Positions 1-64,000 of a stretch of 64,000 bases of DNA are shown one piece after another. The notes under the pieces are model-generated. The model searched no databases. It was not told the DNA's origin and saw only the letters and a list, made by a program, of their open reading frames with translations. How positions within the stretch are numbered: the stretch's first letter is position 1; every line of letters starts with the position of its first letter. A program made the translations under genes and the position numbers. Origin of the DNA: Tetrapyrgos nigripes (Eukaryota; Basidiomycota; Agaricomycetes; Agaricales; Campanellaceae); NCBI GenBank assembly GCA_013368315.1, contig JAACJM010000104.1, positions 186,001 through 250,000 of the forward strand, in the 5' to 3' direction.

Positions 1-286
1 GTTTGAGTTAGACGCGCATGCTGAACAAATGCTGACCCAGCTCTCTACATAGAACAAGTCTTGGACCCACCCACTGTGGACGGCGATGGGTATTTGCCAG
101 CCATTTTTGCACAGGTGTAAATCTCAAATCTTTCAGAGCAGTTTTTGCAGGCTGAACATACCCCATATGGGACTGTTTTGAGGCTGGAATTCCATATAGG
201 GTCGTTCCAGCGCCAAGCAGAAGTTCAAGATTTAAGGTTGCACAAAAATGGATGGCAAATACCCATCGACGTCCCCTGTGACCAAT

Positions 287-1032
287 AATAGACAGTTGGC
301 ACTTTTTGGTCATGTGCGAATTCCGACTGAAAATTACATTGCGCTGTCGTGTCATTTCTTTCCTTTGGCCATCACTTGTAATCACTATATCTCCCCAAAC
401 ATGCACATAGAAAGCAAGGGATCTGCAGCTGACCAAGCTACTAACCAAGAAGGCTCTGAAGAGCTGTCTAGCCCCAAACCTGAACCATCTGACCACAAAC
501 AAGAAAATGACTCTGCTCAAACTCTGCTTACCACAATGAGGACATGGAAGAGGATGTGGATGTGGATGATTCGGGTGATGATTCCATGTGTGATAGGATG
601 TCTGAGAATGTTTGAGATGCTAAATGGTAGTTTAGGGACAAACCGGGTTTTTATCCAGCAGGCGTTGACACGTCAATCACGCCTACTTCAAACAGGGGGA
701 CTATGGGCCCTACGGAGCTCGTTATTGTCGAGTTTTTCAAGTTGCCATATATAACTTTATATGTGGTCATCGTATAGACTGCCTTTCTGTCTTTGAGGGA
801 ATCCGCATGTCAGGTCGTTCTACATTTACTTACTGGCTTACAGCCAGTCGGGATGCGTTGGAATTGGAGAGAATGTTTATATCGTGTAGCCTATCTTACA
901 TCAAACCTGTTGGCGCAAATGCTGTGTATCGGGCCTGACGTCCCCATTGGCAGCGCGCTAGCTATATTTCGGTCACAGTCGAAACGCGCAACGCGGAATT
1001 CGCACGTGACCGAAAAGCGCAAACTGTCTAAT
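287..1032. repeat. Imperfect inverted repeat pair, possible non-autonomous element
   Basis: The stretch at 287-330 is matched in reverse complement by about 971-1032, sharing GACAGTT, CTTTT.GGTCA.GTGCGAATTCC and a following GCG-rich segment. Similar words recur at 12200-12260 and 12590-12650, so the ends belong to a dispersed family. No clean target duplication is seen, and the interior has no convincing gene. A decayed MITE-like element is the simplest reading. Confidence 0.35.
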
Positions 1033-1140
1033 TACGAGGCCGAATGAAATGAGGCTGAGTTCTTTACACTCCGTTTCCGCATGTGGCAGTGCATATTCAT
1101 CCCGTCTCCTCCCGTGCTGTTGTTTCTGGTTTCCTCCTTG
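1030..1140. repeat. Dispersed repeat fragment, TTACGAGGCCGAA family
   Basis: The segment begins TTACGAGGCCGAA and continues GAGGCTGAGTTCTTT.CACTC. A close relative lies at 9743-9840 (TTATGAGGCCGAAGAATAAG). Short end fragments occur at 31750-31775 and, in reverse, at 12186-12215. Copies differ mainly by transitions, as expected of old repeats. Confidence 0.45.
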
Positions 1141-2975
1141 TCAATATCCGCACCTGTATTTCTTAACATGACCAATTATCTTGGTGGCATGTCATTGAGG
1201 GGTTCAAGACAAGGATTATAGGAGAATCACCCTGGGTATAATTTGCATGAAATGAACGAGGCTCGGCTCAGCAGTGTCGTACATAAAGTAAATATTGTAG
1301 TATATGTAAACAAGAAGATGAAAATGGGAGAGGAGGGTGGGTAGCTCAATAAATAGCTAGTGCTGCTAGACTTGTAAGTAAGAGTGAAAAAAATGAAGCG
1401 AGAGACTCGTGAATAGTAAGACTGAAAAGATGAAGAATGAATAGGACGAGTCTCTCAGGGGTATAAGTATAGGAATACTCGAAACAGGAGAAAGAAACAC
1501 GTATGTGATGGAACTACGGCATTTTCCTATCTTCGAATTACTCTTACTTGCATTGATTAGATTACATCTTCTATGAAATTCTCTTTAATTCTTTTGACTC
1601 ACAGGTAACAAATATTCTTTGATCTCCTAGAAGATTCTCTTGTATTCCACAAGCACTCGTAGTACTATAGATACCAAGCCATTGTATTAGAGAGAACCTG
1701 AATCACTACTTTGTCTACCAACTTACCTTCTACCTGAAGTGAGAATTCTTGAGTGGCTACGCAACGCTTTGCGCTTGTCAACCTCCTCAACCCTCAGATA
1801 CTTATTAGCTGCCTTGGCGCTACTAAGTGTTTATGTCCTCTGATACTTACCGGCTGCCTTGGCACTACAAGTATTCGAGATTATGAAGTATTGATCTATT
1901 AAAGTTACTACGGAGTTACATCAAACCTACGCAATCTACAAAATCTAGCCCTACTCTTTTACAGCGTATGAAGATAAATTAGAAACATGCAGAAGGAAAT
2001 TGGAGACGTGTACGAGAACTCGAGACAAAACAAATTACTGAGACGAAGAGAGAAAGGATACGTGTGTGGGGAATGCGCAATGGATAGCCCTGGGGTCCTG
2101 CGAGAGAGGTACGGGCCACGGAGGCATACGAGATAACTGTGGACAGCCCTGAGGTCCTGCACGAGAAGTAAATGATAGGGGATGGATGAAATCCAAGGTG
2201 GCACTTACAGCGATGATTAGATCTTTATAAAGCATTTCTTGGTTGTTACTGCCTAGAAAGTGCCACCGTCAACCTCTAGACAATTTCTCGGACTTACCTG
2301 GGTTCGAAGAGTTTTCTATTTAGGTTTATATCTTCCGTGTCAGCGCTGTCCGGCCTCGTACGAGCCACGCCTCAGCGCTGGCCCACACCCCCTTCATTTG
2401 CCAGAAGAGGGGCCAAGTGGGGGAAGACGGCCGCCTTTGGGCGCTTGTATTGGGCATCCCGGTATCCCATACGGTAACAGTATAATCCTGGCAGAAAGTC
2501 ATAGTCACTAACGCGCAGCACTCAGCGCCAAATCGGCCTCGAATCTGCATCTAGTAGGGCACCTTTTTTTCCCGCTCTCAATCAACGCGTCAACGTTCCA
2601 ACACTCATCCCTGTACCACCATCATGCTCGACGACGTCAACCACTTCACTGGCGTAAAACACCTCTTTCGGCACATAGCCTCCGACAGGCAAATCATTTC
2701 GCAGCAACTCGATGATGCGACGACGATCTGAGTCGTTGTTACAAATGCTACTAGTAAGGCTACTTGGACATTATTTACAATCACCCCCAATTTTCAAGAA
2801 AGGACAAGTCATGCTAAACCCATACAGTACACTCAACGAAGTATTTTATATATCATTTTTTAATGCGGATGTAAAAGAAAAGCACGGGTTTTCAGTGCTG
2901 TTGATATACGAGACCTCAATCATGAGAGCCGGCAGCATTTGTAGTTAGACCCTCCAGGACAGAACCCTGCAGAGA

Positions 2976-3344
2976 TCACTCGATGTTAGTTACAGTTGTT
3001 CCAAACGCACGAACGCCTGCTCAGAAAGGCCATGAGGATTCCGACTCACCAGTTTCCCAGGTTCCAGCGCAGCCATTGGCGGTCCAAGTACAGAAAGAAG
3101 AACCACCGCAGGGGTTCACGTTCACCGTCGGTCCCAGCCCAACAAGGCAGCACTTTACGTTGTTAGGGTCGCTGGGGCAGCCGCCGGTGATAGTCGCACC
3201 ATGGAAGTTAGTGCAGGTGGTGGTCGTCTCGCAGATACCATCGTGTTCGAACGAGCCTGTGGCCGTACCTGAGCAGTGGCCGTGAAGTGTGGCCTCGGCG
3301 GCCATGGCAGCAAAGAGAGAGGCGAAGATATAAGGCAAGCGCAT
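2976..3344 (-). CDS. Small secreted cysteine-rich protein
   Basis: The predicted product starts MRLPYIFASLFAAMAAEA, a short basic start plus hydrophobic core typical of a signal peptide. The mature part is Cys-rich, with spacing C..SG......GIC..T..C, then GGCPSDP.NVKCC, then further Cys residues. That CP-DP-V-CC pattern is common in small secreted proteins and in the N-terminal modules of lysozyme-like proteins of basidiomycetes. The open frame runs to about 3021, but a better model splices a 33-base intron (GTGAGT to GAGCAG, about 3011-3043) and ends in VTNIE at 2976. The ATG at 3344 is preferred over upstream in-frame starts because the signal peptide begins there and a CATAAAAG box lies about 115 bases upstream. 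Role unknown; extracellular location is inferred. No catalytic domain is visible. Confidence 0.7.
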
Positions 3345-3457
3345 TTTCAAGATCGATGTAGAGAGTAAAAGTGCTATGAAGAGTAAAGGTTTGGTAGAGG
3401 TAGTGATTGCACGTCGGTGGGATGGACGACACTGACAATATCTGAAGATGAGCTGAC

Positions 3458-3466
3458 CTTTTATGC
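3458..3466 (-). promoter_or_regulatory. TATA-like box for the small secreted protein gene
   Basis: GCATAAAAG on the minus strand lies about 115 bases upstream of the start codon at 3344. The position suits a core promoter element. It is a weak match to TATA and is supported by position only. Confidence 0.3.
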
Positions 3467-5426
3467 TTTTCCAATTCAGGTTCTGGGTGATTTCTCCCAG
3501 ACTCAAAAAGGGTCTTTCTTTTTGAGCCTTAATCTGCTCCTTATCTGCGGTGTATACTTTTTCTGCATTGGCCAAAACCATGGTGGAATAGCTGGTGGAA
3601 TTGCTTGAAGCACTGAGTGATTGTCTAGAGTCCGTCACAGGCTGGAGCGCCAAGAGTTGTGGCGTTGAAGTGCGCCACAGGGCTCATGCATAGGGGACAT
3701 TTTTCCGTGGCATGACATTCTTCTGTCTTGTCCCTGTCCCTGTCGTGTGCACAGTATACCCCGCAATCAAATCTAGCTAAATGAGGACCACTTGAACATT
3801 CAAAAAAAGTAGGCAACGGGCTCAACGACAAGTTCGAATAAAGCTCTTAATGAAAATGGCGGTATTGTGGCCTACAGACCACAGGGTCATGGATCTCTCA
3901 TGAGGCGAAGATGCCCTGTAGTGATCAAGAAGTGCAGGAACGGCGACTTGGAAAAAATGGGTTCGATCCAAAAGGGTTATCCGTACTCCAGGCGAAAAAA
4001 ATCTCTCAATCTTCCCCACTCCCCAACTTGAAATCCGTTCATATCTTCAAAGACGATTGCTGTGGAGTCCAATTTTTTTGCCAATCGAGAGAACTCGTGC
4101 TTCCCAATTTTACACAGCGGCGTCGCGTTGTCAATCAATGAGCCTGTTTGACCTAGGGCAAATTCGCAACAGGAATGGGTGAAACGCACACTTATACATC
4201 CCGCAAGTGAATTTCATTAGTGCACGCTCCTAATGACAGAAACATCTCAAATGCCAGAAAAAGCACCCGGCTGAACAGCGAATTACGAAGGTCACTTGGA
4301 CAATTGCTGTACGAGGTTAAGGTCACTGGTGGCACTCTGTGCGATCGTCTGCACTGAGGTGGTGCCTGTGTACCCATCGATCTATCAAGTTTACTGGTAA
4401 GAATCCGTTGCAGAGGTGATTCAGTCTGTGGCAATAAATACGTATTCGTACTACCAGTGGCCTATACCTATGCCATACGACACGCATGGTCTGTTATTAT
4501 TATATGTCCTCGATGATATACCAAAGAGGAAAGGGTACGTCACATGGTATCTTCCTGACCCAGTCACCAATGTTCGATGTCTGAGACCAGGGCACCAACC
4601 GCAAACCGGGAGACGGTAGGTCACGTTCAGATCAGTTTTATAAGAAATCGAACTGGAGGTGCGGAACGGAGAGATCGGCTATCGGGTATGTTATTGGGGT
4701 GGATGATGCGAGAAAATAGGGAAGTGGAAAAGGGACAGAGAGTGGAGATAGAGGATAAATTAGAGAGTGGATGGAAGTTTAGGCGGGTATGCTGTTTCAA
4801 AACTCTGAGCGTGACGTGACAGAGGCAGTTCTCGTCTGTTTTTCATTTTACTTGAGAGGTCCCTGCTGATACACCCAGTGTGTTAGAAAGTGGGTTCCCA
4901 AATTAGTAGTGATAGTATTTGTGACTTTGATCAGATAGGAGCCACCCTCAATGATATATTAAAAATTAAAGCGACAGCAGTAGCATCAGAAGAAGCCATA
5001 TGACCTTAGGGTTATCATCAGGAAAAGCCTCAGATACACTTTCATGCATTAAGAGCATAATTAAGGTACGAAATAGTATGAGAACGCATGATTATGCAAA
5101 TTATGCTCCTCATGCAAGTCCTTTCTTGAGTTCCAAAATTTATACCATTCCATGCATAAATTATACCCTTTCATGCAGTAAAATGCATACACTATATACA
5201 AATATTCGCCAGTCTGCAGTCCCATGATCCTTCAATTCGTTATATTCAACACAGCAAGAACAATATGAAGACCAAGAAGTAATGTATTGGCAAGCAGTGA
5301 CTAGTACAACAATATCTATGGGACTACACTATCTAGTTACAGACGACAACGACAGACCAGATTACAGTACACCGAGTCCCGGCCCCGTGAAATGAAAACC
5401 TGTATGAGCAGCGCGGTTAGCTGAAG

Positions 5427-5690
5427 GAAAGCATACAACTGGTGAGGGGGACATACCTAGGCATTTGCGACAAGCCGAATGTTGATGGTAAGACGACCTT
5501 GGATAGTGTAACGATCACCGTACAAATGGTGCCATAAGCTGGCCGAAAGCATACAACTGGTGATACGGACATACCTGGGCACCTGCGACGAGCCAAATAC
5601 TGATAAGAAAACCACTTTGTACAACATACCTATTAGCCAGCATCAAAACCCCAAAGATAAAAAGACATACCTGAGCATTTACGACACCAC
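5427..5690. repeat. Short direct repeats, about 110-base spacing
   Basis: Two good copies start at about 5427 and 5542 with GAAAGCATACAACTGGTGA, each followed by GGACATACCT and a GCGAC.AGCC.AAT segment. A third partial copy at about 5663 keeps only GACATACCTGAGCATTTACGAC. No coding signal is seen. Confidence 0.5.
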
Positions 5691-6081
5691 CAAATGCACA
5701 ACCGTCTAATAAATAAAGCCCGCAGTTCAGCTAGCGTTGACATGGGAAGACGACACGAACATACCTGATTAGGGTATCTGAATGATGACTCAAGGACCAG
5801 ATGGAGAGCTTCAAGGGAGAGAGGATCTGAACAGTACAAGTTGTATGACAGAGGGGAAGCTGACAAGAGAGTTAATCTTCGAGGAAAGTAGACAGGCGAC
5901 AATAACGAACGATCACTAGAGGGAACCTGGAGTATGCCACATTTTGTAGATGAAAAAGTATTATTACAGAGGCGAACGCGCAAGGTGTGAAAATGTCATT
6001 GAGTGGCAGGGGAAAATCTAGTTTATGGGGAAGTCAGGAACGAAGGGATAAGGGACAAAGGGAGGAGTGAGTCAACTTGAA

Positions 6082-6361
6082 GTTACAAGGCCTTAAGGCC
6101 GAGATTAACTTATGTCGACCTCGAAAGTTTTACCACAATCTCAAACTCCCACCCCTTTTTGTTGCCGCAGCCGGTCTTTGCCCTTCCCGACAACCGGAAT
6201 GTCCAGATCCAAGGTCCGTGACCGTTGACACGACATCATGCCAGCGCGTCATCGGTCTGCTTAACACCCTTCTTCCCTCCCACTTCCACCGATACTCCCT
6301 CCCTTCTGTATAACCTGAGCCTCGTAACTTGCCACGCGAAGCGATGGCCCTTTGCCCCAGT
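6082..6361 (-). mobile_element. MITE-like element, TTACRAGGCC family, copy A
   Basis: The segment begins GTTACAAGGCC and ends GCCTCGTAAC, so its ends are near inverted repeats. The interior holds TTAACTTATGTCGACCTCG and GACAACCGGAATGTCCAGA. Just outside the right end lies TTGCCACGCGAAGCGATGG, which also flanks the copies at 14291 and 23771 in the opposite orientation. It carries no gene. Insertion within a larger repeat, or a longer true boundary, is possible. Confidence 0.5.
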
Positions 6362-7003
6362 TGGAAAGTAGAAGTCAAATGGTCAGGTGACCATTTGTTG
6401 ACGCGCTTATTGGAGCAACTGTACAGTTCTATGGCGGAGTTTCAATTATCATGGAAGGCGCCACTCGGTAATCGGTTAAGCTACTTCTCCAGTGCTAGCT
6501 TAGCTCTGAGTCAAACCTCTGAAGTTCTAAATATAGGACCCAGTCAAGCATCCACTCCCGCGTCGTCACCTGTATCTTCATGCACGTTGTTCTCTGGCAT
6601 CAGGTGCACAAACCCTGACAGTTTACTTGAAGACGTTACTTGACCTGTGTACCTCACGCATATCGCTCAACAGGCGCACTATAGGAGCCGATCATTCTTC
6701 CGTACACTCCGCCGCAATTGTACTATGTACTACTGAGCGCCTCAGTGACGTTCTTGTTATTACCTGGTCTGGATTGGATTTCGTGTAGTGGGATTCGTAG
6801 TGATTATTCTTGCTGGATTTTCTATAGCATTGACTGTCTTGACCCTGTTCACTACTACATTCTGTGGGCCACTTGTCTATTCCCAAAAAGTACAATTCAA
6901 GTAGATTTTGACTGTCTTCCTGTGACAATATCTGTGACTCCTTCATGCAAAAGTGAGCATATATTCTTCAACAGAGTACATGAGAATGCACTAATACACT
7001 ACA

Positions 7004-7543
7004 CACTGTGGGCATAGGTAGCTCTTTTCAATGAGAAGACCCTGAGAAGATTGTGAGAAGATTTGAAATTTACTCAAAAAAAGAGCACAGAGAAGAATTT
7101 GAGAAGAATTGAAATAATCTCAAAATCTTCCTAGCCCGGTACTCAATGAGAAGAGTCTGAGATCATAGTGAGAAGAGCGAGATTAATCCTAAGGAATCCC
7201 GGCAATCCTGGTGCTGGCTTTGAATTACCTGCTGGCCACATGCCGTACATGTGACAGAATACAATTAATACAGTATTTGTAATTCAAAACCAGCAGCCCA
7301 GTGCATGGATGGCACATGGCAGTGGGATTGCCAGGATTTCTTAGGATTTCCTTCACTCTTCTCATTATAATCTCAGACTCTTCTCAATGAGAAGAGTCAT
7401 GCTCTTCCCATTGAGTACAGGGTCAGGAAGATTTTGAGATGATTTCAATTCTTCTCAAAATCTTCTCAGTGATCTTTTGTTTGAGCGGATTTCAAATCTT
7501 CTCAGAATCTTTTCATTGAAAAGAGCTACCTATGCCCGCAGTG
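7004..7543. mobile_element. Fold-back element with CACTG termini (CACTA-type MITE)
   Basis: The left end reads CACTGTGGGCATAGGTAGC and the right end is its near-exact inverse ending in CAGTG. The trinucleotide ACA flanks both sides (7001-7003 and 7544-7546), matching the 3-base target duplication and CACTR ends of the CACTA superfamily. The arms are long: blocks such as TCTTTTCAATGAGAAGA, CTCAAAATCTTC and GGCAATCCTGG recur in inverse order, so nearly the whole element folds on itself. It has no coding capacity and would need an enzyme supplied in trans. Confidence 0.75.
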
Positions 7544-7909
7544 ACAGAAACTATGCAATATGTGGTATGAATCATCCATAATTATACATTTTCATTCACA
7601 AAATTATGCTTCTTTTGCATGAAGGTGTATCTGAGGCTTTTCCCGATGGATAAAGGGACAGGCATACGCATAGTAAAGCTTTTCGTCTTTGTCGTCTCAG
7701 TGTAGTGAAGCTGTTAATCACAACAAAGCAGCAGTGGAAGGTAAAGATAATAAGAAGGAGCAACAGATGAAAGAGCCAATGAGTAGCTGACTTTGGGATG
7801 ATGGAGAGGGTGGTGGTTGGGTAGTACAGCAGGGTATGGATTGGCAAAGTTTGGAACGCTGGTTGGGTTGATTGGATTCCGAATGCATATAGGATGTGAT
7901 ACTATGGAA

Positions 7910-8460
7910 TTATGTTCTCTGATCCCAGGAAGCACCGTGCTGTCTACTCATCCTCCCTCTTGTTGGCGTCATTACTGGTGCTAGTGTTTGGTCCCCCTCC
8001 ATGAGGTCTTCATACCATTCTTCTGCAGGTGTTGATGGGAATAGGAAATCTTTAAAATCCTCAATACAGTCCTTGTCATATTTGATATGTGATAGTTTTT
8101 GCTTCACCTTTTTAATGAAGACATGTGGATTTTCTGAGGCTTGGCCACTGCCATAGAAAAGCTGGACCTCCTCTGTGGGCATGGTATGCTCTTCCAGTTG
8201 GGTGATGGGGTCTTCAATGAAAGGTGCCAGTGATGTTTTGGGTGTGTTATAGGGAGGTGCAAGGAGCAAGTTGTCAGTGCTGGAAGATGATGGGACGAGG
8301 ATGTTGATGAGTCAGAGTCAGAAGGTGTAATAAGCTGAGGCCCTTGCCAGGCTACTGGAGTGAACCAGAGGTCAAAGTTGGCACCAGTTATGGTATCTGA
8401 CGTGTCACTTATAGAGAGACTGGAGGATTGTGAAGTATCAAAGAACTGGCCATGATACAA
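7910..8460 (-). pseudogene. Gag-like remnant of an LTR retrotransposon
   Basis: One frame reads VQLFYGSGQASENPHVF, then IKYDKDCIEDF and PAEEWYEDL. This resembles the capsid region of Ty3/gypsy-type Gag of Agaricomycetes (F.GDG.A.ENP..FL, followed by a W motif). Upstream, an acidic Ser-rich N-terminus lies in a different frame at about 8270-8460, so at least one frameshift separates the parts. No protease, reverse transcriptase or integrase follows: downstream sequence toward 7550 is non-coding. It is a truncated relic. Family assignment rests on motif memory and is moderate. Confidence 0.55.
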
Positions 8461-9220
8461 TGCCAGGGTGCTGTGTCTGTGTCAATCTGGTCTGTAAAAT
8501 CTAATGAAGACTGCTTAAAGACTTGTCATTGGTCAAAGCTTGTCTCCAGGGTCAGAACACAATATTCAAATAAGTATTCCTCGAATGTATGATAACTGAG
8601 AAATGGACAATCTGAGTTGATTGCTGAGATATCTGAGAATGTAATAGACTGTAATTAATAACCCAGAACTGAAAAGTCTTGGATGAAATACACAGAGTGT
8701 GCAAAGTCATACAATATTTAACACAAAGCTCTGAATCAAAAAATCTTGATCAGAGAGCTCAATGTTCAATAAATCTGTCTTTGGTGTAGATGTTGGGATC
8801 ACACTCTGTGAGAGAGTAGATGTAAGTGAGAATATAAGATATAGATTAAGTGGTACTTCGCAGGGGAAGTAGTAGCTTGGTATGTGAAAGTAGTTGTTAC
8901 GGAACTTGTTTGGGGAACTTTGTGTAGCTATACACAAAATTGGGCTACTTATATACTCATAGAATAAGTATTTCAAATTACTGTGCAACTGAGGCATAGT
9001 AAAAAGTGGTACAATAAAGAAACAATGACTACAGAGCAGTAACTGCGGAAAATATGAGATAATCTGCACAGTAACTGCGGCTAAGTAACTGTGCGCAAAG
9101 TGACTATGCTGCGCAGTGACTGTGGACTGTGGGTAAATTGGTAAATGATGAAATAGAAATTAGTCTCATGACTGAAATATCCAATAATCCTAATAAGTAA
9201 AATTATCCCACACTGTGGCA
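8461..9220 (-). mobile_element. Probable 5' LTR and leader of the gag remnant
   Basis: This AT-rich segment lies directly upstream of the gag remnant on the minus strand. Read on that strand it begins TGTGGGATAATTTTAC, carries GAGTATATAAGTAGCCC as a TATA region (about 8938-8960) and then a pyrimidine-rich stretch. This layout fits an LTR (U3, TATA, R/U5). I cannot see a second LTR, a clear primer-binding site or a target duplication, so the boundaries are approximate. Confidence 0.4.
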
Positions 9221-12200
9221 ATATGTGTCCAATGTGTAGAAACCACGAAGTGGGTTTACAGTCTGTAGTGACGGTGTGTGGGGGGAACTGGGGAGCTGGG
9301 GCTGGGATCTAGAATCTTTTGGGAATGGAAACTGGGAATATGGACTGGAACGTGGGTGACGTGTCTTCTAGGGTACCGATTTTGATGGAAAACTTGTGTG
9401 CGTGGCTCTGTGGCTTGCAGGTCACGAATCACGCTCTCGTCACCAAGATGGAGACAGCTAAGGGGGAACTTGGCTAGATGGAAGTGCCAACACGGAGTTG
9501 CGTCGTAGTTCTGTTCTCGTCTCGGTTATCTACCTACAAGCTGTATCTGATAAAGCTTGCAGCTTATAGGTCTGTGTCTGCATTTTCGATGTGATTGAGG
9601 CTCGCCAGGCTGGTAGTAAAGAGTACTGGATCCAATGATCAAAGATAACTCGGACTACAAGGCATTTGTAGACTGAAAACAACGACGGAACTTACTGATG
9701 TGTGGTCCAAAACTTGTACAGAGAGAAAGTGTAGCACTATGTTATGAGGCCGAAGAATAAGGCTGAGTTCTTTGCACTCAGTTTCTGCTTATGGCTGTGT
9801 TGAAAGCCTCCTGATTTTTCCCGTGCTATTGTTTCCGACTTTTCCCTGGGCTAGTTCCTGATCGCGCGAGTTTGAGTTCTGGAAGCTCTTGGTCCTGGCC
9901 CGTGTAATAGATACATCCAAAGTGACCCTTAAGGACCTGGTGGGGTTGCATTCCATAGTCACAATATCAATGATATGGTGTTACAAGGGCAGGGCATGGT
10001 CCCCCTACGCGTAGCTGCTTGTAGAGACTTTCCGAGCCGAATCACTCACTTACACAGAAGGCGGTAGGGCATTCGTTCCGTCAAGACAAGCTTAATTAGC
10101 ATCAGTTCACAAATTAAGCATCCTTGTCATTGGCCAGTGAACAGAGATTCGGAAGTAATCCCACTCCTCCTCCAGATGTGGGACAGCATCTTTTTATTTG
10201 GAAGTGCGTTCCTTTTGGTTATATAGGGGCCATCATACAGCATCTTCACCCTCGCCTTCCTCCTGCCTTTCCTTTATTGTAATATTCTATGGTTACTAAT
10301 ACGGAAATTCAATGAAACAATTTGTGGTTTTCCCCTGTGGCTTCGTACTTGCCACGCACAGCGTTTGCCCACATCCCTTTCACAAATAGCTAGACATCCA
10401 ATTCTGAAAGCGTCGCCCACGTATCGGGAATGGCGTCCCCGCAGGCGGCGCGCTAGCTATATTATCAAGGTTATTTCGTGAATATCTCGAGGTTTGGCGT
10501 GTATTGTGGCCGGGTCAAGTGATATGAAGAAGAAGGACAGAGGATGTGTGAAGGAAGAAGGGGGAAAGATGGAAAATGACATCGAAAGTAATTCCGAAGT
10601 GGTCAAAAACCAGGTAGAGCGAGTCGGTGAGCCATCGTTCTTCACGGTGAGTTTCTTTCTGGCTCTCGGGAGATATTTCTTCGTTTCCTTCAATGCTCAA
10701 TTTGTCATATACTACTAGCCTTCTTTCAGATTCCTCCTTGCGCAATTTGTCACGAGCGACCTTGCCATCTACACTCGACATCTCATGTATCTGCAATTTG
10801 ACGAGCAAATGTAGTACATTACTGGGTAAAATGTTACATCACCCTATGACATGGATCAACCACTATTTATACTTTTGTAAAATTCATGTTTGTAGCCATG
10901 GCCGCTTTTATAAAACCTCACTACACTGACCCATGGCTAAACACAGCGAACTGGCTGACTCAACGCAGTCTCTGTGTCCATGCGACTAGTCTGGAGGTCT
11001 AGTCACGGCCCCAGCTCGACATGGCAGCACCGACTTGCTAATACACAACATAAGATACTAGAAACAAGCAACGACTGACTAATGCATGAGATAAGACAAG
11101 ATAAGATAGTACTACTGACTCTAAAACTGGGGTTCTTTGTTTTTCTCGGTGTTTTAGTATGTATTACCAACTGCCATGGTGTACTCTGAGCCATGGGGGG
11201 TACTACTTTATCACCTGGCTCTATTAAGGAGTGTAGTGCTGCATATTGGTGAATTTGTATATCACTGTTCTGTGCAAAGACTCATAAAGCTGGACTGAAG
11301 AAAGCATGATAAGAAGGTACTGAGTCCACAGTCAGTGACCTGGATTGCTTAAGGTTTCGCTTATTCTGCTCCACCTGAAGAGCCTTAAGCAGAGCCCCTA
11401 CACATGAAGATAATGAAATGTTGAGAGGAATAGATACAACACGAAAGATGGTACTTACTTGCTTGCTCAAAATTGTAATATTTATCCATCAGTGTGAGCA
11501 ACGTTCAGCACAGCTAGTTGAAGTGAAAGATGAAAGAAGCCTTCATATGGTACTGATCCAGTTCACAGGTGACTGTGTCTGTGTGTAACATAAGAAATAA
11601 TGTGAACATCAGTGAAGGTGTAAAAAAAGTCGGTCCTGGACATAACATGCAGTAACTAAATGAACCAGAGAAACATTGTTGTCAGGGTCTTTTAACAGTG
11701 TGCTGTGACCCTTACGGGTTCAAGCTTCGAAGCTGATAGTGAAAATAACAGGAAAATTTACAATACACCAGACAAGTGGTGAGCGTTGCCAATTTAGGAG
11801 GCTGTATAATGGGTTTCAGATATAGAAATTGTACAAGTAGCATAAGGCGGAGATAGAACTTGTGCAGCGCCAACTGCTGCATGCCAGATTTGGCTATAAC
11901 ATCATCACTTCACCGGCCCACAGGAAATGATCTTGACCAATCGTATGACGCCAGATCATTTCCATGTGACTTACTATTTTTATCCCACTACATTGGTGAA
12001 AACGAAACAACGCTGAGGAGGGCACGGCGCGGATAAAAGTATACCTCCAGTAGCCTAAACATATAGCCACATGTACATAGTCTAAATGCTGCTAGAGACG
12101 ATGGAGTTCGAGAGAGCAGTTGCAGAAAATAATTCCATTCCTTGGACGTAATTGACATAGCCACCTGCAGAAACACGTAAAAAACTCCAGCCTCATTCTT

Positions 12201-12816
12201 CGGCCTTGTAAACAGTTTGCGATTTCAGCCAGGGCCGAAATTTACGTTGCGATTTTTGCATGTGTCCGAAAATGACGTTGCACAGCTCCACTTAGTGTTG
12301 ACAGAGCTCACGGTTCAGACCGTACCTCTTTGGTCTTGTGCATCCTGGAGTCTAGGATTTGGGATATATATCTTGATTTAACTGGCTGAATACAAAAGTC
12401 ACCCATGTTGACCCTATTTTACCTGCTGTCGAGTGGTGGTGCATCAGGTATTCTTACCTTTTATGGTGTTTTAACCTATTCTTACTTATGATATAGTTGT
12501 TTCTGGTACAGGATTCATTAAACAGATGTATGAAACCTCATGGGCCCAAAATAAATGAAGTTTCTTTGGATGGTATAGCCTGCTGGACGTCGCAACGTCA
12601 CGTCCCGAAATCCGCGTTGCGATTTTGAGATGTGACATTGCCGGTACTAATTACCTGCTCACTCAAGGGACTTTCAAAAACATGCAAGAAGTCTTATATA
12701 GTGGTCAAACAGACCCAGTACACATATCCACATAGTATGAATTACGACTTTTTTTGAGGGTTTATCTTCGAATCCGAATGCCTGATACAAATTCGCATAT
12801 TTCAAGAAAGGAGCCC
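9221..12816. other. Gene-poor region with repeat fragments
   Basis: No complete gene is supported. A TTATGAGGCCGAAG repeat lies at 9743-9840. A segment ending GCGCGCTAGCTATAT at 10417-10460 also occurs at 925-970. At 11285-11470 (minus) a short open exon, preceded by a plausible GTAAGT...TGTAG intron, encodes ALLKALQVEQNKRNLKQ; it may be a gene remnant but nothing joins it. Confidence 0.5.
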
Positions 12817-13183
12817 TTAGCATGAAAGCTGCCCGCAATTAACGCAACTGGTTCGCCTGCCAAAGTCACAGGTATGTCCATCACTGTTGCACTGGTAAAC
12901 ATCCCCATTGGCACAAGACAAACTGGGAAGCTGATCACCGCAGATTAGACCTGCGGAGAAACCATCACAACGACAGTTGGACGCGACGCATTGTCTCTGT
13001 AATTGAAGTAAGTCTTTGTCTGAAGAAATTGAAAGTTCAGATGCATACAGCATGGAGGTCACCAGCAGGGGCAGGGTTAGACGCAACGGCTATGACGAGA
13101 GTAAGAAGAGTGGCAGTAGTGACGAAAAACTAGGAAACATTCAATAGTGAGTGGAAAGGTGAAGATTTTGAACTCACCTTCAT
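12817..13183 (-). CDS. Small secreted cysteine-rich protein, three exons
   Basis: A six-base first exon (ATGAAG) is followed by a GTGAGT...CCTAG intron. Exon 2 encodes FFVTTATLLTLVIAVAS, giving a textbook signal peptide with the first exon. A second intron (GTATGC to TTACAG) leads in phase 0 to exon 3, which ends at TAA. The mature part has ten Cys, with C...CRCDGF, ICGDQ, SCANGDVYQCN, HTCDFGRRTSCVNCGQLSC. Final length is about 88 residues. A TATAAAAGG box lies about 75 bases upstream. The splice model is mine but both introns keep the frame. It is likely secreted; function unknown. It resembles small effector-like proteins only in general character. Confidence 0.72.
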
Positions 13184-13255
13184 AGTACTGGAGAGTATAT
13201 GAGAGTGGGGGTCTTCAAGGATTGTCGAACTAAAGAGACACTTGGAATCTGAGGC

Positions 13256-13264
13256 CCTTTTATA
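13256..13264 (-). promoter_or_regulatory. TATA box (TATAAAAGG) of the secreted-protein gene
   Basis: TATAAAAGG on the minus strand lies about 75 bases upstream of the start codon at 13183. It is a near-perfect TATA match at a usual distance for a fungal promoter. Confidence 0.6.
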
Positions 13265-13882
13265 CTTTGTAACTGAACCCGACAGTCGGAAAATTTACAT
13301 TCTAGGATTAGCTCTGGCTTGACGTATGAGAGGATAATTGCGTCTATGAACAATTGAAAAACGGAAAAGATATCACTCCAGAACCAAAAACGGTCAAGGC
13401 AAAACAGAAAGGTGCATCAGGAGGCAGTACATAGAATTTCAAGGAGACGAATCTTGTGAAGTTCTCCATGGTGATAATACAGGGTGGCTGCTTTTACGCT
13501 GAATCTGTACCATTAAATCGATCCTAAGGCAATGTTAGTGGCACCAAAGTAATGTTAGTGGCGCATGTTACGCTTCATCTACAACATATGATTGGCCACA
13601 CACAGTTTATGAATGAGAAAGCTTATATGCGAGCTCCATCATGGAGATATACGTCTGACCTTTGGATTATGAACTGTTATTCATGAAAACCGGTGTTTGG
13701 ACCACAATTCTGGTGAGTGAAATTGACAATTAAATTCTACTACTTGCGTGCACATTTGAGACCATCAGATACCTACAGATATACTGCTCTAATGTACTCT
13801 ATTAAATTGGATTCTTGAGGGTTATTACTTCTGATCGGTAGGGCCTGTCAACCCGTCCTCCTAGTTACCACTTGAGAGTTGC

Positions 13883-14134
13883 CTATATGGATACATGTCT
13901 GCCTCCTGGAAGGGAAGTGCTACAAGATTTTGATTGATCATCTTTTTTAATATGACCAATGTCTGAATTTGTTTTACTATAGTAGCTTTGATGCATCACG
14001 CAAGTTCCGAAGTCCAGCCTTTTGAAATATGATCCTATTTGACACATCCTGACTAAAGTAACCATAGCCAAGTGCAGAAAAAACAGAGTAATCAAGCTAG
14101 CACAAAACACGACAGATGCGTTGAGAAGGCGCAT
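13883..14134 (-). CDS. Possible small signal-peptide protein
   Basis: The frame starts MRLLNASVVFCASLITLFFLH, a strongly hydrophobic N-terminus that could be a signal peptide or anchor. It ends after about 83 residues in a Ser/Lys-rich tail. A CATATATAGGG sequence about 100 bases upstream could serve as a TATA box. There is no family resemblance, and an unseen intron is possible. I rate it as a weak candidate gene only. Confidence 0.3.
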   Translation of the reverse strand: MRLLNASVVFCASLITLFFLHLAMVTLVRMCQIGSYFKRLDFGTCVMHQSYYSKTNSDIGHIKKDDQSKSCSTSLPGGRHVSI

Positions 14135-14290
14135 GATGGTTGGAAAGGAGAGAGAACTTCTCAAACGCAACGCACGTCGGATCAAACAGAAACCCATCAG
14201 CTCAAAATTGCCGAGCGATGAACAACATGTAACCCTATATATGAAACCCTACAGCCATCGGATACAATTAGCAAAAAATACTGAGCGTTA

Positions 14291-14716
14291 CTGGGGTAAA
14301 GTGCCATCGCTTCGCGTGGCAAGCTACAAGGCCCTCAGATCGGGAGAGGAAGCAAGGAGGAAGACAAGGCGCACCCTGATGCTGCCTACGCTGCGTGAAC
14401 AACGTCATGATGGTCTCGATTCTCGGCTCTGATTCCATGCCTAGGAAAATTTTGTTTTTTCAAAAATTAGACCTGGTCATCATGTGAGCAAGCGAGAGAA
14501 AGATATCAATGGTCCCATAAATCAGCGGTTTCAGTGTCTGCTTTGCTTACTTAAGTTTTTGACTCAATCCTGCAAGGGTTCAATCCTTTCTTGCATGATT
14601 CCAGATCTATGATCGATGAGCGCTTGCCAAGCGCCAACGAACAGGGGTGGGAGTTTGAACCCGTGGAAAAGTTTTCAAGGTCGACCTAAGTTAACTCAGC
14701 CTAAAGGCCTCGTAAC
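14291..14716 (+). mobile_element. MITE-like element, TTACRAGGCC family, copy B
   Basis: The left side reads GCCATCGCTTCGCGTGGCAA followed by CTACAAGGCC. The right side reads GGTCGACCTAAGTTAACTC and ends GGCCTCGTAAC. These ends match copies at 6082 and 23771, but the interior is longer (about 425 bases). No open frame of interest lies inside. It sits just downstream of the zinc-finger gene that ends at 14918. Confidence 0.5.
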
Positions 14717-14917
14717 CTGCGCCAGACTGTCCATACATACCCGGGCATTCTGAAATAAGATAGCATCTAGGAGATATCTATCAAAAGTTTGAGTTAGGAA
14801 GTATATACTATTATCCCGCAGGTTTTTGCTCTGACCCGTTGAACCCGTCCAGACCCTCGACCCACCTTCACGGGTACAGGTTGGAAATTTTTACCCACAG
14901 GATACCTGTACTATTCC

Positions 14918-17241
14918 CTAGGGGTGTGAAACAGATACCAAAGGTAACTCTGTGATCTTCATTAGCGTACAGACAAAACATCATCAACAAAAAAGAACTT
15001 ACCTTCCTGTGAAAATCTGTATCCTCCGGGTGTTAGCTCACCAGTCTTCATGAGTGCAGCATAGGCATAGACGAGCATGAACATGTGTGTGATTGTCCCA
15101 TTCCTATGACCCCAAGCAAGTCGGGTACACCACCGACCAAAGTCTGTATAGGAGATGAACGAGTCGACATGTTCCCGAATATCAAGAAAATCGAATACTT
15201 TTTTGCGCAAGGTCCGGCAATGAAGGATATAGAAAGGGATTCCACGAAAGATATCTTGGTAGGCGAGCCGTTCTCCACCAGCACAGTTTCTGCCCCACTG
15301 GTCATGGCCAAAACAATCTATTTTTGGCGTCCAGCAACGGAAGCATTCCTTTCCAATGTCCTGCAATAATCGTCCGAAAATGTCATGATAAGTGGAGGAT
15401 TTCCTGGACATTGGTCCATCGCAATCCCCTAGGCAGGTGTGCTTGTTGAGAGATATGTCGTCTGATAGATTGTGGTAAACACAGAGACCGATCTGATCGT
15501 CAACCCACTCCGCAACAAGATTGACGATCTTCACCAAAGCATCCCTTTTCTCCCATTTCCGGGTTGGCAGTTTTATTTCATAGATATATCGAGCCGCTAT
15601 GAGTCGGTAATATGGAATACCCTCATAGATACCTTCTTCCTTGACATGGACGCCTTGGTTGTAAACCTCAACCTCCTCAGCCAGAGGTGGTTTGTTCTGC
15701 CACACGTGGTGGACCTTCTCCTCTGTCTCCTCTGTCTCCTCGTTCCCCCCAGAGACTCCCTCCAAACGGTTTTCTGGAGATATCTGGGAAGAATGTTTTT
15801 CTGCAGGAGTGGGGTGGACGTCGGGTTGAGAGGTATGATGTAGAGAAGGAGTGGAGCTGGAGACTCCCGATTCTGGAGAGCCAAACAGCTCTGAAGGGAT
15901 TCCCCCAGGTGTGGAGAGGACTTTGGACTGAGAGGACATGAAACCCGTACGATGAGAGGTACGATGTAGAGAAGGAGTGGAGCTGGAGACTCCCAATTCT
16001 GGAGAGCCAAACAGCTCTGAAGGGATTCCCCCAGGTGTGGAGAGGACTTCGGACTGAGAGGACATAAAACCTGTAAGACGTTGGGAAGGGTACGGTGTCA
16101 CCGGTGCTGATACAGCCGCTTGCAAGGAAGTGAGTTTTGAAGCTGTAGCTTGACACCCCATTTGAAAAAGAGAAGGTGGATTTTTAGCAGAAGGGTGCGA
16201 GGAAATGGAAGGAGGATTTAGGGAACCTGATGATCCACCATGAACACCAGTATGACAGAGACTGCCAGAGCTCAAAGGGACAGGAGATCCTCGATGGCGA
16301 AGTTCGTTGCAGGACGTTTGCATGTGGGAAGGAGTATAGGGGATTGAGGCGATCTGCTTCAGGGAGCCCACTGATCGACTAGGGCCAGAGGATGGTGGTC
16401 ACATCTCAGTAACGTGAGATGAAGGTGTTGGAGGGTGTTGAGGTTGGAGCAGAGGAGCAGGAGCCTTTGATGGAATGAAAGGGGACGCTAGCCCCATGGA
16501 CAGAGTAGGCGGTGCGGTGTTGGGGACTTTCTTGACTGCAACGCTCGTCACGGGTGTACGGGGTGTCTGAGAAGCTCTACTGCGTGTTGAGCCCTGCATA
16601 TAAAACCAGTCAAACCCAGACCATCAAAATATCGCGAAACGAATATCTACCTCTGGTACCGACCGTCGCAGAGCCTATAGCAATTATCAGTTAGATGTAG
16701 CTACAAACCACATTGCACTCACCTTGACTTCTTGAAGGTGTTGTTGCCCAAGATGCCTCATGAGAACGGGCACAGAGTCAAACTGGGAAAGTGCATTGTT
16801 GGTTTTACATTGGAAGGGGCAGTCATATCCCTGTGCAGTTTTCGTAGAAGTCAACATGGTTTCTAAGAGTCACATATAAGCTAGACTCTTGCTGAAAAGA
16901 AAATACTTTGCTGACCTCCAAAACGAAACTTTAGCTCGCCGACGTGATCCTTCTCCATATGCGACATGGTGTCGGCTTTTGTTGGGAAGTAGATACGACA
17001 TCCCCATATGGGACATCTAGTGAAGGTTAGATCCAACCACGTTGAAATAAGCTAGTACTCACTGAGGTTGCTTATTTTTCGACATCCTCAACAGTGAAGA
17101 GGAGGAAGAGGAGAAGGAGGAGAAGGAGTAAGAGATCTGAAGAGAAAGAGGTTGAGCCGTTCCGCCGTCAACCCAATGGACATGTGCTTTGAAGGAAGCC
17201 ACCCTCTCGGTCGACCCTCCGGAACGTTGTTGCGTCTCCAT
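14918..17241 (-). CDS. Zinc-finger protein sharing N- and C-terminal modules with the recombinase-helicase
   Basis: Exons joined in frame give METQQRSGG..., a Ser-rich stretch, then QCPIWGCRIYFPTKADTMSH with HMEKDH (a C-x4-C-x10-12-H-x4-H finger). A second C2H2-like unit follows: DCPFQCK with MRHLGQQH. A tiny 24-base exon (ALRRSVPE) precedes a Pro/Ser-rich region with two nearly identical 30-residue repeats, SPLHTWG in one reading frame and STPGGIPSELFGSPE in the coding frame. The C-terminal 220 residues hold ECFRCWTPKIDCFGH, NCAGGERLAYQDIFRGIPF and DFGRWCTRL. This matches in pattern the last domain of the gene at 25483-31201 (CYHCWVP, DCPFESS, IPT.I, DFMKW). A last short exon ends at the TAG at 14918-14920. 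The helicase and recombinase parts are absent. The junction near 16380-16400 is uncertain. DNA binding is likely; a regulator or relic of the larger element is inferred. Confidence 0.6.
15840..16080 (-). repeat. Direct 120-base duplication inside the zinc-finger gene
   Basis: Two copies, near 15850-15945 and 15965-16065, differ at a few positions. Both carry GGAGACTCC, CCAAACAGCTCTGAAGGG and GTGGAGAGGACTT. The duplication keeps the reading frame and encodes the repeated STPGGIPSELFGSPE block. It suggests recent slippage or unequal exchange in a low-complexity linker. Confidence 0.7.
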
Positions 17242-18366
17242 TGTACATAACGGTGGTCACAGTTGATTTTCCACTCAATATGGGACGCAGCTTTTGGTGC
17301 GATCTCGGTACCATTACTACACGTTTTTCTCGGTCGGACCTCAAGGCAAACACACTTGACGATCTACCAACAATCTACAATCTACACTTGTATTTTTTCA
17401 TTTGCAAATTCAACACCCTTTCACTTGCCTCCATGTTGACCGTCTGTCATCAGTGCAATGGCTGACAACGGCTAGCGTGGTGAAGATTAGTCTTTTGCAC
17501 TGCACCACAGAATGGACAGTAGTAAAGCTAGTCTCTGTGTATGGGTATGGTGCATCGGAAGAGATATGCAGAGAGTAGCAAAGGGGAACTTGGGTCACTT
17601 CAGAGTGACCTTCCAAGGGCCCAAATTTTCCACAGGATCAAACTTCTGTGCCTGTTTGTTGGCGCTCATCAAGTGCTCATTGACGTGGTTCGCGGCTTCT
17701 TTGGGGCTTCTTTTTTGATATAGATGACGTGAAAGGCCTGCAAGATAATTTTTGACGGTAAGACGCAGTACGTATGTTGGCCTTAGCAGTACCACAATGA
17801 GGATTTCTTTTTTGCCCCAGCTGATATTGCATGTTGCCGTTCATGTTGAGGTTCCAGCAGGTTACAGCACTTTCAGAAAACCTTGTTCGAAGCCAAAAGT
17901 CGAGGAGTGCAAGTAAGCGATGTCTCACCTAAGTAGGCGCCACAGACGTCACCATGCTTAGCAGGATCCGACCAAAGGGAAAAGAGGAAGAACAAGGGAG
18001 AACTACGGGGGCAATACATGAGGATGTAGTTACTCACAGTAGCTTCACCGAGAAGATAGGCAATTGGGGAATATGTATCCTTCTCAAGGAGCAATAGTGC
18101 CCTTACTTTCACGTTTTTCACTGATGTGCGAAAAGACCATGCATGAAAACGGAGTATCCGACTACACAGACTCAGCAAATCTATGTATTCCTGTGACCTA
18201 CTTATGCGAGACATCACTTACTTGGTGGCGCCCATCAGCCTTCGGCTTTGAAAAGACAAGGCAAGGTTTTCCAGAAGAGTTTCGTAAGCTCAACAGGGTC
18301 CAAACTCATGAAGGACTTCCCGTGAAGGACTTCTAGTCAATGCTCAGAGCTCAGAAGTTCACAACC
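17242..18366. other. Divergent intergenic region
   Basis: This stretch separates the minus-strand zinc-finger gene from the plus-strand coiled-coil gene, so both promoters should lie here. No clear TATA is seen for either. A pair of inverted segments at 17909-17945 and 18187-18226 (AAGTAAG.GATGTCTC.C, TAAGTAGG) brackets about 320 bases and may be the ends of a small MITE. Confidence 0.45.
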
Positions 18367-18817
18367 ATGTTGCAGTGGTCTCATTCCGACATTCCCCCAC
18401 TGCCCAATCAAGAACAGTATCAGAGAGAAATTGCTCAGAAGCAGGACAAGAGCTCCAGGGTACACTTCATAGTTGTTTGCTTGACTTGGAACTGCTAAAT
18501 TGCGTCTACAGAAAGAAACTCAACAGGCCTCTATCTCGCTGCCTGAATCGTTTTACGAGGCCCCTGTCATGGAACGTCACTCTATCGACTCTACTTCTAG
18601 TCCTGCTTCAGAGAACAGGGAAATATCGCCAGTGAAGGAGTTGCTAGAGTTCATCAAAGAAAGCGAGAGGCGTAATAGGGAGATGGGAGAGAGACTTGTA
18701 GATATGGTGACGGAGGCTATTCAGAGCCAACGGGAAGCTATTCAGATCCAGCAGGGGACCATCGACAAGCTCCTTGATATACTTCAGACCCTTTGTCAAC
18801 ATCCAACCAGTGACTGA
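18367..18817 (+). CDS. Small coiled-coil protein, two exons
   Basis: Exon 1 (18367-18459) encodes MLQWSHSDIPPLPNQEQYQ and on to KSSR. A 52-base intron (GTACAC...CTACAG) joins in phase 0 to exon 2 (18512-18817), starting KETQQASISLPESFYE. The 132-residue product ends in a long charged helix: LLEFIKESERRNREMGERL, then QREAIQIQQGTIDKLLDIL. Heptad-like spacing suggests a coiled coil for dimerisation. It is divergent from the zinc-finger gene. No family is recognised. Acidic tails of this kind are seen in accessory proteins of fungal DNA transposons, but that link is only a suggestion. Confidence 0.55.
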
Positions 18818-20214
18818 TTCTCTCAAATCAACGTTAGCATAGACTACATATCTCGTTAGCTTGGACTACATATCGTTGCAGCAACACTCAGGGAGACTTG
18901 AAGAAGAAAAGACGATGGAGCTTCCGAGTCAGTGGGAGGTCAAATAACCCCAAATTAGGGTCAGCAGAGCTAGGGTGTGAAACCTTTCCAACGGACTTCG
19001 CCCTTTTCTTCTCAAAGTACTAAAAGTGTCCAATTGTTCTCCAGGATACAAGGCCATAAGTCTGTAGGTCGTCATAAAAGTTAAAAAGTTAAAGAACCAG
19101 GTGCAGTAAGAAAGAGAATGCTAAAAGAGAAGGGACGCGTGCCGGGAACAGGGAGGAATGACAGAAAGAGTGTAAGTGTAAGTTGCTCACCTTGCTTAAC
19201 CTGCATAATTTAGTGTAAGTGTGACTTAGACAGTGTAAGTAGTTTTGATGCAAGAACCTCAAAAGAGTGTAAGTGCAACGGCTCCCGGGGATAAGCGGAG
19301 GCGCATCAAACGTTGATCAAACGTCATCAAGGCGCTCATATCCAAATCGGGAATGTATATTCTTGGGCTCCGCCATGTCCACTGCAATGTCTTTTGCCCT
19401 TGTCTTCTCCCACAGATATCCATTTTGGCAGGCTCTTTGAGGTCTTATCTCGATGGTATAGAGCAATAGACTTTCTCTGAGTCAGCAGTGCCGATCGAGG
19501 ACTATGCGATGTCCTTTTGACCTGTTCTCACGCCCTCCTGGGTGGTGAACAGTATGCACATGGCAACTGGCTCCTCTGTGTAAACGTGCAAATAAAACTG
19601 AAGTATTTAAGTACATACTCGGAATCTTGTCTATGTAGTTTTCATGAATATAATTAATTCCTTCACTCCATAGGCTTCTACTGGTTCTTTTCCTCTCGCG
19701 GCGAGACCCTTCAGCAAGAATATTTTTCTTGTCTACTTCCTTACGGCCAGTAGTCACATTGAATGAGGATAGACAGTTCTCTTCTTTAGTGTTGCCATCA
19801 GCTGTGTCGTTGTCTGTGGATTGTGATGGTGCAGGTAAGAATGTGAAGTCCCTCCAATCACCCCAGTAATGGGCTTCCTCTTGCGTTTCAATGACCGGAG
19901 GCATCCGTGCGTTGTTGTCTGAGTAATCGGGCCTAAATCAGAGGTCACTGAAAGTCCGCATTAAGAAAAATATACACGTGCCAGTATGATGGTGTATGAG
20001 TACTACTTGACAATTGATCATTCAAGTACACGCCAAAATCTACCAGTTGAGATAAGATAAGTGGCTTAACAAAGGCAAAATTACTTATTTGAACATACTG
20101 TTCTCTTGAAGTAATTCAGCTCGAAGCATGCTCAAATCACTGTAAGTTGGATCATAGCTTGAATCTACGACACAAGCAGCATAAACAGGAACACAGGATT
20201 GTTTAATTGTATAA
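18818..20214. other. Region between coiled-coil gene and transposase pseudogene
   Basis: It holds a cluster of GTGTAAGT words (19170-19274) and an open stretch at 19482-19904 (minus). The latter encodes MPPVIETQEEAHYWGDWRDF followed by an acidic, then basic segment (SRRERKRTSRSLW). This could be 3' exons of the transposase gene at 20215-23496 if the last intron was missed, or a separate small gene. No other feature is visible. Confidence 0.4.
19170..19274 (+). repeat. Cluster of GTGTAAGT words, left flank of the transposase gene
   Basis: GTGTAAGT occurs at 19170, 19176, 19213, 19233 and 19267, five times in about 105 bases. The inverse word ACTTACAC is clustered at 24422-24483 beyond the other end of the transposase gene. 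Subterminal repeats in opposite orientation at the two ends are typical transposase-binding sites, so this may mark one end of the element. No exact terminal inverted repeat was resolved. Confidence 0.45.
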
Positions 20215-23200
20215 TTACTTAAGTTTCCATGGCAGCTGAAATTGTATTTGCGACTGGATCATCGAGGTCAATGAATTTTCATGATCTTGCGGCATAGCCT
20301 CAGGCTCATCCTCAAACAATCTGACAGATTCCGAGTTGAAATCGGTCTCTATCATTTTAAATTCTATTGGCACAAACATTAAGGCAATAAATATAAAAGC
20401 GTACCAGGTTCAACATCGAACGATATAAGTTGCATGATCGCTTCCGAGTCGACTTCATTCAAATTTGAAGGATGGGCGGAGACTAAAATATACAAGTAAG
20501 AGACAAAGACTTAAATGCAAATACTAAATCGCACATACCAGGCTCATTTTCAAAAGGTGGCGTAAGTGCTTTACTGTTACTGGAGACTGAAGTGAAATCA
20601 AAATTCAAAAAGATGCGATGGTCAGTGATTGGGAGACTTCCAAAGTCAAAAGAATCAATACCTTCAGCTTCAGGTACCCTGACTCGCCTCCCATTAATTT
20701 TTACCCCCTTTAGATTAGCAAACTCCTTCAAACGATCAATGTCTCGTTTGAGCTCTTGCTGCTGCTTGTAAAGCCCACTCCGTAAAGCAGTTTCTTGCTT
20801 CACTGCTTCAGATAAATCTCTGAACTGTTGTGATTGATCAGTGGTTCGTTCAGTCTGGGTAATGGCTCGAATGGAAGTCAGGATGTTTTCGTGGGCCCTT
20901 TGTCGCTGTAAGGATTCCTGTCTTTTCTCACTGTACTTGTCATACTCGGACTTCATGTCCTGCAAAGCTTCAATCTTCGCATCGCGATTTTGGCGCTTCT
21001 GTGTAGTCCAGAGTCTACGCTGAGACAAAAGTTTCTCTCTATGTGCAGCAGTATTCTGTTGTGATGCTAAAAGTCCAGATGCTTCCATGAGCCGAAATTC
21101 TTCCACTTTTTCGTTGTCGCGTCGCCTTGCCCTTGATTCAGTAAATGAGTATATATAAGCATGTATTGTCATAAACAAAAAAGATCCTTACTCGAGTACA
21201 GCTTCTACCAATGTTTTTTGAATGCCAGTCTCTGCATTTCGAGCTGCATGGGCGCCTTCCACCATATTAGAATTATCGGATGTCAGATCCCATGCTTCAC
21301 CATTCATTTTTGAGAGGTAGCGATTGAATGCGGGCAAGAGCCATGAATGCAATTATTTTTGCGCATACCAATCTGACAAACGGACATTAGGGGTAAGAAT
21401 TTGAACACAGATCAAAGACTAGGAATACAGGCTCACTCTGAAGTGAAGGATCAGAATGATTCTGACAAAATTCATGCCATATTTGAATCTCTTCATCAGT
21501 TTTGAGACCTCGAAAGGATTTAAGACGCTGTATATCATCTTTGGATACTGCTGCTGAGAGCTTGTCGATGTTCCTGGTCAAGCATGCAATAATTAAGTGA
21601 TAAAGAAGAAAACACAATTTTAATGATCAACTTGCCACTCGTAATGAACACCGCACAGTTTGAGAACATGCAAGACGATTTCCGATGGATAATCAGTGCT
21701 AATCCCACTCAATGCTGGATTATTGAGCTTGAGGAGGAAGTCTCCGAGACCCAAAGCCTGTGCAGGTTCACTATCAAGAATAATTGCGAGTATATTACCA
21801 TCAGGCAGGTTGAGAGCTTGGAACTTGAGTGAAGATCCTGTGGTAGATCGGACAGCTTCATCCAACTCAGTAAATAGATTAAAAAAAGCTGTCCTTTCAA
21901 ATGAATTGCAATACAGACTTGTGAGTATGAACCCTACAAAATAAAATAAAACAATTTGAACAATGGTGGAGATCATGGTGGAGATACTTACTGCGGCTGT
22001 ATCAATCGGAATAGGCCACAACTTCCCATTCATTAAACTCCTCAGAGGCAACACGCTTGAATGTCGAACTTTGTGTACAAGGGGAGCGAGACCAGAATGC
22101 ATAGTCACTGCGACCTTTATGTGGCCCCGGCAGATCACTGAGTGAATATAACACTCTGATGCTTCGAGTTTGGAGTCATGCTGCTCAAACTCATACACCA
22201 GTCCTAGTAGGATTAATCAGTCTCTCAGGCTGACAAAGAACAATAAAGAATTAATACCATCCCAGTGTAGGCCCTTCGGAAATCGTTCTGCTTTGACATT
22301 GAGAATCTCCTGCCATATGAGTTGTTTATCAATAAATACGGGACTGCCTTGCGTAAGGGAGACTCCATCCTCTTCCACAATATTGGATGTTGTTTTGGCT
22401 AAAGAAAAACTGATAAGTTTGATAGACAGTGATTAGAAGCAGAGTGGAGAATTCACCATTCAAGAGACACCCTGGAGTCAAACCTACCACTCCTGCAGCA
22501 TTGATCATACACTGAATTCGGAGACGATCATCTTGCCCAGGCTTGATGTTCAGATGTACCAGGTGATTGTGAGCGTTCCGTAAAAGCACAAAAGCAAACC
22601 GAGTGCTATTATCAGCCGGAATGAACATGATCATTCTAGTGGGACATGGCCTTGGATTCATGTGTCCCTTCTGAGAGAAACCATCGACGACATGAGAAAA
22701 AGCTAGAGTCAATGAATAAATATTTTATTGAGATCAAGCAATACAATGTTCAATACTACTTACGACAGGAAGCTGCACGATGCTTTGGATGATTCACATT
22801 GCTACATTTGCCCTCCAAGACATCCACATCCGAACACGTTAATTTGCCACCACTCTGCACCATTCCCATAAACACATGAGGATCGATTTCAGAAGGAATC
22901 GGGAGCCACAGATGGTCGTAGTATTGCTTCTTGGACCATTTGTTACAGCCAATAAAGTACTCTGTCTCTTGTGTGCGAGCCTTGCCTTTGCTATCATTAC
23001 TGAGCTTCTGCGTGGCAGTACTTCAGTAATGAATTTTGATGCAAATAAAGCACATACAGCTTTCACCATGTGTACCTCAGCTTCGCCATCACATGAATCC
23101 AGCTTACATTTTGTAACCTTGACACGATTGTAAAATCTGCCAGTGGAACAACATCTCAAGAATTGTAGATATGTCAACGCACCTGACGTATTGAGCAGTG

Positions 23201-23496
23201 ACTGAATGAGCCTCAGCCTCTCATAAGTCCAGCTCCTTGCTCCAAATCTCCTGAGCCTGCGATCCCCGGGCGTGAGGGCAGACGTCTCCATGTAGCCCAT
23301 TGGCTGAACATCGTACTGCTCAACCAGGAATCCATGTTTTCAACATTAAAGAAGTCATCAAATGCAAGGTTTGGTGTCAAAAACTACGAAACCAAATTAA
23401 TATTGACTGTTTCCAAAGATTAAGTGAGCAGTAAGTAACACGTACAAAGTTTCTACACTCTTGGAGATCCTTCATCGAGGCATCCTCCATCAACAT
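20215..23496 (-). pseudogene. MULE-like transposase gene with two in-frame stops
   Basis: The gene starts MLMEDASMKDLQECRNF and uses short introns. It carries CKLDSCDGEAE, YFIGCNKWSKKQYYDHLWLP, then a C..H.H block (CPTRMIMF, LLRNAHNHLVHLNIKPGQDD) like the WRKY/GCM1-FLYWCH zinc fingers of MULE transposases. Next come STFKRVASEEFNEWEVVAYS and IILDSEPAQALGLGDFLLK (DDE-type core), then WLLPAFNRYLSKMNGEAWD and a 130-residue coiled coil (EKVEEFRLMEASG to LKRDIDRLKEF). Its GVKINGRRVRVP tail and acidic end stop at 20217. A TGA at 22002-22004 and a TAA at 21353-21355 interrupt exons that otherwise read well. The frame also shifts near the expected first catalytic Asp (about 22060) and possibly near 23330. 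It is therefore inactive. The family call is from motif recall. Confidence 0.65.
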
Positions 23497-23770
23497 CTGC
23501 TAGTGCCTGACTCTGGTCCCGGGATTGGTACTCTTGAACAAGATCAGCCCCATCCCTGGAGATCCAGTCAGTGTATTTGTTGATGGAAAGAAAGTGAGGA
23601 TTGTCCTTTGCAGAAAGATTTGAGTGGAAAACCTGGAAGAGTTACAATCAGTATATTGATAGTATGAGCAAATATGGCTCACAGATGCCCTATATCTTTT
23701 GACGAATGACAGAGGAAGTTCTGAGAGGTCCATTCTTCGAAGCTTAACAGACAGGTGGCTGAGTTCAGAC

Positions 23771-24015
23771 TGGGGCAAAGGGCCATCGCTTCGCGTGGCA
23801 AATTACGAGGCCCTTTCACGTAGTCCAACTCGGGTTATGCAGAAGAGAGGGCGTTAAGCAGACCGATTTGGCACGCTAGCATGACCTTGTCCTGGTCCAG
23901 ACCGAGTCTGGACATTCCGGTTGTCGGCAAGAGCAAAGACCGGTGGGATTTTGAGGTCGTGGTAAAATTTTTGAGGTCGACATAAGTTAACTCGGCCTTT
24001 AAGAGACCTCGTAAC
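23771..24015 (+). mobile_element. MITE-like element, TTACRAGGCC family, copy C
   Basis: The copy begins GGGCAAAGGGCCATCGCTTCG, continues to TTACGAGGCCC, and ends GGTCGACATAAGTTAACTC then ACCTCGTAACG. It lies between the 5' end of the transposase gene and the right-hand GTGTAAGT cluster, so it is probably nested in that element. No coding content. Confidence 0.5.
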
Positions 24016-24421
24016 GATACTTAAATAGCTTGTCTAAAATCGAGTCTGCATAGATATCGTGGCTGTCATAAGTATACTTAATACGGTTGTGGTTTTGAGG
24101 ATGTACCCAGTCCTACTACCACTGCGCACTGTGACTGGTGGCAAAATTATCTTCCCTATTTTTCAGGGAATTTTTACACGGCCAAATGCGGGAGGCAATG
24201 CAAAAGGAGCTGAATCAAACAAAAAATGATATGTGTCTATATGCAGTGCACTTGAAGTAACTAAAGGGAGCGGGCACAGTCCCCTGAGGGCAGGATTAGT
24301 GCTGACCCGAAGGCGGGACTATAAGCGATGGCGCAGGATCTCTAACCTTATTGGGATAATGATCCAAAGGGGTAGCGGGCCCCAGAAAGGCTGTACATGA
24401 ACGTGTTGCACTCTTGAGACT

Positions 24422-24483
24422 ACTTACACTCTTTAACAGAGAGAAAGTACTACTTACACTACTGAGTACTACTTACAGTTACA
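24422..24483 (-). repeat. Cluster of ACTTACAC words, right flank of the transposase gene
   Basis: ACTTACAC occurs at 24422 and 24452 and in the split form ACTTACAGTTACAC at 24470. These are the inverse of the GTGTAAGT cluster at 19170-19274. If both are subterminal sites, the decayed element spans roughly 19.15-24.5 kb. Confidence 0.4.
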
Positions 24484-24499
24484 CTATAATTGTATATAC

Positions 24500-25482
24500 T
24501 CGGGAACAGGGGGAAAATTTGACAAAAGTAGGTAGGTAAAGTAGGTAGGTAGATTGTAAACTTTGAGTATGTCGTAGACATGCTTCGCCGCCACTGAAAA
24601 AGCTCCTCCTCCACGATACAATGCAGCATAGCAGAGCTACATTGTCAGTGTGAGCACTATAGAAATTGCGAGGGCAGGCGTCTTAGAATGAGCATCCACC
24701 CAAGATCAGAGAAGGTCTTCGTTAGATCGTACAGATCAGATCGACATTCACCTACACCCAGCACCGTGCTGGGCATATCAGATTTGTGACTGCCTCTGTC
24801 ATCTTTGTCTCCTCATGGTCTTTTCCCACAACTCATGACACTATTCTTTTACGACTGTCGCGAGGTGAATAATCCCAATAAGAAACTCTCTCAGACAAAG
24901 GTAAGTCTGGGAAAAGCCTCTAAGTAGGAGAGTGGCACTGATCTAATGATTGCACAGCAAGATGCATCGAATAATCAAAACTGCGAGGACTTAGGAGGAT
25001 GAGGACGAAGATGGGCTTTCTGGGAAAGAACTGGATAGGCTGGACTTGGGTTGGCTTAGGCTTGGAGTTGGAATGTGAAGTTCTGGGGAGAATGACTTGG
25101 ATTTCTGGGTATAAGTACATACTCGTTATACTACTGGAGTTAGGTACATTACAGAAATATCTAGGAGGGAAAAGCGAGAGTGTAAGGTGTAAAAGAAACT
25201 CGAAACTTGCAAGAAAAAGACACCTGTCAAATAAGTAGAGCTGAAACTTAATAAAACTGAGTAAAAATGGGTAAGAAATGCAAATGTGTAAGAATTAGAC
25301 ATGATGAAGAGAAAACAAAATATGAGGATTGTCAGAGCTCATCCATAAGATGTTTGGGAGTGAAAGGATAATGAGAATTACGAAGACAAAAGAAAAACTG
25401 GCCAAAACTTACTAAGTAGAGGTTTGACAATAAGAAAATGTCTAGGGGAATCATGGACTTTGTGAAATCCTTGAATGTTGTA
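24500..25482. other. Gene-free stretch downstream of the recombinase-helicase gene
   Basis: No gene is supported. Short open frames on both strands lack homology and intron support. It must hold the polyadenylation region of the large minus-strand gene and perhaps one end of its element. I could not identify inverted or direct repeats that pair with sequence beyond 31.2 kb. Confidence 0.5.
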
Positions 25483-28400
25483 CTACAACGATAGCTCTAC
25501 GTACAACCGATAAAATGAATTAAGAAATTGTACGTGATTGGGAACATCAGTGACAGCTGTACATGGTTCCTGCAACCATTTCATAAAATCTGGGTATTTC
25601 AGCCAGGTGGCAACTCCGAGATGCTCAGCGATCTTTTTGACTTTTCTGCGATCTGTGTAAATGTGGGCTATTAATGTTGGAATAATAGTGGGAATAGAGG
25701 ACTCAAATGGGCAATCACTGGGTAATATTCTACCATTGCTTTTGGGAGCTGGGTGGGTAGAGAAATGTCGGTATGGCACCCAGCAATGATAACAAAATGC
25801 CCAATGAAGGCTCTTTGACATCTTGAGATTGGTCAACCGGTTGCGGTTGTTGGTGAACCCCTGAGGCTCGGCGTGGTTGATGGAATGGTCCTTGCGTGCG
25901 ACCCAGCAGGCTGGGCATCCAGAATCAACAACGCGCTGCAGTATACGGTCGAGTAGCTCTATCTCCTGTTTACAATGAGAATCGCCCTCAGCGATAGACT
26001 CAGAGGTAGAAGACACGGAGATGGGGGGGACAGAGACGTCAACAACAGGATTGGAAGGATTGGAAGGAATTTCAGCCTGAAGCGGTTGTTGGAGAGATAT
26101 AAAAGGGGGACCCTGGAGTGAATTAGTTGGCTAGACACAATTAGTGACAGGCATCATCATTCAAATGAGAAATACACACATCGAGACAGTTTTGGCAAAG
26201 TTCAGCCCCAATGGCTGCACAACAATGGACTTCACGGTCATAGGCATATTCAGAAAAACGCATGCACGATGGAGAGACCAGTAGCTGGTAATAGGGGATC
26301 CTGCCTTCCAAATCCTGCTCCGGGTTATCCGGAAGGAAGGGGAGACAACTGTAGAGCAGATGACAAAAAGCTAAAAGATCATCTCGTCCAGCACGCCCAA
26401 AATACTGCTTCAAAGGGGTCATGCCAAACGGTTCATAAACAATGACACAGCGAACAGCGCCGTAATCAATCCCCTCTCCAAAAGCAGGAGTGCAAACCAT
26501 CCAGAGTTTGCCTGGATCATATCCTCCTCTCCAATCACATTGAAACGCAGCCTTGTTTTGGGCAGTTTCGGCACTGTAGTAGGCAGGAATACCCAGCGCA
26601 GCACCAATATCCTTGCATAATTCAACAGAAGATACATATATCAATCCCCGTTCATCACTTTTAAGGGGATGGCGATCCATAAAATGTTTTATTGCTGAGA
26701 TGACAACAGAGCTGTTGGATGAGCTGAGCTTTTCAAGGGTGTAGCGGTGGTTGGGACGTCCACAATAAGATCGAATTTCAGTGACAAGAGTTTTTTCTTC
26801 AATACCCATCACCGAAAGGACGAAGTCGATGTCGTGAGGCCCAAGGGAGCCAGAAAGGAAAGAGAAGGGGACTTTTGTGGTGCGCAACTTGATTAGTGAG
26901 GCGAAGCATTCTCTAAAGTTGCTGTCGGTCTTAAGATGATGGGCTTCATCAATGAAAATACGGTCCAATCGCTTTGAAATCTCTAGGGAGTTTATCCACC
27001 GTCCAAAGGTGGCTGTTCCTGCTTCATGGGCTGAAACAAAGACAAGGGAGGTTGTGTGGGTATCAAAGTCTTGCGAGCCCCAAACACCTGCTTTGTATGC
27101 TGTGATGGCTTGGGCACGGCGGAGCATATCCTCTGTTAAGGAGATAAGGGGTAGGATCACAACAAACAAGCGGTCTGGCTTCAGCAAGGGTGCTGCAAAG
27201 AACTGGAGGGATTTGCCTTCCCCAGTGGAGAGAATGGAAAATACGTGATTGGAAGATAAGACAGAAGCCACAGACTCGGCTTGCTGAGGAGACCTCCAAG
27301 CCCATCGCTCTGATGGAATATTGGGGAAAAGGTTGCGCATAACGATGGGAAGGATATCCTTGGAGACAAATATGGGTGGGGAAGGTGAATGAGGATGGGG
27401 CTTGGTTCCCTTGATATCCTTCAGAATCTGGACACCAAGAGAGTTCAGAGCATCAATCATCCAAGCTTTGATGCGCTCTTCAGAGTGTATTATCGCTTGC
27501 TCGTGGAGTGTGGATTGCTTGGCAAGGAGTTCTTCCAAAGCAGCCTTGGCCGCCTCAGGAGACATGGGAACAGCAAAAGAGACATCCTAAAGATAAAACT
27601 GTCAGCAGAGGGAAACTCGAATAAGCAAAAACTGCGCACCAAGCCCTGGTGAGTCAGTTTGCGGAAGGAAGGATGAAGAAAGTCAATGGTTCTCTGCCAT
27701 CTGACCGCAGTTCTAAGCTGGGAAGCCACAAGATCTTGGGAGAGGTGTTTGGTGGCATTCTCGGACTGCACACCATAGGAAGTCTGGCCAACTATGGCAC
27801 TATGGGCTAGCATCTTATGGGTAGCACGGTCTTCCTCCTCTTCATCATCAGGTTCATCCCAGCTCACATTGGCCTTGTGGAGCATCAGGTTAGACTTGAG
27901 TTGTCGCCAGTCCCGCAGGAGGAGGGGATACCCAAGAGTTGACTCTGTGACGTTTCCAAGGACTTTGGAAAAGTCCTTCGAGGTCATTGGCTGGCCGTTG
28001 CGGACAAACATATAGAACATGTAATTGTCGAGGCACTCTTTTGGCATCCCTATCATGGCACCCAAGTGGGCTGCAGCATAGTAGATGCAGCCGATAACAA
28101 GGAGAACGAGACGACCAACTTGCCAAGGCATGGCTCGGGTAATGGCTTCGCCAGCTGTGCCTTGTTGACTGGCGGTTTTGCGGTAAACAGTCTCAAGGCA
28201 AAGATGTCCAGAAATGAAGTGAAGATTTTTCGGATGGTTGGGGTGGTTGGCGTAGGTCAGGGGTTCATTTTCTCTTCCACGAGCAGAACCTGGAGCTGTG
28301 GCATGTATGAGGTACCACATCATATTCACGACGTCTTGCACTAATCCAAACCATTCCTTGATGGTTTCTTCGAAAACCTTCGTCAGAATAGCGAGAGGGG

Positions 28401-31201
28401 CACAAGTGATGAAAGACTCACGATAGTTTGGATGAGTTACCCCTGCTACGCTCTTGAAAAAACGCTCATCACAAGCGAGATGATCACGGAGAATGGGGCG
28501 ATATTTGTCGATATCGTTAAGTTTTTCATCGAAGATGGAGTATCGATGATCATTGCAGGAGGTGGAATCGCGGAACCACTTTGCACACTGACCAGGGTCC
28601 GGGTCCATATGAGCGTCAAAGGAGTTAAGGATGTCTGTGTAGTTACATCCTTGAAATACAACGTCGATGGACTCTGTGAGACTGCCTAGACAGTCTTTCC
28701 AGGTGGTAAAGAGGCCCTTGGCAGATAACGGGAACCCATCTATAGAAATAACTTCATTGGAAGGGTCCCAGCTAAATCTTGCACGGGTCGGTTGATTGTA
28801 AGCCAGTTCAGAGAGCCGTTTTATATTTTCTCTGAGTTTGGTAAATGTGCTGGGCCTCCCATCTGTCAGCCAAGGTTGGACCAAGGTTTCGTAAGTACTG
28901 ATGATAAAAATTAGCAATTATCCAATACAATATATGAAAGGGAAAGACTCACTCAAACGCAACATTCCCAAATTCATGGCGCTTGCAGATGATTTCCCAA
29001 GCACCACTGGCTCTGAAGCACCACTGTGCCTTGATCAAGTTCGGTGGTAGTTGCTTCGCCGATGCAAATGCTCCATAATCATCTTGAATGTGGTAGGCGA
29101 CAACAAACCGTGTCAAGGGATCATTGAGCTCATCGTCGTGGTAGGCTTGATCAACACTTGTTACATATGTCCAGATGGCTCGATGAAAGAGCGTGATAAG
29201 TGCATCGTCGCTGGCGTCATCAACGTTTGAAGTTGATGCCTGTTCATGAAGTCTTTGGATGTGGAACTTTGTTATGTCTGTGAGGTAGATGGGGAAATTG
29301 TCGAGAGCTTTAGAAGTGTGCCGAAGAAGGAAGACAAGAAAAGTGCTGACAAAGTCAGCATCACGAGTAACCGTCCCTAGTTCTTGAGGACGGCGAAATG
29401 GAACACTTTTTAACGGGGTACTAAGAAAAGTTGGTGAGTAGAAAGAAAAGTGCAGAAAAGGAAACTCACTTCTGTGAGCTGGTCCGGATCCATCGGCGAG
29501 TTGTAGTATCAAGGGCATCCAATGACAGCATGACCTTTTGGTAATACAGTCGAGAAGTTTCTTTGATGCGACAGTATGCTCGTTCAGTTTCTGGATCTGG
29601 AGTGGCAGCTGATTTTCTCAAAAGACTGATATTGACAGCCTCAAGAATAAGATGCCAATGGAGCTGGGCAAATATTGGATTCAGATCGACAGAATTGGAG
29701 GGAGCAGAGTAGGTTTCAGAGGGAACGCCAAGTTTCAGCTCCTCTGCCTTCTTGATGATATCTCGGAGGATGTGATTTGCAGGTGGTGGAGTTTGGGGAG
29801 AGATAATCGGAATAAATTGTTGGTCACCCCGGAAGCCTTTGAGAGGATGGACGAGTATCCGATTCCTCACTCGTTTTTTGGGTAGAATGTGGGGGTGTAC
29901 ATCCCGAAAATGATTATCAAGGGATCCGCGGGTAGAACGAATCCCATTGCAGCCAGGATAACCACATTGAAATGCAGCCCGCTGTTCCATTCCAGGGACA
30001 GGCTCAATGGCGGTGAGTGTGGGAAAAGGTGTATATTGGTGAGCGTTGAGAACGATCAGGCATTTGAAGATCTCGGATTCGGAAGGTGTATTGTCTGGTG
30101 TATTACCTAGACGGGAAATTACTAGGTGTCTGCGAATATGGTTCTGATAAATCCTCGCCCAATGGACAGGGTGTCCACAGCTAATGCAAATACTCCACCT
30201 CCAAGTGGGATCCACAACAACGTCAACCTTTCGAAGGGTTTCAATAGCACACTGAGGGGAAGGTGCAGATGAAGAATTGAGGGAATATCTGGTGAGGAGG
30301 TCGTCCAAGACTTCGTCAGTAACTGGTCCTTCAGCTTCAAGGTCCTTCCACTCGGAAACCCAATAGTCATCAATATCATCCTCTGAGTCTCCCCCTTCAC
30401 TTCCATCTGCTTCCTCATCCCCTTCATCTCCCCCTTCAATTCCATCTGCTTCCTCCCCTTCACCTCGTTGGCCTGCATCCTCCACCTCATGTCTATCTGA
30501 GTCATCTCTAAGTCCTTCACTTCCGCCCATATCGTCATCGTAAAGGTTGTCTTCTAAGCCTCCAGTCTCTTCAACTCCTTCCATCTCGGTATCCACTTCT
30601 TGAGCTTCATGTCGTATTGAAAGTTCCTCTGCGTCTTCCATAGGGTAATCCTCGTCGTGGGCTGGAGACTTGTGTTCAGAAGGGAAAGGTTTTGTGGATT
30701 TTTTTTTTTTTGGATTTTTTCTGTTTGGGTCTCAGACCGCGAGCTCTGAGCTGTTGAGAATGACTGTCATTTACGACATATTCCAGAAGGTCTGGGTCCC
30801 ATTCCCACTCAGGAAACGGTTCTCGAAAACGTTCTTCTGTAAGATCCAGACTGTCATGGGGAGAGGTGCCCAGCACACGTTCGAACGCGTTACGATTGTA
30901 TTTGGAATGTTCGGTATCTCCACAAGGGCACTGCAGCAATCCATCTTTACGTTCACAACGTTTTGTTTCATTATCTACCAATTGTAAGGTCAGCAGGAGT
31001 GGAGAATACAAGGAGAAAAAAGAAGGGAGGGAAACACCTAAGAATGGTACTCTGTAACTGCGGGAGTTGTGATACCAGTTGTTGTGCTGTTTAGTGTCTT
31101 TGCCAACCTGGGGAAAACGACAACCTGGTGTTGTGCAGAAGAACCTGGAAGAGAAATCAGCAGATTGGAAAGTTGTCAACAAGAAGTACCTACTTTCCCA
31201 T
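25483..31201 (-). CDS. Zinc-finger / tyrosine-recombinase-like / RecQ-helicase fusion protein
   Basis: Seven exons (31201-31194, 31144-31038, 30974-29470, 29420-28953, 28897-27640, 27586-26180, 26112-25483) join at GT-AG sites. They total 5,383 bases, one more than a multiple of three; the extra base is in the A13 run at 30699-30711. Approximate residues: 1-75 two Cys/His units (CTTPGC, then CPCGDTEHS); 150-260 acidic; 301-320 and 375-398 C2H2 fingers (CISCGHPVHW...H...H; CGYPGC...HFRDVH). Residues 697-1100 end in a recombinase-like block with LLLRDWRQL and MLAHSAIVGQTSYGV, recalling the HxxR and GHS...Y boxes. Residues 1230-1515 form an SF2 core: STGEGKS, FIDEAHH, FLSGS, QYFGRAGRD. A RecQ-type Cys cluster follows (CMRF...CCAA...CQNC). 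The end holds GCPACW and CYHCWVP. It resembles telomere-linked helicases of fungi. Helicase confidence is high, recombinase moderate. Confidence 0.8.
30699..30711 (-). other. A13 homopolymer that breaks the reading frame
   Basis: On the coding strand thirteen adenines follow TCC in a Lys codon run. With thirteen the frame ends after KTFPF. The next domain is open in the frame that twelve adenines would give, and the rest of the spliced gene then stays open to 25483. Sequencing error, a true inactivating insertion, or tolerated slippage on the run are all possible. Confidence 0.75.
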
Positions 31202-31265
31202 GGTGAGTAGGTGAAAATAGACAAGTGAAAGCCAAAGCTAAGGAGTTACAAAGTAAACCCTGTGC

Positions 31266-31273
31266 TACTTATA
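31266..31273 (-). promoter_or_regulatory. TATA-like box of the recombinase-helicase gene
   Basis: TATAAGTA on the minus strand lies about 65-70 bases upstream of the ATG at 31201. The ATG has a good context (CACCATGGG). Position and sequence fit a core promoter. Confidence 0.4.
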
Positions 31274-31349
31274 CTCTAGGATGAGAGAGTTATATTTGCA
31301 ACACTGTGAAACTGCATACAGTTTCTCCGTAAGACTACGTATGGTTTTC

Positions 31350-31715
31350 ATGCATGAAACAGAAGGTATACCTGACTACATGCACAGCTTCCATGCATAG
31401 AACAGAAGGTATGCGGCGAAGGTATGTATACATGACTACATGCACCATGCACATGCATAGAATGGAAGGTATGCACGGTTTTCATGCATGAAACAGAAGG
31501 TACACACAATCTCTGACAGTTTCCATGTGTGAAACAGAAGGTATACCTGACTACATGCACAGCTTCCATGCATAGAACAGAAGGTACACGGCGAAGGTAT
31601 GTATACATGACTACATGCACATGCATAGAACGGAAGGTATGCACATGCATAGAACAGAAGGTATGCACAGTATCTGAAATTCTATGACATACAGTTTCCT
31701 CATGCAAAACAGAAA
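31350..31715. repeat. Minisatellite of ATGCATAGAACAGAAGGTA units
   Basis: Imperfect units with CATGCATAGAACAGAAGGTA or the variant CATGCATGAAACAGAAGGTA recur about every 40-60 bases, linked by TACATGACTACATGCAC. A longer 150-base unit is duplicated within it. The open frame on the minus strand is a by-product of the repeat. It lies upstream of the recombinase-helicase promoter. Confidence 0.6.
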
Positions 31716-31775
31716 GTATACGCGATCTGAAGCTAGGATGAGGCTAGAGTTACGAGGCTGAAGAATGAGGCTGAG

Positions 31776-31797
31776 ATAGATAGATAGATAGATAGAT
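31776..31797. repeat. GATA microsatellite
   Basis: Five tandem GATA units follow a GAGGCTGAGATA end of the TTACGAGGC repeat family. Confidence 0.8.
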
Positions 31798-31799
31798 AA

Positions 31800-34660
31800 T
31801 CCATGGCATGGTTCTCTATGTGTAGCCCACTACAGCGTACTAATAATAAGGATAAGATTCATTTGTATCAAGCCAAGTACTGTGCATGAATTGCTACTGA
31901 CCTTGAATTGATTGAGGCGTTGGGGCGTAGTCTCCATCACCGACCTGAAGGTATTATCTGCACATCCCAGTCAAAATGAAGGTTCTAAATCATGATTGCG
32001 ATGTTCCTGCCTGTATATCATAAAACGATCCTAGCCTTGACCGTGCACTCCATGACGTGGGTATCTCATAAAAAATGTGGTTGAACCACAAATCTAGTTT
32101 TTTTTAAATTGTCAGTTCAACCTGAGCGGTTTTATAAAAGTACACGCCAGATAACCACACCGCATCCACAGACACCCCCAGGGCTGGCATCCAAGTGAGT
32201 TGAGGCCCACATATGTTGGACCTTGGTCCATGGATGCATGACTGAGTAAGCAATGAACTGCAGGGGCGAACGAGGGCGAACATTGCCAGGGAATAGCGTA
32301 GTGCAAATTACGCAGTACATTATGTAGCTCAAATTACGAGCTCGAGTACATTGCGTAGTAGAGATTACCGTGTGCCTACGCCTACTATGTATATACAACT
32401 ACCCTGCCAGTACAAGCACCAAATGCTAGTTGGAATACAATTTTCTCGTCTGCTACTCACTGCGTCAGTAGGAGTCTGAAGAAAACAACCAGTAAAACTA
32501 GTAAAGGCGTACCTGGATGCAACATCCTCTGGCCTCATCATGCCTATATCCCCATATCCTCCGGCCACTGACTCCACCACTCTTTCGCAATGTGTTGGAG
32601 AAAATCGTCACGCTGAGCTTTATTTGTAAGGGTTAAAAGCTGATTGCAGTTGGCCTGAAGGATGTTGTTCTAGTCTTGAGTGTACTAACATGGCATTTCC
32701 AGATAGGTGAGGGATTGACAATGGATGACGGATTTGGTAGACAATGGCAGCAGGAGTGCACCAGGGCTGAGTCTGACTGCAGAGCTGTATGGAAATCTGG
32801 AACTTGAAGAACAAGAATTGAGAGAAGCGGAGGTGGAGAGGAGCAGAGTAGACAAAGAAGTAGCGTTGATGGGACACTGGTGGGGAACTGTAACGCGTAC
32901 TTCCTAATACAGACGACTATATAGTTTACATATCTATTCACACACCTTCTAGTATATAAGCCACACTCGTAGTACTTAGAACACTCGTAGTACTTAGAAT
33001 TATCATCTATATTTCTTACCACCGCCTGTCGTGCTTGTACCTAGGAACATTTATAAAACCTGTTCTGGCTTAGGTCTTGAGCATTGGGCTCGGTGAGAAT
33101 ACTTGATTACACACCTTACAGGAACTGACGTGTCAAGCTGCTGCATCACGTGTGCATTGACGCGTCGAGACATCGAGACGCGTTTGCGCTACATTGACGC
33201 GGAATATGTCATACTGCAAACACGCAACTTCAACGTGTTCAATTCCATAGACCAGCTATATATCTTGTGAGACTAAAAGATAAAAAACAGCCCCACATTC
33301 ACTACAACTAGGAATTTTTTGGTAGATTGAAAAATTTGGCTGCAGTGTGCACGTTTGAGCCATAGGGTCCATGGATTAGAAAGAGATGAGTATTTCTATC
33401 TAGAGCTTCTTCATCCCAATAGATAGCCACCAGCATTCTGATTAGGTGTATGATCAGAGAACTGCAGTGTACTGTGTGATTGATTTGTAGTAGATAGTTC
33501 TTGAATATATTTCCATCTACTACACCTTTACTCATTGCTCATTCCTTACTGGATATATTACACCATTGGGGGATAGTATTTACTCCCAGAAGCAACTCGG
33601 ACAGTTGAAATGTCCACAGAGAGTAAATGTCTGAAACTTTCACAATAGATTTCCCGCGCGTTTCCTCAGCGCTTAACGTGTCATCTCGGGCTCTGTGTCG
33701 ACTTGCGTTGAGTCCACAGGTATTTCTAGGCCTCGGAAAGACTCGGGATAGGCTTATTATATGTACTAACAGTCACCGAATATTTTTCGCTGCTATTATT
33801 TGAATGATAGACGATATACTTAGGTGTTAATCTAAAACAAATGGGCCACGGAAGGGATAGATTCCGATGGAAGTGTGGAGCTCGTGGAACAGGTCCACTA
33901 GCATGGACCAAAGGCATGCTGGTGGGTTAAGAGGGCGTGGGAGCTACCTGCTGGTTTTGTGGAGGGCCCTACTTTTTATAAAGCTGTCTAGGTTCATCCG
34001 ACCTTTTTACAAAATCATCTTTACGGTTCAACCTTTCAGATTTTATGAAATTTTGTAAAAAATGTGTGTTATGGCCTGGACCGTGAGTGGTTACAATGAG
34101 TGCCACGATAGAATGCTTGGCTTTAAGTGTTCAACTTCTTACAAATTTTTATTGTTGGGCTACAGGTTCTAAGTACTATTTACTAGTCAGCTCCCACAAA
34201 CTCTGGGAGTCGGGGAGGGCAAGCGCACCGTGCGAAGCACTAGTATAATTGGTTGGTTGGAGATATTGTAGCGTGGCGGCAGTGCCACTTGGTCCGTGCG
34301 CACTTGCCCCCGTTTTCCCTTCCCACTTACGCGTTCCTTCAATTCTTTCTCGTCATTTATCTTACTCACAATTTCAAGATTCCTTCTCTGATTCGTCCTT
34401 TCAACATATGAAAACCCTTATCAATTCTCTGATCACAAATACGTGTACTTGTAGCTCTTTATCGGGATGCGTGGTCACGTGACTGCGCCCCCTGCTGCCT
34501 CCCCTCCAAAACCCTACTCCACCGATGACTAAACTCTAGTTTGTGTTGTTCCACTCTTTGCAGGGGGATAGATGGTGGTCAATTCAGGATGTTTATTGGG
34601 TGGTTGAGTGGCTGTAGCAGAAATAACATTAAGTCCACTTTCACTGCATGTGGGAAAATA
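31800..34660. other. Gene-free stretch
   Basis: I see no supportable gene. Short frames at 32633-33022 and 33308-33535 (minus) lack start context, introns and family likeness. A short helical stretch at 32780-32860 (plus) reads ELYGNLELEEQELREAEVE and may be a coding remnant. Segments near 33160-33220 rich in GACGCG and CGAGACG may be MITE fragments. Confidence 0.5.
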
Positions 34661-34662
34661 CG

Positions 34663-34972
34663 TGTTGGGAGGAGTTTTAAGGCCCAAGTCAAAGTGGCTT
34701 GTAGGCATGGCCCTACAGGATGGTTTTCCTGTTTCTGTAGATCAAATGGAAGATACTGGCACCCCATGCAGACTGCGCGTAAGTCGACTAGGTATAGTCC
34801 GTGAGGGATACATTTTTGACACAGAAAAGAGCGAACTGGTCGAGTATGGGTGAAAGGAAGGGTCTGTGCTGTAATGGGGTGCAGAATCAAGTTTCTGCTG
34901 TCAAATGGAATGTACTGACGCCCTGCCAGGAGTGGGCACCATTGGGAATGGGACACAAAACCAGGTTGACGG
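34663..34972 (+). repeat. Dispersed 310-base repeat, copy 1
   Basis: This block, starting CGTGTTGGGAGGAGTTTTAA and ending CACAAAACCAGGTTGACGG, is almost identical to 38820-39132. Its single-base differences include T/C changes at the start and near CACCATTGG/CACCACTGG. It has no sustained coding frame beyond about 85 codons on either strand. The two copies bracket the hairpin arrays between them. Confidence 0.85.
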
Positions 34973-35217
34973 TTCGTATTCAATTCGGATGGTCTTAAAA
35001 CTCATGATTAGACTCAAAAAGCAAAGAAAACGATGAAAAAAGACATACTTTACGGAGATTTTTCATCACTGAGAGTTGAGTTGAGGAACTTGCTAGTTCC
35101 TAAGATCCTGACCGGTAGCCAGAGACTGCTGTCATCCGAAGACCGGTCTAGGATGTGATTTGAGAGCGAGGGCTGTCGTCGAGGTATTGGTAAGAGAGAG
35201 AGAAAGACTTGATGATG

Positions 35218-35241
35218 TAATTAACGCGATCGCGTTAATTA
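35218..35241. repeat. Perfect 24-base palindrome
   Basis: The palindrome has TTAACGCGATCGCGTTAA at its core, extended by three bases on each side with perfect symmetry. It stands alone between the 310-base repeat and the hairpin array. It could be a protein-binding site or a cruciform seed. Confidence 0.8.
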
Positions 35242-35479
35242 GACACGGTTTTACTTGCACGTATCTGCATACCTACATTGACGGATACATTAGATGTAGT
35301 CTCCGCCTTTGACGTTTCATGCATGTACACACATGGAACAAGGTGGAGATGCTAGGTACATCTATGTACCACATCTGAATGCTCAGAGACCAACTAATTT
35401 TTTTTGTGAAGAACGGCATCTGAATGCTCAAAGCGTCAATGCTAGATGTGCCTGGATACATACATGTACGCTCAAGTCG

Positions 35480-36610
35480 TACATGTATGTAACCCTAACC
35501 CACACTTTGAGCGTCCAGATGTGCGGACCAAGCAAACGGTCTGTGCACAGGACATCTGAACACCCAAAGCGTTCACGAATGTTTTGGGCGTACAGATGTG
35601 CAAGGACCAACCAAACGCTTTGGCGTTCTGAGTTGGTCCGTGCACAGGAAACATCCACACCACATTTGTACGCCCAAAGCGTTCACGGACGTTTTGGGCG
35701 TACAGATGTGCACGGACCAAGCAAACGCTTTGGGCGTTCTGACTTGGTCCGTGCACAGGACCACAGGACATCTGAACGCCCAAAGCGTTCACCGACGCTT
35801 TGGGCGTTCAGATGTGCACGGGCCAACCAAACGCTTTGGGCGTTCTGGGTTGGTCCATGCACAGGAAACACCCACACCGCATCTGTATGCCCAAAGCGTT
35901 CATGGACGCTTTGAGCGTACAGATGTGCACGGACCAACCAAACGCTTTGGGCGTTCTGGGTTGGTCCGTGCACAGGAAACACCCACACCGCATCTGTACG
36001 CCCAAAGCGTTCATGGACGCTTTGGGCGTACAGATGTGCACGGACCAAGCAAACGCTTTGGGCGTTCTGACTTGGTCCGTGCACAGGACCACAGGACATC
36101 TGAACGCCCAAAGCGTCGGTGAACGCTTTGAGCGTACAGATGTGCACGGACTAACCAAACGCTTTGGGCGTTCTGGGTTGGTCCGTGCACAGGAAACACC
36201 CACACTGCATCTGTACGCCCAAAGCGTTCATGGACGCTTTGAGCGTACAGATGTGCACGGACCAACCAAACGCTTTGGGCGTTCTGGGTTGGTCCATGCA
36301 CAGGAAACACCCACACTGCATCTGTACGCCCAAAGCGTACAGATGTGCACAGACCAAGCAAACGCTTTGGGCGTTCTGACTTGGTCCGTGCACAGGAAAC
36401 CACAGGACATCTGAACACCCAAAGCGTCAGTGAACACTTTGAGCGTACAGATGTGCACAGACCAACCAAACGCTTTGGGCGTTCTGGGTTGGTCCGTGCA
36501 CAGGAAACACCCACACCGCATCTGTACGCCCAGAGCGTTCATGGACGCTTTGGGCGTACAGATGTGCACGGACCAAGCAAACGCTCTAGGCGTTCTGACT
36601 TGGTCTGTGC
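35480..36610. repeat. Tandem hairpin array built on CAAACGCTTTGGGCGTTCTG
   Basis: About eleven units of 100-125 bases, each a hairpin. Unit type A has GGACCAACCAAACG...GGGTTGGTCCGTGCAC and a CCCACACCGCAT spacer. Type B has GGACCAAGCAAACG...GACTTGGTCCGTGCAC and a CCACAGGACAT spacer. Between them lies a second inverted pair, CTGTACGCCCAAAGCGTTCA...GACGCTTTGGGCGTACAG. The order is roughly B-A-B-A-A-B-A-A-B-A-B. The long open frames on both strands result from repetition without stops and are not taken as genes. Confidence 0.85.
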
Positions 36611-36639
36611 ACCAGACATCTTATGTGCTCTTTCACCCA

Positions 36640-37060
36640 ATGAGCATAAAAAGCGTGAACGATTGGTCGTTCACACAGAATAAATGAGAGTAAAATCGCG
36701 TGAACGACCAAGTCGTTCACGCAGATTCATAAGAGAAAAAAGGCGTGAACGACTTGGTCGTCCATGCAGATGAATGAGGAACAAGGTGTGAATGACCAAG
36801 TCGTTCACGCAGAATTAATGAGAAGAAAAAGGCGTGAACAACCAGGTCGTTCACACAGAATAAATGAGAGTAAAATTGCGTGAACGACCAAGTCGTTCAC
36901 ACAGATTCATGTGAGTAAAAAGGCGTAAACGACCAAGTCGTTCATGCAGATTCATGAGAGTAAAAAGGCATGAACAACTTAGTCGTCCACGCAGATGAAT
37001 GAGAGGAACAAGGCATGAACAACCAAGAAGTTCATGCAGATGTAAGTACTCTGCACGCAG
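36640..37060. repeat. Tandem array of GTGAACGACCAAGTCGTTCAC hairpins
   Basis: About nine short units of 40-50 bases, each with a self-complementary core such as GAACGACCAAGTCGTTC, are separated by AT-rich spacers (AGATTCATGAGAGTAAAAAG). Some units carry paired or unpaired changes. It directly follows the larger hairpin array. Confidence 0.8.
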
Positions 37061-37320
37061 CATGGACGACTTGAGCATCCAGCTGTGTGTCACTCAAATC
37101 TCAATCCTATCAATATAAGTACTCTGCACGCAGCATGAACAACTTGAGTGTCCAGCTGCGTGTCACTCAAAATCTCAATCCTATCAATATAAGTACTCTG
37201 CATGCAGCATGAACGACTTGAGCGTCCAGCTGCGTGTTACTCAAAATCTCAATCCTATCAATATAAGTACTCTGCATGCAGCATGAACGACTTGAGCGTC
37301 CAGCTGCGTGTTGGACTCCA
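37040..37320. repeat. Tandem array of about 78-base units
   Basis: Four units contain AATATAAGTACTCTGCA, GCAGCATGAACGACTTGAGCG and TCCAGCTGCGTGT. They share the GAACGACTTG word with the preceding hairpin array, suggesting a common origin. No coding signal. Confidence 0.8.
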
Positions 37321-37429
37321 ATCTCACAAAAAAAAATACTATCAATGTAAGTCAATGTCAGAAAAAAGTCTGCAGTAAATATACAATCAAGGTAAGTGCA
37401 GACACATCTCTCTCCTGTCTCTCCTCTCC

Positions 37430-37625
37430 CTCTCCCCTACCCCTCCTCTGCCCAAATCCTCCCCTTCCTCTACCCAAACCCTGCCCCACCCCTGCCCCTC
37501 CCCTACCCAAATCCTGCCCCTCCCCTACCCAAATCCTGCCCCTCCCCTACCCAAATCCTGCCCCTCCCCTGCCCAAATCCTGCCCCTCCCCTGCCCAAAT
37601 CCTGCCCCTCCCCTACCCCCCCTGG
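37430..37625. repeat. C-rich 22-base minisatellite, G-quadruplex potential
   Basis: The unit TGCCCCTCCCCTACCCAAATCC repeats with a 22-base period, well seen at 37490-37610, with shorter variants upstream. The minus strand carries runs of GGG and GGGG at short spacing, enough for G-quadruplexes. The CCCTACCC word is near the telomere repeat CCCTAA, which appears just after (AACCCTAGG, AATAACCCTAAAT). Confidence 0.8.
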
Positions 37626-37674
37626 GGTAGACCCCTACTCAAACCCTAGGATATCCTAATAACCCTAAATCTCT

Positions 37675-38550
37675 AATAATCACTTAGATCGTTTTTATGA
37701 AGTAATAAAGCCATTACTGATGCTAGGAAGTGGTCAGATGTGCTGGTCACCAGCACTGGAGTTGGTCGACTAACTTGGTCGACCAACTTTCTACACCTGC
37801 AAACAAAAACAAAAACATCTCTAATCATCACTGAGATAGTTTTTACAAAGTAATAAAGCCTCTACTGATGGTAGAAAGTGGTCAGATGTGCTGGTCGACC
37901 AGCACTGGAGTTGGTCGACAAGTCACGGGACTTGGTCGACTAACTTGGTCGACCAACTTTCTACACACTGAAAACTCAAATAAAAACATCTCTAATCATA
38001 ACTTATAGTTTTTATAAAGTAATAAAGCCATTACTGATGCTAGGAAGTGGTCAGACATCTTGGTCGACCAGGACTGGAGTTGGTCGACCAAGTCCCGTGA
38101 CTTGGTCGACTAACTTGGTCGACTAACTTGGTCGACCAACTTTCTACACACTGCAAACTCAAATAAAAACATCTCTAATCATAACTTATAGTTTTTATAA
38201 AGTAATAAAGCCATTACTGATGCTAGGAAGTGGTCAGACATCTTGGTCGACCAGGACTGGAGTTGGTCGACCAAGTCACGTGACCTGGTCGACTAACTTG
38301 GTCGACCAACTTTCTACACACTGCAAACTCAAATAAAAACATCTCTAATCATAACTTATAGTCTTTATAAAGTAATAAAGCCATATTACTGATGCTAGGA
38401 AGTGGTCAGACATCTTGGTCGACCAGGACTGGAGTTGGTCGACCAAGTCACGGGACTTGGTCGACTAACTTGGTCGACTAACTTGGTCGACTAACTTGGT
38501 CGACCAACTTTCTACACACTGCAAACTCACATAAAAGGTCTCTAATGAAC
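37675..38550. repeat. Tandem array with TTGGTCGACCAA palindromes
   Basis: Five units of about 165-185 bases begin ACATCTCTAATCATAACTTA and contain AGTAATAAAGCC, TGATGCTAGGAAGTGGTCAG, GGACTGGAGTTGGTCGACCA and AACTTTCTACACACTGCAAA. The palindromic word TTGGTCGACCAA and its variant CTTGGTCGACTAA occur in one to three tandem copies per unit, so the unit itself is expanding. A degenerate sixth unit ends near 38640. Confidence 0.85.
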
Positions 38551-38819
38551 CCTTAGATAGTTCTTATAGAGTAATTAAGATAATACTAAGGTTTTGAGCC
38601 CATGTTGGACCAACAGTTGGTCGACCAAGTCATCCGTGAGAAAACTTTTGACAGGTCTCCTGGTCATACCAAATCCTGTCTACTGGCCACAAACTATAAT
38701 TATATCAAAAACTAAGTATACCTGGTTCATCCCATGGACTATAGCTACCTGCTGATATCCACAAATGTCCCAATATTTTTTGCAAAATTTGTAAAGTGAC
38801 AGCACAGAACACTAAAATA

Positions 38820-39132
38820 CGCGTTGGGAGGAGTTTTAAGGCCCAGGTCAAAGTGGCTTGTAGGCATGGCCCTACAGGATGGTTTTTCTGTTTCTGTAGA
38901 TCAAATGGAAGATACTGGCACCCCATGCAGACTGCGCGTAAGTCGACTAGGTATAGTCCGTGAGGGATACATTTTTGACACAGAAAAGAGCGAACTGGTC
39001 GAGTATGGGTGAAAGGAAGGGTCTGTGCTGTAATGGGGTGCAGAATCAAGTTTCTGCTGTCAAATGGAATGTACTGACGCCCTGCCAGGAGTGGGCACCA
39101 CTGGGAATGGGACACAAAACCAGGTTGACGGT
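38820..39132 (+). repeat. Dispersed 310-base repeat, copy 2
   Basis: It is nearly identical to 34663-34972. After the shared GGTTGACGGTT this copy continues into a GGGGGGGCAAAATC segment and the 340-base duplication, while copy 1 continues into unrelated sequence. The break may mark an insertion or recombination point. Confidence 0.85.
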
Positions 39133-39328
39133 TGGGGGGGCAAAATCAGCAACGACTTGAAGGCACAGACGTTGTTTGAGAATTCCAGATTGTATGGACC
39201 TGTGGGCTGGCTTATATGTTAGGGGGGGTCATAGTGGACATTTTGGCACCCCGCTCCAGCGGCGCGCTTGTCGTCTTGGTACCCATAGGTGGTCATAGAT
39301 TTTGGGGTGTGGGTGAAAGCAAGTTTCA

Positions 39329-40008
39329 AGGATTTCTCAGGAGGAGCATGGATTGGGGTTAGGGTTGGGGACTTAGTTATATGGTATCAACCCCCAGGAG
39401 TCCGAATCTTCAAGTTTTAAGGCAAACGGGGCAGCGGTTGTTGAGATAATCGCGAAACGACGCTGAAAAAGATGACATAATGGCCTGCAGACCAGGTACC
39501 CCAAAAAGTGCTCCCCCGGACCTGAGCCCGGAGCGCGCACAGCTTTCGAGGTCTGGGAATCTGAATCTGCAGTTTTTAGGACGAACGGATGAGCAGGGGA
39601 CGAGCAGTGTGCGGACCTTTGAAAAAAGCACCGATGTCCATTGTGGGAGCTAACCTATATATAGAACCAGGATTTCTCAGGAGGAGCATGGATTGGGGTT
39701 AGGGTTGGGGACTTAGTTATATGGTATCAACCCCCAGGAGTCCGAATCTTCAAGTTTTAAGGCAAACGGGGCAGCGGTTGTTGAGATAATCGCGAAACGA
39801 CGCTGAAAAAGATGACATAATGGCCTGCAGACCAGGTACCCCAAAAAGTGCTCCCCCGGACCTGAGCCCGGAGCGCGCCCAGCTTTCGAGGTCTGGGAAT
39901 CCGAATCTGCAGTTTTTAGGACGAACGGATGAGCAGGGGACGAGCAGTGTGCGGACCTTTGAAAAAAGCACCGATGTCCATTGTGGGAGCTAACCTATAT
40001 ATAGACAC
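39329..40008 (+). repeat. Tandem duplication of a 340-base unit with TATA box
   Basis: Two head-to-tail units start AGGATTTCTCAGGAGGAGCA and end GGGAGCTAACCTATATATAG, differing at only a few bases. Each carries GGGGTTAGGGTTGGGG and a CCTATATATAG TATA-like end. A third CCTATATATAG lies at about 41020. Head-to-tail units ending in a TATA box look like duplicated promoter modules of a mobile element. No coding frame spans them. Confidence 0.8.
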
Positions 40009-41160
40009 TACTTCCATCACCCATACAGTCACATGACAGACTCACATCAATTCAGACACTATCCCACACCGTAATCCATCCACCGACACACTCGTCTCCC
40101 AGACACCCATCTATCCAGACACAATCAAACACAGTACCAACTCTTACGCAGACACTCCCACCCCAGACACATCTATCCAGACACAATCAAACACAGTACC
40201 AACTCTTACGCAGACACTCCCACCCCAGACACTACCAAATACAGTCCCAACTCTTATCCAGACACTCCCACCCCAGACACTACCAAATACAGTACCAACT
40301 CTCACTCAGACACTCCCACCAAACACACTACATAATACACTACCAACCTTACCAACACAGTCCGACCCCAGACACATACTTACCCAACACACTAATAAAT
40401 ACAGTACAGTCAATACCCGCACACATACAATCCTAACACACTATCTAATACAGTACCTAATACATCCTAGACACTCAAATATAGCAGACACACCTATATC
40501 CCCACTAGCCCCTATTATATTACAGTAGCCTATATCCACACTCATACTAACCAGTCCACTGTAAGCCTGCGAATAGTCCAATCATCCTCACACTTATCCA
40601 CATCCTTCCCATACCTATTCCCATCAATTTGACATATCTCACATCACACCACGTCACATACTCACATGCCACCCAATGGATCAATCACCCCTTTAATTTT
40701 CCCCCCAAAACATCATATATACCCTCTACCCCAACCATGCAAACAGCTATCAACAATATTATGTACTCAGCAGTTACATACACTCCAAATCTACACTCTT
40801 CCCACCCAACACTAGTTGCCACCCATAAAATCCCACCCAGCAGAGCCTAGATAATCTTCAAAAGTATCTTGCAGACAAATCTTTGCACATGTGACCTCAT
40901 CACTAATTATTATCTCATGTGGAGCACAGCCTCAGAAAGTTTCCTGCAAATCAGACAAGAACTGAGTGCCCAGTGCCCTTACAGAAAAAAAGCAGGCCAA
41001 TGTCCATTCGCCCTCCAGCCTATATATAGTCCAGCATCACCCAGCCTCCCAACCTTCCTCACACAAGAACAGTCTATCTCTAAGGCACAAAACTTCCTAC
41101 AAACATTTGAATACAATATTTATGTAGATGTAGCTAAAAAAAATTTGACTGTCTGATACC
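40009..41160 (+). repeat. CA-rich low-complexity stretch of CAGACACTCCCACC words
   Basis: Downstream of the TATA-bearing duplication the plus strand is very poor in G. It contains loose repeats such as CAGACACTCCCACCCCAGAC, ACAATCAAACACAGTACCAA and ACTCTTACGCAGAC. Two 70-95 codon frames at 40629-41156 are not supported by any motif. It could be a repeat-rich untranslated leader or a degenerated satellite. Confidence 0.55.
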
Positions 41161-43920
41161 AAAACGTAATAAAATACCTTAATTATGCTCTGAGACACTC
41201 AAATTTCTTTCATATATCTACTCAAATAGTGTATTTGAAGATCCATACACAGTTTTGAGCCTTAGAGATCAACCGTTCTCATCTGAGGATCGTCGAGAGA
41301 CGCCACGATTTTGAGCACTTTCACATCACTTTTTGATCACGTGAGTGTGTCGTTTTGTTACAGTCCATCGACATGCATTACATCTGAAGTCGTTAATTGC
41401 ATTTACCACTTACCAATACTCCAATTGTCCTGAGCAAGCATAGAATCACAGCCCTCAAATTTAGAAGTGAACCGGAACTCTAAAACCACAAAAATCTTCG
41501 TTGCGCACCAAGCAATAGAATTGGGTTCATGGCAATTTCCAAGAAATACTTGCCACCAGCTAAATAAGCAAAGGAGTGGGACGTTAGAGACATAAAAAGT
41601 CGAAAGGTAAAGAGGTTAAGCAATCAAGAGGACAGACAGACAGACAGACAGACAACAACTAGAACAGTGTTAGGGTTAGGGTTTGAAAGTGTTCCAGATG
41701 TTTCCTAGCCAATGAACAGCATCAACAACACACTAAAGATCAATGTAGACACACCAAGCAGTTTCAAGTCAAATCAAAGTTCCAAGCATAGGCACTGGCC
41801 CCAAGTACAATCAATGTTCTGTGTACATGAAATAGAGTGCAATAAATGCAATTAGGAAAGGAATAAAACTTAACCCTAAGTCGAAATGAAAAGGAGATGA
41901 ACGCATGCTGAAGCAGGTTATCTGGGTAAAACAAGCAGTGATGCACCATCTTTAACACTCTGTGTAGGGGGGGGAGGGGGTGAAGAAAGCGAATGACTAA
42001 GTTGAAGGAAAGGGAGATGGACACTCAGGAAGTGGGAGGTAGTGAGAAGGTTGCATAAGCAGTAGAGACAATGGTCTGGGGGCAAGGTGACTGTGACTGG
42101 CTGATTCTGGCTTAAAGCAATGGATGACGCACCTATAGATGAAGCTGCACTCTCTACAGCAACCTATCTCCTATAATCTCCAAAACCCTAAGTTCATGGG
42201 ACAGGTCAAAAGGGACTGATGAGGGCAGTAGGGGAAGGAAGGAATGGTCAAGGATGAAAGGAACAAAGACTGGGACATGGTAAAGGTAAAAAGTCGAAGG
42301 GGAAAGGTTAAACAATCAAGGGGACAGGTAGTATCTGATGGAAACAATCCAGAAATGATACACAGGTACCTGAATGATGTCAACATGTGCAAGCCATAAG
42401 GTGCAGAGACTGATGGGTTAGTGATGGAAAACAGAGTCCCTTTCTAAGAAGTGCTTTCACTGGACTGAACTTTAGGGTAAAGTAAACAGGGTTCTGGGTC
42501 TGGTGGGTCTGTACAATGGAGTGAGGAATGATTTTGGGTAAACAAAGGACTGGAGCCTGGTGAAGACAAAAGGTGACTAGCAAGGGATCAAAGGGACAAA
42601 ACAATGAAAAAGTCTTAGGGTGGCATGACTGGGAGGATTAGAGTTGTGAAGTCAAGGGTGATGAGAGGGCTGCATGAATGGTATAGGCATGTCTGAGTGA
42701 AAGGTGACTGTGACTAGATGAATGATGCACCTGTATGCCAAGCTGCACACTGTACAGCAACTCTCTTAGGGTTAAAAAGAACTTAGGGTTGGAAAGGACT
42801 GGAGGGGGTGGAACAAAGCACAGATACTGGTGATAGTTGTCTTAGGGGTTAGGGTTAGTGGTGGATTGAGAGTAGGATAAGTCTGTCCAAGTGTCAAGAA
42901 CAGGCTCAAATGGGACTGGTAAGCCTCTCAGGCCACCACCACACAACAAGCAAGGTAGGATAGATTTTAGGGTTGGACAGACTGGAGACCTATCTACAAA
43001 GCCCTGAAGTATGAGACGAAGCCTACATCAGTAAGTACTGATGGAAACAATCATAGAATGTGCTGTATCAAGGAAGATAGAAGCTGGAGATGACATCTAG
43101 AACCAAGGAAGCGAAAGGAACGATGGAAAAACAGAAACAAAGAGAAATGGGGTCTGGAACTTAGGGTTTGGAAGGTAATGAAAGCAAATGGAATGAAGGA
43201 AAACAGTGTCTGGAAGTAACCCTAAGATTCATGACAGCCAGCACAACTTAGAGACCTCAGGGAGGTGACTGTACTGAGAAGTCCGAACCGTCCACTCGCC
43301 GCCACTTGCATCCATTCCATCTGCAGATATCTGGCATCTGATATGGCCAGGTTTTTGAATTTTCACTGATGTCAAGATATGCATCAAGGGTAACCTGTTG
43401 AAATGTTTTCTTTGTTGTCTCTTGAGCTAAGCAATACAAGATAGAGCTTGAGGTAACATACAACATAGCCCGCATAAACATATGCCTATTTGCGCAAGAA
43501 CGACTCGAGGTAACCTGGTGATGCATAAACATGTGCATATTTGTGCAAGGACGACTGAAATGTTGCGATACGACAACAAGACGATTTTTGGCGTATATAG
43601 ATAGTGTTTATGGTGTTTATACATGTTTGTGCAAGAACGACTCGAGGTAACCTGTTGAAATGTGATTTTTGGCATATAAACATATGCACATTTGTGCCTG
43701 TCGAAATGTTTTTTTGTCTCTTGAGTCAAGCGATACAACATCAAACTTCAAGCATTTCAGAGCTTATAAATATAGTGACACAACACTGGGGCATTTCCCA
43801 TAAGTATGGTTTGACTGTAGAAATCCAACGGGCTCTTTCTGCTCCAGCACCTGTAAGTGCTATGATTCTGGCCTTTAACCCTAAGACTACCTCTCAGCAT
43901 AATACTTTCTAGTGTAGTAA
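41161..43920. other. Gene-free, telomere-motif-rich region
   Basis: No gene is supported. TTAGGG or CCCTAA words are frequent, for example TTAGGGTTAGGGTTT at about 41668 and 42840. A (GACA)5 microsatellite lies at 41633-41655. Two related blocks at about 42030-42175 and 42650-42770 share AAGGTGACTGTGACT.G, AATG.ATGACGCACCT and AAGCTGCAC.CT.TACAGCAAC. A third repeat set with TGTTTTTTTGTCTCTTGAG lies at 43390-43745. Confidence 0.5.
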
Positions 43921-43960
43921 TCAACAGCACATAGATACTTGCATGTAAGACAAGAGAACA

Positions 43961-44791
43961 TCAATAAAGCCATTCCACTTCTTCAGATTGTTGAGTTGCA
44001 GTGACCTCATCCTCATCCTTATCCTTGCGACTCTGCAGCCTCGCATACCATCCAGGACTTGCCAACTGGTTTCCTGGAGGTTGACTGAAACACCACTCTT
44101 CTTCTTCTCCTTCTCCGTCTCCGTCTCCGTCTCCCTCTCCGTCTCTGTCTCCGTCTCTGTCTCCGTCTCCGTCTCCCTCTCCTTCTCCGTCTCCGTCTCC
44201 GTCTCCGTCTCCCTCTCCGTCTCCCTCTCCCTCTCTCTCTCCCTCTCCTTCTCCCTCTCCTTCTCCTTCTCCTTCTCCTTCTCCATCCTTTGTTTCGGTA
44301 GGAAACAGCACTTGCCAGCCATCCAGTGTGGCAGATTTAATAACTAGGTTCTCTTCTTCATCATCATCTGTCTCAGGAAACACAGCCCAGCTTTGCGATC
44401 CTTCCCATGCCACATCTATCTCTCGCCCCCCATGCGGATAGACATGCACATAATGGATCAGATACTTGTAGACCTCATCTAGGTGCTCTGGCTTGACGAC
44501 CAGTGGGTCAGCAACATAGTTCTTCATTGCCTCCTCCCGCTGCTGGGGCTCTAAACTGCAACCAACCAACTTAGGGTTACCACACTCAGAAGATAAAGAA
44601 AATCCTCACTAGTCCATATCTTTCTGGTCTACAACTAGCTCTCCACCAGATAGCTCCCAGAACCGGACAGCCACATTCTCCTCCATTTTCCCTTTCAAAA
44701 AGATTGGCAGCAAGTGATAGACCTCTGTCCGTGCATAGCCCCGCAGAGGGCCTTTGTACTGCTGGATGTGTGTTCTAACACAAGAGGTCAT
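43961..44791 (-). CDS. Small protein with an acidic Gly-Glu/Gly-Asp repeat
   Basis: Exon 1 begins MTSCVRTHIQQYKGPLRGYA in a good start context (ACCACCATG). A GTGAGG...TTGCAG intron, carrying AACCCTAAG, joins in phase to exon 2 (LEPQQREEAMKNYVADPLVV). The product has about 250 residues: an alpha/beta-looking N-terminal half (EVYHLLPIFLKGKMEENVAV, EVYKYLIHYVHVYPHGG), then a 60-residue stretch of alternating G with E or D encoded by a CTCCGT/CTCCCT hexamer. It ends EVEWLY. No family is recognised. It lies downstream of the ParB-like gene on the same strand and shares its intron style. An upstream exon could be missing. Confidence 0.55.
44098..44288. repeat. Coding hexamer microsatellite, (CTCCGT/CTCCCT/CTCCTT)n
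   Basis: About thirty hexamers encode alternating Gly-Glu and Gly-Asp on the minus strand. All six frames stay open across it, so the serine-rich and Lys-Glu-rich shadow frames carry no weight. Repeat number probably varies between strains. Confidence 0.9.
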
Positions 44792-45406
44792 GGTGGTACA
44801 GAATCAAGATGCAGCAAATTAAGTAAGCGCCCTCTTGAACCTCTTCAGGGCAGGCTTATTCTCGCCCTATTTCAGTCTGGTCTGTGACAGTCACACATCT
44901 CCCAGCTTCTTTCTCCTCAACCACCATCATCTTAGGGTTATTCGTTAGAGACATGAGCTGTCCTATGTGTCCCTCAGGAAGAACTGTGCCTTGGAGCCAG
45001 GCCCATCATCGCCTGTACCATGCGATCTATTACAAGTTCTCTTCGCTCTCAACTGGTATTCTTCTCATGCCTTCTCAACTCTGTCCCCTCTAACCATCTG
45101 CTCCAGAAGAACCCACTGCCATCGTTGCTCGTTGCTCCATGCAGACAGGACTGCCCTGTGTCAGGGGATCTGTGCAGTGCACTCTCTGCTGTCTATCAGG
45201 AACTCCCCGCAGCTATCGCAATGTCCTGCTGCTGCGCCAGCACACACAGACACATCACAGTCACCAGCTTGCTCTTCCCGCTGTTCTGACTGAGCAGGAA
45301 TTTTATCAGTATTGCATTGAGTGCCCAGACCTCTACTGTGGATTCATATAGGACTATATACACACATACATACGTATTTACATGTCTTACAAACATCAGG
45401 TTTAAA

Positions 45407-48400
45407 TTACAAATCTGACTCATCCTCCTCCTCCTCCTCACCATGGCTAGCTGCATCCTCTGACTGCTGCTTCTTAAGCTCCTTCAACATGAAGCTGATG
45501 TCAACCTCATCCTCTATAGCAATATCCCATTGGAAGCCGTCCCCTTCCAGATCTTCTGGAAGTGTCCCATCTAATGTCTGCAACTGCTGTTCCCCGTCTT
45601 CCCCTCCTGTTTTCCAAACAGTGACCTGCACAACCTTCTCCATCCTGTACTTCAAAGTCTTCTGGTGAAACTTGACCAATGCAGGGCCCATTTCCGATGA
45701 AGGAACACACAGATCCTTTGACACAAAGTTCTGGAACTCCTCTGCGTACGGTCCCCCACGCTTTTTCAAGACGTCCACATACTGTGGGAACGTGGCATCT
45801 TGTTCACACATGAAATGCCGGGCAAAAGCAAACAGCTCTAAGAGACTTGCGTCTGTGCTCCGGAGTCGTTCTGTGTGGTGTGTAATAAGTCTTAGGGTTA
45901 CACTGTCTGGGCCAGGCACTCACTGGAGTCTGTCTGTGTCTCTGAAGTGTCAGAGCTTGCACGCGGCCGTTTCCGCAGATTCACTGCACTGTCGACGTCC
46001 ATAGGCTCTGGTCCAGTTGGTCTTGTGGAACTGTTCCTTGATATAGGCCCAGGTCCAGCAGTCAACAGGGTTTCCATCTCTGTCCCTAGGTCAGAAAGAG
46101 AGCTCTCAGAGCTCGCACGCAGTCGTTCAGAAGGCCTGGAAGGGCCAGCCTCCTGGCTGTCTCTAGGCTGTGGCAGCCGATGCTTTGCCGTCAGAGCTTC
46201 CACTGTGTCTTGAACATGGTCTGGAATGTTTGCCTGCCTGTTTGCTTGCAGCTTGAAAGTCCCTGCAGAGAATAACTCTCAAGTTATATAACCCTAAGGC
46301 AATTGGGCCCACACTCACGCATCAGAGCATCGATCATCCCTTCTGTGTCTCTCTCTGCGACCTGCAGGGTGTGTGGGCTTTCTAAAAAGAGGCGCTTTGC
46401 AAATGCAGTAAGGATCTTGACCCCAGGAAGACCTTCATTGACCCGTTCAAACGTCTCAACACTCCACAAGTTAAACTCTTCTTCAGACAGTTCTCCTTCT
46501 GGACCATTGTCCACCGCTCCCCTTCTCTGGGATCGCTCAGCCTCTGGTTCAGGCTCTGGCTCTGCCTCTAACTCTGCCCCAGCCCCAGCCCCAGCCCCAG
46601 CCCCAGCCCCAGCCTCTGCCTCTTCCTCTTCCTCTTCCTCTTCCTCTTCCTCTGCCTCTGCCGGTCTTTGCAGACCGCTGCCCTCCTTCAAAGCCCTCTG
46701 CTCTGCTGCCAGCTCCTCCAGCCGCCTGCTATGTGCCATGGTGAGCTCCTCTCTAGCTTGTTCCACTGCAGCTATCTGAGCTTTGACCTCTTCTTGTTTC
46801 TGCTTTGCCCTTGCTATTGATTGTTTGTGGCTCTCCAGTTTTTGCTCTGTGGTTGCCAGGGCTTTCCCTCCTGCCACCTTGCTCCTGAGCAATACGGGGT
46901 TCTCTTGAAGCTCACGCACTCTCTCGTCTACCTTTTCACTCTTCTTCTCTACGTCTGCTTGCGCCTTGCCAGCCATCTCTGCTGCGTGTGTCTCTGCTGC
47001 TTCGTCAGCTTTCAGCTGCTTCTCCAGCCTCGCCATTTGGGTCTCAGTCTTCTCTAGCTTTTTCTTGTGAAGTGCCAAAGCCTCTCTTTCCTGTTCAGCA
47101 TTCAAAGCCAATTCCCGGTACACCTGTGGCTCCAACTCTGCAAATGTCAACGTCACCCCATCGATCTTCCAGTGGGTCAGTGCAGCTCCATGCTCAATCC
47201 CCATCATCTTCGTCAGCCATTCCATCCAGTCGTCATCAACCCGCATTTCTTCCAGAATAGCCTTGATATGCTCTGCTGTGAGCCACTTTGTGATCGCGCC
47301 GATGCCCTGATACTTCATCTCAAAGCCAAACTTGTTCTTGATGACTTTGTGGATGGAGTCAGTCAGTTTGGTGTGCATGCGAGTGGCCCGCTTCTCTTGC
47401 CTTCCCCCACTTTCACTGAGGAACGTCATCAGCTGGTGGGAGAGAGACACGTTACTTGTGATTTTTTTATAAAAAAAGCTTTTTACCTTCTTAAAGTCTT
47501 TGCCTTTCGATGCATAGAGGACCAGGTCATCAAACGCCAGGCCACAGCCAGGTTTAAACCTCCAATACGGTGAGTTCTGCAGCTTGCTTAACGATTGCAC
47601 ATTTGGAGGAACAGCTCCAAGAGTCGCATCAGCTCCTGTCACAATCGCCGCCGTCTTTGAGGTGGGAGAGAGGGAGTTAGTGGTGCTGGGACTGCTGAAG
47701 CTTGAGACTGACACCACACGTACAATGAGAAATATTTTTCCAAGCCACTGAGATGCCAATTTTGTCCACCGCTTTGGGTGCACGACATGCTCTGGCAGAA
47801 ATAGAAAGTGCTAACGACCTGTTTGAGTGGGGGGGGAAGGTAGAGGGAGTGGACAGACGTACGGTTGCAAGGCTTAAGTCATACCCGTGCTCCTTTGTCC
47901 AAGCTATCAGACTCAGCAAACTCATTTCTTTATCCTTTCTTATTGCATGCCAGTAGGTGTTGGGATTCGAAGGGTCCAACATGTAGAAATCGGAATCTTT
48001 CACTTTCGTCTTGCGGTAAGAGAGAGAGGCCTCCAATGCATTGGGAGCGAGAAGCTCGACCTGTGCCAAGGCGCCTGACAGGTAATAGTCGGCAACCTGA
48101 AAAGCCCCTCGTTTAAGCAACGAGAACTTAGGGTTAGGAGAGAACATACATGAAGATGGCCAAAAGATCCTGGCAAGAGCTTTATTGCCTCTAGCACTGG
48201 CGTAGGGTCATGGCTTGCTGCATTCTCCACACGGTAAAGCGGATGATAGCTCATCAGTTTTTCGAGCTTCTCAAAGATGGGAGGGTGCCGGGCAAGACTT
48301 AGGAAGGAATGGTACGCTTTCAAGTTCAAAATGTTCGTACTCTCTATGAGTGCACTGACTGACAGTGTCGGTGACTGGGACTGGGACTGTGACTGTGATC

Positions 48401-49299
48401 GGAAGCGGTCTATCAAACCCAAAAGCTGGGACCGTTCCGAATCAGCGGCCTTTGTAGGTGTGGCGTTGGTGTTGCTGTTGAGTGTTGTCATTAGTTGGAG
48501 CTGCTGCGCTGAGCTGAGCATCGTCCAGTAATCTGGTGTGTGTATCTAATATGAGTTGCAAAGTGCTTCAAGAGGGATATGTTACTACCGACCAGGTTTA
48601 ATGACATGGCACGTCCATGTTGGCTTGACAAGCTGTGGCTCCAATGCGAATTTAATAGCCAGGGCTTGTGCTCGGTGATGGCCTGAGATGATCATCACCT
48701 CTAGTGGGTTTCCGGTCTCGTCGTCCAGGGGCTGCTCTCCTCGAGGTGTGTTTGCATCAAGCTCCCTCCATCCTTCTCGTGCCAGTGGAACGACGACCAT
48801 TGCCTGTGGATCATCAGCCACCTTTCTGTCCGTGATCTGGCTGCACAGGAAGCGGATGCCTCCTGCACTTCTGTCTCTGTTTTGAGGGTTCCCAAGAAAA
48901 GCGGCGACATGGAGCCGAAACATCCCAAGCTGACCTTTTGTCGTCAGCCATGCATAGACATCGTTCGAGCTCATCTTCTTGGCCTCCTTCACCTCCTCAT
49001 CAGACGGCGTCCACTCTTCCACTGGTGGACCACTCGCTGTCAGGGTGTCGTCCCAGTTTGTGCACATCGGAAAAGTGAAGGGCATGTCTTCTGACAAGGT
49101 ATTTGCGCATAGAAACCTCACCAGCATCTGTTGCTTTTCGAGACCAAAAAGGCAAGGGTGCTTGGACTGGAAAAATTTGAAAGAGGTCTATATGGACTCT
49201 GGGCGTTAAACCTGACTCGGGCAGCAAAGAACAGACACTCACAGTGGTGGTGATGGTGCTGGTGGTGGTGGTGGTGTTGTCTTGAGTTGGTGTGGACAT
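45407..49299 (-). CDS. ParB/Srx-like domain protein with long coiled coil
   Basis: The ATG at 49299 (MSTPTQDNTTTT) opens exon 1. Verified phases: 49299-49243, 49166-48593, 48532-48150 and 48096-47863, then further exons to the stop at 45407. The product is about 1,150 residues. Residues 60-210 read AWLTTKGQLGMFRLHVAAF, FLCSQITDRKVADDPQ and VMIISGHHRAQALA. The last piece fits the ParB/sulfiredoxin-fold motif G-(E/H)-(R/H)-R-x2-A, which in ParB binds nucleotide. Then come LLGLIDRFRSQSQSQSQSP, VADYYLSGALAQVELLAPN, and WRFKPGCGLAFDDLVLYASK. A long coiled coil follows (from EPQVYRELALNAEQEREALA to AEEQRAL-like repeats), then poly-Glu and Ala-Gly runs. The C-terminus is FARHFMCEQDATFPQYVDVL to an acidic end. 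DNA or nucleotide handling is inferred from one motif. The junctions near 47.7 kb are uncertain. Confidence 0.6.
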
Positions 49300-49429
49300 G
49301 ATGGCTGTCAAACTGCATAGAAAGAAAGAAAGAAAGAAAGCGAGCAGCATCAGGGTGGGTGTGACAGCCAACGTCGTCTTTCCGATCCAATCATATGTAC
49401 ATGAGAAAACAAATGCGAAATAAAGCCCG

Positions 49430-50120
49430 ATACCAGAGGCTCTGGAAAAGCTTATCCTAAGAAAACACCATAGAAACACAAAAAATGCGAAAAAGCAGCA
49501 TGCCAGAGGCTCTGGGAAAGCTTATATAACGTTCTTCTCATATCAGACAAGCCTTACACAACCTCAAATGAAAGAAAACCCTGAAGAAACACCCAAAAAA
49601 TGCGAAAAAGCCTCCAAAAAGACATGAAAAGACATGAAAAAACACGAAAAAAACGAGCCAAAACAGCATGCCAGAGGCTCTGGGAAAGCTTATATAACGT
49701 TCTTCTCATATCAGACAAGCCTTACACAACCTCAAATGAAAGAAAACCCTGAAGAAACACCAAAAAAATGCGAAAAATGCGAAAAAAGCCTCCAAAAAGA
49801 CACGAAAAGACATGAAAAAACACGAAAAAACGAGCCAAAACAGCATGCCAGAGGCCATGCGGAAGCTTATATAGCCTCCTTCTCATATCAGGCAAGCCTT
49901 ACATAACTTCAAATGAAAGCAAACACGAAAAAATGCGAAAAAGTGCCCCCAAAAGACACGAAGAAACGCAAAAAAAAAAAAAAAACCAGCCACTGCAGCA
50001 TGCCAGAGACCGTGGAAAAGTATTCTATGATCTGGCTTCCATATCAGGCAAGCCTTACACAACATAACTTGGTCTTTTTTGCTAGTGAAAACAAGAGAAA
50101 AAAGCGAAAAAAGCGAAAAA
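49430..50120 (-). promoter_or_regulatory. Tandem TATA-bearing repeats upstream of the ParB-like gene
   Basis: Four to five units of about 155-177 bases carry GCATGCCAGAGGCTCTGGGA, AGCTTATATAACGTTCTTCT, CAGACAAGCCTTACACAAC and an A-rich tail with AAAATGCGAAAAA. On the minus strand each unit reads GTTATATAAGCTTTCC, a TATA-like box pointing toward the ParB-like gene 130-600 bases away. Tandem promoter units of this kind are known upstream of some mobile elements. Their use as promoters is inferred. Confidence 0.55.
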
Positions 50121-50212
50121 AAAGCGAAAAAGGGTGGCTATTTACCTCTCAAGTTGGTGGTGGTGGTGGTTGCAGTCAAAGGTAGGTTTTGGTCAGCTGA
50201 CTGAAAAGGCGG

Positions 50213-50670
50213 CCCTTTGCCAGAGTGGCTGAAGCGGCCAAGGGTACCCTTTGCCAGTGTGGCTGTGCCCCCAAGTGGCTGAAGCGGCCAAGGGTACCCT
50301 TTGCCAGTGTGGCTGTGCCCCCAAGTGGCTGAAGCGGCCAAGGGTACCCTTTGCCAGTGTGGCTGTGCCCCCAAGTGGCTGAAGCGGCCAAGGGTACCCT
50401 TTGCCAGTGTGGCTGTGTCCCCAAGTGGCTGAAGCGGCCAAGGGTACCCTTTGCCAGTGTGGCTGTGCCCCCAAGTGGCTGAAGCGGCCAAGGGTACCCT
50501 TTGCCAGTGTGGCTGTGTCCCCAAGTGGCTGAAGCGGCCAAGGGTACCCTTTGCCAGTGTGGCTGTGCCCCCAAGTGGCTGAAGCGGCCAAGGGTACCCT
50601 TTGCCAGTGTGGCTGTGTCCCCAAGTGGCTGAAGCGGCCAAGGGTACCCTTTGCCAGCGTGGCTGGGGAG
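50213..50670. repeat. 50-base tandem repeat, nine units
   Basis: The unit reads GAAGCGGCCAAGGGTACCCT then TTGCCAGTGTGGCTGTG and CCCCCAAGTGGCT, with an exact 50-base period from 50231 to 50680. Units differ only at one C/T position (GTGCCC or GTGTCC). The minus strand is open in all three frames because no stop occurs, so the 143-176 codon frames are not genes. The GGGTACCC core is shared with the 34-base array at 54.1-54.8 kb. Confidence 0.92.
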
Positions 50671-50699
50671 GAGGGGGAGGGACCGGATTTGGCTAAATT

Positions 50700-51600
50700 T
50701 TCTCACGGCCCGAAATTGGCTGGAAACGTGCCTACGCTCAATAGGATCATGGATCTGTGCTCACAGTGAGAGTTGGTGCTGTGGCTGGCCCAGAAAATGC
50801 GAAATAAATTCCCAGAGCCGGCGATGAAAAATCATCTGGGTGGGTGACAAGGTGCATTTCTGGCTGCCGAATCCAAATATCCACCCGGATTTCCGATATC
50901 CGAACCAGACACAGAGATATGGCCAAAACACTGGTTTGGGCAAGGAGGAAGGGTACTGGTAGCTTGGTCTAATCAACTCCGTTCTTCGCGCCAGTTGGCA
51001 AGATGCTGCGCATAGACTTCCTGAGCTTGGGAACACAGTTTTTTTCTACCAGCCAATGAGATCCAGAGGAGCTATGCCTAAAAAAGGAAAACGCTTGCAT
51101 TGGCCAGAGATATTGCATGATATTGACATCTGATATCAGTGTAGATATGTTTTCTAGGGTGTTTCGGGTCGCTGAATCCGAATTTCCACTCAGTTTGGCT
51201 CTATTTGTATCTGTTTAATTGCTATGCGTAAAAAAAAATGAAAAATAAAAACAGAAGACACTGCAGATTATTTATGTAGGTAGTAAACTTGTATGTCGTC
51301 TCTGAAGGTGGTGAATCCAAGCCCATTCTATCAGCTGGTGGCCTTTCAGCACCCCATGCCCCTCCACACACCAATACACAAATTCAGACATGTCTCTTTG
51401 CTTTGGAAAGTCAGCAAACTGTTGTGCAGCTGACATATGGACTCCACTTGGAAGCTGATTCCAAAACCACCACAACAACACCGAGCCTATACTGTCGTAG
51501 GGACACCTGAAAACAACGGTCAGTAGTGGCCAGACTTGTGGGGGCAGAGCTACATACAACATCGAGGTTTTCTTCTTGAATGGTGGATGCACACTTGGAA
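50700..51600. other. Spacer between the 50-base array and the 149-base satellite
   Basis: No gene is supported. It includes words such as GAATCCAAATATCCACCCGG and a later GCTGAATCCGAATTTCCACTC, hinting at a diverged local duplication. A 106-codon frame at 51272-51592 (minus) has no motif support. Confidence 0.45.
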
Positions 51601-51605
51601 GAAAC

Positions 51606-53270
51606 TCAACAGCGACCGCGAGCCGAGTGATGTGTCATTCGCTCTGAAAACTTGACAGGGACTTCAGGGAGGGATGTCTGCAGCTCTGGGTCGAGGTCCC
51701 GAGGTGAATGACACAGGAACGCCCGAGCAAGACGTGGGTGTCTGCTCACCGCTGGCAACAGCGACCGCGAGCCGAGCAATGTGTCATTCGCTCTGAAAAC
51801 TTGACAGGGACCTCAGGGAGGGCTGTCTGCAGCTCTGGGTCGAGGTCCCGAGGCGAATGACACAGGAACGCCCGAGCAAGACGTGGGTGTCTGCTCACCG
51901 CTGGCAACAGTGACCGCGAGCCGAGCGATGTGTCATTCGCTCTGAAAACTTGACAGGGACCTCAGGGAGGGCTGTCTGCAGCTCTGGGTTGAGGTCCTGA
52001 GGTCAATGACACAGGAACGCCCGAGCAAGACGTGGGTGTCTGCTCACTGCTGGCAACAGCGACCGCGAGCCGAGCAATGTGTCATTCGCTCTGGAAACTT
52101 GACAGGGACCTCAGGGAGGGCTGTCTGCAGCTCTTGGTCGAGGTCCCGAGGCGAATGACACAGGAACGCCCGAGCAAGACGTGGGTGTCTGCTCACCGCT
52201 GGCAACAGTGACTGCGAGCCGAGCAATGTGTCATTCGCTCTGAAAACTTGACAGGGACCTCAGGGAGGGCTGTCTGCAGCTCTGGGTTGAGGTCCTGAGG
52301 TCAATGACACAGGAACGCCCGAGCAAGACGTGGGTGTCTGCTCAATGCTGGCAACAGCGACCGCGAGCCGAGCAATGTGTCATTCGCTCTGGAAACTTGA
52401 CAGGGACCTCAGGGAGGGCTGTCTGCAGCTCTTGGTTGAGGTCCCGAGGCGAATGACACAGGAACGCCCGAGCAAGATGTGGGTGTCTGCTCACCGCTGG
52501 CAACAGTGACTGCGAGCCGAGCAATGTGTCATTCGCTCTGAAAACTTGACAGGGACCTCAGGGAGGGCTGTCTGCAGCTCTGGGTCGAGGTCTCGAGGCG
52601 AATGACACAGGAACGCCCGAGCAAGACATGGGTGTCTGCTCACCGCTGGCAACAGCGACCGCGAGCCGAGCAATGTGTCATTCGCTCTGAAAACTTGACA
52701 GGGACCTCAGGGAGGGCTGTCTGCAGCTCTTGGTCGAGGTCCCGAGGCGAATGACACAGGAACGCCCGAGCAAGACGTGGGTGTCTGCTCACCGCTGGCA
52801 ACAGTGACTGCGAGCCGAGCAATGTGTCATTCGCTCTGAAAACTTGACAGGGACCTCAGGGAGGGCTGTCTGCAGCTCTGGGTCGAGGTCTCGGGGCGAA
52901 TGACACAGGAACGCCCGAGCAAGACATGGGTGTCTGCTCACCGCTGGCAACAGCGACCGCGAGCCAAGCAATGTGTCATTGGCTCTGAAAACTTGACAGG
53001 GACCTCAGGGAGGGCTGTCTGCAGCTCTTGGTCGAGGTCCCGAGGCGAATGACACAGGAACGCCCGAGCAAGACGTGGGTGTCTGCTCACCGCTGGCAAC
53101 AGTGACTGCGAGCCGAGCAATGTGTCATTCGCTCTGAAAACTTGACAGGGACCTCAGGGAGGGCTGTCTGCAGCTCTGGGTCGAGGTCTCGAGGCGAATG
53201 ACACAGGAACGCCCGAGCAAGACGTGGGTGTCTGCTCACCGCTGGCAACAGCGACCGCGAGCCAAGCAAT
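51606..53270. repeat. 149-base satellite, block 1, dimeric higher-order structure
   Basis: About eleven units of 149 bases carry CAACAGCGACCGCGAGCCGA, GTGTCATTCGCTCTG, CTTGACAGGGACCTCAGGGA, GTCTGCAGCTCTGGGTCGAG and GAATGACACAGGAACGCCCG. Variants alternate with a 298-base period: GTGACTGCGAG recurs near 52207, 52505, 52803 and 53101. Since 149 is not a multiple of three, the frequent 60-codon frames are a by-product. No transcriptional signal is seen. Confidence 0.92.
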
Positions 53271-53960
53271 GTGTCATTCGCTCTGAAAACTTAACAGGGG
53301 CCTCAGAGACAGCTGTCTGCAGCTCTGGGTCAAGGTCCCAAGGCAAATGACACAGGAATGCCTGAGCAAGGCGTCAGTCTTTGCTCACCACTGACAACAG
53401 TGACCACAAGCCAAGTCCTGTGTCATTTGCTCTGAAAACTTGACAGAGACCTCAGAGGTAGCATTCTGCATCTCTGGGTCAAGATTCCAAGCTGAATGAC
53501 ACAGGAATACCTGAGCAAGACATTGGTCTCTTGCTCACTGCTGGCAACAGCAACCACAAGCTGAGTCCTGTGTCATTCACTCCAAAGACTTGACAGAGAC
53601 CTTGGGAGTGGCTGTCTCCACCTCTGGGCTCAGGTTCCAACTGGAATGACACAGAAACAGTTGCACAAGACATTAGTCCCTCTCCACTGCTTGCAACAGC
53701 AACCACAAGCCAGGTCCTGTGTCATTCACTCCAAAAAGTTGACAGAGTCCTTGAGTGGGACTGTCCTCACCTCTGGTTTAAGACCATGAAGCAAATGACA
53801 CAGAAACAACTGAACAAGAGATCAGTTCTTCACTGCTGCTTGCAACAGTGACCATGAGCTGAGTCCTGTGTCATTTTCAGAGTCCCAGAGACCTCAGAGG
53901 AGACTGTCCCCATCTCTGGTTTGAGGCTGCACAGTGAAAGACACACCTCAGTCTCCTCAG
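53271..53960. repeat. Diverged, CpG-depleted satellite units
   Basis: Four to five units keep the 149-base layout, but most CpG sites read TG or CA. Core CGACCGCGAG appears as TGACCACAAG, ATTCGCTC as ATTTGCTC or ATTCACTC, and GTCCCGAGGCGAATG as GTCCCAAGGCAAATG. The pattern fits deamination of methylated C over time. Confidence 0.85.
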
Positions 53961-53989
53961 TACAGCTTGCAACAGCAGAGGGTAGATAC

Positions 53990-54830
53990 CTCTCCAAAGT
54001 AGCTGTTTGCTGCCCAAAAATGCGGCTGTGCCTTTGGCAAAGAGTATCCTCTGCCAGTGACAATGCTTTCTGGCAAAGGGTACCCTCTGCCAGTGGCTGT
54101 GCTCTCAAAAATGCGGCTGTGGCCCTGGGCAGAGGGTACCCTCTGTCAGAGTGGCTGTGCTGGCAGAGGGTACCCTCTGCCAGAGTGGCTGTGCTGGCAG
54201 AGTGGCTGTGCTGGCAGAGGGTACCCTCTGCCAGAGTGGCTGTGCTGGCAGAGGGTACCCTCTGCCAGAGTGGCTGTGCTGGCAGAGGGTACCCTCTGTC
54301 AGAGTGGCTGTGCTGGCAGAGGGTACCCTCTGCCAGAGTGGCTGTGCTGGCAGAGGGTACCCTCTGCCAGAGTGGCTGTGCTGGCAGAGGGTACCCTCTG
54401 TCAGAGTGGCTGTGCTGGCAGAGGGTACCCTCTGTCAGAGTGGCTGTGCTGGCAGAGGGTACCCTCTGCCAGAGTGGCTGTGCTGGCAGAGGGTACCCTT
54501 TGCCAGAGTGGCTGTGCTGGCAGAGGGTACCCTCTGCCAGAGTGGCTGTGCTGGCAGAGGGTACCCTCTGCCAGAGTGGCTGTGCTTACTGGCAGAGGGT
54601 ACCCTCTGCCAGAGTGGCTGTGCTCACTGGCAGAGGGTACCCTCTGCCAGTGGCTGTGTTCTCAAAAATGCGGCTGTGGCCCTGGGCAGAGGGTACCCTC
54701 TGCCAGAGTGGCTGTGCTTGCTGGCAGAGGGTACCCTCTGCCAGTGGCTATGCTCTCAAAAAATGCGGCTGTGGCCCTGGGCAAAGGGTACCCTCTGCTA
54801 GTGGCTGTGTCTTTGGTATGTGCCCATCAT
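53990..54830. repeat. 34-base tandem repeat with a 20-base palindrome
   Basis: The unit joins the palindrome GGCAGAGGGTACCCTCTGCC to AGAGTGGCTGTGCT, repeated about twenty times with a 34-base period at 54140-54590 and irregular spacing on both sides. Flanking units carry CTCAAAAATGCGGCTGTGGC. Frames of 216-335 codons across it are artefacts of stop-free repeats. It lies inside the diverged satellite zone. Confidence 0.9.
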
Positions 54831-54837
54831 TGCAGCA

Positions 54838-55410
54838 TCTTACAACAGTGACTGTGAGTCTAGCCTTGTGTCATTTGATCACAGAGACCTTGAGGGGGGC
54901 TGTCCCTACCTCTGGGTCAAGACAATGAAGCAAATGACACAAAAACAGTTGAGCAAGACATCTGCAACAGTAACCAGAGGCCAAGTCCTGTGTCATTGAC
55001 TCTGAGATCTTCAGAGAGACCTTGAAGGGGACTGTCTGCACCTCTGGGTCAAGGTCCTGAGGCAAGTGACACAAGAACAGTGGAGCACAATGTCAGTCAC
55101 TTTCCACTCCTTGCAACAGCAACTGTGAGCCAAGTCCTGTGTCATTTGCTCTAAAAACTTGACAGAGACCTGGGGGCAGGTTGTGTGCACCTCTGGATCA
55201 AGGTCCTGAGGCAAATGACACAAAAACACCTGAGCAAGATGCTGGTCTCTGCTCACCACTGGCAACAGTGACCACAAGCTGAGGCCTGTGTCATTCACTC
55301 TGAAAAACTTGACAGGGACCTCAGGGACAGCTGTCTGCAGCTCTGGGTTGAGGTCCCAAGGTGAATGACACAGGAATGCCCAAGCAAGACATGGGTGTCT
55401 GCTCACTGCT
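54838..55410. repeat. Diverged satellite units on the far side of the 34-base array
   Basis: Four degenerate units have the same CpG-to-TG/CA drift as 53271-53960, for example TGTGTCATTTGCTCT and GTCAAGGTCCTGAGGCAAAT. Similarity to the main unit rises toward 55400, giving a gradient into the homogeneous block. Confidence 0.82.
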
Positions 55411-58400
55411 GGCAACAGCGACCACGAGCTAAGCGATGTGTCCTTCGCTCTGGAAACTTGACAGGGACCTCAGGGAGGGCTGTCTGCAGCTCTGGGTCGA
55501 GGTCCCGAGGCGAATGACACAGGAACGCCCGAGCAAGACGTGGGTGTCTGCTCACTGCTGGCAACAGCGACAGCGAGCCGAGCAATGTGTCATTCGCTCT
55601 GAAAACTTGACAGGGACTTCAGGGAGGGATGTCTGCAGCTCTGGGTCGAGGTCCCGAGGCGAATGACGCAGGAACGCCCGAGCAAGACGTGGGTGTCTGC
55701 TCACCGCTGGCAACAGCGACCGCGAGCCGAGCAATGTGTCATTCGCTCTGGAAACTTGACAGGGACCTCAGGGAGGGATGTCTGCAGCTCTGGGTCGAGG
55801 TCCCGAGGCGAATGACACAGGAACGCCCGAGCAAGACGTGGGTGTCTGCTCACCGCTGGCAACAGCGACCGCGAGCCAAGCAGTGTGTCATTCGCTCTGG
55901 AAACTTGACAGGGACCTCAGGGAGGGATGTCTGCAGCTCTGGGTCGAGGTCCCGAGGTGAATGACACAGGAACGCCCGAGCAAGACGTGGGTGTCTGCTC
56001 ACCGCTGGCAACAGCGACCGCGAGCCGAGCAATGTGTCATTCGCTCTGGAAACTTGACAGGGACCTCAGGGAGGGCTGTCTGCAGCTCTGGGTCGAGGTC
56101 CCGAGGCGAATGACACAGGAACGCCCGAGCAAGACGTGGGTGTCTGCTCACCGCTGGCAACAGCGACCGCGAGCCGAGCAATGTGTCATTCGCTCTGGAA
56201 ACTTGACAGGGACCTCAGGGAGGGCTGTCTGCAGCTCTGGGTCGAGGTCCCGAGGCGAATGACACAGGAACGCCCGAGCAAGACATGGGTGTCTGCTCAC
56301 TGCTGGCAACAGCGACAGCGAGCCGAGCGATGTGTCATTCGCTCTGAAAACTTGACAGGGACTTCAGGGAGGGATGTCTGCAGCTCTGGGTCGAGGTCCC
56401 GAGGCGAATGACGCAGGAACGCCTGAGCAAGACGTGGGTGTCTGCTCACCGCTGGCAACAGCGACCGCGAGCCGAGCAATGTGTCATTCGCTCTGGAAAC
56501 TTGACAGGGACCTCAAGGAGGGATGTCTGCAGCTCTGGGTCGAGGTCCTGAGGCGAATGACACAGGAACGCCCGAGCAAGACGTGGGTGTCGCTCACCGC
56601 TGGCAACAGCGACCGCGAGCCAAGCGATGTGTCATTCGCTCTGAAAACTTGACAGGGACCTCAGGGAGGGCTGTCTGCAGCTCTGGGTCGAGGTTCCGAG
56701 GCCAATGACACAGGAACGCCCGAGCAAGACGTGGGTGTCTGCTCACCGCTGGCAACAGCGACCGCGAGCCGAGCAATGTGTCATTCGCTCTGGAAACTTG
56801 ACAGGGACCTCAGGGAGGGCTGTCTGCAGCTCTGGGTCGAGGTCCCGAGGCGAATGACACAGGAACGCCCGAGCAAGACGTGGGTGTCTGCTCACCGCTG
56901 GCAACAGCGACCGCGAGCCAGGCAGTGTGTCATTCGCTCTGGAAACTTGACAGGGACCTCAGGGAGGGCTGTCTGCAGCTCTGGGTCGAGGTCCCGAGGC
57001 GAATGACACAGGAACGCCCGAGCAAGACGTGGGTGTCTGCTCACCGCTGGCAACAGCGACCACGAGCCGAGCAATGTGTCATTCGCTCTGGAAACTTGAC
57101 AGGGACCTCAGGGAGGGATGTCTGCAGCTCTGGGTCGAGGTCCCGAGGCGAATGACACAGGAACGCCCGAGCAAGACGTGGGTGTCTGCTCACCGCTGGC
57201 AACAGCGACCGCGAGCTGAGCGATGTGTCATTCGCTCTGGAAACTTGACAGGGACCTCAGGGAGGGATGTCTGCAGCTCTGGGTCGAGGTCCCGAGGCGA
57301 ATGACACAGGAACGCCCGAGCAAGACGTGGGTGTCTGCTCACCGCTGGCAACAGCGACCGCGAGCCAAGCGATGTGTCATTCGCTCTGAAAACTTGACAG
57401 GGACCTCAGGGAGGGCTGTCTGCAGCTCTGGGTCGAGGTCCCGAGGCGAATGACGCAGGAACGCCCGAGCAAGACGTGGGTGTCTGCTCACTGCTGGCAA
57501 CAGCGACCGCGAGCCGAGCAATGTGTCATTCGCTCTGGAAACTTGACAGGGACCTCAGGGAGGGCTGTCTGCAGCTCTGGGTCGAGGTCCCAAGGCGAAT
57601 GACACAGGAACGCCCGAGCAAGACGTGGGTGTCTGCTCACCGCTGGCAACAGCGACCGCGAGCCAAGCGATGTGTCATTCGCTCTGAAAACTTGACAGGG
57701 ACCTCAGGGAGGGCTGTCTGCAGCTCTGGGTCGAGGTTCCGAGGCGAATGACACAGGAACGCCCGAGCAAGACGTGGGTGTCTGCTCACCCCTGGCAACA
57801 GCGACCGCGAGCCGAGCAATGTGTCATTCGCTCTGGAAACTTGACAGGGACCTCAGGGAGGGCTGTCTGCAGCTCTGGGTCGAGGTCCCGAGGCGAATGA
57901 CACAGGAACGCCCGAGCAAGACGTGGGTGTCTGCTCACCGCTGGCAACAGCGACCGCGAGCCAGGCAGTGTGTCATTCGCTCTGGAAACTTGACAGGGAC
58001 CTCAGGGAGGGATGTCTGCAGCTCTGGGTCGAGGTCCCGAGGCGAATGACACAGGAACGCCCGAGCAAGACGTGGGTGTCTGCTCACCGCTGGCAACAGC
58101 GACCGCGAGCCAAGCAGTGTGTCATTCGCTCTGGAAACTTGACAGGGACCTCAGGGAGGGATGTCTGCAGCTCTGGGTCGAGGTCCCGAGGCGAATGACA
58201 CAGGAACGCCCGAGCAAGACGTGGGTGTCTGCTCACCGCTGGCAACAGCGACCGCGAGCCGAGCAATGTGTCATTCGCTCTGGAAACTTGACAGGGACCT
58301 CAGGGAGGGCTGTCTGCAGCTCTGGGTCGAGGTCCCGAGGCGAATGACACAGGAACGCCCGAGCAAGACGTGGGTGTCTGCTCACCGCTGGCAACAGCGA

Positions 58401-60870
58401 CCGCGAGCCAGGCAGTGTGTCATTCGCTCTGGAAACTTGACAGGGACCTCAGGGAGGGCTGTCTGCAGCTCTGGGTCGAGGTTCCGAGGCGAATGACACA
58501 GGAACGCCCGAGCAAGACGTGGGTGTCTGCTCACCGCTGGCAACAGCGACCGCGAGCCAAGCAGTGTGTCATTCGCTCTGAAAACTTGACAGGGACCTCA
58601 GGGAGGGATCTCTGCAGCTCTGGGTCGAGGTCCCGAGGCGAATGACACAGGAACGCCCGAGCAAGACGTGGGTGTCTGCTCACCGCTGGCAACAGCGACC
58701 GCGAGCCGAGCAATGTGTCATTCGCTCTGGAAACTTGACAGGGACCTCAGGGAGGGCTGTCTGCAGCTCCGGGTCGAGGTCCCGAGGCGAATGACACAGG
58801 AACGCCCGAGCAAGACGTGGGTGTCTGCTCACCGCTGGCAACAGCGACCGCGAGCCAGGCAGTGTGTCATTCGCTCTGGAAACTTGACAGGGACCTCAGG
58901 GAGGGCTGTCTGCAGCTCTGGGTCGAGGTCCCGAGGCGAATGACACAGGAACGCCCGAGCAAGACGTGGGTGTCTGCTCACCGCTGGCAACAGCGACCGC
59001 GAGCCAAGCAGTGTGTCATTCGCTCTGGAAACTTGACAGGGACCTCAGGGAGGGATGTCTGCAGCTCTGGGTCGAGGTCCCGAGGCGAATGACACAGGAA
59101 CGCCCGAGCAAGACGTGGGTGTCTGCTCACCGCTGGCAACAGCGACTGCGAGCCGAGCAATGTGTCATTCGCTCTGGAAACTTGACAGGGACCTCAGGGA
59201 GGGCTGTCTGCAGCTCTGGGTCGAGGTTCCGAGGCGAATGACACAGGAACGCCCGAGCAAGACGTGGGTGTCTGCTCACCGCTGGCAACAGCGACCGCGA
59301 GCCAGGCAGTGTGTCATTCGCTCTGGAAACTTGACAGGGACCTCAGGGAGGGCTGTCTGCAGCTCTGGGTCGAGGTTCCGAGGCGAATGACACAGGAACG
59401 CCCGAGCAAGACGTGGGTGTCTGCTCACCGCTGGCAACAGCGACCGCGAGCCAAGCAGTGTGTCATTCGCTCTGAAAACTTGACAGGGACCTCAGGGAGG
59501 GATCTCTGCAGCTCTGGGTCGAGGTCCCGAGGCGAATGACACAGGAACGCCCGAGCAAGACGTGGGTGTCTGCTCACCGCTGGCAACAGCGACCGCGAGC
59601 CGAGCAATGTGTCATTCGCTCTGGAAACTTGACAGGGACCTCAGGGAGGGCTGTCTGCAGCTCCGGGTCGAGGTCCCGAGGCGAATGACACAGGAACGCC
59701 CGAGCAAGACGTGGGTGTCTGCTCACCGCTGGCAACAGCGACCGCGAGCCAGGCAGTGTGTCATTCGCTCTGGAAACTTGACAGGGACCTCAGGGAGGGC
59801 TGTCTGCAGCTCTGGGTCGAGGTCCCGAGGCGAATGACACAGGAACGCCCGAGCAAGACGTGGGTGTCTGCTCACCGCTGGCAACAGCGACCGCGAGCCA
59901 AGCAGTGTGTCATTCGCTCTGGAAACTTGACAGGGACCTCAGGGAGGGATGTCTGCAGCTCTGGGTCGAGGTCCCGAGGCGAATGACACAGGAACGCCCG
60001 AGCAAGACGTGGGTGTCTGCTCACCGCTGGCAACAGCGACTGCGAGCCGAGCAATGTGTCATTCGCTCTGGAAACTTGACAGGGACCTCAGGGAGGGCTG
60101 TCTGCAGCTCTGGGTCGAGGTTCCGAGGCGAATGACACAGGAACGCCCGAGCAAGACGTGGGTGTCTGCTCACCGCTGGCAACAGCGACCGCGAGCCAGG
60201 CAGTGTGTCATTCGCTCTGGAAACTTGACAGGGACCTCAGGGAGGGCTGTCTGCAGCTCTGGGTCGAGGTTCCGAGGCGAATGACACAGGAACGCCCGAG
60301 CAAGACGTGGGTGTCTGCTCACCGCTGGCAACAGCGACCGCGAGCCAAGCAGTGTGTCATTCGCTCTGAAAACTTGACAGGGACCTCAGGGAGGGATCTC
60401 TGCAGCTCTGGGTCGAGGTCCCGAGGCGAATGACACAGGAACGCCCGAGCAAGACGTGGGTGTCTGCTCACCGCTGGCAACAGCGACCGCGAGCCGAGCA
60501 ATGTGTCATTCGCTCTGGAAACTTGACAGGGACCTCAGGGAGGGCTGTCTGCAGCTCCGGGTCGAGGTCCCGAGGCGAATGACACAGGAACGCCCGAGCA
60601 AGACGTGGGTGTCTGCTCACCGCTGGCAACAGCGACCGCGAGCCAGGCAGTGTGTCATTCGCTCTGGAAACTTGACAGGGACCTCAGGGAGGGATGTCTG
60701 CAGCTCTGGGTCGAGGTCCCGAGGCGAATGACACAGGAACGCCCGAGCAAGACGTGGGTGTCTGCTCACCGCTGGCAACAGCGACCGCGAGCCAAGCGAT
60801 GTGTCATTCGCTCTGAAAACTTGACAGGGACCTCAGGGAGGGATGTCTGCAGCTCTGGGTCGAGTTTTCG
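55411..60870. repeat. 149-base satellite, block 2, with 894-base hexameric higher-order repeat
   Basis: About 36 units of 149 bases are nearly identical. From roughly 57.9 to 60.65 kb, diagnostic variants recur every 894 bases (six units): GGGATCTCTGCAG near 58606, 59500 and 60394; CAGCTCCGGGTCG near 58763, 59657 and 60551; CAGCGACTGCGAG near 59142 and 60036. A shorter five-unit offset (745 bases) links variants near 55565 and 56310. One unit at 56589 has a two-base deletion (GTGTCGCTC). CpG sites are intact. The unit length is close to a nucleosome core. Open frames here are artefacts. Confidence 0.93.
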
Positions 60871-61190
60871 AGGCGAGTGACACGCAGACGGCTGCGGGAG
60901 GCCCAAGGTCTGCTGGCCGCTGGGGCTCGCGACGGCGACAGCACGCCGAGCGCTGGGGGTCTGGCCCCGAAAAGCAGACGGGGACCTCGGGGGGCGGGGC
61001 GGGCACGTTTCCAGTGCAGGACCCGAAGGGCCGCGGCGAGAGACGAGGTGGCCAGACCCCAGACAGCGGTCGGGGCTCGGGACGGCGACGGCGAGCTCAG
61101 ACGGCTGTCATTCGACGAGCGGGGGGCGGATCCGGAACGGGGGCGACGAGGGCTACGGGAGGGCGTGGGACGCAGGTCGAATGACAGAGG
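60871..61190. repeat. GC-rich diverged satellite units at the array edge
   Basis: About two units are recognisable (GCTGGGGCTCGCGACGGCGA for the CAACAGCGACCGCGAG part, GACGGGGACCTCGGGGGGCG for the GACAGGGACCTCAGGG part). Unlike the proximal edge, divergence here raises GC and keeps CpG. Confidence 0.65.
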
Positions 61191-62440
61191 TCGGCCAACA
61201 GACCCTCTGTTGGGTAGAAAATATAGGTAGGTATTTGGAGGACCGTTGGAGATCGTGACGGTGGAGGAGCTGAGAGGGAGGCCAAACGCAAGCAGATCGT
61301 AGCAGAGCTGGAGTAGAAGGCAATCCAAAAGTAAAAAGGCTTTTGAGCCTCACCGGCGTAGTAACGGGAGCCTTGACGCGAGAGTCGGGGATGGCACCAT
61401 TTGAAAGAGCGGTTATTAGTATCAAAATAGAATACTGAATGTCATTTCAGACTCACCTGGGCTTGAAATCTGAGCAAATTACATGATACCACCTGGCGCG
61501 GGTCAGCTCACAGCGAGAACGGTAAGGAACAAAGACCCGGGAGCTTCATAATCAAATTCTACGCCCTTTAAAATGGATGATGACGCCCGGACAGCGAGGA
61601 CACCCAGCCAGAACAACGTACAAGTTGAGGTGAAGCTGATTTCGGGAAGACCGGTTGAAGGTAGTGGAGACGGTGTAGCAGAGAGAAAGAAGAGTCGAAA
61701 AACATGAAGAGCCTATAGTAGTATCAAAATAGAATACTGAACGGGACTTAGAGACTCACCTGCGCGTTAATCCAAATAGAATACTTAGTACCACGGAGCG
61801 CGGGTCGGCTCACAGCGAGAATGGCAAGAAATGGCGGGTGCGAGCCACATCGATCATGGATCACGGCCCACCCATCACAACAAATCTCCTGATGAGAAGC
61901 TGGGCCGTCCCCATCCCCATTGCATTGACCCGTTGGCGCATCTGTTGGAATAACTGGGAGAAAAGGCTATCAATAAAAACATATTAGTTAACCAACTGCG
62001 ACGCACCTGAAACTCGACCCTAACCCGCATTATCCAGCTCAGACGGGCACAATCAGCCCCCTACTCCGAACCGACCTACAACCGACCCGCTTACCTACAA
62101 ATACTTGGTCAATGGCTTGGGGAAATGACTAAAGGGATATTAAGACTGGACTTGCGGGCATTTGAGGCGGGGGAGACTCGGAAGCACAGTTGGGTGCAAA
62201 GATGATGGCGGTTGAGAAAGAGGCGGTTCAGAAAGAGTTGGTGACGTGGCTGTCACATTTCCAGTGTAATTACAGAGGGGTTGGCGGACGACAGAATATG
62301 AGTGGAATGGGATAAGTCTGGGGTGGTTTAGAGTCGGTTTAACGAGTAGAATTCGAATATATATAAATCAAAGGGAACACACCTAGTATTCCAAAGTTAT
62401 AGCCCATTCAAAAATCCCAAAACCGGAAAACAGCCTATAT
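61191..62440. repeat. Spacer with a 300-base direct repeat
   Basis: A block at 61413-61540 (AGTATCAAAATAGAATACTG, GACTCACCTG, CGCGGGTCAGCTCACAGCGAG) recurs at 61717-61830 with small changes. The rest has no supportable gene. Short GAGAAAGA and CGACCC words are scattered without order. Confidence 0.6.
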
Positions 62441-63075
62441 CGTATCCGGCCGGCGTCCGACGGCTTCGATTTCAACGCCATCATGTTTGGGGGGTTGAAT
62501 AACCCCAGAATCGAGCCCAGGATGATCCAATTTGAACGAGAGGGTGAGGAAGAGTGAAGTTTGTAAGGGAGAGGAGGAGCGGGTACCGATATTCAGTCCG
62601 GAAGGGGTTGGGCGACTTCGAAACCATTACCATCAGATTCGGAGGGTTCAATAACCATAGAATACAGTCCAGGATGAAGGAATTTGGGTTCTGGGTCGAG
62701 GAGGAGTGGAGGTGGTATGGGGGGAAGAGGGGGGATGGCGGGCAACGGAATATCAATGGATTTGAGGAAGTCGGGGGCGCTATATGGTCGGTTTAATGAG
62801 ACAAATACGACTATAAAAAAATCAGAGCGAACGGACCTCCCGTTCAAAAGTTACACCCAATCTAAACACCCAAAAACCACAAAATGCGCCATATTGAATC
62901 CGGACGGGGTTGGGCAGCTTCAAAAGCATTACCATCGGATTCTGGGAGCTGAATAACGTCAGAAACGAGTCTTGAATAAAGGATTTAGGCGGGAGGGTGA
63001 GTCGGAGTGGAGGTGGTATGGGGGAAAGAGGGGGAATGGCGGGTAACAGAATATCAATAGATTTCGGCAAGTCGT
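62441..63075. repeat. Imperfect tandem repeat of about 300 bases
   Basis: Two main units share ACCATTACCATC.GATTC, GAGTGGAGGTGGTATGGGGG, GGGAATGGCGGGTAACA and ATATCAATAGATTT. A partial third unit begins at 62478 (GGGGGGTTGAATAACC). Frames of 80-90 codons on both strands follow the repeat and have no family likeness. Confidence 0.65.
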
Positions 63076-63089
63076 GGGTGTGGACTCAC

Positions 63090-63345
63090 ATCTGAGCATC
63101 TAAGACATTTATGGATCCGAGTGTACAAGACATCGGCACATCAACACGTCTAAGACTTCCATGGATCCGAGTGTACAAGACATCGGCACATCAACACGTC
63201 CAAGACGTCCACGCATCCGAGTGTCAAAGTGTCCAAGACACTTGCAAGAAATTCCCCAAATCTTTTTAACAGCCATTGGTACATCCGAGCGTCCAAGACG
63301 TTCACACATCTGAGTGTCCAAGACACTTGCAAGAAATTCTTAGTA
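63090..63345. repeat. Tandem GTGTACAAGACATCGGCACA and GTCCAAGACG words
   Basis: Units with GGATCCGAGTGTACAAGACA and TCGGCACATCAACACGTC repeat at a 57-58-base period near 63112-63220, followed by shorter GTCCAAGACACTTGCAAGAA units at 63227 and 63317. No coding role is visible. Confidence 0.7.
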
Positions 63346-63419
63346 CATTATTTTCTGTGTATGATCTCATATACACGTTGAACCATAGGGGCAGAGATTG
63401 CACACATGTACTGTGTTTG

Positions 63420-63975
63420 CGCAGCGTCCAGGACGCTAGCACTACCAGAGCTCTCATTAGGCACGTATTTCTTAGGCTTACTAGAGGTACGTAGCGTCCA
63501 CAATGCTGCACAGCTGGTTCATACATGTCACTTGGATCACTCACACAGCGTCGCGGACGCTGTGCGAGTGGTTTGTGTACCATGAAGACATGTATATGCA
63601 CTTGGATCACTTGTGTAGCGTCGTGGACGCTACGATGTGATACGAGTGGCACAATGGCCATTGTGGCCCTCTCCCTTGGGCATTAGACACTATGTAGGCT
63701 AGCGTCCTGGACGTCCTGGATGCTACGGATGATATTTTGTAGTATGTAACATGGTCCTATATATATATGTCGGATATTTGGGACACCGAATAGACAATGA
63801 TATAGATATATAGGGTGATTCCATAGCGTCCCGGACGCTATGCACAGCGTTTGGAATACTTAGTGCTACAAGGCACATATGTACTCACACCGTAACCACT
63901 TAATAAGTCCCTTGCCTACCATCCAATGTCCAGAGCCATCCCATAGCGTCCAGGACGCTATGGTCATGCACATTC
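63420..63975. repeat. Series of AGCGTC-N-GACGCT palindromes with varying stems
   Basis: Palindromes sit at about 63546-63564 (ACAGCGTCGCGGACGCTGT), 63617-63633 (TAGCGTCGTGGACGCTA), 63822-63842 (ATAGCGTCCCGGACGCTAT) and 63942-63962 (ATAGCGTCCAGGACGCTAT), plus half or imperfect copies near 63422, 63491 and 63700. The core is constant, but the outer pairs change together (ACA/TGT, TA/TA, CATA/TATG). Confidence 0.75.
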
Positions 63976-64000
63976 TAGTAGTCGGACACGCACAATAAGA

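Follow-up and report, generated by a model that had tools for sequence, protein, structure and literature searches.

OrsD-like fingers, a predicted tyrosine recombinase domain and a RecQ-type helicase joined in one protein of mushroom-forming fungi

Subtelomeric RecQ helicases, the role of which in fungi is unsettled, are credited in citations to a 1998 study of the chromosome ends of Ustilago. In the accessible parts of the sources, the UTAS/TLH genes of Ustilago maydis comprise OrsD and RecQ-type helicase sequences (PMC10532341), and subtelomeric RecQ genes occur both in Ganoderma (PMC10817607) and in Agaricus bisporus, where those of var. burnettii are absent from var. bisporus strains (PMC7473861). 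Helicase-bearing transposons, termed AcademH and KolobokH, are found in fungi as well (PMC10799480), and the KolobokP transposase is given, again in the accessible text, as DDD/E.

Here we analyze a gene of Tetrapyrgos nigripes, which lies within a 64,000-nucleotide stretch of DNA (termed here the window), together with its relatives, which are from mushroom-forming fungi. The gene is real; because 49 relatives align to the encoded protein, its pieces are not a product of chance. The evidence tips slightly towards a reading in which OrsD-like DNA-binding fingers, a tyrosine recombinase domain and a RecQ-type helicase share one polypeptide, and in which the family selfishly propagates and reshuffles its own, probably subtelomeric, DNA.

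The gene occupies positions 25483..31201 and runs on the minus strand from 31201 to 25483, as do all features of the protein given below. Upon spliced translation, nine exons (31201-31194, 31144-31038, 30974-30738, 30661-29470, 29420-28953, 28897-28422, 28367-27640, 27586-26180 and 26130-25483) yield an unbroken frame of 1756 residues with no internal stop. This model is based on consensus splice sites and on relatives, not on RNA; the eight introns are of the form GT..AG, and every GT and AG is kept in two close paralogous copies. The sequence-only reading, by comparison, counted seven exons and a frame break at one homopolymer base. The break is only apparent, because the run of A lies within a 76-base GT..AG intron (30662..30737); the public annotation of P0001, a close copy that is 99% identical over the searched region, contains this same 30737-30662 splice, and its protein reads ..LRARAHNEDYP.. 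there. In P0001 and P0002, the two close copies, the annotated protein reads through a further intron of 54 bases (28421-28368); because this segment is an intron, the corresponding 18-residue stretch is missing from the aligned relatives of other species. All claimed pieces of a single protein are nevertheless present, in the order and over the span that the sequence-only reading gave them, within one minus-strand gene.

Reading from the N terminus, Cys/His units are followed by an acidic tract and then by OrsD-like fingers; next come a block that matches no Pfam model, the RecQ-type helicase core and, last, a C-terminal Cys/His region. The two N-terminal Cys/His units, which start at residues 6 and 54 (residues 6-28, positions 31069..31137; residues 54-66, positions 30892..30930), and the acidic tract (residues 120-225, positions 30339..30656) are recognized from sequence. 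The two C2H2-like fingers (at residues 276 and 350, within 29898..30188) are assigned to an OrsD-like region by alignment to relatives matching PF12013 (OrsD): this model was matched by 22 of the 26 scanned rows at E<=1, one of the 26 being a piece of the window protein that ends short of the finger region, and the window protein as such gave no PF12013 match at E<=0.1.

The helicase core (26378..27289) carries STGEGKS at residue 1192, DEAH at 1285 and GRAGRD at 1469. Within the window protein it matches PF00270 (4.5e-10), PF04851 (1.4e-5) and PF00271 (6.3e-4, which is below the cut-off of that model). TIGR01389 (recQ) was matched by seven of ten aligned rows, the best at 9.4e-36, the row from the window being the recombinase piece only. 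Motifs I, II and VI, together with this match in relatives, thus point to an SF2 core of the RecQ type; the RQC, zinc-binding and HRDC domains gave no match in the window protein (PF09382, PF16124 and PF00570, E<=0.1). A Cys cluster 3' of the core (CMRF..HCC..ELCQNC, 26186..26260, with ELCQNC at residue 1534) is seen in sequence and alignment. The C-terminal Cys/His region (GCPACW..H..FCYHCW; residues 1612-1660, positions 25759..25920), which the sequence-only reading did not list, is present in full-length relatives and has no Pfam match over the cut-off.

That the two halves might be adjacent genes fused by annotation is exceedingly improbable. An intron (27639-27587) does separate the recombinase and helicase halves, and 10 of the 49 relatives, including two Marasmius oreades proteins, lack an annotated helicase domain; but this intron is short and consensus, the frame continues across it, and it is kept in both paralogues. 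Moreover, the gene models of the other 39, from many species, carry both parts, so that the linkage of a recombinase-like block to a RecQ-type helicase in one chain extends well beyond the window.

The block between fingers and helicase is the putative tyrosine recombinase catalytic domain (27655..28969). An AlphaFold model of its folded piece (28896-27640) has a pLDDT of 76.8 and a pTM of 0.76, and each structure at VIA-align ranks 1-30 for this model is either a tyrosine recombinase or a type IB topoisomerase. Hence the model predicts a catalytic-domain fold of the tyrosine recombinase/TopIB type, which agrees with what had been suspected from the letters alone. It is very improbable that the resemblance is accidental, that is, that a helical domain has acquired the motifs by chance. 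Consistent with such an accident, Foldseek gave no significant match with the predicted models; a Pfam scan of 26 rows at E<=1 matched no recombinase model, leaving the block without sequence-profile support; PF00589 (Phage_integrase) was matched neither in those rows nor, at E<=0.1, in the whole window protein; and at 348-353 and 373-381 of the folded piece, around the His and the Tyr, model confidence is low. Against it, models of two different sequences returned the same superfamily at all top VIA-align rows (top 9 and top 30), and both the spacing and the invariance of the residues tell against chance.

These residues were compared among the 49 aligned relatives, with counts taken over those having a residue at the position in question. 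Arg859 of box I (RGRE, that is, R-x-x-E; 28279..28281) and Lys893, the putative beta-hairpin lysine (28177..28179), which lies between model strands 231-238 and 250-255, are each kept in 48 of 48. Arg984, the box II arginine within DWRQL (residues 982-986; 27904..27906), His1018, the box III histidine within AHS (residues 1017-1019; 27802..27804), and Tyr1027, the candidate nucleophile (27775..27777), are each kept in 44 of 44. Tyr1027 is nine residues past His1018, which is the spacing of H270 and Y279 in E. coli XerD. The sequence-only reading had likened both DWR and HS..YG to box II; DWR does hold the box II arginine, whereas HS..YG is the third box, with the catalytic His and Tyr. It had also asked about conservation of R, HxxR and Y: the Arg and Tyr are kept throughout, but the HxxR histidine, three residues before Arg984, occurs in none of the 44. 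Because this histidine is missing, the domain is filed by fold and outside the strict tyrosine recombinase family. Loss of the Arg, box III His or Tyr in homologues, which would have counted against a recombinase, is not seen.

With the fold retained, the domain could instead be a nickase resembling type IB topoisomerases, or a DNA-binding module, incapable of two-site recombination. This we regard as improbable, since XerH, Cre and XerA score higher in VIA-align and since all other catalytic residues, the Tyr included, are invariant, unlike those of the domesticated Crypton genes, which, in the accessible text, lack most of the catalytic tetrad (PMC3212892).

Several copies of the gene occur per genome, and some are broken. 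The surroundings of the window copy are rich in repeats. Upstream of the start codon is an array of CATGCAT(A/G)(A/G)AAC(A/G)GAAGG repeats (31336..31721, plus strand), which is present in three close copies and was not found in the stretches examined around two distant copies. Whole or partial copies of a dispersed repeat adjoining the gene (32900..34974, plus strand) lie on at least 23 contigs; with 40 of 114 candidates scored, two of these contigs have its LTR-like end only, and of the three contigs having a terminal TTAGGG array, two carry the repeat, at distances of 12 and 16 kb from the array. Full-length copies of the flank 31230-32880 occur only in C101, C138 and C164, other sites giving two short, partial matches; on the opposite side, with 40 of 756 candidates scored, 24503-25450 was recovered at full length solely in C101 and C164. 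Among those same candidates, parts of 24600-25448 match elsewhere (partial, 66-100%), and because the longest of these matches (80% and 76%) end at 25448, a further small repeat seems to border the gene directly.

This setting bears on an unlikely but serious alternative, namely that the protein is a host-serving telomere-linked helicase akin to TLH, the recombinase of which acts in recombination that maintains telomeres and subtelomeres rather than in element movement. The OrsD and RecQ-type composition of UTAS/TLH, the subtelomeric RecQ genes of Agaricus and Ganoderma, and the closeness of the adjoining repeat to two terminal arrays all accord with it, as do dN/dS values between copies that, on small counts, are below 1 (0.28 and 0.28 for the recombinase part; 0.19 and 0.54 for the helicase part). 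On the other side, copies decay, strains of A. bisporus var. bisporus do without the var. burnettii genes, and the window copy is 78 kb from its contig end, where no telomere is seen.

On the selfish-element reading, the fingers and the domain ahead of the catalytic block would hold specific DNA sites; Tyr1027, aided by Arg859, Lys893, Arg984 and His1018, would attack the phosphodiester; strand exchange would proceed via a Holliday junction, which the fused helicase would open or migrate; and the family would most likely spread and reshuffle its own, probably subtelomeric, DNA. The protein may thereby shift or reorganize DNA close to the ends of chromosomes, and could amount to the 'integration and unwinding machine' of the sequence-only reading. 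A search for the ends of such an element found none: on comparing 24001-25483 with 31202-32900 in both orientations, no word of 12 or more bases is shared (Crypton direct repeats are shorter), and three loci that lack the gene but carry the 32.9-35.0 kb repeat differ near it by LTR-type sequence and yield no empty site. What the data show is the gene structure, the order of domains, a predicted fold, conserved residues and several copies per genome, some of them broken; mobility, catalysis, helicase activity and recombinase-helicase coupling are inferred.

A bolder proposal, tentative and somewhat doubtful, is that the fungal OrsD-RecQ telomere-linked helicases in general are tyrosine recombinase-helicase transposases, a subtelomere-dwelling mobile superfamily in which one protein cuts, exchanges and unwinds DNA. 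The TLH proteins of Ustilago, Magnaporthe and fission yeast were not among the relatives returned by protein searches. In a literature search with most subscription journals outside its reach, nothing joined tyrosine recombinases to telomere-linked helicases, and the sole match joining tyrosine recombinase, RecQ and subtelomeres is, as far as its accessible text goes, on Trypanosoma. To our knowledge this would be the first fusion of a tyrosine recombinase and a RecQ helicase. The conserved, putative active site of a recombinase within the helicase chain suggests a concrete biochemical activity for subtelomeric RecQ helicases, and such activity would help to account for the multiple copies, the polymorphism and the repeat-rich setting of these genes.

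With Crypton and Starship elements the protein shares the likeness of eukaryotic mobile elements having a tyrosine recombinase; the Pfam scan of 26 rows, however, gave no match at E<=1 to GCR1_C (CryptonF) or DUF3435 (Starship captain), the Pfam models for Crypton and Starship proteins, respectively, and GCR1_C was not matched in the whole window protein at E<=0.1 either. The word 'helicase' has no occurrence in the accessible text of the Crypton paper (PMC3212892). XerH, XerD, Cre, integrases and type IB topoisomerases have the same predicted fold, R-x-x-E, hairpin Lys, box II Arg and GHS-x7-Y; unlike them, the window protein lacks the box II His and a PF00589 match, has a longer, acidic stretch between boxes II and III, and is fused to fingers and a helicase. 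The OrsD telomere-linked RecQ helicases (UTASa/b, TLH) have the same OrsD-type fingers, RecQ-type core, several copies and repeat-rich surroundings; the accessible descriptions of them mention no recombinase domain. AcademH and KolobokH are likewise fungal and helicase-bearing, but their transposases are of the DDE type in contrast to the tyrosine recombinase here; if the bolder proposal is true, the OrsD-RecQ superfamily would be their recombinase counterpart.

The gene encoding the OrsD-like fingers, putative recombinase block and RecQ-type helicase occupies 31201-25483 on the minus strand of the window (C101:186001-250000 in the Tetrapyrgos nigripes assembly analysed, which comprises 98.5 Mb in 587 contigs). 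Spliced translation with GT..AG introns yields nine exons, instead of the seven of the sequence-only reading, and 1756 residues without an internal stop; the frame break seen earlier is an A-run within a 76-base intron that is also spliced out in a publicly annotated close copy. The protein begins with two Cys/His units, followed by an acidic tract and a pair of fingers; the block and the helicase core come next, and after them a Cys cluster and, towards the C terminus, another Cys/His region. Its only meaningful Pfam matches are to the helicase--PF00270 (4.5e-10), PF04851 (1.4e-5) and PF00271 (6.3e-4, below the family cut-off); in the same scan a DUF7560 match (0.014) also falls below cut-off, and this protein gives no match to OrsD, RQC or HRDC domains. 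Among 26 rows scanned at E<=1, OrsD (PF12013) is matched by 22, DEAD by 21 and Helicase_C by 19, and the RecQ model TIGR01389 is matched by 7 of 10 rows (best 9.4e-36). That the recombinase block and the helicase lie within one chain is nearly certain.

Three homologue searches provided 49 relatives for alignment (16 further rows, P0032-P0047, which match the helicase only, were left out). The box I Arg, the Glu three residues beyond it and the hairpin Lys are each conserved in 48/48 relatives having a residue at that column, and the box II Arg, the box III His and the candidate nucleophile Tyr in 44/44; P0002, the annotated protein of a close copy, is gapped at the box I Arg and the Lys, and five rows, not an identical set, are gapped at each of the latter three positions. 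The Arg, Lys, Arg, His and Tyr columns of the putative active site are among 18 that are fully invariant out of 400 scored. Against a recombinase, the His of HxxR is missing from all 44 relatives having a residue there, which carry Arg, Ser, Ala, Gln, Leu or Trp instead. The family motifs are mostly R-G-T/R-E and GHS or NHS, followed nine residues on by Tyr; Escherichia coli XerD reads R-V-S-E and G-H-S with the same His-to-Tyr spacing (R148, H270 and Y279). The Lys and box II Arg of the window protein are 91 residues apart, as are K201 and R292 of Cre. In the predicted model the Lys lies between two strands, and the His directly precedes a short helix that has the Tyr at its end. Also against it, sequence-profile searches with known recombinases found no match to the block. 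Overall, the block very probably has the recombinase fold, and it is likely that the putative recombinase is catalytically competent.

The relatives belong to Lentinula, Collybiopsis, Rhodocollybia, Gymnopus, Marasmius, Moniliophthora, Stygiomarasmius, Lyophyllum, Tricholomella, Termitomyces, Suillus and Tetrapyrgos. A midpoint-rooted tree was built from 45 rows, the other five of the 50 covering too little of the block; both of its main groups include Collybiopsis confluens and Lentinula edodes, and Lentinula contributes many close rows, some of which may be alleles from different strains. A helicase Pfam domain is annotated in 39 of the 49 relatives and absent from the annotation of 10. Two Marasmius oreades proteins, P0062 and P0064, have the finger and recombinase block with helicase unannotated--either the helicase was lost or the gene model is split--and P0064 stops short of the Tyr box.

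Five loci were found in T. nigripes, one of them the window copy on C101. Pieces on C138 and C164 are 79-100% identical to P0001 (annotated from a close copy), those on C321 show 36-54% identity, and those on C130 show 43-59% with several stops, some perhaps within introns. In C138 a stop interrupts the finger region and most of the 3' end is gone; in C164 the stop falls in the acidic tract, the 3' end is likewise absent, and the codons of Lys893, Arg984 and His1018 have been lost to a 419-base deletion; the last exon of both is frame-shifted relative to the window. From small counts, dN/dS between the window and C138 is 0.28 over the recombinase part (from 10 synonymous and 10 non-synonymous changes) and 0.19 over the helicase part (8 and 5), and for C164 it is 0.28 (12 and 12) and 0.54 (5 and 9); whole-gene values, likewise from small counts, are 0.56 and 0.37, respectively. 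Some 20 kb surrounding the gene match C164 at ~97% identity, so the two contigs are either allelic or related by a segmental duplication. Elsewhere in this assembly, OrsD matches beyond the five helicase loci occur at C140:51317 and C53:5623, and three ORFs with weak, below cut-off Phage_integrase matches (L043, C148:39005; L047, C37:323389; L048, C179:107502) are possibly other eukaryotic tyrosine recombinases.

Just upstream of the gene, at 31336-31721, lies an array of CATGCAT(A/G)(A/G)AAC(A/G)GAAGG with six units (the C138 and C164 copies have five apiece), which are possible binding sites. A diverged small repeat (24856-25448) adjoins the gene's 3' end; other contigs match it at 68-80%, and two of these matches end at 25448. 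Beyond it, at 19153-24502, is a dispersed repeat of ~5.35 kb, whose C37 copy is 98-100% identical in the parts searched; because its copies on many contigs break off at identical bases (among the matches listed), and its ends carry AGTGTAA(G/C)TGTAAGT inverted repeats with CGGGAACAGG on both sides, it appears to be a DNA transposon that was active recently and duplicates 9-10 bases of its target. On the other side, a 232-base repeat (32889-33120), solo in the window, flanks a 2.6 kb insert in C138, is missing from C164 and is probably a solo LTR. The stretch 34975-38813, which holds several adjacent satellite families (35546-38510, one with a palindromic unit), is missing from C138 and C164 between matching flanks, and the similarity of both to the window stops at two copies of a 340-base unit (39329-40005) containing GGGGTTAGGGTTGGGG. 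Farther on are a weak TrAA12-like match (43964-44605, minus strand, below the family cut-off) and ~9.3 kb of a GC-rich 149-base satellite (51607-60883) broken by a 34-base repeat.

The repeat beside the gene at 32900-34974 occurs, whole or in part, on at least 23 contigs (two by an LTR-like end only), a lower bound from scoring 40 of 114 candidates. TTAGGG arrays of at least five units occur on seven contigs and are terminal on only three (C5, C89 and C195). The repeat is present on C5 and C195, 12 and 16 kb from the terminal array: two of three such contigs (hypergeometric p 0.0043 for the 23 repeat contigs counted; 0.0036 without the LTR-only contigs). If all seven array-bearing contigs are taken, although four of their arrays are non-terminal, three have the repeat (p 0.0017, or 0.0013 with the LTR-only contigs left out). 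The window copy lies 78 kb from its contig end, where no telomere is seen, and comparison of flanks and copies within the assembly found neither element ends nor an empty site. A role in telomere upkeep, to which the closeness of the neighboring repeat to arrays might point, seems less likely; somewhat favored is that the gene family is a selfish element spreading and reshuffling its own, probably subtelomeric, DNA.

Membership in the Crypton, Starship or PF00589 groups is not assigned; by its predicted fold the protein is placed instead within the DNA breaking-rejoining superfamily. Literature searches for a recombinase combined with a RecQ helicase gave, among the papers listed, nothing relevant. 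Subtelomeric RecQ genes are described for Ustilago (PMC10532341, PMC7593156; OrsD is reported in UTASb), Agaricus bisporus (PMC7473861), Mycosphaerella (PMC4522978) and Ganoderma (PMC10817607). AcademH and KolobokH are fungal transposons with helicases (PMC10799480), and a Crypton paper (PMC3212892) does not mention a helicase. The passages on these genes and transposons name no recombinase in the RecQ family. The protein would therefore work like a tyrosine recombinase joined to a RecQ helicase.
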